Virus record (IMG/VR): IMGVR_UViG_3300035666_000096
Span: 1 to 34,786 of that record
Direction: 5' to 3' (one strand)
Origin: a virus
DNA: 34,786 bases
Part shown: one piece after another, positions 1 to 34,786 of the stretch
Numbering within the stretch: position 1 is the stretch's first letter
Layout of the letters: each line of letters opens with the position of its first letter
The notes under the pieces: model-generated
Told to the model about the DNA's origin: nothing
The model's database searches: none
The model's input: the letters and a program-made list of their open reading frames with translations, nothing else
Program-made: the position numbers and the translations under genes

Positions 1-210
1 TAATTGTTTATCAAAAACATAAGCCGTGTTATGCCCTAAATTTAATGCTTTATTAACAGCAGCATCACTACCAAAAAAATCAGATAATTCTATATATAAT
101 TTTTTAAAGATTAAAACTTTATTACCAAAAATCATAGTTTTATATCTCCAATCTTGTTTGCATTCTGAACCAGTATGTTTATATTTTGTTCCTATATATT
201 TACTTGCCAT
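1..210 (-). CDS. Small protein of unknown function, partial at the left edge
   Basis: The reading frame starts MASKYIGTKYKHTG and stays open for 70 codons to the window edge, so the C-terminus is missing. The start codon lies inside the last codons of the upstream gene (stop at 200-202), a tight overlap typical of this genome and the main reason for accepting it. The product is basic and rich in Tyr, Phe and Lys; no family is recognised. It is the last visible gene of the leftward replication block. An overlapping plus-strand frame at 26-217 is treated as its shadow. Confidence 0.6.
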   Translation of the reverse strand, partial: MASKYIGTKYKHTGSECKQDWRYKTMIFGNKVLIFKKLYIELSDFFGSDAAVNKALNLGHNTAYVFDKQL

Positions 211-379
211 TATTTAATTCTTCCGCTTTATCTTTGGCATCTTTTGCGCTGTCAAAATAACCATGATTAGTGTTTTTATTTGATAATCCGTATTTAACCG
301 TTCCATCCGCTTTGTAATACTTAGCAATAAACCAATCATCGGACTTAATGCAATAGTTGTCCAACTTATGCCACTTCAT
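200..379 (-). CDS. 59-residue phage protein of unknown function
   Basis: Starts MKWHKLDNYCIKSDDWFIAK and ends in an acidic/basic helix (DSAKDAKDKAEELNNGK). The start overlaps the end of the helicase-loader gene by 14 nt and the stop overlaps the next start, so it is translationally embedded in the replication operon. The aromatic N-terminus followed by a short helical tail resembles small single-domain proteins common in phages, for which I know no function. Too small for domain prediction by eye; coding status rests on the overlaps and the protein-like composition. Confidence 0.65.
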   Translation of the reverse strand: MKWHKLDNYCIKSDDWFIAKYYKADGTVKYGLSNKNTNHGYFDSAKDAKDKAEELNNGK

Positions 380-833
380 GTTTCATCGCTTCCTGTGCAT
401 ATTTAAGGCTAATTTCAGGGAAATTCTTTGGGTTAGCAATAATGCGCTTTGCCCATGCCTTGTAATCAGTTTTTGGTTTTAATTTGTCGCTTATGTATTT
501 TGACAGTTTATCTGCTTGCGCTTTGTTAACTTCGTATGCAGGGGCTGGTAGTGCTTTGAAGTCTTGTATGTTGTTTGTTACGCAATGTTTTAAAAATTCA
601 TCACATGATGGTGCGTATGTGTATTTGGCATCTAGTCCTGCTTTCAATCTTTCAACGCTTATTCCGGACAATTCTAATGCCCATGTTGTTTTGGCGTTAA
701 GTATTCCAATGTCCTGACCGTTTGCGTCTAATTGTCCTAGTTTAAATTTGTCTATAAAAGTATTTCCAAATCTTCCATGCAGTCTTTGAAATAATCTTTC
801 AACCCATTCCATCGGTATTGGTTGGTTATTCAT
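366..833 (-). CDS. Lambda P-like replication protein (helicase loader)
   Basis: 155 residues. The N-terminal half (WVERLFQRLHGRFGNTFIDKF, then NAKTTWALELSG and the PSCDEFLKHC region) matches my recollection of the phage lambda replication protein P family: a domain that assesses the region to be replicated and recruits the host DnaB helicase. The length is shorter than lambda P (233 aa). It follows directly (8-nt overlap) the DUF1376 protein, as lambda P follows O, which supports an initiator/loader pair. The C-terminal part (KAWAKRIIANPKNFPEISLKYAQEA) is helical and may contact the helicase. Family call is by eye, without a profile search. Confidence 0.7.
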   Translation of the reverse strand: MNNQPIPMEWVERLFQRLHGRFGNTFIDKFKLGQLDANGQDIGILNAKTTWALELSGISVERLKAGLDAKYTYAPSCDEFLKHCVTNNIQDFKALPAPAYEVNKAQADKLSKYISDKLKPKTDYKAWAKRIIANPKNFPEISLKYAQEAMKHEVA

Positions 834-1530
834 GATTTATCACCTTTATATTATTTTGATTTATTAGCAATGAACCGAATGCTGTTCTAGCCGCCGCTTC
901 CCTTGCATCTTGATATGTTGGTTTGTTGTCTTTGGTAATCCATGCGGCTTCAAATCCTGTCCAACTTTTTTCACAACATTTTATTATTGCTTGTTCAGGT
1001 GTCCAGCCAAGTTTGTTTGCTTCTTTTACTACTGAGTTGTATACGCGTTCTGTTACGGGCTTCTTTTTTCTAACTGCAAGCCATTCAGATAATAATTCCT
1101 CAGGAATTGGCGGTATGTATTTAACTGGTTTATGTTTAATGGTTAATGTTTCTTGTTTAGCATTAGCCTTTGCTATACCCCCCGATAGCCCCCCTATACC
1201 ATCGCTATTGTCAGGCTTTGCCCACCGCTTTGCCGCCCCAGCCGCGCCTGCGGTCTTGAATGATTGATACTGTTTTATTTCCTTATCAGCCCTTTCATTT
1301 ATCCAACCGTCATTTGATAGCATAAAAAATTCATTTAACACTTGTTCAACATCGGGTATGTATTCTTTGTTCAGGCACAAAAGTCTTGTTACTTTTGCCA
1401 AATCGTTTGGTATTGGCTGTTCATGCAGGTAGTAATAATCAAGCAGTCGCCTGTAACATATATCTTCGGTAGGGGATAAATGTTTGGTGTGGCTTGAATA
1501 ATCACCGATATTGAATTGATAGTAATGCAT
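826..1530 (-). CDS. DUF1376 (YdaU-like) replication initiation protein
   Basis: 234 residues. The N-terminal about 95 residues (YYQFNIGDYSSHTKHLSPTEDICYRRLL, a YYLHEQPIP segment, then FFMLSNDGWINERAD) carry the hallmark pattern of DUF1376/YdaU proteins, found in lambdoid phages at the position of the replication initiator. A low-complexity linker rich in Gly, Ala and Lys follows (about 95-135), then a C-terminal region with WTPEQAIIKCCEKSWTGFEAAWI, a motif common at the end of phage replication proteins that may mediate DNA or partner binding. It overlaps the loader gene by 8 nt. A GGAATT sequence 5-10 nt upstream of the ATG serves as ribosome binding site. Confidence 0.75.
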   Translation of the reverse strand: MHYYQFNIGDYSSHTKHLSPTEDICYRRLLDYYYLHEQPIPNDLAKVTRLLCLNKEYIPDVEQVLNEFFMLSNDGWINERADKEIKQYQSFKTAGAAGAAKRWAKPDNSDGIGGLSGGIAKANAKQETLTIKHKPVKYIPPIPEELLSEWLAVRKKKPVTERVYNSVVKEANKLGWTPEQAIIKCCEKSWTGFEAAWITKDNKPTYQDAREAAARTAFGSLLINQNNIKVINHE

Positions 1531-1704
1531 ATTAATTCCTATTCAGTAGCGGGCTGGATGATAAGTCCAACAGTAAGAAACCACGCAAGGATGCAAACGG
1601 ATTATTACCTTTTCCGCTAGTGAATAAAAATTAAATTGAAACATTTTTTTGATACATCCTTTATGTGAACCGGTTTATCAATCCGATGCGCAGACATTAT
1701 ATTA
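1531..1704 (-). other. Intergenic stretch with a start-less Leu/Ser-rich frame and small hairpins
   Basis: This 174-nt gap between the VRR-NUC and DUF1376 genes holds no convincing gene. On the minus strand one frame is open from about 1635 down to the TAA just before the DUF1376 start and reads ...NNPFASLRGFLLLDLSSSP..., but it lacks ATG, GTG or TTG. Two alternative ATG frames give only 26 and 33 residues. The minus-strand transcript can fold short stems (TGGA/TCCA and CAG/CTG). It could be a leader peptide relic, a structured leader of the replication mRNA, or spacer. Confidence 0.3.
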
Positions 1705-2061
1705 TTATTTTGTATCTTGCAAGTAGTTATTTATTGCGTTTTTTGCTTCATCAAACCCATAACAAACAACCGCTGGATAACCCATTAGCGTTGCCGCACC
1801 CATAAATTCTTTTTGACTGTCTGAAACCCGACCGCCTTTAACTTTCATTTCAATCCATAATCCATGGAAACCATTTTTAGGTATCATCAAGAATAAATCG
1901 GGAACACCAGCCATTGAACCCTCTTTTTTAAGTTTAACGGCTGTGCCTATATGACGAACACCGCCATTAGGAATAGAAAATAAGTATTTGTTATATTGCC
2001 TATATTGCAATCTAAACCAGTCAATTACGGCAACCTGTTCCTGATGTTCGCTTGATTTCAT
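1705..2061 (-). CDS. VRR-NUC domain nuclease
   Basis: 118 residues, a compact single-domain enzyme typical of stand-alone phage VRR-NUC proteins of the PD-(D/E)XK superfamily. Visible motifs in order: E8 in SSEHQEQVAVIDW, the IPNGG segment (30-34), GVPDLF with the catalytic Asp near 55, and WIEMKVKGG with E71 and K73, followed by SDSQKEF with a conserved Gln near 83. The family contains structure-selective nucleases, and phage copies lie near replication and recombination genes as here. It is the first gene of the leftward replication block; no clear Shine-Dalgarno precedes the ATG. The true substrate is unknown. Confidence 0.85.
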   Translation of the reverse strand: MKSSEHQEQVAVIDWFRLQYRQYNKYLFSIPNGGVRHIGTAVKLKKEGSMAGVPDLFLMIPKNGFHGLWIEMKVKGGRVSDSQKEFMGAATLMGYPAVVCYGFDEAKNAINNYLQDTK

Positions 2062-2067
2062 GACATT

Positions 2068-2076
2068 ATTGTAACA
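2068..2076 (-). promoter_or_regulatory. Possible extended -10 promoter for the leftward replication block
   Basis: Read on the minus strand, TGTTACAAT matches an extended -10 element (TGnTACAAT), with a poor -35 (TAATCA) about 17 nt upstream. It ends only 6 nt before the ATG of the VRR-NUC gene, so transcripts would be leaderless or nearly so. No Shine-Dalgarno is present between them, which agrees. Weak evidence. Confidence 0.35.
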
Positions 2077-2087
2077 TTAAAAAATAA

Positions 2088-2142
2088 TTTTGATTAAACC
2101 GCATAAATGACTTGCATCAATGTCAAATGTGATTAGTATACA
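2088..2142 (+). promoter_or_regulatory. Early rightward promoter, copy 1 of a repeated element
   Basis: A -35-like TTGCAT (2112-2117) lies 16 nt before TAGTAT (2134-2139). Upstream is TTTTGATTAAACC and GCATAAAT. The same layout recurs at 2529-2582, which argues for a conserved control unit rather than a chance match. It drives the gene at 2187 and may also hold an operator, since the spacing between conserved blocks is kept within one base. Confidence 0.55.
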
Positions 2143-2164
2143 AACTGTGCTGACTTAGCACCAA

Positions 2165-2186
2165 CGGAAACTTAAAGGAAACTAAA
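2165..2186 (+). repeat. Early-gene leader repeat carrying the AAGGAAACT ribosome binding site
   Basis: A leader of two related units, CGGAAACTTAA and AGGAAACT, sits just before the start of the first early gene. Near-identical leaders precede the starts at 2631 (2607-2630) and 3001 (2980-3000). Shorter AAGGAAACT versions precede 5773 and 6855. The second GGAA is a well-placed Shine-Dalgarno; the first copy may be a standby site or enhancer. Confidence 0.65.
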
Positions 2187-2498
2187 ATGAACGCATACGC
2201 AAACAAACACGCAAATCAATTTTATATAGATTCTAACAATGTAGTTCGTTGGAATTCAAACGATGTAGTTCCCCCTAAAGATATTTTGGCAGAATTATGT
2301 GTTGCAGGTTATATCACTTCAGAAAATCTTTATGACAGCATTGCTACTAAAAATAAAGAAGACGAAGTGTTTTTAACACAATATATTGCTAATCGCCGCA
2401 AATATGGTTACACCGCTGAAGAAAAATCTGAAATGCAAAATGCATTTGGTGGCGAGACGGTCGTTGATGTTTTTACCGGTCAAGTTGTAAATTATTAA
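2187..2498 (+). CDS. Early protein of unknown function, 103 residues
   Basis: First gene of the rightward early block, starting MNAYANKHANQFYIDSNN. It has its own promoter upstream and a strong intrinsic terminator right after it, so it forms a single-gene transcription unit expressed apart from the rest of the early operon. No domain is recognised. The protein is acidic and ends FGGETVVDVFTGQVVNY, a C-terminal pattern that I associate with uncharacterised phage proteins. The start is fixed by the leader repeat and its AAGGAAACT site 5-13 nt upstream. Monocistronic early genes of this sort often act on the host or on regulation, but nothing in the sequence proves that. Confidence 0.8.
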   Translation: MNAYANKHANQFYIDSNNVVRWNSNDVVPPKDILAELCVAGYITSENLYDSIATKNKEDEVFLTQYIANRRKYGYTAEEKSEMQNAFGGETVVDVFTGQVVNY

Positions 2499-2503
2499 AA
2501 ATT

Positions 2504-2522
2504 GGGGCGAAAGCCCCTTTTT
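2504..2522 (+). terminator. Intrinsic terminator after the first early gene
   Basis: GGGGC-GAAA-GCCCC stem-loop with a stable GNRA-type tetraloop, followed by TTTTT. It begins 6 nt after the stop codon of the gene ending at 2498. A second promoter follows at once, so the downstream early operon is transcribed separately. Confidence 0.85.
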
Positions 2523-2528
2523 GTTTTA

Positions 2529-2582
2529 TTTTAATTAAACGCAGAAATAAGTTGCAATAGTTTTTAACAGCGATTAATGTAG
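2529..2582 (+). promoter_or_regulatory. Early rightward promoter, copy 2 of the repeated element
   Basis: TTGCAA (2552-2557) and TAATGT (2575-2580) are separated by 17 nt, preceded by TTTTAATTAAAC and GCAGAAAT. Alignment with copy 1 at 2088-2142 keeps the TTTTnATTAAAC, GCAnAAATnA, TTGCA and GATTA blocks in the same order. It drives the long early operon from 2631 onward. Confidence 0.55.
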
Positions 2583-2630
2583 TGGCGTGGTCAGGCAACA
2601 CACAAACGGAAACTTAAAGGAAACTTAAAA

Positions 2631-2957
2631 ATGACAAACTTAACAATCACCAAAATTCATGAAATAGCAAAACAAGCGGCAGTAGATGCTGAAACCGCTT
2701 TTATGCAACAATATGGCGAACCTGCTTATTGCGGTTTTGCTTGGGTTAAATTAATGATGGATGGTCGCAAGCCTGAAACTAAAGAATTAGTTAAAGCAGG
2801 CATTGCAAATAAAAGTTGGGACAAGGGTTATGTAGTTTGGAATCCAGCCAACAACGGAACGCAATCAATGGATGTTAAAGAACGCGGCGCAGAAGCATAT
2901 GCAAGAGTTATGCAGTCTTTTGGAATCAAAGCATACGCGCAGTCACGCGCTGATTAA
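2631..2957 (+). CDS. Early protein of unknown function, 108 residues
   Basis: Starts MTNLTITKIHEIAKQAAVDAET. Distinctive segments are QQYGEPAYCGFAWV (about 25-38), WDKGYVVWNPANNG (about 65-78) and a helical KERGAEAYARVMQSFG. The combination of an AxCGFAWV motif and a later VWNP motif is one I associate with small uncharacterised proteins of lytic and temperate phages, but no function is known to me. Translation starts at a copy of the leader repeat. A hairpin resembling a terminator follows 5 nt after the stop and precedes the next gene. A longer frame beginning at 2872 inside this gene is rejected as the start of its neighbour. Confidence 0.8.
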   Translation: MTNLTITKIHEIAKQAAVDAETAFMQQYGEPAYCGFAWVKLMMDGRKPETKELVKAGIANKSWDKGYVVWNPANNGTQSMDVKERGAEAYARVMQSFGIKAYAQSRAD

Positions 2958-2962
2958 TCAAC

Positions 2963-2980
2963 GGGGCGCAAGCCCCTTTT
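2963..2980 (+). terminator. Terminator-like hairpin with short T run (possible attenuator)
   Basis: GGGGC-GCAA-GCCCC stem-loop followed by only TTTT and then directly by a leader repeat (GGAAACTTAAGGAAAC) for the gene at 3001. The short U tract and the absence of a new promoter suggest partial termination or an mRNA processing/stability element rather than a full stop. Confidence 0.6.
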
Positions 2981-3000
2981 GGAAACTTAAGGAAACTAAA

Positions 3001-3297
3001 ATGAAATATGTCCGCCCTGTTTTTGACGATGATTACTCTGAAGATATTCCTACCAATATCGCAGACCTTGTTGAGCAATACTTAATCAATTCCCCAAACC
3101 TATCAGACTACATTGAAGAAACTGATTTAATCAGCGACCAAGTCCTTGTCATTCTTTACGATGCAAATGACGATAAGTTAGGTCGTATTCGCGATTTATA
3201 CAATAGCAAAATTCGCGACATGGCAGACTATGTTGAAGCCAATCACGATTGCGATGGCTTTGCCCGTTGGATGCTTAATGAAGTAAAGGATTGGTAA
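3001..3297 (+). CDS. Early acidic protein of unknown function, 98 residues
   Basis: Starts MKYVRPVFDDDYSEDIPTN. The start was chosen because a leader repeat with AAGGAAACT lies immediately upstream; the open frame extends back to an ATG at 2872 but that would run through the preceding gene and the hairpin. The protein is acidic and mostly helical (IADLVEQYLINSP, RIRDLYNSKIRDMADYVEANHDCDGFARWMLNEV). No family is recognised. Its stop overlaps the next start (TAATGA), so the small membrane peptide that follows is probably co-translated. Confidence 0.75.
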   Translation: MKYVRPVFDDDYSEDIPTNIADLVEQYLINSPNLSDYIEETDLISDQVLVILYDANDDKLGRIRDLYNSKIRDMADYVEANHDCDGFARWMLNEVKDW

Positions 3298-3422
3298 TGA
3301 AAGATTATAAAAACCTAGTTGTAAAATCTGAAACAAACTGGCTTAACATTGCTGTTGAAACCGTTTGCTTTGTCGGTAGCATGGTAGCAATAGGCTTTTT
3401 GCTTTGCTTGCTTGCTGTTTAA
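3297..3422 (+). CDS. 41-residue single-pass membrane peptide
   Basis: ATG overlaps the previous stop in TAATGA. The N-terminus (MKDYKNLVVKSETNWLNIAVE) is polar, and residues about 20-41 (VCFVGSMVAIGFLLCLLAV) form one hydrophobic helix ending at the C-terminus. This suggests a tail-anchored inner-membrane peptide. Function unknown; small early membrane peptides in phages are often anti-host or superinfection-related, which is only an inference here. Confidence 0.6.
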   Translation: MKDYKNLVVKSETNWLNIAVETVCFVGSMVAIGFLLCLLAV

Positions 3423-3438
3423 CACTAAAGGATAAAAT

Positions 3439-4029
3439 ATGAGTTTTGAAAAATTAAGCAGTATAAATGTCAATGACCGCGTTGAAAAAAAAGATGGGCT
3501 AAGTTATTTGTCATGGACTTGGGCTTGGCATGAATTTAAAATTGCTTGCCCCGATGCGACTTACAGAATAATTAAAACAGCCAATGGTTTGCCATACTTT
3601 GAAAGCGATGCTGGCGTAATGGTTTATACCGAAGTTACGGCTGGCGGCATAACCCATGAAATGTGGTTGCCAGTTATGAATGGTGCAAATAAAGCCATGA
3701 AGCGTGAAGCCTATACTTACACAACTAAGTTTGCAGAAAAAAGCGTTGATGCGTTCACTATGTGCGATGTTAATAAAACCATCATGCGATGCTTAACAAA
3801 AAATTTAGCAATGTTTGGTCTTGCGCTGTATTTGTATGCCGGTCAAGATTTACCCGAACCAAGCCTTGATAATGAAATTGCCGAATTAAACGGTTGCACT
3901 ACATTGGCAGAATTGCAGGAATCTTATTTAAAGATTATGCCGTTATTCAAAGATAGTCGCGCCGAACTAAAAATTATTACATCAACAAAAGATGCAATGA
4001 AAGCCAAACTGACAAAGGATGCCAAATGA
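3439..4029 (+). CDS. Single-strand annealing protein, DUF1071/Sak-type
   Basis: 196 residues. The N-terminal region (VNDRVEKKDGLSYLSWTWAWHEFKIACPDATY, then GVMVYTEVTAGGITHEMWLPVMNGANKAMK) and the segment VNKTIMRCLTKNLAMFGLALYLYAGQDLP match the DUF1071 family, assigned to the RAD52-like phage annealing proteins. Such proteins coat single-stranded DNA and promote annealing to complementary strands. The YqaJ-type exonuclease and an SSB-like protein encoded within 1.5 kb make a complete two-component recombination module like lambda Red. The C-terminal about 50 residues are variable and helical. A GGATAAAAT site precedes the start. Confidence 0.85.
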   Translation: MSFEKLSSINVNDRVEKKDGLSYLSWTWAWHEFKIACPDATYRIIKTANGLPYFESDAGVMVYTEVTAGGITHEMWLPVMNGANKAMKREAYTYTTKFAEKSVDAFTMCDVNKTIMRCLTKNLAMFGLALYLYAGQDLPEPSLDNEIAELNGCTTLAELQESYLKIMPLFKDSRAELKIITSTKDAMKAKLTKDAK

Positions 4030-4169
4030 TTATTACCAGCCTTTACAAACTAGCACCACCAAGCCCACGCCTTGTGGAATTACGCGAAAAGAAAGTTGCC
4101 GCCTGTAAACAAATGATGGGCGAAAAATGGTTGTTTGCCCAACAAATTCAAAGAAAGGATGCAAAATGA
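4026..4169 (+). CDS. 47-residue basic protein of unknown function
   Basis: Linked by ATGA overlaps on both sides (annealing protein upstream, 134-residue protein downstream). Sequence begins MIITSLYKLAPPSPRLVELR and continues with a basic helix (EKKVAACKQMMGEKWLFAQQIQRKDAK). Double ATGA coupling and protein-like composition support it despite its size. Similar short Lys/Arg-rich peptides occur in recombination regions of other phages, but no role is known to me. Confidence 0.65.
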   Translation: MIITSLYKLAPPSPRLVELREKKVAACKQMMGEKWLFAQQIQRKDAK

Positions 4170-4570
4170 ATAAAGATGAAGAATTGTGTGAAAAGAAATG
4201 TCAGGAAGCGGTAAATGCGGCAATAGAAATTTTAAAAGATATAAGTTTTGGCAATGAAGTTGAACTAATAACTAATGTTCAAACAATTTTATCTGCTTAT
4301 GCAAAAATTAAAGAAATAACAAAAGGTGAATATGTTGAAGCAATGCACATATTATGTTCGGCTTTTGGTGCTGTTATACATGATGCTTATGATGAAATTC
4401 ACCCATATAGCGTTGGTGGATATCAATTAGTTGTATTATTAAAAGCGGCTATGGTTTTATCTGCGGCTGATAGATTAGATGATGAAATTTCATATATTAA
4501 AGATGATTATCTTGTCAATTTTAATATCAACAAAGAAATAATTGATGTCGTATCAAAAAACATAACTTAA
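4166..4570 (+). CDS. Helical protein of unknown function, 134 residues
   Basis: Starts MNKDEELCEKKCQEAVNAAIEI. The ATG at 4166 was chosen over an in-frame ATG at 4127 because it has AAAGGATG just upstream and overlaps the previous stop as ATGA. The product is acidic and predicted all-helical, with segments such as TNVQTILSAYAKIKEITKGEYVEAM and YQLVVLLKAAMVLSAADRL. No family is recognised; its place in the recombination cluster is the only clue. Confidence 0.7.
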   Translation: MNKDEELCEKKCQEAVNAAIEILKDISFGNEVELITNVQTILSAYAKIKEITKGEYVEAMHILCSAFGAVIHDAYDEIHPYSVGGYQLVVLLKAAMVLSAADRLDDEISYIKDDYLVNFNINKEIIDVVSKNIT

Positions 4571-4583
4571 AAAAGGAAAGTAA

Positions 4584-4862
4584 ATGACTGAACAATTACC
4601 CGATTCTGAAATGCAATTATTAGTTGCTGACGCTGTGCGTTATCGTTTTTTACGCGATGTCGTTCCAAGCATCATTAATGAAATACACCAATCCGATGCC
4701 AATTACGATTGGAATAATTACGCAGGCTTTGAATCAATTTTTTATTCTAACAAAGGTTCTGCATTGGTTTTGCATGGCAATGATTTAGATGAAGCCATTG
4801 ATGCCGAACTGGGCATATTAGTTGATAGGGAAATTGCTGAAAAAATAAAGGAAACGCCATGA
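4584..4862 (+). CDS. Phage protein of unknown function, 92 residues
   Basis: Starts MTEQLPDSEMQLLVADAVRYRFLRD. The VADAVRYRFLRD segment followed near the C-terminus by DEAIDAEL resembles a group of small phage proteins with an RYRWLRD / LDEAIDA signature, whose role I do not know. A strong AAAAAGGAAAG ribosome site precedes it. It overlaps the exonuclease start by 4 nt (ATGA), so the two are likely co-translated. Confidence 0.75.
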   Translation: MTEQLPDSEMQLLVADAVRYRFLRDVVPSIINEIHQSDANYDWNNYAGFESIFYSNKGSALVLHGNDLDEAIDAELGILVDREIAEKIKETP

Positions 4863-5482
4863 ATGAAATTCAAGGGTCAGATGAATGGTTTGCCGCACGC
4901 TTGGGCAAGGTTAGTGCCAGTCGACTAGCCGATGTATTAGCAACAGTTAAAACAGGGGAAGCAGTAACGCGCCGCAACTACCGTATGCAATTGGTTTGTG
5001 AACGCTTAACGGGGCGCAAAGCAGAAACCTATACCAACGCCCACATGGAACGCGGAAATGCGTTAGAGCCGCTTGCAAGGGCTTTGTATGAGTTAAAAAA
5101 AGGCGTCATGGTTGATGAAGTTGGCTTTATTCAGCACCCGACCATTGAAATGGCAGGCGCAAGCCCTGATGGGTTAGTTGATGGCGGAAGCATTGAAATC
5201 AAATGCCCCACGCCAGCCAATCATCTTGAAACAATGTTACGCGGAACAGCCCCAAGCCAATACTTTGCCCAAATGCAATGGCAAATGGCTTGCCTAGGTA
5301 ATACCTATAAATTTGTGGACTTTGTGTCCTACTGCCCCGATGTGGGTGAAGATTTGGAATTATTTATTGTCCGCGTTCCACGCGATGATGAATGGTTGCA
5401 AGAAGCAGGAACGGCTGTAGTTGCGTTCCTTAATGAAGTGTCTGAAACAGTAAATCAACTAAAGGAATTAAGATGGCTATAA
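4859..5482 (+). CDS. YqaJ-type (lambda Exo-like) recombination exonuclease
   Basis: 207 residues, the usual size of YqaJ viral recombinases. Visible motifs: QGSDEWFAARLGKVSASRLADVL (the N-terminal signature, residues 5-27), HMERGNALEPLA with a conserved Glu near 64/70, GASPDGLV with catalytic Asp104, and IEIKCP with Glu113 and Lys115, then QYFAQMQWQMA (about 134-144). These are the PD-(D/E)XK catalytic elements of 5'-3' exonucleases that resect double-stranded ends and load the annealing protein. It pairs with the DUF1071 protein at 3439 and the SSB-like protein that overlaps its end. Confidence 0.92.
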   Translation: MNEIQGSDEWFAARLGKVSASRLADVLATVKTGEAVTRRNYRMQLVCERLTGRKAETYTNAHMERGNALEPLARALYELKKGVMVDEVGFIQHPTIEMAGASPDGLVDGGSIEIKCPTPANHLETMLRGTAPSQYFAQMQWQMACLGNTYKFVDFVSYCPDVGEDLELFIVRVPRDDEWLQEAGTAVVAFLNEVSETVNQLKELRWL

Positions 5483-5739
5483 CGCATGAAATAATCGCCC
5501 GTGGCGAAACTTACAAAGATAAAGAAGGAAACGATAAGACTCGCTGGATTCGTTGCGGTGTTGTAATGGACACAAAATCGGGCGGTCAAGCAATACATCT
5601 TGAAAGCCTGCCAATTAACTTTGATGGTTGGCTAATGATGAAAGAACCTATGCCAAAAGAAAACCAAAAGCCTTATAGCAAATCAGGTTCGGTTTCTGAA
5701 AAGCCAATTGATGAAATTGAATCGGACATTCCATTTTAA
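5473..5739 (+). CDS. SSB-like protein with an acidic IPF C-terminal tip
   Basis: 88 residues, overlapping the exonuclease by 10 nt. The N-terminal about 58 residues (HEIIARGETYKDKEGNDKTRWIRCGVVM, then HLESLPINFDGWLMMKEP) look like one small beta-barrel. A disordered linker follows, and the protein ends EIESDIPF. The acidic tail closing in DIPF is the classic tip by which bacterial SSB recruits partner enzymes. I infer a small single-stranded DNA-binding protein working with the exonuclease and annealing protein. An alternative is a decoy that binds host SSB partners without binding DNA. Confidence 0.65.
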   Translation: MAITHEIIARGETYKDKEGNDKTRWIRCGVVMDTKSGGQAIHLESLPINFDGWLMMKEPMPKENQKPYSKSGSVSEKPIDEIESDIPF

Positions 5740-5744
5740 CTAAC

Positions 5745-5760
5745 AAGGGCGCAAGCCCTT
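5745..5760 (+). terminator. Hairpin fused to a ribosome binding site
   Basis: AAGGGC-GCAA-GCCCTT stem-loop 6 nt after the stop at 5739, followed directly by TAAGGAAACT and the ATG at 5773. It repeats the hairpin plus AAGGAAACT design seen at 2963-3000. There is no long T tract, so it may be a weak terminator or an mRNA stability element. Confidence 0.5.
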
Positions 5761-5772
5761 TAAGGAAACTAT

Positions 5773-5946
5773 ATGTATATAACTGACGAACAGTTTGATG
5801 AAACCATTGAACGCGCATTTACACGCGGCATGGAATTTCAAAAGAAAAATCAACAAGATTTGGAAAAGGTGTGGTTTGACATTGGCTATAATGCAGGCTT
5901 AAAAGTCGCTAAACTAAATCAAAGGTGGGATTATGAGTTGCTATAA
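5773..5946 (+). CDS. 57-residue protein of unknown function
   Basis: Starts MYITDEQFDETIERAFTRGM and ends ...QRWDYELL, highly charged and helical. An AAGGAAACTATATG leader gives a good ribosome site. Its 3' end overlaps the next gene by 14 nt. No family recognised; coding status is supported by the leader copy and operon position. Confidence 0.6.
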   Translation: MYITDEQFDETIERAFTRGMEFQKKNQQDLEKVWFDIGYNAGLKVAKLNQRWDYELL

Positions 5947-6145
5947 AAATTGCCGCCAAGGGCGCGACTGTGATTGTTTCAGGGGTGGCGACAAACAAGT
6001 TGTGGTTGCCGTTCTGTTTATAGTGCTAATGGTTTCTATTGGTTGCTTAGTATTTAAAATACTAACTGGAAACACGGGGCAAGATTGCGCTGTTGAAGTG
6101 CAATTTAAAGACAGCAAGGCAACTTATATAGGACAAAGTATATGA
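5933..6145 (+). CDS. Small Cys-rich single-pass membrane protein, 70 residues
   Basis: The N-terminus MSCYKNCRQGRDCDCFRGG holds four cysteines, followed by one transmembrane helix (VVVAVLFIVLMVSIGCLVF, about 23-41) and a polar tail of about 29 residues. A Cys-rich CxxNCxxGRDC head before a membrane helix is a pattern I associate with small phage membrane proteins without known function; the cysteines could bind metal. A likely ribosome site (AAAGGTGGG) lies just upstream. Coupled to the following secreted protein by an ATGA overlap. Confidence 0.7.
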   Translation: MSCYKNCRQGRDCDCFRGGDKQVVVAVLFIVLMVSIGCLVFKILTGNTGQDCAVEVQFKDSKATYIGQSI

Positions 6146-6423
6146 TTAAATTATCAGCATTGTTATTAGCGTTGTTTTCAATAACGGCGCAATCTGAAGC
6201 CATCATGTGGTGTTTAAACAAAGATGGTAATAAAATTGTTTTAACCGATGAATCATGCGCTAAATCAGGAAAAATTGCTTATATTTTAAACAATACATCC
6301 GAAACAACATTTGGATGTTGGACAAATGATTCAATAGCAATTCATGTGCTTTGGTCTAGTAAATATATGCGGTCTTATGATTATGAGGGTTGGACAGTTG
6401 TTAAAAAAGAACCAACGCTATGA
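6142..6423 (+). CDS. Small exported protein with signal peptide, 93 residues
   Basis: The first about 20 residues (MIKLSALLLALFSITAQSEA) form a typical Sec signal peptide with an SEA cleavage site. The mature part is about 73 residues with three Cys, which could form disulphides in the periplasm. No family is recognised. Co-encoded with small membrane proteins on both sides (5933 and 6420), so this trio may act at the host envelope, perhaps in superinfection exclusion. That role is inference from location signals only. Confidence 0.65.
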   Translation: MIKLSALLLALFSITAQSEAIMWCLNKDGNKIVLTDESCAKSGKIAYILNNTSETTFGCWTNDSIAIHVLWSSKYMRSYDYEGWTVVKKEPTL

Positions 6424-6566
6424 TAAAAAATAAAACATTAAAAATAATGCTTAAATTTGGCGAATGGGTTGCAACCGCATTATATGGAATTATATTTTTA
6501 GGCTGTTTTGCTTTTGTATTAAAAGCAATGTGGATTGCAATTAAATTTGGTTGGGATTTAATATGA
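6420..6566 (+). CDS. 48-residue membrane peptide
   Basis: ATGA-coupled to the exported protein before it and to the next gene after it. Starts MIKNKTLKIMLKFGEWVATA and continues with a hydrophobic helix (LYGIIFLGCFAFVLKAMWIAI), so a short inner-membrane peptide is likely. No function recognised. Confidence 0.55.
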   Translation: MIKNKTLKIMLKFGEWVATALYGIIFLGCFAFVLKAMWIAIKFGWDLI

Positions 6567-6685
6567 CCAAACTTTGTATGTCCTGTCATAAAATGCCTGC
6601 AATTAAAAAAGTTGGTTGCCGTATTTTATGCAAAAATTGTGTTGATGCTAGGAACAAAGCAATTATAAAGGCTAAAAAATTATGA
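6563..6685 (+). CDS. 40-residue zinc-knuckle-like peptide
   Basis: Contains two CxxC pairs, CMSC (5-8) and CKNC (23-26), the spacing of a small treble-clef or zinc-ribbon fold, in a very basic chain (KKVGCRILCKN... RNKAIIKAKKL). ATGA-coupled on both sides. Probably a metal-binding nucleic-acid or protein-binding peptide; the precise partner cannot be inferred. Confidence 0.6.
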   Translation: MTKLCMSCHKMPAIKKVGCRILCKNCVDARNKAIIKAKKL

Positions 6686-6858
6686 ATGGATGCCATAGCA
6701 ATTTAGTGCCTAACCGATGTCAGTATGCTTTTGTATTTCATAGCAATAACAAAACATCATGGAATTATGTTTTTACGCGTGATTGCCAATACTCAAAACA
6801 ACCAATCATTGATGATGGATGTTATGGCTGTAAAAATAATGCCAAGGAAACTAAATGA
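6682..6858 (+). CDS. 58-residue Cys-containing protein of unknown function
   Basis: Starts MNGCHSNLVPNRCQYAFVFH and ends DDGCYGCKNNAKETK. Five cysteines (positions 4, 13, 35, 47, 50) include a C-terminal CYGC pair, so metal binding or disulphides are possible. ATGA overlaps connect it to both neighbours, and its last codons (GCCAAGGAAACTAAATGA) double as the ribosome site and start of the next gene. No family recognised. Confidence 0.55.
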   Translation: MNGCHSNLVPNRCQYAFVFHSNNKTSWNYVFTRDCQYSKQPIIDDGCYGCKNNAKETK

Positions 6859-7316
6859 TTGTTAAATTAAGCGATACCGAAATAAACTTAATTCATGTTA
6901 TAGGCACAATGCGCTTTAATATAACAAGCGAAAAAGGAACTGACCGCAATCAATCAGGTGCTGATGGTTTGAATATGTCTATTGATGGCGTAATGAGTGA
7001 ATATGCTGTTGCCAAGTTATTAAATGTGCATTTTGATTTTAATTGCGACTTTAGAAAGTTTGGGGCTGACCTTATAGGTAGAACTGGCAAAACGATTGAT
7101 GTAAAATCAACAAGGAAACAAGGCGGCAATCTTAATGCTGTAAAATGGTCAGAAAATAAACCAGCCGAAATCTTTATTCTTACTGAAATTGGCTTTGATT
7201 TTGTGGATGTGGTTGGCTTTATCAGTCGTGAAGATTTTTTGATTGATGCCAATTTAACTGATGTTGGCAATGGTGCATTTTATAGTGTGCCACGCAATAA
7301 ATTAAGGGCAATATAA
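6855..7316 (+). CDS. PD-(D/E)XK-like nuclease, putative
   Basis: 153 residues. The central region shows the layout of a PD-(D/E)XK core: MSEYAVAKLL with Glu near 49, FGADLI with Asp72, and KTIDVKSTR with Asp82 and Lys84, the D-x-K half of the motif. The strand-rich C-terminal part (AEIFILTEIGFDFVDVVGFISREDFL) is typical of these folds. Phage proteins of this shape include restriction-like and resolvase-like nucleases; which type applies here is not clear. It follows the small-protein run and is translated from an AAGGAAACT site. Confidence 0.6.
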   Translation: MIVKLSDTEINLIHVIGTMRFNITSEKGTDRNQSGADGLNMSIDGVMSEYAVAKLLNVHFDFNCDFRKFGADLIGRTGKTIDVKSTRKQGGNLNAVKWSENKPAEIFILTEIGFDFVDVVGFISREDFLIDANLTDVGNGAFYSVPRNKLRAI

Positions 7317-7564
7317 TGAGTAAAAACGATATAACTGGCGATGCCATTGTTAGCAAAGCAAGCAACACTTATGCAGACAAATACGATGCTATTTTTAGAA
7401 ACAAGGATTTTGTAAAATGTGCAGGGCAATCCCCCGAAAGAACAATGGTCTGCGCTTATAGGCAAGGATGCAAACGCTATGTTATGCCAACAAGCAACCA
7501 TCAAGCGTGGTCTGAATTTTGGAAAGGTGGCGATGATTGCGCCAGTTATATATCACTCAAATAA
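7316..7564 (+). CDS. Last early gene, 82-residue protein of unknown function
   Basis: Starts MSKNDITGDAIVSKASNTYADKYDAIF with 1-nt stop/start overlap (TAATG) to the nuclease gene. Three Cys occur in KCAGQSPERTMVCAYRQGCKRYV and one later in DDCASYI, so a metal site is possible. No family recognised. It ends 3 nt before the convergent o-spanin stop, so the early and late blocks meet tail to tail with no visible strong terminator between them. Confidence 0.7.
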   Translation: MSKNDITGDAIVSKASNTYADKYDAIFRNKDFVKCAGQSPERTMVCAYRQGCKRYVMPTSNHQAWSEFWKGGDDCASYISLK

Positions 7565-7567
7565 TTA

Positions 7568-7747
7568 TTAGCGTTCTAATTCCAATATGTATTGACCAAG
7601 TTTTGCCGCATTATCCTTATCCAGGCAAATGCCACCATCATTTTGCTTTTGAATCTGAAGTGTCGGCTTGGTCGGCTTGGTTGGTATCTGTTGGCACGCC
7701 GTTAAAATGACCAGCAAACCAATCGGCAGGGTTTTTAAGTAATTCAT
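7568..7747 (-). CDS. Rz1-like outer-membrane spanin lipoprotein
   Basis: 59 residues in a frame different from the i-spanin gene, with which it overlaps by 110 nt. The N-terminus MNYLKTLPIGLLVILTACQQ is a lipoprotein signal with lipobox LTAC and Cys18 as the expected lipidated residue. A Pro/Lys/Thr-rich stretch (IPTKPTKPT) follows, as in Rz1, then NDGGICLDKDNAAKLGQYI. AAAGGAACGCG lies directly before the ATG (7745-7747), a good ribosome site. The embedded or staggered o-spanin in an alternate frame is characteristic of Gram-negative phages. It should bridge the periplasm with the i-spanin to disrupt the outer membrane. Confidence 0.85.
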   Translation of the reverse strand: MNYLKTLPIGLLVILTACQQIPTKPTKPTLQIQKQNDGGICLDKDNAAKLGQYILELER

Positions 7748-7841
7748 CGCGTTCCTTTTGCGCTTTTAACTGTTCGCGTTGAGCCGCCCACTTCACTATA
7801 AGCAAAAGCAGGCGGTCAAGTATGTCAAATATCTTAAACAT
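7638..7841 (-). CDS. i-spanin-like membrane protein
   Basis: 67 residues from the ATG at 7841, chosen over an upstream ATG at 7865 because AAGG lies just before it and it overlaps the holin stop by 8 nt. Layout: N-terminal hydrophobic helix (FDILDRLLLLIVKWAA), then a charged coiled-coil-like stretch (REQLKAQKERDELLKN), a PADWFAGHFNG motif, and an acidic tail. The position after endolysin and holin and the lipoprotein gene overlapping its 3' part fit the inner-membrane partner of a spanin pair. It is short and its periplasmic coil limited, so assignment leans on context. Confidence 0.65.
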   Translation of the reverse strand: MFKIFDILDRLLLLIVKWAAQREQLKAQKERDELLKNPADWFAGHFNGVPTDTNQADQADTSDSKAK

Positions 7842-8010
7842 TGCCCTTATCTTTAGTAAATACACCCAAAACGCCCATTAAGGCTAATCCTGCGCTTACT
7901 ATGGCATTAACTTGGTCAGGTGATAGTGCAACCCCAACCGCCGTTAATAAAGCCGTCAGACCGCGCCATGTTGATGGTTCTTTTAGTCTTTCAAGTAAAT
8001 ATAATTTCAT
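7834..8010 (-). CDS. Holin, putative
   Basis: 58 residues from the ATG at 8010. This start has AAGGGA 9 nt upstream and forms an ATGA overlap with the endolysin stop; the longer frame from 8064 lies in the endolysin gene. After a basic amphipathic N-terminus (KLYLLERLKEPSTWRG) come two hydrophobic segments (LTALLTAVGVALS and NAIVSAGLALMGVLGVF) separated by a short turn with Pro-Asp, and a charged C-terminus. Size, charge layout and position between endolysin and spanins fit a small pore-forming holin that releases the endolysin. Confidence 0.75.
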   Translation of the reverse strand: MKLYLLERLKEPSTWRGLTALLTAVGVALSPDQVNAIVSAGLALMGVLGVFTKDKGNV

Positions 8011-8423
8011 AATGTTTTTCCCTTTTGAAAATCTGCTAACGATAAGCCGCCTGTAAACTGACAATGTGCGGTTTCTTTAAACTTGCCAGCCCATGCACCA
8101 GCCCATTCTAATCCAAGCGATTGCGCGATGCGCCCACACTTGGCAAACAGACCAGCATCATTCCAAACACACTTGCCGCCAACAATAGGAACAAAATCAA
8201 AAGCAACCCGATAATTGTGAAAGGATTGACCAGCCTTGGCATTGGTAACGATATTGCCCTTAGTCGTGCGCCCTTGTGCATATAAAGCCGTTTGCGATTC
8301 CATGTCGCGGTAAGTGCTAGTTATTAAAACATCAATGCCCACCGCATCGCAGGCATGAATAAACTGTTCGCATAACCCTTTAACTTTAGGGTGCAAATCT
8401 TCTAGTTTGCGGCTGTTAATCAT
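8007..8423 (-). CDS. Endolysin, M15 family L-Ala-D-Glu peptidase
   Basis: 138 residues from the ATG at 8423, which overlaps the previous stop (ATGATTAA); an ATG at 8459 in frame lies deep in the neighbour and is rejected. The chain shows the VanY/T5-endolysin pattern: LITSTYRDMESQTALYAQGRT (34-53), SFHNYRVAFDF with zinc ligands His69 and Asp76, and ETAHCQF with His120 as third ligand. It is a single catalytic domain without a wall-binding module, as usual for Gram-negative hosts. It cuts the peptide stem of peptidoglycan in the periplasm after holin pores form. Confidence 0.92.
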   Translation of the reverse strand: MINSRKLEDLHPKVKGLCEQFIHACDAVGIDVLITSTYRDMESQTALYAQGRTTKGNIVTNAKAGQSFHNYRVAFDFVPIVGGKCVWNDAGLFAKCGRIAQSLGLEWAGAWAGKFKETAHCQFTGGLSLADFQKGKTL

Positions 8424-8649
8424 TGCGGCGTTTTTCCAATATATCAAATAAACGGGCAATCATGTCTTTTAATTCCTTAACATCCTGCCGATAATCGTCT
8501 TTAACAACATATTCTTTTGGCAATTCTTCACGCAACTTTGCAAGGTCGCTTTTTAAATCTTTAACCGCCGCCCATAATTCGCGTAAAAACCAACCAAGTA
8601 TCAACCCTGCGGATGAAAATAAAAGGTTAAGTAATGATTGGGTGTCCAT
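8416..8649 (-). CDS. Membrane-anchored coiled-coil protein of the lysis cassette
   Basis: 77 residues: one transmembrane helix near the N-terminus (LLNLLFSSAGLILGWFLREL, about 5-24), then a long charged helix with heptad-like spacing (AVKDLKSDLAKLREE, RQDVKELKDMIARLFDILEKRR). It overlaps the endolysin start by 8 nt and precedes it in the transcript. This layout could be an accessory holin or antiholin of the XhlA type (inverted), or a small structural adaptor. Function not proven. Confidence 0.65.
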   Translation of the reverse strand: MDTQSLLNLLFSSAGLILGWFLRELWAAVKDLKSDLAKLREELPKEYVVKDDYRQDVKELKDMIARLFDILEKRRND

Positions 8650-8657
8650 AAATAATC

Positions 8658-11231
8658 CTAAGTTGGGTAAACTAAATCAACTAGCGAACCTACCGCCAGC
8701 CCTGTTGCAAATACAACGCTTGTGCCGCTTGTTACAGTAACATCCGAACCGTTACGCATTTTTACACCGTTTACATAAACTTCAATCTTGCCGCTAGTGT
8801 ATGTGGTGCTTGATGTAAATGTTGTTTGGCTTGCTGTGGCTGTAAATGTATCGTAAATCATGTCGGCAGTAATGCTTAAATTACCGCCAAGGGTTAAGTT
8901 GCCGCTTGATGTAACTGTGCCTGTAAGCGTTAAACCTGCAACCGTGCCTGTGCCGCCAACGCTTGTTACCGTTCCACTTCTAGCATTGATTTGACCTTGA
9001 ATCTTGCCAAGACCTGCAAGCAAAGTGTCCGTTGCGGCAAGGGCTGTGTTTGTGCCAACGGTATAGCCAGTAATCGCTGATGCAAGTGCAATGTAATTAC
9101 TTGGGTTGGTTGCGTTATATGGCGTAAAGCCTAATGCGGCTTGCTTGCCATTAAAGGTGTTCCAATCGGTTGATGTTAAATAACCATTAACAGATGTTGT
9201 TGCCGCCGCCATGCTTATTGCAGGGGTCGCGCCACCACTTGAAACAACAGGGGCTGTGCCTGTAACCGATGTAACCGTTCCTGAACCTGTGCCTGCACCA
9301 ATAGCCGTTCTAAATGTTGCCGCGTCTAATGATGAAACGGTGTTATCAGCGTTCATGCGTGGGAATGTAATTGCCGATGGGTTAGTAAGCGTAAAAAAGT
9401 TGCTACCAACCGTTGTTGCACCTAGGTTTGTTCTTGCGTCAGTATTTGTTGTTGCGCCTGTACCGCCATTAGCAATGGGAAGAATGCCTGTAACACCCGT
9501 ACTTAAACTTATGTTTGTAATTGTATTATTTGTACCGTTAATTGTTTTATTAGTAAGTGTTTGAGTGTTTGATGCAGTAGATATTTGTACGCCGTTCCAT
9601 TGAAGCGTACCTGTTTGGATGTTTAGTGTTCCATTTCCATTAGTTCCATTACCGCCTGTAAACGCAAGTCTTGTATCAAAATCAATTCCGGTAGCACCTG
9701 TGTGCATATCGATTGCAACAGTACTTGCCGTTCCATCAGTACGACCAATTTCTAATACTGTGTTTCCTGATTGGTCTTGTACATCATAAAGAATTGGATT
9801 GCCAGCAATTGTTGATGATTTCATCCCAAACGAACCACGGGTATATAACGAACCCGTCATGCTTACATTGCCTGATAATGGAACACCACCTAAATTTGTA
9901 ATTGCAACAGAAGCAGTTGTTGCGCCTGTTCCACCGTTAGCAATAGCAACTGTGCCTGTTACATTGGCGGCTGTGCCTGTGGTGTTTTGATTAAGCGTTG
10001 GAATGTCTGCCGCTACAATGGCGCGAAATGTTGGAACGCCTGCGCTTCCATTAGGTGCGGCTAAAACAAAGTTTGCGGTCTTGCTTGCATAAGGGTTTAA
10101 GGTGTCGCCATAACCTGCGGATAGACTAATTGCAGGGGTCGCACCGCCTGTTGATGCAACAGGGCTTGTGCCTGTAACGCTAGTAACTGTGCCAGCGTTT
10201 GTTGCGGCAATAGTGATTGTGCCTGCGCCATTGGTTACGCTAATGCCTGTGCCTGCCGTTATGTTGGCATTTTCCCATACACCTGCAACCGCGTCATAAA
10301 TCAGCGTATTGCCATTTGCAGGGCTAGTAATTAGCACATTATGTAATTCGTCTAATTCCCATCCATTGTTGATGTTTACAAAAACTTCACCGCTTGATGC
10401 GTTTACTTTAATAACCCAACCAAGTGCAACAAGATGGGCAGGGGCAACTGGTTTAGTTGCTGTAAATGCGCCTGCTGTTGATGATAAATAAATTGGTGCG
10501 CCTGCTGTAAATGCGCTTGTGTCAATGCCACGAACTAAACCAAAAGTTGCAACAAATCCTTCTGCGCCATTGGCAATGGCTTCGGCTGTAATGCCTAATG
10601 TTGGGGCTGACAATGCTTCGCTATCTGCATCGGCTAAAACTACGCTTGGGCGTTGTCCTTGTGCGCCTGATACGGCAACAACAGAACCTTTTGCAATGGT
10701 AGAACCTGTGCCGTTATATACCAAAGCAACATTTTCTTGACCTAATTGCAGGCTTGTATTGGCGTTTAAATTAATAGTTGGTGTTAGATTGCCGCTATCC
10801 CAATACATTGCGCCTGTGGCTGTTGGAACGGTTGGCGTTAAACCAAATTGAACGCTGTTTGCACTTACAATGTTACCTGTATCGTCTAGCGTTACATTTG
10901 AATTTTGAATAACTTTGCCTGTCGTTCCATCAAATCTAGTAATGGCATTGTCAGTTGATGATGCCGCACCTGTTACATTGCCTGCCCCTGCGCTAGAATT
11001 TACCCAAGCCGTGCCGTTATAAGATAGGCTTTGACCATTGGTCGGTGAAGTTAAAGTTACATCGCCAAGGGCTGACAATAAGCCAGCCCCAACTTGAACA
11101 ACGGCTGTGCCGTTATTGATGTAAACCTTTCGGTCTGCCATGTTCACACCTAATTCACCCGAAACTAATTCGGATGTGTTAGGCACTTTACTTGCGGTGT
11201 TACTGCGTTTTGGTTTTATCGTATTAGCCAT
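8658..11231 (-). CDS. Repetitive tail fibre protein, 857 residues
   Basis: The N-terminus MANTIKPKRSNTASKVPNTSELVSGELGVNMADRKVYINN resembles the head-binding domain shared by many phage fibres and hyaluronidase-type proteins (SELxxGExxxNxxDxxxY pattern). The shaft is Thr/Gly/Asn-rich with recurring blocks, GTVTSVTGTxPVxSxGGATPAIS (three related copies) and IANGGTGATT (repeated), typical of beta-stranded trimeric fibres. The C-terminal about 65 residues (FTATASQTTFTS... KIEVYVNGVKM...) form a small tip domain also present in the J-like protein. It is the last gene of the fibre cluster, followed 8 nt later by the lysis genes. Host-recognition role is inferred. Confidence 0.85.
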   Translation of the reverse strand: MANTIKPKRSNTASKVPNTSELVSGELGVNMADRKVYINNGTAVVQVGAGLLSALGDVTLTSPTNGQSLSYNGTAWVNSSAGAGNVTGAASSTDNAITRFDGTTGKVIQNSNVTLDDTGNIVSANSVQFGLTPTVPTATGAMYWDSGNLTPTINLNANTSLQLGQENVALVYNGTGSTIAKGSVVAVSGAQGQRPSVVLADADSEALSAPTLGITAEAIANGAEGFVATFGLVRGIDTSAFTAGAPIYLSSTAGAFTATKPVAPAHLVALGWVIKVNASSGEVFVNINNGWELDELHNVLITSPANGNTLIYDAVAGVWENANITAGTGISVTNGAGTITIAATNAGTVTSVTGTSPVASTGGATPAISLSAGYGDTLNPYASKTANFVLAAPNGSAGVPTFRAIVAADIPTLNQNTTGTAANVTGTVAIANGGTGATTASVAITNLGGVPLSGNVSMTGSLYTRGSFGMKSSTIAGNPILYDVQDQSGNTVLEIGRTDGTASTVAIDMHTGATGIDFDTRLAFTGGNGTNGNGTLNIQTGTLQWNGVQISTASNTQTLTNKTINGTNNTITNISLSTGVTGILPIANGGTGATTNTDARTNLGATTVGSNFFTLTNPSAITFPRMNADNTVSSLDAATFRTAIGAGTGSGTVTSVTGTAPVVSSGGATPAISMAAATTSVNGYLTSTDWNTFNGKQAALGFTPYNATNPSNYIALASAITGYTVGTNTALAATDTLLAGLGKIQGQINARSGTVTSVGGTGTVAGLTLTGTVTSSGNLTLGGNLSITADMIYDTFTATASQTTFTSSTTYTSGKIEVYVNGVKMRNGSDVTVTSGTSVVFATGLAVGSLVDLVYPT
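9216..9290 (-). repeat. Imperfect DNA repeat in the fibre gene (second copy 10128-10195)
   Basis: Both copies share GCAGGGGTCGC near the start, followed by ACCGCC-like sequence and CTGTGCCTGTAAC. They encode TVTSVTGTxPVxSxGGATPAIS. Spacing of about 910 nt within a single gene makes recombination-driven loss or gain of fibre shaft possible. Confidence 0.6.
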
Positions 11232-11270
11232 TTGGCATCCCTTTAGTTGCTATATAGCAGGGTTAAAAAA

Positions 11271-12470
11271 TTAGAATGTGCCGCCGTCAATAGTAATGCC
11301 ATCAAAAGTGGTTAGGTTGGTAATTGAACCGCCTGTGATTGCCACATTGTTTGCCGCTTGCGTGGACATAGTGCCAAGACCACTAACTTGCGTGTTGGCA
11401 ATAGCAATGGCTTGTGCTGATAACGCTGTTAATTGACCTTGTGCATTTACGGTTGCTGACAATGTGTTGCTTGCTGAACCATAAGAACCAGCAGTAACGG
11501 CAGTATTGGTAATGCTAAATGTGCCGCCTGTAAGCGTTAAGCCTGTGCCTGCTGTGTATGTTCCTGCACCACTAAACTGAACAAATGTAATTGGTGTCGT
11601 GCCTAATGTGCCGCCAGCATTTGCAGTTGAAACCCAACCTGAATCGGCTTGTGTCGTGCCGCCCTCAATGAATGTAAACGCATTTGGCACTTCAGCCCAT
11701 GTGTCCATGTCAAGTGCGCGTGTCCATGTGCTTGCATTAACAATATAAATACCGTTGTTTTGTGGCAATGTTTGGTTTTTAACCAACACCCTGTCGCCTG
11801 CAACAACAGCAACACCATCAATGGTTTGCGGTGCTGATAAAGTAATGTTTGCAGTTGTCGCCGCAACGCATGATGCTTTAGGGTCTAAACCTTGGGCAAC
11901 GCTATCAACATATTGTTTAGTTGCCGCGTCTTGTGCTGATATGGGGTCGGCAAGACCAGTAATTTTAAAGCCGCCAAAAGCATAGTCAGCCGTTGGAACG
12001 GTTAAGTTGTTAATGTTTGCTGTTGTTGCGGCAGTAACTAAACCTTTGCCGTTTACAGTAACGCGCATGAATTGACCAACATTGCTATTAACTGTGGCAA
12101 GCGTTAGGGCTTGTGAATAGTTAGCCGTGCCATCAAATGTGCCTGAAGCCGTTGCATCGCCTGTTAAAGCGATTGTGCGTGCTGTTTGCAGGGCTGTTGC
12201 CGTGCCTGCGTTGCCTGTAATTGCACCAGTAATGGTATTGCTGAATGTCTTAGTGCCGCCAACAGTTTGGTTGGTTGTTAAGTCTGCAAACGCACCGTTA
12301 CCAGCAACAGGGATAATTGATGTTGCGCTACCGCCAGCACCACCCGTTCCCGTTCCGTAATACATGATATTGGTTTGTTCATTGAATGCTAATTCCGCAT
12401 TTGCCAATGTTGCTGGTGCGCCTGCACCGCCACCGTTTGCCCTGCGTTTAAGTCGTATTGTATTTGCCAT
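11271..12470 (-). CDS. Tail fibre protein, 399 residues
   Basis: Begins MANTIRLKRRANGGGAGAPATLANAELAFNEQTNIMYYG, related in outline to the N-terminus of the 857-residue fibre downstream (MANTI.xKR... ELxxN), so both may bind the same tail structure. Motifs common to phage fibres include TGLADPISAQDAATKQYVD (about 170-190), the QNNGIYIV region (about 235-250) and several TVNAQGQLTA-like strands. No chaperone or autoproteolytic domain is visible at the end (ITIDGGTF). Probably a shorter second fibre acting with its neighbours in adsorption. Confidence 0.8.
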   Translation of the reverse strand: MANTIRLKRRANGGGAGAPATLANAELAFNEQTNIMYYGTGTGGAGGSATSIIPVAGNGAFADLTTNQTVGGTKTFSNTITGAITGNAGTATALQTARTIALTGDATASGTFDGTANYSQALTLATVNSNVGQFMRVTVNGKGLVTAATTANINNLTVPTADYAFGGFKITGLADPISAQDAATKQYVDSVAQGLDPKASCVAATTANITLSAPQTIDGVAVVAGDRVLVKNQTLPQNNGIYIVNASTWTRALDMDTWAEVPNAFTFIEGGTTQADSGWVSTANAGGTLGTTPITFVQFSGAGTYTAGTGLTLTGGTFSITNTAVTAGSYGSASNTLSATVNAQGQLTALSAQAIAIANTQVSGLGTMSTQAANNVAITGGSITNLTTFDGITIDGGTF

Positions 12471-12483
12471 GATAATTCCTTAT

Positions 12484-12777
12484 TTAAAAATTGCCGCCAT
12501 CGCTTATTTCAAGTTGATTTACATTATTCCATTCATTGACACCAAACATAACCACATCGCGTGGCTGTATGCTTGACATAACTACTGGATAACCGCCTAT
12601 ATAATCACCACCATCACGCCCTGCAACCCCACGATTGATTTGAACAATCTGATTTGGTGTGGGTATAACTTCAAGATTGATGTTATTGCCACCTGATACA
12701 TTGACGGATAGGTTGTTTGCGTCTTGAACCGTTACATTGGTGTTGCTAGGAACGGTCTGAACATTTAATGTTGCCAT
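12484..12777 (-). CDS. Small fibre-cluster structural protein, 97 residues
   Basis: Starts MATLNVQTVPSNTNVTVQDANNL; beta-rich and Asn/Val-rich with a short collagen-like turn (RGVAGRDG, about 69-76). It ends DGGNF, close to the DGGTF end of the 399-residue fibre downstream. Located inside the fibre operon with short gaps on both sides, so it is probably a virion or fibre-attachment component. No specific family is recognised. Confidence 0.65.
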   Translation of the reverse strand: MATLNVQTVPSNTNVTVQDANNLSVNVSGGNNINLEVIPTPNQIVQINRGVAGRDGGDYIGGYPVVMSSIQPRDVVMFGVNEWNNVNQLEISDGGNF

Positions 12778-12785
12778 AAGCCCCC

Positions 12786-13280
12786 CTACACTTTAACGAT
12801 TGCGTCTGAACGCACGATGAATAGTAAAAAGATAATGTTATCTTCGGCAGGTATTGAACCGCCGCCACTAGCAGGGAAACTTATTTTGATGCGACCTGAA
12901 AAGCCTGCACCGTTTACGCTGTCAATGGCAAGGCTTGGGTCGCTTGCAACAGCAAGCCATGATGTGTCGTCAATCAATAAAGTGAACGAACCAGCCGTGG
13001 TGTTTATGTTGGTTACAGTTAGCGGTATTGGTGTGGGGGTGGGTGTGTAATCGCCAATGTCAAATGAAAGCCCATAACGGGAATCTTGCACATTGGTTAA
13101 GGTTCTGCGGATAATTTGCGCGTCTATGGTTGCGCCTAGTAAACTAACTGGCGAAACACCATCTTCAGCCGTCAGCGTTAAATTCCAAAAGGTCTTTTGT
13201 TGATAGACTAATTCGCCTGTAATACATGGGTTGTCAAAACCCGAAACTTGGGTAATGCTGTTTTTGTTAAATACTGCCAT
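12786..13280 (-). CDS. Putative baseplate/fibre-attachment protein, 164 residues
   Basis: Starts MAVFNKNSITQVSGFDNPCITGELVYQQKTFWNLTLTAEDG. The opening part followed by LLGATIDAQIIRRTL suggests an immunoglobulin-like or BppU N-terminal type fold, seen in proteins that join fibres to the tail. The middle holds a Thr-Pro stretch (YTPTPTPIP) and the end is beta-rich. First gene of the fibre cluster downstream of a non-coding leader (13281-13366). The family link is tentative. Confidence 0.6.
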   Translation of the reverse strand: MAVFNKNSITQVSGFDNPCITGELVYQQKTFWNLTLTAEDGVSPVSLLGATIDAQIIRRTLTNVQDSRYGLSFDIGDYTPTPTPIPLTVTNINTTAGSFTLLIDDTSWLAVASDPSLAIDSVNGAGFSGRIKISFPASGGGSIPAEDNIIFLLFIVRSDAIVKV

Positions 13281-13366
13281 GGTTTTCCCCTACAAGGTAA
13301 TGACGCGCCGATGCCCTCACCGAAACGCGGTCTTATATTATCTTATAGGTTAAAACATTGTAGCAC
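13281..13366 (-). promoter_or_regulatory. Leader region before the fibre cluster, possible promoter
   Basis: The largest gap in the late block outside the lysis end. Read on the minus strand it contains an AT-rich stretch TATAAGATAATATAAG with -10-like hexamers but no good -35 box, then a small hairpin (ACCG-CGTTT-CGGT, 13319-13331) and GTAGGGG before the ATG. It may be a secondary late promoter with a structured leader. Confidence 0.25.
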
Positions 13367-14503
13367 TTATTTAAAATAATCACCAACCATCCAAGTAACA
13401 ACAGTATAGCGAATTCCTTTTGTAACAGGTTCAACACCATGTAACATAAAAGACGGGAACACAATTACATCGCCTTTGCTTTGTTTTGGATAAAATTTTT
13501 CATGTCCGTTTTGAATAAAGAATTTTCCACCCTCAAAATCATCATTTAGTATTGCTAATACTGTAAGTTTTCTACATTCATTTGAATGTTTATGAACAGT
13601 ATCAGTATGCGCTTCATATTTGCCATCAATTTCATACATTAAAAATTCAGTTTGATTTGAATGTGTAATGCTATATTTCCAAAATTGATTGTTTAGATTT
13701 AATCCTAATGATGTTAGCGTTGCCCCAATCCCTTGATTCATTGGTAATGGTAATCTTTGAACATTGCGAATATCTAAATTAAGATTTTTTTCTCCATCGC
13801 CAATATAAGGCAATTCTTTTTTAACTTCTTTTTTTGAGTATTCAGCAATTATGTTATCGCAAAATTGTTCTGAAACAGCATTTGGAATTGTGTAACCACT
13901 TTCAAAACATTTTTCTTTGTTTGTTTCAGTCCTGCTAATTCCTAAAGATTCGCGCTTGTCGTATTTCCAATCAGCGTATATTCCATTTGCATCAACATAG
14001 TGTAAAAACACTTGCGCTTGCCAATTACCTTCAAAATACGATTCACGCCAATGCCATTTTTCCAAGCCTTTATAAAGAACTGCATCACCAATGCCCATGT
14101 CAATTTTTGTAGGGTTTGTTTTGTCTTTATTGTCGCCCATATAAATAGACCAAACATTACCATCAAACCCTAATGTAATTGTTGCAGATATTTCGCAGGC
14201 TTCCCTATCTACATGAACTTCTAAAACTTCGGTTTGTGTATCATATAAACGCGCATAACTATATGTTGGGTAAAGTTGTTTGCCGCAAGCCTTTTCAAAA
14301 TAGGGCAAACAGTATTCCAATAACTTATCAAAAACTAATTCACCATGAACGCCTTGTGATTTTGGACATTGGTCATCATTGACTGTTTTCTTTTCACTAA
14401 TCAGCCTATGTAATTCATCAATCAATTCATCGCATGAAGTTTTTGGTAAAAAATTCTGCAAGTGAACATACTTATTTTGTTCAAAAAATTCTATTGTATT
14501 CAT
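13367..14503 (-). CDS. Double-domain 2-oxoglutarate/Fe(II) oxygenase
   Basis: 378 residues with two jelly-roll units. N-terminal unit: YSYARLYDTQTEVLEVHVDR with His97/Asp99 as the HxD pair, ISATITLGFDG, and a distal His near 151 (EKWHWRES) before WQAQVFLHYV. C-terminal unit: YEAHTDTVH with His299/Asp301, RKLTVLAILN, GGKFFIQNG, and SFMLHGVEPVTKGIRYTVVTWMVG with His355 and the 2-oxoglutarate-binding Arg365. The second unit is a classic prolyl-4-hydroxylase-like domain. The first keeps the metal triad but has no clear Arg. Such enzymes hydroxylate proteins or small molecules; lying between fibre genes suggests a virion protein or host surface substrate, which is inference. Confidence 0.8.
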   Translation of the reverse strand: MNTIEFFEQNKYVHLQNFLPKTSCDELIDELHRLISEKKTVNDDQCPKSQGVHGELVFDKLLEYCLPYFEKACGKQLYPTYSYARLYDTQTEVLEVHVDREACEISATITLGFDGNVWSIYMGDNKDKTNPTKIDMGIGDAVLYKGLEKWHWRESYFEGNWQAQVFLHYVDANGIYADWKYDKRESLGISRTETNKEKCFESGYTIPNAVSEQFCDNIIAEYSKKEVKKELPYIGDGEKNLNLDIRNVQRLPLPMNQGIGATLTSLGLNLNNQFWKYSITHSNQTEFLMYEIDGKYEAHTDTVHKHSNECRKLTVLAILNDDFEGGKFFIQNGHEKFYPKQSKGDVIVFPSFMLHGVEPVTKGIRYTVVTWMVGDYFK

Positions 14504-14532
14504 GTCTTATCCTATTTTATTTTATGTATTTT

Positions 14533-14751
14533 TTAAACTTCAGGGTCAGGCGGTATAGGTTTTAATTGACAAGATTGTGTTTCCGTTTGAAAATACCAAT
14601 CTTGCGCATTTACATCATCCGCACATTCAATCCAATATAAAGGCGGCGCAACCTCAAAAGGCGTTTGTGCCACTTCTGCAATTCTTTCACCTAACAAAAT
14701 GTTTTCGTAAGAATAAACCAATTCATTTGGACTTATTAAAGCATTATTCAT
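14533..14751 (-). CDS. Small protein beside the adhesin, possible fibre-assembly factor
   Basis: 72 residues beginning MNNALISPNELVYSYENILLGERIAEV. The part FEVAPPLYWIECADDVNAQDWYF and the Pro-rich end (LKPIPPDPEV) resemble small proteins that follow phage fibre genes, with a hydrophobic APPLxWxEC motif. It sits 10 nt downstream of the glycine-rich adhesin. A chaperone or fibre-decorating role is plausible, not shown. Confidence 0.6.
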   Translation of the reverse strand: MNNALISPNELVYSYENILLGERIAEVAQTPFEVAPPLYWIECADDVNAQDWYFQTETQSCQLKPIPPDPEV

Positions 14752-14761
14752 ATATTACCCC

Positions 14762-15502
14762 TTACCATTCAACAATAACAATACCAGCCGCACCAGCACC
14801 GCCAGCAGTTGGTGAGCCAGGAGTTGTTCCCCCTTGTCCACCACCACCATACAAAAGACCTGCTTGTGCTTTAGAAACACCCCCAACACCAAATCCACCA
14901 CCACTATTGCCACCATTGCCACCAGCAGGAGCAATCTGCCCTGTTTGCCCAGTCATAGCATATCCTAGTGGCGATGTTCCGCTTCCCCCTACGCCTGCTG
15001 TTCCTTGTGAGCCTGAAGTGCCACCTGTTGCTGACGCTAAAGTGCTAAATGATGAAGTTTGCGTTGCCCCACCTACCGTTACAGGATAAGGAGTGCTAGA
15101 AGAAACTGAATATACTCCAATAGCCGCACCACCACCACCACCGCCAGCACCACTAGCAGGGGTTGGGGTTATTGGTGCTGGAACTGTATAAGAATTTGCG
15201 CCATTACCACCACCGCCTACAACAGTAATTCTTACTTTTGTGGTTGATGCTGGCGTTGTAAATGCGCCTGTCGTTGTAAATACTTGCATATTTGAAAAGC
15301 CACCTGCCGCACCATTTGAAGCGGCTGTAACGCGACCTTTAGCATCTACCGTAACACTTGCGCTAGTGTATGAACCAGCCGTAACACCAGTATTAACTAA
15401 ATTAGCGTCAGGTATAGTGCCGCTTAAACCGCTTGTTGTTTCAAGTTGCCCCGATGTATTAACCTTATTGGCTAATTGACTTAAATTAAATGCTTGTGTC
15501 AT
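14762..15502 (-). CDS. Glycine-rich tail fibre adhesin, 246 residues
   Basis: The N-terminal about 85 residues (MTQAFNLSQLANKVNTSGQLETTSGLSGTIPDANL...) form a fibre-like linker with a TAGSYTSASVTVDAKGRVTA strand block. From TTTGAFTTPASTTKVRITVVGGGGNG on, the chain is dominated by glycine clusters and ends AGAAGIVIVEW. That start/end pair and the polyglycine loops match the glycine-rich receptor-binding domain known from fibre adhesins (polyglycine sandwich type, as in gp38-like tips). The loops between glycine runs are likely the variable receptor contacts. The plus-strand proline-rich frame over this gene is its shadow. Confidence 0.85.
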   Translation of the reverse strand: MTQAFNLSQLANKVNTSGQLETTSGLSGTIPDANLVNTGVTAGSYTSASVTVDAKGRVTAASNGAAGGFSNMQVFTTTGAFTTPASTTKVRITVVGGGGNGANSYTVPAPITPTPASGAGGGGGGAAIGVYSVSSSTPYPVTVGGATQTSSFSTLASATGGTSGSQGTAGVGGSGTSPLGYAMTGQTGQIAPAGGNGGNSGGGFGVGGVSKAQAGLLYGGGGQGGTTPGSPTAGGAGAAGIVIVEW

Positions 15503-15510
15503 TTTATCCC

Positions 15511-18500
15511 CTATGCCGCCCCGACTGAAGCGAATGTTTGTTGTTGCATAATACTAGAACCATTTGTGTTTGTTGCTAATGTATAGTTGTTAGTGCCTAT
15601 TGTATAGTCTGTTGCCTGTTTCATTAAAGCCCCATTTATATATAAAGCAAATGATAAAGGGTTGAAATTGAACGAATATATTACTACACCGCTTGAAGCA
15701 TAGGCAATAACATTTGAAATAGTGCCTGTTGGTGTTGTTAAGTTATTTGCGCTAAATTGTATCATAGTCATTTTACCCGTTGCGGCAGATGGTAAGTTTG
15801 CTATTGCGCCACTTGTAATATCATAATCTTGTTCATTTATAACTGTGCCATTTAAAAACAATAATTCGTATGCACTATGCACCGCCCATGTTGTTGGCGT
15901 GTAACTAGCCGCAGATGTTAAATCAAAAGCCCAACGGCTAAATACGCGATAAGAACTACCTGCCGCCCTGTATTGATAGATTGTTGCGCCTGCGCTTACA
16001 GTTACGCTTGTTGAAAATGTAATTGTGCGCGTTGAATAATTTACGCCTGTTACTGTATATTGTGTTGGCGTTCCTGTATTAGCAAAAGTAATCTTATCGC
16101 CCACATCAATTAGTTGCCAAGGCATTGTTGCGCTATCCCAAACAACCGTATTGGTTGATGATGAACCAACGGTTAAATTGATTGTGGTGTAAGTTATAGC
16201 CGCCGCTACCGCACGCATTGAAATGCAAGTAATAACATCATTTAAGTTTGCGCCTACGCTTAATGTAAAGGTTGTGCTTGTTTCGGTATATTCGCTTGGG
16301 TCTAGCAACAATCCATTTTGAAAGATTAGGTCTTGTCCTGTTATATATCCTGATACCCTAGCCGTTGGTGTAAATACAGTTTGACCGCTTGTTGCTGTAA
16401 ACGATTGTTGATTAAAGTAAAAATTATCAGGCGGTGCAAAGCCAACAATGCGACCATAAATATCAACAGTTATGGTTGCGGCTGAACTTGTAAATGTAGA
16501 ACCACCGTCAGGGAATGTTAAAAATTCCGCTAATGATGCAACTAGTTGTCCGTCAGGCGTGTTTGTAACGGCTATTTGACCTGCGCTTGCCGATGGCATT
16601 CCTGTAATAATTGTTTGACCTGTTGCCTTATCTAAATCAATAATGTTTATGCCGTCAGGTAAAGCAGACCAAATACGAAAATCAAATTTACTTACTGTCG
16701 TTGGAACAAATGCGCCACCACTACCAGCAACATCCGTTCCACCAGCATAGGTGGCAAAATCAGAATCAAATCCAAACTTGCGGTTTGCATAATTTATGTA
16801 TGCTAAATAAATGTTTGTGCCAAATGCAGGGTCGGCTAAATACCATTTGTAATCGCTTGCATTTAATGATGGCGAACTAGTTGTTTGGTTGTATAACCCA
16901 AAGTATGTTTTATTGCGTGGGTCTAAACTAAATCCTGTGCCTGTAATACTTGTCGCATAAGCAACAGACAAATACTGCGCTTCATATTGGAATGTTGTTG
17001 GTCGCCATTGCAACACGCTTGACGCTAAAGAAAAATCGCTTGATGCAATACTATTAACCATGCGACTAAAAAAATACCAGTTGCCAGCAGGAATGTTAAA
17101 CAGTTGCACGGCAGGCATTAAAACACTTTGACCATAAGGGTCGCCGTTTGCTTTAACTTCAGTTATGCCTGCAAATATGCGTTGTTCAGATGTTGGAAAT
17201 TGAAAGTTTGAATACCAAACTTCAGCGTATTGTGTAATACCTGCGGTTGAACTTGTAACCATTACATTAAATGCAGGGTTAGCCGCGCTTGGCAATATGG
17301 TGGTTATGTATGGTGGCGGCACTATGCCAAAAGTAATTGGTGAACCAATGCCTGTGTTAGGGGATGGCGCAAATTGCGTTATATCTTTGTCATCATAAAC
17401 TGCGCTGTTAAATTCCATTAAACTTAATGTGGCTGTAACTTGACCGCTATCATTAAATTTTTGCGTTACCTTTCCAATGCGAAATTGTTTTGCAACCCAA
17501 CCATAATTTGAATTAGTAACAGTAACAATATCGCCTGCGTCAAGTTGCAAGCCCGTGTAATCAATATCAACCTGCATTTGCAAATCTTCACGCGCCGCTT
17601 CTAAAAAGCGATTGGCTAAATACTGCGCTTGAACATTGTTATTGCAAAGAACTAGGCTAACAGACTGTTTGTTTACAGGTTCATTTGGAAACAATAATGC
17701 AGGGTTTATAACAGCCAAATCAAATGATGCGCTGTTAAAACTATCTTGCGCTGTGCTATCAGGGTATTTAACTTCAATGATATTAAATGAGTTTGCTAAA
17801 TCAATAGGGCTTATTTGTATTGCTGACACCATATTGCTGTCGTTTATATCCATCGCAATAGTGTTAGTTGGCTGTTGAACTATTACGCCCCATAACGATG
17901 TAATTTCAGAATAACGAATTAAACAATCGCAACAATCAGCCATAGCCTGTATGTTGTTCATTATTTTAGCGGCAGTATCAATCGTTCCATTAAACTTAAA
18001 TCGCGATTGCGCTGTTGGAAATCCACCGCTTGATGTATATGTAAATGTTGCATTTGAATAAGCATTTAAAGCGGCTATGCTTGCTGTGTCTATGTTATCA
18101 ATAGATATTGCCGCGCCGTATCGTGTGCTAGTTAAATAATCCTGTATGCAATCGCCTGCCGAATTGCGTGGGTTTATAACTTGGAATCGTGTTTGATTTA
18201 ATGCAACAAGGTTGCGTGATTGACTATATTTCAAATGAATAATAGCAAAAGCGCAGTTGGTCATTTGTTTAGAACTATTCCAAGTATAAACAAGACCGCC
18301 TGAATTCATTACTTGAATAGCAGTTAAGCCGCTATTTGTTGGCGTATTAGAACCATTGCGATATAAATAAATATCCATGTAACCTGATATATCTTGAATA
18401 AGACTTGTGCTTTCATCAAGCAATCCTGTTACTTTGTAAGTTTCGCCAACTGTCGTGCTAAAGACACATTTTTTACCGCCCCAATAAACATCGCCAAAAG

Positions 18501-18897
18501 TAAACGCATCGGCTGTTCCACCAGTTTCGGTGTTAGTAACTTCGCTTAATGCCATAACCCAATAAATATCTTGATTGTCTTGCGAAATAGACATATCAAC
18601 AACAATGCCACCAACCCATGCTGAACCATAAACAACAGGCAATTTGTTATCGCCAGCAGGCGGCACTTGCTGACGGTTGCCAACATTAGGTTCTGATTGT
18701 TGATTAGGTGCGTTTGGCGCAAAGATTTTTGAAATAATCATTGATGCAACCATGTTTATTGCAAATGCTACTATTGCACTTGCTACCGCCGCACCAGCAA
18801 CGCCACTAAAAATAGCACCTGCAATAATTGAACCAACCGCAAAGGATGGTGTTGTATAGGTAAACCAAATTATAAAAAGCAGTAAAAATTTAATCAT
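15511..18897 (-). CDS. Tail tip/host specificity protein, lambda J-like
   Basis: 1128 residues, same size class as lambda J. The N-terminus is hydrophobic: a helix resembling a signal peptide (residues 1-20, ending PSFA) and a second Gly/Ala-rich segment (about 22-60). Then KLPVVYGSAWVGGIVVDMSIS, a motif seen in J-type proteins, and a long region with J-like hub folds (YLANRFLEAAREDLQMQVDIDYTGLQLDAGDIVTVTN, about 430-470) and fibronectin-like strands. The C-terminal third carries three related small domains with an NG(x)xxxxDY core. Coupled by 4 nt to the acetyltransferase. It should form the tail tip that contacts the receptor. Confidence 0.85.
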   Translation of the reverse strand: MIKFLLLFIIWFTYTTPSFAVGSIIAGAIFSGVAGAAVASAIVAFAINMVASMIISKIFAPNAPNQQSEPNVGNRQQVPPAGDNKLPVVYGSAWVGGIVVDMSISQDNQDIYWVMALSEVTNTETGGTADAFTFGDVYWGGKKCVFSTTVGETYKVTGLLDESTSLIQDISGYMDIYLYRNGSNTPTNSGLTAIQVMNSGGLVYTWNSSKQMTNCAFAIIHLKYSQSRNLVALNQTRFQVINPRNSAGDCIQDYLTSTRYGAAISIDNIDTASIAALNAYSNATFTYTSSGGFPTAQSRFKFNGTIDTAAKIMNNIQAMADCCDCLIRYSEITSLWGVIVQQPTNTIAMDINDSNMVSAIQISPIDLANSFNIIEVKYPDSTAQDSFNSASFDLAVINPALLFPNEPVNKQSVSLVLCNNNVQAQYLANRFLEAAREDLQMQVDIDYTGLQLDAGDIVTVTNSNYGWVAKQFRIGKVTQKFNDSGQVTATLSLMEFNSAVYDDKDITQFAPSPNTGIGSPITFGIVPPPYITTILPSAANPAFNVMVTSSTAGITQYAEVWYSNFQFPTSEQRIFAGITEVKANGDPYGQSVLMPAVQLFNIPAGNWYFFSRMVNSIASSDFSLASSVLQWRPTTFQYEAQYLSVAYATSITGTGFSLDPRNKTYFGLYNQTTSSPSLNASDYKWYLADPAFGTNIYLAYINYANRKFGFDSDFATYAGGTDVAGSGGAFVPTTVSKFDFRIWSALPDGINIIDLDKATGQTIITGMPSASAGQIAVTNTPDGQLVASLAEFLTFPDGGSTFTSSAATITVDIYGRIVGFAPPDNFYFNQQSFTATSGQTVFTPTARVSGYITGQDLIFQNGLLLDPSEYTETSTTFTLSVGANLNDVITCISMRAVAAAITYTTINLTVGSSSTNTVVWDSATMPWQLIDVGDKITFANTGTPTQYTVTGVNYSTRTITFSTSVTVSAGATIYQYRAAGSSYRVFSRWAFDLTSAASYTPTTWAVHSAYELLFLNGTVINEQDYDITSGAIANLPSAATGKMTMIQFSANNLTTPTGTISNVIAYASSGVVIYSFNFNPLSFALYINGALMKQATDYTIGTNNYTLATNTNGSSIMQQQTFASVGAA

Positions 18898-19328
18898 TGC
18901 AACCAGCCTTCTTCTATTTTAGTAAACCCAAATTTTTCATATTTAATATCAGGGCTAGTAACCATTTTATTCATGGTAAACAATTTAATCCTGCCTTCAT
19001 CTTTTAACTTTTTAGCGTGTAATACATACGCGCTTAAAAGCCTATATCCAACGCTTGTATTTCTGTTTTCAGGTTTAACATACCAAGCCAATTCATATAA
19101 AGCAAAAGTTTTGTCGCACCATATTGTTGGCTGTATAACGCCAATAATCATGCCAACATTTTCTTCAATATATATTACGCCTTGACCTGCAATAATTGTG
19201 TCTAATAAGCGACTTATATACTCAACATTGTTTAAATCTTTATATTGCTGAATAGGGCTTTCATCCCTAAACATTCGCATCAAATCCATGATGCCATCTT
19301 TATCAAACTTGTTAGCAAGCCTTATCAT
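18894..19328 (-). CDS. GNAT family acetyltransferase
   Basis: 144 residues, one GNAT domain. Features: IEENVGMIIGVIQPTIW (beta strands 2-3), ALYELAWYVKPENRNTSVGYRLLSAYVLHAKKLK with the RNTSVGYRLL acetyl-CoA loop (motif A), and the C-terminal YEKFGFTKIEEGWLQ (motif B). ATGA overlaps connect it to the tail tip gene and to a minor tail gene. Acetyltransferases at this spot recur in tail operons of many phages; the substrate is unknown and may be a virion or host protein. Confidence 0.85.
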   Translation of the reverse strand: MIRLANKFDKDGIMDLMRMFRDESPIQQYKDLNNVEYISRLLDTIIAGQGVIYIEENVGMIIGVIQPTIWCDKTFALYELAWYVKPENRNTSVGYRLLSAYVLHAKKLKDEGRIKLFTMNKMVTSPDIKYEKFGFTKIEEGWLQ

Positions 19329-19954
19329 GTTTTATAAACTTTAGGGTCTGCGTCTTTGCCAAAAAAGTAATTAATAGATTGAATGTAATTTACACGATTC
19401 ATTGATGTGTCGCCTGCGCTAAAAAATTGCCAAGCATTGTCATTTGTATATCGCCCTGCGGTTCTGTTTTGCAGAATAATCTGTATGCTTGATGCGCTAA
19501 CATTTATTGTGCCAACAAACAAACGCAAATCTTCCATCCATTGTTCGGTAATGGTGAAAGCGTTTATATAACCTGTAAAAAACTTATAAAGCCCGTTATC
19601 GCCGCCCGTTGTAATCAGCGCATTGTTTGTGTCAAAAAACCCATGCCACATTTCAATCTTTGAACCTTTAATGTTTTGCCCTAACACCCAACCAAGCAAA
19701 GCCGTATCAATACCAACAAGCGTAACGGATGTTTCGTTGGCTGTGGATTTAATGTCGCGTTGAACATCGCCAATTTGAACTAAAGCAGATAATCCATTAA
19801 ATGTTTGCGGGGTGCCACCAAGCGTTACAGTTATTTCATAAGGCGCAGTTGAAAATAACGATACGGTTTCCACGCCCTCAACAACCGTTGTAACGCGCAC
19901 AAAGTCCGCTAGGCGAATGTTATTTGTATTTTGTAAGGGAACTATGTTTTCCAT
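19325..19954 (-). CDS. Minor tail protein, 209 residues
   Basis: Starts MENIVPLQNTNNIRLADFVRVTTV. Strand-rich with a long NGLSALVQIGDVQRDIKSTANETSVTLVGIDTALLGWVLGQNIKG stretch, then an ILQNRTAGRYTNDNAWQFF...DTSMNRVNYIQSINYFFGKDA end. The interplay of VTLxGI, EMWHGFFD and the RYTNDN motif resembles proteins between tape measure and tip in lambda-like tails (DUF2163-like or lambda L/M position). Family placement is by position and general resemblance only. Confidence 0.65.
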   Translation of the reverse strand: MENIVPLQNTNNIRLADFVRVTTVVEGVETVSLFSTAPYEITVTLGGTPQTFNGLSALVQIGDVQRDIKSTANETSVTLVGIDTALLGWVLGQNIKGSKIEMWHGFFDTNNALITTGGDNGLYKFFTGYINAFTITEQWMEDLRLFVGTINVSASSIQIILQNRTAGRYTNDNAWQFFSAGDTSMNRVNYIQSINYFFGKDADPKVYKT

Positions 19955-20637
19955 TATAAAACCGCTTCAAACGCTTTAAAATTGCCGTTCCATGCAATGA
20001 AACTATCATTGGTCATTGGAACTAATGTGTAAGTTGGATATTCACGCAAGATAACGCAAAAGGTTGTGCCTGTAAATGTGCCACCACCTAAAGCAATGGT
20101 TGTTCCATATTGACCAATTACACATTGAACAGGGCTTGTTAGTGCTGTAATCAAATTACGATGAACGGGAATGTTTACGGTTGAACCGCTACCACGCAAC
20201 ACATCGGCGGTTGCAATATAGGCATAACGCCCTACTTGGCAAAAATCGCCTGTGCGAACTATGTATGTGCCGCTTGAAACTGACGGCAATGCCCCTAGAA
20301 CCAATGTTTTATTTGCGCTGGATGTCTGCCATTCACATGAACCAATTTGCGCGTCTGAAAGCCCCCCTTGATAGGCAATATAATTAACCCATCCAGTTGA
20401 ACCAAAATTTAGGTATTGTTCCGTTGCTTTGTCGGCTTCACGCAATGCACTAAGCAAAGGGCGGTTTTGACTATAAAGCAAATATGACATTGGCTTCATT
20501 TCAAAGCCAAATGGTTGAACGGTTAAAATTTCCGATGTGCTTATGCGTTGATTGCGCGATACCACTTGACCAATAAACCGCTGGTCGTTAATACCAACGC
20601 TTTCTGCCACCGATAAAATTGTATTTAATGTTGTCAT
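19954..20637 (-). CDS. Distal/minor tail protein, 227 residues
   Basis: First gene after the tape measure in the transcript, the slot of the distal tail protein or lambda M. Starts MTTLNTILSVAESVGINDQRFIGQVVSRNQRISTSE. Its C-terminal part (GRYAYIATADVLRGSGSTVNIPVHRNLIT and TYTLVPMTNDSFIAWNGNFKAFEAVL) is beta-strand rich. A 1-nt stop/start overlap joins it to the 209-residue protein. No confident family; role inferred from synteny. Confidence 0.65.
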   Translation of the reverse strand: MTTLNTILSVAESVGINDQRFIGQVVSRNQRISTSEILTVQPFGFEMKPMSYLLYSQNRPLLSALREADKATEQYLNFGSTGWVNYIAYQGGLSDAQIGSCEWQTSSANKTLVLGALPSVSSGTYIVRTGDFCQVGRYAYIATADVLRGSGSTVNIPVHRNLITALTSPVQCVIGQYGTTIALGGGTFTGTTFCVILREYPTYTLVPMTNDSFIAWNGNFKAFEAVL

Positions 20638-20643
20638 TTTATT

Positions 20644-22731
20644 CTACCTTGACTGTGGCAAGCCGCGTTGCGCTGATTGATTAGCGGCAAATATAGCGTT
20701 CTTGTTTTTAGCAAGGAATTGAACACCGCTTTGCGTATCAATAGCACTCATGTTTTGGATTACCGTGCCATTATAAACTGTTTGTGGCTGACCGCCCATC
20801 ATTGATGATAATTGATTGTTCGGAATGATTGTGCCTGCTGTGCGTGGAACAAATAATTCTGCGCCGCGTTCGCCAACTAGACTTGGAACACCAACAGGCG
20901 GTGAACCACCATCGGCAAAACCAAGCAATCCAAGCAACCCACCGCCATTGGCAAAATTAGTTGAACTGCTTGTTAAACTAAAGCCACCACCGCCGCCACC
21001 AAGTAATCCGAATATGCCACTCATTTGTGATTGCAGTTGAAATCGCAATAAATCTTTAATCATACTGCTAATTAAATTGCCAAATGAAAGTGTGCCAGTT
21101 TCAACAAATCTATCTAATGCAGAACTCATGCTGTTGGTCATGTTATTAAAAACTTGTGCGCCAATAGCCGCGCTATCCTGTGCGCGTTCAGTAAAGTTAT
21201 TGTATGCTTTATTCCATCCTGCTTGGAAAGTGTTTTGCGCCCTTGTGTTGGCTTCTTCCGCTTCAATGTTATTCATGCTTGCAATAGCAAAGTCATAAAT
21301 TTGTTCGTCAGTCAGCAAGCCCTCTTTTTTCTTATCTAATATGGCTTGTTGCAAATCATAATAACGCAACGCAAGTTGAACTTGGGTGTCGCTTTGACCT
21401 GCCATTTCTTTAGTTAAATTTAATCGTTCGGTGGCAATTTCAAGATTTTTAGTTTCTAATTTATTGGCTTCACGCGCATCCTGTTTAAGTTTGCCTTTTG
21501 CCATTTCATTTTCCATTGATTGCCGTTCATATTCTAATGTGGCAATAGCAATGTCTTTTAACTTGGTTGCATCAATCAATGCTTTAGCACGGGCTGTGCC
21601 TTTTAAATGTTCTAAACTGCCGCCTTTTTCAAACTCTAAATTAAGTTTTTCTGTTTCTGTTAGGGTCTTGCCCATGTTTTCAGTTTCAGATTTAGTCAAA
21701 AGCAATTTGCGTTCTAACGCTTCTTTTTGTTTATTAACTTCGTTAGTTAATTTTTCAGCATCTTTAACTTTTTGCCTGTCGGCTTCCGCTTGCTTGGCTT
21801 CTTTGGTTGCAATGATTTTATCAAGCCTTGCAACTTCGGCTTTACGGGCTTCCGCATCTTTAGCCAATTCTTCTTTTGATTTATATGGGCTTGACCGCGC
21901 ACCGCCAGTAACAGACGCTTGATTTGGTATAACAGAACCAAATTGCAAATCATCTATTGAACCACGCCTGCCGCCAGTTGTAATTCTGTTTTGCAAAACT
22001 TCGCCAAGCGTTAATAAATCTTTTAATGCTTGTTTTGCGGCAGTAAGCATTTGAACAAATCGTTCTGCACCTTGCGCCCATGCTTTAAATGCACCGCCTA
22101 ATTCAACCGCAAAGCCTGCTTTCATATTAATAAAGATGCGGTCTAATATATCAAACGCTTCGCCTGCCTCTTTAAATGCTTTGCCCGTTCCCTCAAACGC
22201 CCCTTTGGTTTTTGCCAAATCATCGTTCATGCCTTTAATGTCAGCACCTTTAATGGCTTTGCCAAAAATTTCCATTGCAGTTGCATTGCGTGTAATTGGA
22301 TTTTCTATTGCGGCAATACTGTTTAGGGTTTTTCTAAACAATTCATCGGGGCTTAATTGCTTGATGTCAGATATTGAAACGCCTAGTTTGGCAAATGTTT
22401 CTTCGGCTTTTTTGTTGCCTTGGCTGGCTTCATCTAGTTTGTTTGATAATGATGAAAATAGTTTGCCTACATTTTCGGCTTCACCACCATTAAGGGTTAA
22501 GGCTGTGGATAATTCTAAAACGGTTTCAACTGCAACTTCATTGGCTTTGGCAACATCATTGATTTGGTCGGCAAACTTTAAAGCGTTCATGCCAGCCGCA
22601 CCCAAGGCTGTGCCAACTACGCCAGCACCAACAGCAAAAGTTTTTAACCCTTGTTGTGCAATGCCTAAGTTTTTGTTGAACTCGGCTGTGTCAAGACCTA
22701 AAACAACGCCTAACCTTGAAATGAGTGCCAT
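20644..22731 (-). CDS. Tail tape measure protein, 695 residues
   Basis: Begins MALISRLGVVLGLDTAEFNKNL, the usual start of prophage tape measures, followed by an Ala-rich helical segment (about 30-60). The middle (about 270-480) is a long charged coiled coil (EARKAEVARLDKIIATKEAKQAEADRQ...). The end holds Gly-rich hydrophobic patches and the SLVGERGAELFVPRTAGTIIPN motif common at tape measure C-termini. At about 1.5 angstrom per helical residue it predicts a tail of about 100 nm. It acts as ruler in tail tube assembly and is probably ejected with DNA. Confidence 0.92.
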   Translation of the reverse strand: MALISRLGVVLGLDTAEFNKNLGIAQQGLKTFAVGAGVVGTALGAAGMNALKFADQINDVAKANEVAVETVLELSTALTLNGGEAENVGKLFSSLSNKLDEASQGNKKAEETFAKLGVSISDIKQLSPDELFRKTLNSIAAIENPITRNATAMEIFGKAIKGADIKGMNDDLAKTKGAFEGTGKAFKEAGEAFDILDRIFINMKAGFAVELGGAFKAWAQGAERFVQMLTAAKQALKDLLTLGEVLQNRITTGGRRGSIDDLQFGSVIPNQASVTGGARSSPYKSKEELAKDAEARKAEVARLDKIIATKEAKQAEADRQKVKDAEKLTNEVNKQKEALERKLLLTKSETENMGKTLTETEKLNLEFEKGGSLEHLKGTARAKALIDATKLKDIAIATLEYERQSMENEMAKGKLKQDAREANKLETKNLEIATERLNLTKEMAGQSDTQVQLALRYYDLQQAILDKKKEGLLTDEQIYDFAIASMNNIEAEEANTRAQNTFQAGWNKAYNNFTERAQDSAAIGAQVFNNMTNSMSSALDRFVETGTLSFGNLISSMIKDLLRFQLQSQMSGIFGLLGGGGGGFSLTSSSTNFANGGGLLGLLGFADGGSPPVGVPSLVGERGAELFVPRTAGTIIPNNQLSSMMGGQPQTVYNGTVIQNMSAIDTQSGVQFLAKNKNAIFAANQSAQRGLPQSR

Positions 22732-22734
22732 TTT

Positions 22735-23043
22735 TTAACCCTTTTTAAACTTGCTTATATCAAACCCTTGCGCCTGTGTCATGTATAACAACAAACTGTC
22801 ATTTGCAGGCATTTCAACATCGTCATAAATATAAGCGTAACTGCTACCAAGTATTGATTTTACAGTATAAGGTGGCGTGTTAGCACCCCTTAAATAATTA
22901 AAAACGCCTGCCGTTAAACTTGCGCTGTTTTGCAATATGGCTTTGTTGCCTATTATTCCATCGGCATACATAACCGTTATTTCACTCATTGTTATTTCAT
23001 CAATTTCGGCAATACTATCTTGCGTGTGTCCGTTAAAAATCAT
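22735..23043 (-). CDS. Second tail chaperone-region protein (possible frameshift product part)
   Basis: 102 residues from the ATG at 23043, starting MIFNGHTQDSIAEIDEITMSEI. It sits between the first chaperone and the tape measure, the place of lambda T in the G-GT pair. The same frame is open upstream through the end of the preceding gene (to about 23094), as expected if it is made as a -1 frameshift extension of that gene. The ATG itself has only a weak ribosome site. Function in tail assembly is by position. Confidence 0.6.
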   Translation of the reverse strand: MIFNGHTQDSIAEIDEITMSEITVMYADGIIGNKAILQNSASLTAGVFNYLRGANTPPYTVKSILGSSYAYIYDDVEMPANDSLLLYMTQAQGFDISKFKKG

Positions 23044-23075
23044 TGCCGCTTTAACTTGCGTTCTTAACGAACCAA

Positions 23076-23096
23076 TTACTTTTGGCGCGTTTCCTT
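23076..23096 (-). other. Candidate -1 ribosomal frameshift region
   Basis: The zero frame ends AAG GAA ACG CGC CAA AAG TAA. The -1 frame is open from 23094 through the start of the next gene without a stop, so slipping within this 19-nt window would fuse both proteins, as in lambda G-GT. No canonical slippery heptamer is visible; A-rich CCAAAAG next to the stop codon is the best candidate. Confidence 0.4.
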
Positions 23097-23555
23097 ATAG
23101 TCGGTGCTGATTGTTTCCCTGATTTTATCTAGGAATTGCAGTTGCACGGCAAACGGAAAATCTTCTTCAATGTCAGCATAGGTTAAATCTTCAAGCGTTT
23201 CGCCAGTTTCAGGAATAAGCAATTTCATATACTCAACAATACCATGTTGAACGCCTGCTTTTGTCTTTGCTGTTTCGCGCATTGAACGCCCATCAACGAC
23301 CACATCATCATCGGTAAATTCAACGCCATCGGCTTTGTTGTCTTTACTGTTACGCAAGTTTTCAGTTATTTGCTGAAATATCTTTTCAACATCATCGGCG
23401 TTTGGGTTTTTGTAATAAGCAAAAATTGCATCTATTTCACCCGAACTTGGCACTCTGACTTTAAATGTATGGTCGCCCATTACAAATGTTCGCGTTAAAA
23501 TTGATAACTTATGTTCCTGATATTTACTGCCTAAAGCATTACTTAATTTACTCAT
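23076..23555 (-). CDS. Tail assembly chaperone, putative (lambda G-like position)
   Basis: 159 residues: MSKLSNALGSKYQEHKLSILTRTFVMGDHTFKVRVPSSGEIDAIFAYY, then a charged middle and LLIPETGETLEDLTYADIEEDFPFAVQLQFLDKIRETI. The VRVPSxxEIDAI and the final helical part are reminiscent of phage tail assembly chaperones placed just upstream of the tape measure. These bind the tape measure and control tail tube polymerisation. Its last codons (CGC CAA AAG TAA) are the likely region for a frameshift into the next frame. Confidence 0.65.
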   Translation of the reverse strand: MSKLSNALGSKYQEHKLSILTRTFVMGDHTFKVRVPSSGEIDAIFAYYKNPNADDVEKIFQQITENLRNSKDNKADGVEFTDDDVVVDGRSMRETAKTKAGVQHGIVEYMKLLIPETGETLEDLTYADIEEDFPFAVQLQFLDKIRETISTDYKETRQK

Positions 23556-23558
23556 GTT

Positions 23559-24143
23559 TTATCCTTTTTGTGTTTTGTTGTATGTCTTTTGTGCAAACTC
23601 ACGCATCTTTTGGTCAAGCGTTATTCTTAATAAATCCGTTACATCCCTAACATTGTTTTCCAATGACATACGCAAAAATGGTTTGGCAGGTCTGTTTGCT
23701 GTGCCAAATTCATTTGCTATTGCGCGTGCATCATAAAAAATGCCTCTATTTTCATAAAACTTTTTTGCCGCTTTTCTATATTTAGTTTTGTCTGAAATAC
23801 TATTGCCGCCTGCATGATATTCAGCATGAAACTTCTTTTTAACTGCCCTTGGAATTGGTTTTGTAGTTACAAATGCAACAACAGAATCGCTTGTTGTAAC
23901 ATACTGCGATTTTTTATCTTTTGATGTTGGTCGGCGACCTGTAATCATTAAAGAATTTTCTAGCAGGTGTGATTCGTTTGATGATGCGCGGTTTTGTGCA
24001 TCGCGCAATACAGGGGTCATTGCCATTTTAACCGCAGGAATTAAAATTTTAGAACGCGCCGTTTTATCGCCTATTTCATTTTGAAAAAGTTGAAAAGCGT
24101 CTAATGTTTCTTTTAATCCCGTTAGTTGATATTTTTGATACAT
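23559..24143 (-). CDS. HK97 gp10-like tail component
   Basis: 194 residues. The start (YQKYQLTGLKETLDAFQLFQNEIGDKTARSKILIPAVKMAMTPVLRDAQNRA) has the GLKE..L and paired-helix pattern of HK97 gp10 family proteins, and the ARAIANEFGTANRPAKPFLRMSLE segment contains their hallmark EFGT...PAKPFLR motif. Proteins of this family lie at the head-tail joining or tail-completion region. Unusually, the gene follows the tail tube gene instead of preceding it. It overlaps the 73-residue gene by 1 nt. Confidence 0.8.
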   Translation of the reverse strand: MYQKYQLTGLKETLDAFQLFQNEIGDKTARSKILIPAVKMAMTPVLRDAQNRASSNESHLLENSLMITGRRPTSKDKKSQYVTTSDSVVAFVTTKPIPRAVKKKFHAEYHAGGNSISDKTKYRKAAKKFYENRGIFYDARAIANEFGTANRPAKPFLRMSLENNVRDVTDLLRITLDQKMREFAQKTYNKTQKG

Positions 24144-24364
24144 TAGTCAGCCTTAATTAACTTTTGATATATGTTGTTGTTTAATGAAACAACATAATCC
24201 ACCACTTCATCGGGCGACATTTTATCGGCATGATTAGCGGCTATTTCATGCGCCAAGTTAATACCTGTTAGGCGTTGTTGTGCAAAGCCAAACCAATTCT
24301 TTTGCCCACTACCTGCTTGCGTTATCAGAAACCCAAGCAGGTCATTCTGCGATTTAATTTCCAT
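24143..24364 (-). CDS. 73-residue protein between tail tube and gp10-like gene
   Basis: Starts MEIKSQNDLLGFLITQAGSG; helical with a conserved-looking core (NWFGFAQQRLTGINLAHEIAANHADKMSPDEVVDYVVSLNN). It lies immediately downstream of the terminator-like hairpin that follows the tail tube gene. No family is recognised. Its place suggests a tail assembly factor or adaptor. Confidence 0.65.
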   Translation of the reverse strand: MEIKSQNDLLGFLITQAGSGQKNWFGFAQQRLTGINLAHEIAANHADKMSPDEVVDYVVSLNNNIYQKLIKAD

Positions 24365-24383
24365 TGTCTTATCCTATAAAGTA

Positions 24384-24403
24384 ACAACCCCTTTCGGGGC
24401 TGT
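24384..24403 (-). terminator. Terminator-like hairpin after the tail tube gene
   Basis: On the minus strand ACAGCCCC-GAAA-GGGGTTGT forms an 8-bp stem (one G-T pair) with a GNRA-type loop, 4 nt after the tail tube stop. It is followed by only a partial T run (TACTTT). Partial termination here would lower expression of the minor tail genes relative to the tube protein, which is needed in many copies. Confidence 0.65.
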
Positions 24404-24407
24404 TTAA

Positions 24408-24902
24408 TTAAGCGTTGTTTGACCAACCAAATTGGTTGCCACGCGGATGAATGGTGAACATACATTTCGCTTCAGCACCTACGCTTGAATCAATTTGAAA
24501 ATTACCAACGCGACCATTGAAAGCGTAATAAATAATGTTTGTGCCATCAGTTGCTGAAATAATAAATGTGCGGTCAATTACGCCTGAATAAGCATCGCCA
24601 CGAATTAACAATAAATTTGCATCGGATGGATTCCATGCGGCAGTTATTGACATTGATGTTGGTGCATTTTGAACAGGTATTTTGTCGCCTGTGCGTGAAC
24701 CAGCAACGCCAAATGATGCTACTGCATCGTCTGTGCCAAAAGCAGGAATGTTTTCTACTGGAACAACATTGGCAGGAATAGCAAGTGCGGCAACGGTAGC
24801 AACTGTTGATAACGCGGCAGTTGCTAATGGTGTTGGGCTTGCAGTTGGTTGCATATATAAAGTTGCGGAAAAGCCGGGTAATACTTTATTTGGTAATGCC
24901 AT
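24408..24902 (-). CDS. Major tail tube protein
   Basis: 164 residues: MALPNKVLPGFSATLYMQPTASPTPLATAAL, then strand-rich VENIPAFGTDDAVASFGVAGSRTGDKIPVQNAPTSMSITAAWNP and DRTFIISATDGTNIIYYAFNGRVGNFQIDSSVGAEAKCMFTIHPRG. The ATDGTNxxYYAFNGRV segment with a following strand pair matches lambda V/HK97-type tail tube proteins. Location between the tail completion and chaperone genes and the hairpin behind it (high-copy gene) agree. Confidence 0.8.
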   Translation of the reverse strand: MALPNKVLPGFSATLYMQPTASPTPLATAALSTVATVAALAIPANVVPVENIPAFGTDDAVASFGVAGSRTGDKIPVQNAPTSMSITAAWNPSDANLLLIRGDAYSGVIDRTFIISATDGTNIIYYAFNGRVGNFQIDSSVGAEAKCMFTIHPRGNQFGWSNNA

Positions 24903-24939
24903 GATAATTAATCCTCATTAAAATTAAAAAAATCGTATC

Positions 24940-25356
24940 TTATGATGGAATGTAAATAGTGCAATCCATGTAAACGCTATGCAAGTTAATGTCATTGTCA
25001 TAACTATTATAAAGCCAATTCACATCGGCTTTTGAAATTTGAAAGCCTGTAACGCCACCAAACTGTCCTGCATAACCATGCAATGCTTGTATTATTGTGT
25101 TTGACAAATTGAATCCATCTGCCATGTTGGTTGTAAAAACACTAATTTGGAATATAGGTGAATCAGCCCCTTTGTTATTCTGATATATACCAGTATAAAC
25201 AGGTTGGTGAACATCCCTTAATTGCCATGTTATAAACTTTGTTTCAGTTGCCCAATTACGATTAAAGTTTGCGTAAACAGGAACAGGCGTTGCAATGCTT
25301 GTTAGTTGCGCCTGTATTGCCCTTGCATAGTTACTAACATTGTTTTGCGTTGTCAT
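24940..25356 (-). CDS. Tail completion/terminator protein, putative
   Basis: 138 residues. The pattern of an N-terminal helix (NVSNYARAIQAQLTSI), YANFNRNWATETKFITWQLRDVHQPVYTGIYQN, then PIFQISVFTTNMADGFNLSNTIIQALHGY and a last strand (SVYMDCTIYIPS) is that of small alpha/beta tail-terminator proteins (DUF3168-like, lambda U position). These cap the tail tube and join it to the head connector. Placed directly before the tail tube gene, as expected. Confidence 0.65.
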   Translation of the reverse strand: MTTQNNVSNYARAIQAQLTSIATPVPVYANFNRNWATETKFITWQLRDVHQPVYTGIYQNNKGADSPIFQISVFTTNMADGFNLSNTIIQALHGYAGQFGGVTGFQISKADVNWLYNSYDNDINLHSVYMDCTIYIPS

Positions 25357-25357
25357 G

Positions 25358-25702
25358 TTAAGCCTTTGTCGCAGGGTCAGAACGGTAACACATTAAAGTA
25401 ACACTCATTCTATCATTGCTTTCAATTACATCTGTTATTCGCCATTCATTACCGCGCCATGTAACGCTGTAATTGTTTTGCCCGTCTGCAACAGTTTTCA
25501 TGTTAGGCGTGTAATTAAATTTCATGCTAATTAAATCAGAATAAACACGATACCGTTCTGTAATAGCAACAGAATTTCTAACTTCAGAAACCAAAGGACG
25601 ACCAACAAACCAAAGTGTTGTGGTTGTTGTATATTCGCCAAAACTATCCACACCAAAACTTAGCGTGTTAATGTTTACATTTTCAAAGCGTGCAATAGCC
25701 AT
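25358..25702 (-). CDS. Head-tail joining protein (SPP1 gp16/head-closure-like)
   Basis: 114 residues, nearly all beta: TTTTLWFVGRPLVSEVRNSVAITERYRVYSDLISMKFNYTPNMKTV then YSVTWRGNEWRITDVIESNDRMSVTLMCYR. The W-x(0-3)G(n)EW(RITDV) ending followed by a strand is characteristic of the head-tail joining family that closes the connector after DNA packaging. It lies between the gp6-like connector and tail completion genes, which is the standard order. Confidence 0.75.
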   Translation of the reverse strand: MAIARFENVNINTLSFGVDSFGEYTTTTTLWFVGRPLVSEVRNSVAITERYRVYSDLISMKFNYTPNMKTVADGQNNYSVTWRGNEWRITDVIESNDRMSVTLMCYRSDPATKA

Positions 25703-25705
25703 TTG

Positions 25706-26356
25706 CTACATCACCAAAGGCTTATATTGTCTAAGCAATACATCCACCCCAAACGGTATTGTTTGTAAAGCCCCAGCCGTTGTTTCGCTTCTGTTGTTAT
25801 ATAGATGCGTAAGCAATAACAACCCTGCTTGTTTGATAACAGGGTATTGCGCCAAAATGCTTGAACTGATTGTATAACTGCAAACAACAGGTGATGTCAT
25901 ATATGTATTAAGGTCAGTTGGCAAATCATTAAGAATCACCTTGTTACCTGTTACATCATAAAAATATGAACTAGCCGCAACGGTTGTTAAAACAGGTGGG
26001 CTTGCATCGCTGTAATACTTAACGCTGTTTATTGTTACGCCATTTTGTGAAACTTCAGGCAAGTCCAATGTTAGTGGTGAACCGTATAATGCTGATTGAC
26101 CATAGTAAACAGTATAAGACTGATTAAAAATTGGTAAGCCTAAATAATCTTCAATGTGCATCCGCACCGCAACTTCTAAATCACTTAAATAACTATCTTG
26201 TGATTCATCGCCAAACAAGTTTAGTTGATTGGTGATTTCATCAAGAGTTAGCCATTGTGTTTGTAAATCGCGGCTTGTTTGAACAACCTTATCATAGTTA
26301 AATGGATTGCGCGTTGGCGCAAGATTTACCACACCGCTAATGTTGTTCGCCGCCAT
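25706..26356 (-). CDS. Head-tail connector protein (HK97 gp6/phiE125 gp8-like)
   Basis: 216 residues. A helical stretch WLTLDEITNQLNLFGDESQDSYLSDLEVAVRMHIEDYLGLPIF matches the N-terminal helices of connector proteins (LxxxK/NxxLxxD...DxxLxxLixaA...iExylG). The middle part is an immunoglobulin-like or beta insert (TLDLPEVSQNGVTINSVKYYSDASPP), and the final helix IKQAGLLLLTHLYNNRSETT is another hallmark. It forms the ring under the portal. The start of the next gene comes 3 nt after its stop. Confidence 0.8.
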   Translation of the reverse strand: MAANNISGVVNLAPTRNPFNYDKVVQTSRDLQTQWLTLDEITNQLNLFGDESQDSYLSDLEVAVRMHIEDYLGLPIFNQSYTVYYGQSALYGSPLTLDLPEVSQNGVTINSVKYYSDASPPVLTTVAASSYFYDVTGNKVILNDLPTDLNTYMTSPVVCSYTISSSILAQYPVIKQAGLLLLTHLYNNRSETTAGALQTIPFGVDVLLRQYKPLVM

Positions 26357-26358
26357 AA

Positions 26359-27399
26359 TTAAACGCCTTTCAAGTAAACACCGGCAAACACATCACGAAT
26401 AGTTGATGCCATACGCATTTCAGCGTAGATGGTAACAAAACCGGCTTGTGTTTGGTCAAAGCGTTTAATGTTCATTGTTTCAGCATCGGCAATAGTTAAG
26501 AACCTATCCCAGTTTGCTAATACTAATGGAATTGCGCCAACGGCAGGTGCATCTAAATACGGATTTGGAATGACTGGGAAGCCAAACATATAACCAACCG
26601 CCGCACCGTCTTCATTACCGGCTTCAATAAACATTGGTGAGCCGCCTGTTGAACTTTTTAATTTACGCAAAGTTGCAATCAATGTTGGGTGTATGTGCCA
26701 TGCCGTTGTTGGCATTGACCAATACTGGGCAGGCAACGCATTAGCAATGTTAGCAATGCTGTCGTATGTTGGTGCAGTTGTGCTTGATTCAATCGTTAAA
26801 ACAGTATGTAACCCGTTGGTAATTGCTGTTCCACTTGTGCCAAATGCGGCGGCTGAAGTGCTGGTTGGGTATGATGTCAACCCACGCAATCCATTTTCTG
26901 CGCCAGTAACTGTGGTTGTTGAACCTGATTGGTCATCATTTACTGCCATTGATGCGGCTTCAATTTGACTAAACTCAAAGGCTAAATCTTCAACAATTTC
27001 TAATTCCAAGCCATTTACATCGCCTAAAACTGCACTACGAATTGGCAACTGTGCTGATATAACACGAACTGGCAACTGCCAAATGCTTGTGTCAATGTTT
27101 GGTGAACCACTATTAGGGTTTACTGTGTAACCCCAAGGGTCTGTTGCATCGGCGGCATTACCGGTCTTAGCAACAAACTGAATGTCTGAACCTGAAATGG
27201 GCATTTGTCTTGCGCCCAAACGGAACGGGTTTGCATAACGCAATTTAGCAAAAGCGTCATCAAAATAGGTGCGACCACCAACATTTGAACCGCTTCCAGT
27301 AATCGCGCTTGCTTCTTTAACAGACTTTAAATCAACGGTGGCTTCACCATCAACTAAGGCGGTCTTTATGCCCTCTAAAACTCTTTCAGCGATATTCAT
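26359..27399 (-). CDS. Second HK97-fold capsid protein lacking the N-terminal scaffold domain
   Basis: 346 residues and clearly related to the larger capsid protein just upstream. Shared blocks include KEASA(L/I)TG(G/S)G, GGRT, YANPFR, KTGNA, DTSIWQ, (Q/L)FPIR, DIDGLE-like, NDDQSGS, GLRGL, (A)LPQYW, GFPV, a W-D-(R/K)F(L/Y)TI motif, RRFDQT-like, and the terminal (T)xRDPFAGV. It lacks the about 115-residue delta domain that precedes the first block in the paralogue; only about 28 residues precede KEASA. It is preceded by a terminator and lies just before the connector. It may form capsid vertices or mix with the main protein; alternatives are a decoy or minor capsid. Confidence 0.8.
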   Translation of the reverse strand: MNIAERVLEGIKTALVDGEATVDLKSVKEASAITGSGSNVGGRTYFDDAFAKLRYANPFRLGARQMPISGSDIQFVAKTGNAADATDPWGYTVNPNSGSPNIDTSIWQLPVRVISAQLPIRSAVLGDVNGLELEIVEDLAFEFSQIEAASMAVNDDQSGSTTTVTGAENGLRGLTSYPTSTSAAAFGTSGTAITNGLHTVLTIESSTTAPTYDSIANIANALPAQYWSMPTTAWHIHPTLIATLRKLKSSTGGSPMFIEAGNEDGAAVGYMFGFPVIPNPYLDAPAVGAIPLVLANWDRFLTIADAETMNIKRFDQTQAGFVTIYAEMRMASTIRDVFAGVYLKGV

Positions 27400-27419
27400 T
27401 TTGGTGTGTCCTTTAGGTT

Positions 27420-27452
27420 AAAAAAAGGGCGGCGATTTGTTTCCACCGCCCT
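27420..27452 (-). terminator. Intrinsic terminator between the two capsid genes
   Basis: On the minus strand AGGGCGG, a 13-nt loop, and CCGCCCT form a 7-bp stem followed by seven T residues (27420-27426). It lies 14 nt after the stop of the first capsid gene. The start of the second capsid gene is only about 20 nt further on with no visible promoter, so partial read-through must supply the downstream genes. Confidence 0.85.
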
Positions 27453-27465
27453 AAAGCCTAATTAC

Positions 27466-28815
27466 TTAGTTAGCGGCTGTGCCTGTTGAACGATAACGAA
27501 CACCAGCAAACGGGTCGCGAACAGAAGTTGCTAGTCGTTTTTCACCAAAGAATGTGATAAAGCCAGGCAATGTTTGGTCGTAACGACGCAATACCATGTT
27601 CAAGCGGTCAACGATTGTGTAGAACTTATCCCAATCGCCAAAGAACATTGGATATTTGCTAACTGTGCCAGCCGCGCCAGTTGTTAGTTGTGATGGGGTG
27701 TCTAAGTATTTGTTGACAACAACATCAAAGCCTAACAATGAACCAACAATGCCGTCTGTGCGTGATAAGCCATCAACATAGATTGGGCGACCGTTTGTAT
27801 CAGTTAAACCACGAATTGCTTGTAACAAGATTGGTGAAACAACAAATTTTGCTGATTCTGTCCAGTATTGTTGTGGCAATGCGTAAACAAAGTTAATAAC
27901 ATCTTTGTATGCAATGTTGTTTGCGCCAACTGTGTTTGCATTGGTTGTTAATTGGTCATAGGTAGCAAGTGAGTGTAAACCTGTTGCTGAACCTGTGCCG
28001 CTTGAACCAAATGCCGCAGTTGAACAAGTGCCGCCTGTATAGGTTGCATTTGCGCCTGCATATTGGTCTAAACCGCGCAAGCCATCAGCACCACCAGTTG
28101 CAACTGTTGTGCCTGAACCAGTTTGGTCGTTGTTTGAAATCATAGATTGCGCTTCAGTTTGTGCAAACTCAGCAAGCATATCATCAACAACATTGGCTTC
28201 TAAACCATCAATGTCATCCAAAGCGGCTGTTCTGATTGGGAATTGAACATTTAGGTCTTTTAAAACAATTTGCCAAATGCTTGTATCTTCAGTTGTTGCC
28301 GCGCCGTTGTTTTGTATAGCGTAACCGAACTGCGCACCAGCATTGCCGGTTTTTACGCGGAATTGATATGAAGAACCGTCAGTTGCTACTGTGCGGCAGA
28401 TGCCACGCAATGGGTTAGCCAAACGCAATGAAACAAATACAGGGTCATAGGCTGTGCGACCACCTTGGTTGTTACCGCCGCCGGTTAAAGCAGACGCTTC
28501 TTTTAAATATGCTGAATAATGACTTTCGTCTTCAAACATTTTTAGTTCTTTTTCGGTGCGACCATTTTCTTTGTGGAATTTGGCTAGTTGTTCTTTAACC
28601 ATTTTGTTTACATCGCCACGAATGGTTTTTTCAATTTTTAAGATTGAAGGTGCTGGGTTAATAGATGCAACTTTGGCTTCCAAAGCGGCTACTTTTTCAG
28701 AAAATGAAACTTCAACCGCTTCAACTTTAGCAGTTACGGCTTCAGTTACTTTTGCAATTTCAGCAATGTTATTTGCTTCAATCGCATCTAACTTTTCAAT
28801 GATTTCTACTGACAT
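27466..28815 (-). CDS. Major capsid protein, HK97 fold with N-terminal delta domain
   Basis: 449 residues. Residues 1-110 are highly charged and coiled-coil-like (VEIIEKLDAIEANNIAEIAKVTEAVTAKVEAVEV..., KEQLAKFHKENGRTEKE), the scaffold-like delta domain cleaved by the S78 protease encoded next door. From KEASALTGGG on, the chain follows the HK97 mature capsid pattern, with QGGRTAYDPVF, NPLRGICR, DTSIWQ, DGLRGLDQY, LPQQYW, GSLLGFDVVVN, DWDKFYTIVDR and the terminal RDPFAGVRY. Position after protease and portal is standard. A strong terminator follows, matching high demand. Confidence 0.9.
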   Translation of the reverse strand: MSVEIIEKLDAIEANNIAEIAKVTEAVTAKVEAVEVSFSEKVAALEAKVASINPAPSILKIEKTIRGDVNKMVKEQLAKFHKENGRTEKELKMFEDESHYSAYLKEASALTGGGNNQGGRTAYDPVFVSLRLANPLRGICRTVATDGSSYQFRVKTGNAGAQFGYAIQNNGAATTEDTSIWQIVLKDLNVQFPIRTAALDDIDGLEANVVDDMLAEFAQTEAQSMISNNDQTGSGTTVATGGADGLRGLDQYAGANATYTGGTCSTAAFGSSGTGSATGLHSLATYDQLTTNANTVGANNIAYKDVINFVYALPQQYWTESAKFVVSPILLQAIRGLTDTNGRPIYVDGLSRTDGIVGSLLGFDVVVNKYLDTPSQLTTGAAGTVSKYPMFFGDWDKFYTIVDRLNMVLRRYDQTLPGFITFFGEKRLATSVRDPFAGVRYRSTGTAAN

Positions 28816-28818
28816 GAT

Positions 28819-29619
28819 TTATCCTTTGATTCGTTTATTAAGTTGTTTTAACAATTCACGCTTATTTAATTCGGCTAGAATCGTTTCATTAACCGCCGCG
28901 TCTGATTCACTCAAACTTGGTGGCGTTTCAACAGTTTCATTACTTGCATCACGCAATTTAATTACTTTGTTGAAGATGCTAGATGCGGCGGTTGCGTGCA
29001 TCTTAGTCAATCCTGCATCACGCAGAACAGATTCTATTTCTTTAAGGTTAATTGTGCCGTCAGCGCGATAAACATTTTCTAATTTGTTTATGTTGGCTTC
29101 AGGATTGTTTGGGTGCATGACAATAGACACTTCGCGCAAGCCACCTTTGGTAATTTGGAAGTAACCCTCATCATAAGCAGGGTCTTGTGGGTTCATAACT
29201 TCATTATTAGCGTTTACCATTTGATATTCATCGGCGTATGCGCCAACTGAAACACCACCAACCATGTTTGGCGACTCTTTCATAATGGTATATAGGTCGC
29301 GACCAATAGTTGTATTGGTAAACAAACGACCTTTGCCAGTCATGCCTACATCGTCAAACTCAAACATAGTCCATTCGCCAACCGGCAAAGACTCATCGTT
29401 ATGTTGAAAATACATTGGCAACGGTTTGCCCATTTCGGCGTAACTTGCCGCCCATTCTTTAAATGCTTCAGGCTGATAGTTAAAACGCCTGCCGTCTGCA
29501 CCCTCGCGTGCGCCCCATGTTGTCAAAACGGCTTCAATTGTTCCGCACATTTCGGCTTCATCGGCACTCACGCCTAAAGCGACTTCGCTTTCATAAAAAA
29601 ACTTAACATCTTTAGCCAT
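28819..29619 (-). CDS. Prohead maturation protease (peptidase S78, HK97 gp4-like)
   Basis: 266 residues. GTIEAVLTTWGAREGADGRRFNYQPEAF (about 26-53) is the typical N-terminal strand region. Catalytic candidates are His73 in YFQHN and Ser124 in VGGVSVGA, with an acidic residue near 163 in LREVSIVMHPNNPEA. The C-terminal about 85 residues are helical and variable, probably self-cleaved. It removes the delta domain of the capsid protein encoded 3 nt downstream. Confidence 0.9.
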   Translation of the reverse strand: MAKDVKFFYESEVALGVSADEAEMCGTIEAVLTTWGAREGADGRRFNYQPEAFKEWAASYAEMGKPLPMYFQHNDESLPVGEWTMFEFDDVGMTGKGRLFTNTTIGRDLYTIMKESPNMVGGVSVGAYADEYQMVNANNEVMNPQDPAYDEGYFQITKGGLREVSIVMHPNNPEANINKLENVYRADGTINLKEIESVLRDAGLTKMHATAASSIFNKVIKLRDASNETVETPPSLSESDAAVNETILAELNKRELLKQLNKRIKG

Positions 29620-29746
29620 GAATAATAACCCCTTTGTTTTTCATACCGTTTGTTTTAAGCGGCATTGTAACGCGCTTGTCTGCCGCTTTTTTCATTTGAA
29701 CGGTTAATAATAATAATCTTAATTCTTTCAACTCTTTTTTTGTCAT
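29612..29746 (-). CDS. 44-residue basic peptide between portal and protease
   Basis: The ATG overlaps the portal stop in TAATG and the stop overlaps the protease start, so it fits exactly between two essential genes. The sequence starts MTKKELKELRLLLLTVQMKK and is followed by KTNGMKNKGVIIHG: basic, with one amphipathic helix. Tight coupling on both sides is the main support. Function unknown; a small assembly factor is possible. Confidence 0.55.
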   Translation of the reverse strand: MTKKELKELRLLLLTVQMKKAADKRVTMPLKTNGMKNKGVIIHG

Positions 29747-31155
29747 TATGCTTTGCCTGCTTGACCGGTTTTGCCAACGCTTGATGTGTTGCCGCCGCCG
29801 CCAGTATCTTGTGGCGAACTGCCTGCAATCGTGCCTGCCGGTTTGCCTGTGTCTTTTAGTGCGTTTGCGCCCTCAATTTCAGCCCTGCCAAGGTATGCAC
29901 GCGCTTCATTGGGCGTTAATATTCCGTTGTTGACACCAGCCACTACATAATTCATTTGGTCAAGCGGTGCGCCGCTTAAAAACGATTCTGTTTGAAATTC
30001 AACGCATAGATTTGGATAACCTTGCAATAAACTTTGTTTCAGTTTTTGTTGAATGTTTACCAGCATCGGGAAAATTGTTGATTTATAAAATTCATCAAGC
30101 ATAGTTTGGCTGTTGTTAAATTTGCCGTCTTCAATGGATAACATTGCAACTGGCACACCAAACAAACCGCATATACGCTTCATTGTTTGCATTTTAAGGT
30201 TGGCGCAATCAGCGTCTTGCAAGTTAAGCATATCAATCGGCAAGTATTTCATGCCGTTATCTAACAACATGGACTGCCCAGGCTTGCTTAGGTCTGTTGG
30301 GCGTGAACCCGTCATACTTGACCACGCTTCTTTAAGCCTTGCCGCTATTTCCTTGTATTTTGTATCAGGAATAACTTGGTCTGTGACAAACATACCACTT
30401 GGTTTTGCCCCATTGGTCATTATAAAGTTGGCATAAAGGTCAATGTCTTGGTCAAGCGATACTAATTCAACCGCCAAAATGCCTTTATTGAAACCTGCTG
30501 AACCTTGCCATGCCGCTTCTTTCAAATGCATAACTTGATGTGCTTGTAATGGCGCGTCTTTACTAAAACCGTATGATGGCGTTGCAAGCCTGTATGTTGG
30601 ATAACGAGTTGGCGTTATTGTTGCTGTAATAAGCGTGCTGTCTAATACATACATTTCCAATGGTGTTTGTTGGCTGTTCTCTTGGTCTTTACGCCATAGA
30701 ACGGTAAACACTTCACCTGATAGGTCAAGCCACATACAGAATTGATACCAAAATTCGTATTGGCTTTGAAAATGATTAGGGGCTTGCAATAATGCTAAAA
30801 CGGATTTTGCTTTTGCTTTATCGCGTGCCGTAACTTTATCGCTTAAACAAGCATCAACTAATGAACCATCATCGGTTGTTGCCATAATTTTAATGGGTAA
30901 TTGTGCAAGTGCGCGTGCTTTAACGCCTACGCAGGACATAATAGTTGAATTTCGGCTTAAAACCGACATATCCACCAAGCGACCGGCTTCATTGGCACTT
31001 GATGTTGTTACATATAATAATTGGCTTGATGATGCGTATTGTTTTGCACCGGCGTTGCGAATAACATTATTACCAAGGGCAGTTTGTCCAAAAAGCGTGT
31101 TGCTTTCGTTTGCGTTTGCCTGTGGTTTTCTTTTGAAGATATCTAGAATTGCCAT
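29746..31155 (-). CDS. Portal protein (HK97 gp3-like)
   Basis: 469 residues. Hallmarks: SVLSRNSTIMSCVGVKARALAQLPIKI (about 63-90), ALLQAPNHFQSQYEFWYQF (about 125-145), HQVMHLKEAAWQGSAGFN, LEMQ-like LQDADCANLKMQTMKRICGLFGVPVAML (about 320-345), and the C-terminal GILTPNEARAYLG. These match the HK97-type portal family that forms the 12-subunit DNA entry ring. The Gly/Ser-rich final about 30 residues are disordered. Sits 9 nt after the large terminase gene. Confidence 0.92.
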   Translation of the reverse strand: MAILDIFKRKPQANANESNTLFGQTALGNNVIRNAGAKQYASSSQLLYVTTSSANEAGRLVDMSVLSRNSTIMSCVGVKARALAQLPIKIMATTDDGSLVDACLSDKVTARDKAKAKSVLALLQAPNHFQSQYEFWYQFCMWLDLSGEVFTVLWRKDQENSQQTPLEMYVLDSTLITATITPTRYPTYRLATPSYGFSKDAPLQAHQVMHLKEAAWQGSAGFNKGILAVELVSLDQDIDLYANFIMTNGAKPSGMFVTDQVIPDTKYKEIAARLKEAWSSMTGSRPTDLSKPGQSMLLDNGMKYLPIDMLNLQDADCANLKMQTMKRICGLFGVPVAMLSIEDGKFNNSQTMLDEFYKSTIFPMLVNIQQKLKQSLLQGYPNLCVEFQTESFLSGAPLDQMNYVVAGVNNGILTPNEARAYLGRAEIEGANALKDTGKPAGTIAGSSPQDTGGGGNTSSVGKTGQAGKA

Positions 31156-31164
31156 GTTAATCCC

Positions 31165-32823
31165 TTATAAACTACGGAAACCGTATGATGATGAAGCCAA
31201 GGGATTATCAAGTGAACAATGCATTGCAATAATCAGGGCAATAATGCCATCAACCTTTGCTGATTTATCCGCTTCGTTCTTACGCACCTTGATGTTCCCG
31301 TTTACATCTTCATAAACTTCGCAGTTGCCTAATTGCCAACCAACAAATGGGTTGCCATCATGTCTTATGAATTGCGACATCACCAGTTTTTCTATGTGCT
31401 TGGATGGGTTACTTAAAACCGCCATTCCTTGCCCAACCTTTTTAACCGGTATGCCAGCATCGTGTAAACGCGCAATTAAAGATGCGGCGTTATATGCATC
31501 ATAGCCAACTTCTTTTATGTTGTAAAGTGTTGCTTGACTTTTTATATAATCGCTTATTTCGCGGTCATCCATTACATTGCCCTCAGTAATGTGCAATATG
31601 CCGGAACGAACGGCTTGGTCAAATATGTCGCGGTAATGCGTTGGCACTAAAGCCAGCCCATCTTCAGGCAAGAAAAACTTAAACTCGGCATAGTAATCTT
31701 CGTTGCTATATCTTTTAAGCGTGCAAACAGCGTTTAAATCGCGTGTTGCGGCAAGGTCAAAGCCTATAAACACCGATTCCGGTTCGCCTTTGCTTTCACC
31801 AACGCTGTTATCCCAGTATTGCCTATCAAGCCATGCGCTGTTAGCAGACACATAGACATTAAGCGTTTTGCATAAAAATTCATTTAGTGCGGCTGGTTTA
31901 AGTTTTGCTTGTTCGCACCGTTCGGCAATCGCTTCCTGATAAATGCTAATGCCATGCATAGGGTTGGCTTTTGCCCATGTTGTCGGGTCGCGCCAATCGT
32001 CTTGTGGGTCAAGCCCATATAACAAGCCAAACCAATGTGGGTTGTCTGCGGCATCGCCATTTAGCATTGATTCATACATTTGCATATCTTCATAAAATTT
32101 TGTGTCTTTTGAAAATGATGCTGTTGTAATATAAATGCGTAATGGATTTTTACGGGCAACCATACCTGAATGGATAACCTCAATGCTATTCCTGTCAACA
32201 ATTTGGGCGGCTTCATCCACTATGGCGCAACTGGCGTTTTTACCATCGCCTGATTTTTTATTGTCACGCGATAAGGCTTTAAACATAGATTGCAAATCAT
32301 TAGCCTTTTTAATCTCGTATTTGCTAACATCAAAAACATTTTTAACTTCAGCCGGCATATTTTCAACAAAACCTTTGGCGGCATCAAACACAATGGTTGC
32401 TTGTTCTCGGTTAGTCGCTAATGTAAACACTTCAGCACCGGCTTCACCAAACTGCAATTCGTAAAGGCTTATGCCTGCGGTAAATGTTGATTTGCCTGCT
32501 TTGCGCGGAATGAAAATAATGACATCCGTTACCATTCGTTTTTCATGGTCTTTTTTACTACGAAAACCATAGATTGCACAAATAGCAAAGATTTGAAAGG
32601 GTTCAAGTATTAACGGCTTGCCGGCATCTGCGCCTTTGGTATGTTTTAGTGTAGCAAAAAATTCCAGCACATGGTCAACATGGTCGGCAACAAACTCATA
32701 CTGCCATTGCTTATCTTCAAGTTGATTTAAAAATCGCTGGCAAGCCAACTTAACATTATTGCAAACAGGCGTGTTGCCTTTTACAACATCTATTGCATAA
32801 AAAATACCATCTTCTAATTTCAT
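31165..32823 (-). CDS. Large terminase subunit
   Basis: 552 residues. The ATPase domain has a Walker A-like PRKAGKST (106-113), Walker B AIVDEA (200-205) and a coupling IYITTAS (230-236). The nuclease domain has Asp356 in IGFDLA, Asp442 in VGYDAYN and Asp525 in VDGIIALIIA, an RNase H-like acidic triad. The R-x-K-A-G-KST variant of Walker A is usual in this (Terminase_1) family. It packages DNA into proheads; start overlaps the small subunit stop by 4 nt. Confidence 0.95.
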   Translation of the reverse strand: MKLEDGIFYAIDVVKGNTPVCNNVKLACQRFLNQLEDKQWQYEFVADHVDHVLEFFATLKHTKGADAGKPLILEPFQIFAICAIYGFRSKKDHEKRMVTDVIIFIPRKAGKSTFTAGISLYELQFGEAGAEVFTLATNREQATIVFDAAKGFVENMPAEVKNVFDVSKYEIKKANDLQSMFKALSRDNKKSGDGKNASCAIVDEAAQIVDRNSIEVIHSGMVARKNPLRIYITTASFSKDTKFYEDMQMYESMLNGDAADNPHWFGLLYGLDPQDDWRDPTTWAKANPMHGISIYQEAIAERCEQAKLKPAALNEFLCKTLNVYVSANSAWLDRQYWDNSVGESKGEPESVFIGFDLAATRDLNAVCTLKRYSNEDYYAEFKFFLPEDGLALVPTHYRDIFDQAVRSGILHITEGNVMDDREISDYIKSQATLYNIKEVGYDAYNAASLIARLHDAGIPVKKVGQGMAVLSNPSKHIEKLVMSQFIRHDGNPFVGWQLGNCEVYEDVNGNIKVRKNEADKSAKVDGIIALIIAMHCSLDNPLASSSYGFRSL

Positions 32824-33296
32824 TTTTTCGTTACTTTAACGCCAGCCAATAAACTGCCATAAGTTGTATCGCTTGATGTGCCTTTTCTATCAAATTGACT
32901 TTTAGGTGTTAAGCCCAACTCGTTCATCAAGACTACAATCTTGGCAAGCGAGTCTTTCATAACGCTAACATAAGGGTTTGCGCCCATCGTTTTGCCGTTG
33001 TTGAATGTTGTCACAATGCCGTTTGTTCTAATCCCTTTTTTGCATCGTATATACATTGTCATTTGGTCGGCAAGCATTTGCAAGATATGGCGGTGTTGTT
33101 CAGAACCTATGCCGTATGTTTCCCAAAGAAAATCTGATGTTTCACGAATGAATCGTTTTTCATCCCAATCGTCAGGGCTGTCAATCCATTCTGAAAATGG
33201 AATGCGCTTGCGAACACTTTCAGGCAATACCGAACCTTGGTTTAAACCTTTAGTGCCGCGAACAATGTGTAATTCGGGTGGCAATTTATTTGACAT
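32820..33296 (-). CDS. Small terminase subunit (P27 family)
   Basis: 158 residues from the ATG at 33296, preferred to an in-frame ATG at 33311 because GTAGGAA lies at ribosome-site distance before it. The C-terminal GANPYVSVMKDSLAKIVVLMNELGLTPKSQFD closely follows the P27 small terminase pattern (NPxxxxxxxxxxxxxxxxxElGLTPxSR). The N-terminal half is polar and includes a helical segment likely for DNA recognition. It recognises phage DNA and passes it to the large subunit. Confidence 0.85.
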   Translation of the reverse strand: MSNKLPPELHIVRGTKGLNQGSVLPESVRKRIPFSEWIDSPDDWDEKRFIRETSDFLWETYGIGSEQHRHILQMLADQMTMYIRCKKGIRTNGIVTTFNNGKTMGANPYVSVMKDSLAKIVVLMNELGLTPKSQFDRKGTSSDTTYGSLLAGVKVTKK

Positions 33297-33304
33297 GGCT
33301 ATTC

Positions 33305-33379
33305 CTACCAATGATGTATGACATTAATAATTAAAACTATATCCGCTATTGCGGCAAGCAAAAGTATTATCCATTTCAT
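33305..33379 (-). CDS. 24-residue membrane peptide
   Basis: ATGA overlap with the methyltransferase stop, then MKWIILLLAAIADIVLIINV and a short HHW end. Nearly the whole chain is one hydrophobic helix. The stop lies 9 nt before the small terminase start, and the peptide reading frame includes that gene's ribosome site. It could be a real peptide or only a translational coupler; function unknown. Confidence 0.4.
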   Translation of the reverse strand: MKWIILLLAAIADIVLIINVIHHW

Positions 33380-34641
33380 TCTTTCAACAATTCCGCTTTT
33401 TTCCCAGTAAATTCTTCCCAGCGTTGAACAATCACATCGCAGTATTTAGGGTCTAATTCCATGCCAGCCATTATTCTGCCCATCGTTTGGCAAGCAATTA
33501 AATTGCTACCTGAACCTAAAAACAAATCTACGACGACATCATTCTTTTTTGTAAAGTATTGCAATGCTTTTTGGTTTACTTCTACTGGCTTTTGCGTTGG
33601 GTGCATATATGATGATGTGTTATCTTTGCTAACTTTCCAAACGGTTTGCCCATCAATCATCTTTTCTAGAATGGTAACCAATTCTTCTTTTTTTACTTTA
33701 TTAATATATTGCTTTTGTGCATCACCTTGATATTCCCACATCGTTCCAATTCTGCCGGTTTGAATTTCATTGCCGCGATTCACAACCAATGCCATCTCAA
33801 AATCGGTAGCCAAGGTTTTAAGGCAATCGCCCATGCCGCCGCCACCTTTATGCCAAACAATAAGATTTGTTATTTTTTCAAATTCTTCTTTAATTCTTTT
33901 TATCCATTCATCTACCACTTGGTATGATGTCCACATAAAAAAGAAGCCGTTTGTATATTTTTTGGCAAGCCCAATGTAATCCAAGAACACATCGTCATTT
34001 TTAATCATTCCGTATTTATATGATTTTGGGTCGTATGCAATTCCGTATGGTGGGTCGCTAATACAATGCATAGTCACATCATGGAATGGTTTTAGCAGTC
34101 TTTTAACATCGGCTTCTTTTGTGCTGTCACCACAAAGCAACCTGTGTTCACCTAATAAATATAAATCACCATGTTTTGTTTTGGCTTCAACAGGTGTTTC
34201 GGGAACTTCATCTTCGTCAGTCAGACCTTCTTCTAAATCAGGGTCGGTAAACTTTTTAAGTTCGCTTTGATTAAAGCCAATGATGTCTATGTCAAATCCT
34301 GCGTCTTGCAAATCCATTAATTCAACGCCAAGCAATTCTTCATCCCAGCCGGCATTCAATGCCAATTTATTGTCGGCAATAATGTAGGCTTTTTTTTGCA
34401 TTTCAGTTAAGCCATCAAGTTGAATGGTTGGCACTTCTTTTTCGCCAAGTAACTTTGCGGCTTGCATTCTGCCATGACCGGCAATGATTCCATTTTCGCC
34501 ATCAAGCAACAACGGGTTAGTCCAACCAAATTCTTTTATGCTTGCGGCAATCTGTTGCACTTGGTCAGGGCTGTGTGTCCGGCTGTTATTGATGTATGGA
34601 ATTAATTCATCAATTTTTTTATATTCAATTTTTAATTTCAT
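33376..34641 (-). CDS. ParB-like domain fused to a DNA methyltransferase
   Basis: 421 residues. N-terminal domain (1-100) is ParB/sulfiredoxin-like: LIPYINNSRTHSPDQVQQIAASIKEFGWTNPLLLDGENGIIAGHGR (GHGR 55-58), then a helical part. An acidic linker (about 130-155) leads to a methyltransferase with catalytic DPPYG (196-200), a TRD-like middle, HPTQKP (347-352) and the AdoMet-binding FLGSGS (374-379). DPPY placed before FxGxG is the beta-class order, so methylation of adenine N6 or cytosine N4 is expected. Located upstream of the terminases, it may protect phage DNA or mark packaging/replication sites. Confidence 0.9.
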   Translation of the reverse strand: MKLKIEYKKIDELIPYINNSRTHSPDQVQQIAASIKEFGWTNPLLLDGENGIIAGHGRMQAAKLLGEKEVPTIQLDGLTEMQKKAYIIADNKLALNAGWDEELLGVELMDLQDAGFDIDIIGFNQSELKKFTDPDLEEGLTDEDEVPETPVEAKTKHGDLYLLGEHRLLCGDSTKEADVKRLLKPFHDVTMHCISDPPYGIAYDPKSYKYGMIKNDDVFLDYIGLAKKYTNGFFFMWTSYQVVDEWIKRIKEEFEKITNLIVWHKGGGGMGDCLKTLATDFEMALVVNRGNEIQTGRIGTMWEYQGDAQKQYINKVKKEELVTILEKMIDGQTVWKVSKDNTSSYMHPTQKPVEVNQKALQYFTKKNDVVVDLFLGSGSNLIACQTMGRIMAGMELDPKYCDVIVQRWEEFTGKKAELLKE

Positions 34642-34786
34642 GTCTTATCCTTTTTTAAAAATGGTGGAAGCGTATCGGTGCTGAACTCCGACCTTGCCTT
34701 TAAAAACGCATCAGCCTGCGTATCACGCTTCCGTAAAATTTTGACTACCCCTATCTCAAACTCAGTTTGCGCACGATTGTGTTCCC
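34638..34786 (-). CDS. Partial gene at the right edge, C-terminal 48 residues
   Basis: Open from the window edge to a TGA overlapping the methyltransferase start (ATGA). The visible part (EHNRAQTEFEIGVVKILRKR, then ADAFLKARSEFSTDTLPPFLKKDKT) is charged and helical. The 4-nt coupling supports a real gene. No family can be assigned without its N-terminus. Confidence 0.5.
   Translation of the reverse strand, partial: EHNRAQTEFEIGVVKILRKRDTQADAFLKARSEFSTDTLPPFLKKDKT

Follow-up and report, generated by a model that had tools for sequence, protein, structure and literature searches.

The fused-scaffold phages of the HK97 type are the textbook case in which one capsid protein forms both the hexamers and the pentamers of the shell. 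In HK97 the delta domains assemble into trimeric coiled coils, each hexamer around the portal having two such towers, and a single weakly connected density lies under each pentamer (PMC10275583). For a dedicated vertex paralogue there is precedent in T4 and in a satellite. The pentamers at the T4 vertices consist of gp24, a paralogue of gp23 with a propeptide of 10 residues compared to 65 for gp23 (PMC9958956), while in phi12 with SaPIbov5 the pentamers consist of Ccm, in which the delta domain has 87 residues compared to 128 in the phi12 capsid protein (CP), Ccm by itself being unable to build shells (PMC8569155).

The window, by which is meant the whole stretch of DNA analysed, is a 34,786-base virus record with a head module of standard type on the minus strand, in which a long (MCP-L, hereafter L) and a short (MCP-S, hereafter S) capsid gene stand in tandem. 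This two-capsid-protein module is real, old and obligate, and belongs to small aquatic phages of a widespread lineage. A description of the pair was not found in the open-access literature and, going by that literature, an HK97-type fused-scaffold module with the scaffold in one paralogue only appears to be new. The features of the locus are as follows:

25706-26356, minus strand: head-tail connector (gp6-like/Ad1), directly 3′ of MCP-S (PF05135, 23.2 bits; PHROG_40)
26359-27399, minus strand: MCP-S, short HK97-fold capsid paralogue and proposed penton (vertex) protein, 346 aa (PF05065; PHROG_10 'major head protein')
27316-27399, minus strand: N-terminal segment of MCP-S (residues 1-28), an amphipathic helix MNIAERVLEGIKTALVDG... 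in the place of the delta domain
27409-27414, minus strand: ribosome-binding-like AAAGGA 5′ of MCP-S, with AGGA-type sites at the same spot in relatives
27426-27452, minus strand: intrinsic-terminator-like hairpin AGGGCGGTGGAAACAAATCGCCGCCCT with a T run, between MCP-L and MCP-S
27466-28815, minus strand: MCP-L, long HK97-fold major capsid protein with an N-terminal delta-like segment, 449 aa (PF05065; PHROG_10)
28501-28815, minus strand: N-terminal segment of MCP-L (residues 1-105), delta-like scaffold with predicted helices at 2-52, 65-82 and 97-111
28819-29619, minus strand: prohead protease, Peptidase_S78 (PF04586, 43.6 bits; PHROG_80)
29746-31155, minus strand: portal protein (PF04860, 195.9 bits)
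31165-32823, minus strand: terminase large subunit, TerL (PF20441, PF03354)

The genes for the S78 prohead protease, portal and TerL lie upstream of the pair, with the gp6-like connector and a lambda-type tape measure downstream. The initial annotation had described two tandem paralogous capsid genes in a module with an S78 protease and a portal, and this was borne out, the coordinates being exact, the two genes adjacent and their similarity far beyond chance, and the PF04586 and PF04860 genes lying upstream. L and S align by BLASTP at 253 bits (E 3e-85) with 40% identity over 344 aligned columns, starting at residue 27 of S and residue 104 of L and opening at a (K/R)EASA motif (KEASA in the window). 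Every one of the ordered blocks that had been listed as shared was found, and most are kept in relatives. Elsewhere on the minus strand, a gene at 13367-14503, among those for the tail fibre, encodes a protein of 378 aa bearing a 2OG-Fe(II) oxygenase domain (PF13640), and a DNA methylase (PF01555) with a weakly ParB_N-like N-terminal stretch adjoins the packaging genes at 33376-34641.

Both proteins match the Phage_capsid family PF05065 above its curated cut-off of 24.2 bits, L with 98.7 bits in the genome search and 103.5 bits by hmmscan and S with 70.7 and 71.1 bits, respectively, and the match is also found in 36/36 aligned relatives of L and 33/36 of S. An AlphaFold2 model of S from 36 aligned sequences (pLDDT 68.5, pTM 0.69) was compared with known structures using Foldseek and VIA-align, the best PDB match being the RcGTA capsid protein (Z 19.2 over 234 residues) followed by other HK97-fold capsids including cf-PICI EcCI2 (Z 18.4) and HK97 prohead I (Z 15.1). 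Structure prediction had been put forward as a check on the fold of the 346-residue protein, and the fold predicted is that of HK97. The model of L was poor (pLDDT 49.7), such that its membership of the capsid family rests on Pfam; its top Foldseek matches were RcGTA capsid chains, and its quality did not support matching its domains to those of S.

The two proteins differ most plainly ahead of the (K/R)EASA motif, where L has about 105 residues and S and its relatives only 27-37. L has the fused-scaffold layout, with a predicted helical N-terminus of about 100 residues, the S78 protease gene upstream and a protease-capsid interval without a separate scaffold gene. In position and character its N-terminal 105 or so residues are predicted to match the HK97 delta domain, with pLDDT in the model at 60-71 for residues 1-50 and lower beyond. 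This delta-like segment is missing from 37/37 S proteins compared. The earlier claim that the short form lacks the delta domain is therefore correct, to which can be added that S has a short conserved N-terminal segment of its own, helical at residues 3-17 in the model and with a consensus of roughly M-x-I-x-E-(K/R)-I-L-x-G-I-K-x-A. As such the start of S does not coincide with that of the mature core, which this segment precedes. The best ungapped score of the S helix against any part of the L delta segment was reached by 307/500 shuffles, and S is not claimed to carry a delta remnant. The position ahead of EASA is variable in relatives and not always basic, which blurs the predicted cleavage site near this motif. 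Beyond the N-terminus, three 8-residue stretches of L are missing in S, the loops of which are consistently shorter. Between the window and two related loci (L008 and L010), identity falls to 36-68% over residues 200-300 of S, compared to 84-96% over most of the remainder of S and about 94% for L, and this divergence in the A-domain may reflect block exchange or fast change.

Scans of IMG/VR, two of them based on S and one on an L profile, returned 226, 362 and at least 567 related stretches, respectively. The first locus set comprised loci fetched by S together with P19250A, the window and five contigs from metagenome-assembled genomes (MAGs). L was followed by S in 154 of these loci, with 12 others ending at a contig edge just upstream of S and one further record, Venkman, being unrelated. 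Of a second set, 70 new loci retrieved with L and in part overlapping earlier contigs, 66 had L followed by S, the remainder being two contig ends and two frameshifts. One frameshift breaks S (L231) and the other the N-terminal region of L (L180), these being either assembly errors or decaying copies. These counts answer the suggestion that the pair be sought in phage genomes: among the loci of both sets there was no intact locus with a single member, and the L and S pair is obligate.

Only one cultured relative was found. P19250A, a Methylophilaceae phage (KX815270), was the sole match at E 1e-5 in 50,697 phage records, with the pair at 4600-5988 and 6066-7124 and with 63.0% (L) and 64.7% (S) identity to the proteins of the window. 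In this genome L is annotated as 'gene transfer agent capsid protein' and S as 'hypothetical protein'. Venkman (MT375522), described as similar to or syntenic with P19250A, has no homologue of L or S and carries a podovirus-type module. In a profile search for prophages in 369 host genomes of one class, a single distant match (E 7e-7) was seen aside from the starting MAG. Relatives of L occur on five MAG contigs, which may be phage contigs in bins, and at one locus (L088) the contig with the same phage module had been assigned to the archaeon Candidatus Nitrosotalea, probably through a binning error.

Phylogenetic reconstruction from 37 proteins of each kind separated all L from all S by a single long branch (support 100). 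When five other phage capsid proteins were used as an outgroup L and S came out as sister clades, the stem of S being the longer and the rooting less than certain owing to the long branches. No other known sequence is close to either, the next phage matches scoring at most 54 bits compared to 253 bits between L and S. Since L and S are reciprocally monophyletic sisters with no other known sequence near them, the duplication origin proposed in the initial annotation is upheld, and the simplest reading is that the gene was duplicated in tandem long ago, at the root of the family. Selection on the two genes had likewise been suggested as a check, and across 484 non-independent pairs the median pairwise dN/dS was 0.14 in L and 0.085 in S, well below 1 in both, such that both genes are under purifying selection. 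The L and S distance matrices correlate at 0.69, a value similar to that with the portal, protease and connectors; there is thus no sign of special co-evolution between L and S.

The hairpin at 27426-27452, which was absent from the initial account of the pair, is the strongest of 17 terminator-like sites in 20000-34786. All of the 140 distinct loci compared have a G+C-rich hairpin in the L-S interval, with differing stem sequence, and a strict test for hairpin plus T run was passed by 122/140 of the L-S intergenic stretches compared to 5/700 shuffles, 1/153 stretches after S and 2/129 before L; these counts, like those for codon bias, are taken over loci related to one another. Codon bias, an indirect indicator, is stronger in L, with C-ending two-fold codons at 0.52 in L and 0.41 in S (L higher in 34/37), CGY among arginine codons at 0.89 and 0.71 (35/37) and ATC for isoleucine at 0.47 and 0.28 (32/37). 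The hairpin between the genes and the stronger codon bias of L together suggest, from the nucleotide sequence, that L is made in excess and that S belongs to a lower-copy class. Terminators after the capsid gene are also found in phages with a single major capsid protein, being annotated after gp5 in HK97 and recognisable as hairpins in SfII and Azospirillum phage Cd, so the terminator speaks for high L and lower S without identifying a vertex protein, and the notion that it proves a vertex role was dropped.

Membership of both proteins in the capsid family, the keeping together of the pair, selection on both genes and the conservation of the signals for lower S expression are established. Among the roles suggested earlier for S, that of a pentamer protein appears to fit best, by analogy and by the expression signals. 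It is probable, if some way from assured, that the phages of this lineage build an obligate two-protein HK97-type shell in which the hexamers consist of scaffold-bearing L and the pentamers, at the 11 vertices without a portal, of scaffold-less S. L with its fused helical scaffold would provide the hexamers and the scaffold at the portal vertex, and S, as its diverged sister, would fill the eleven pentamers as gp24 does in T4. S fits the vertex pattern because of its short N-terminus, shorter loops, lower-expression signals and obligate pairing. The neighbouring S78 protease would trim both proteins near the shared (K/R)EASA motif, and the 27-37-residue segment of S may dock it to the scaffold or the protease. 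S may have lost the scaffold because the towers of HK97 are three-stranded with two per hexamer (6 = 2 x 3), an arrangement that five subunits could not share. A genome of about 35-41 kb belongs to the T=7 size class of HK97, and a T=7 shell would be expected to contain about 360 L to 55 S. A bolder proposal is that in these widespread small tailed phages with two capsid proteins S sets the number of scaffold domains, the size or closure of the shell then depending on an L:S ratio fixed by the terminator; this would be a long shot.

An unlikely alternative, although the one to be taken most seriously, is mixed co-assembly, in which S would enter hexamers and pentamers with no fixed places and so dilute the scaffold domains or tune stability. 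Irregular tiling by two HK97-fold paralogues has been documented in the encapsulin of Streptomyces lydicus (PMC12407261), and L and S, still 40% identical, have N-arm, spine-helix and A-domain positions conserved in common. The split between them is however deep and the loops of S are consistently shorter, and in T4 and phi12/SaPIbov5, the two tailed-phage systems whose second capsid protein has diverged, the places are fixed. Less likely again is that S, as the preferred pentamer or in a special ring, sets an isometric size; S would sit at the vertices, as it does in the favoured reading, but its purpose would be curvature. Ccm alone converts the phi12 capsid from prolate to T=4 isometric by occupying the pentamers (PMC8569155), but Ccm is derived from a parasite, whereas S is phage-encoded and kept in all intact relatives, and therefore no alternative shell is indicated. 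It is highly improbable that S serves off the regular lattice as a capsid-fold head component of low copy number, for instance around the portal or connector. The S gene does lie between the terminator and the connector genes and is therefore probably expressed with the connectors, but S retains the blocks of the E-loop, spine helix and P-domain on which lattice contacts depend. To our knowledge no HK97-fold protein acts as such an off-lattice part. Finally, the possibility that S represents a second capsid gene that is redundant or in decay, to which the frameshift at one locus (L231) might point, is nearly refuted by conservation, given the retention of S in all other intact loci and its low dN/dS.

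Should the assignment of S to the pentamers be true, this aquatic lineage of at least 567 IMG/VR stretches would represent a second, independent solution of the T4 kind, reached in a small and simple phage, and the gene called 'hypothetical protein' in the cultured P19250A would gain a function. It would also open to testing why a different protein may be needed for pentamers and whether a scaffold is undesirable in them.

Among the known systems that come close, P19250A has the same L and S pair, with the second gene annotated only as hypothetical. HK97 gp5 and RcGTA Rcc01687 are alike in fold, capsid family, gene neighbourhood and prohead protease, with HK97 gp5 also sharing the fused delta domain of L, but in both a single protein forms the hexamers and the pentamers. 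The two-component Family 2B encapsulin of Streptomyces lydicus likewise has adjacent HK97-fold shell genes in kept synteny, but its shell is without genome, scaffold or protease and its tiling is irregular.

The phi12 CP and Ccm resemble L and S in being HK97-type with a fused delta domain and in having a diverged second protein with a shorter delta in the pentamers. Ccm is however satellite-encoded, changes the shape of the capsid and is 24% identical to its partner, whereas L and S are both phage genes and S lacks a delta domain of comparable length. In T4, gp23 (hexamers) and gp24 (vertex) are, like L and S, paralogous HK97-fold proteins in one genome with the shorter propeptide on the vertex protein. 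A terminator-like hairpin follows gene 23 ahead of segD and 24, and the order 20-21-23-terminator-24, with segD between, matches the portal-protease-MCP-terminator-second capsid gene order of the window. T4 differs in its separate scaffold gene 22, its protease gp21, its large prolate head and the approximately 20% identity of gp23 and gp24, whereas the phage of the window has a scaffold fused to L, a protease of the S78 type, a genome of about 35-41 kb and 40% identity between L and S.
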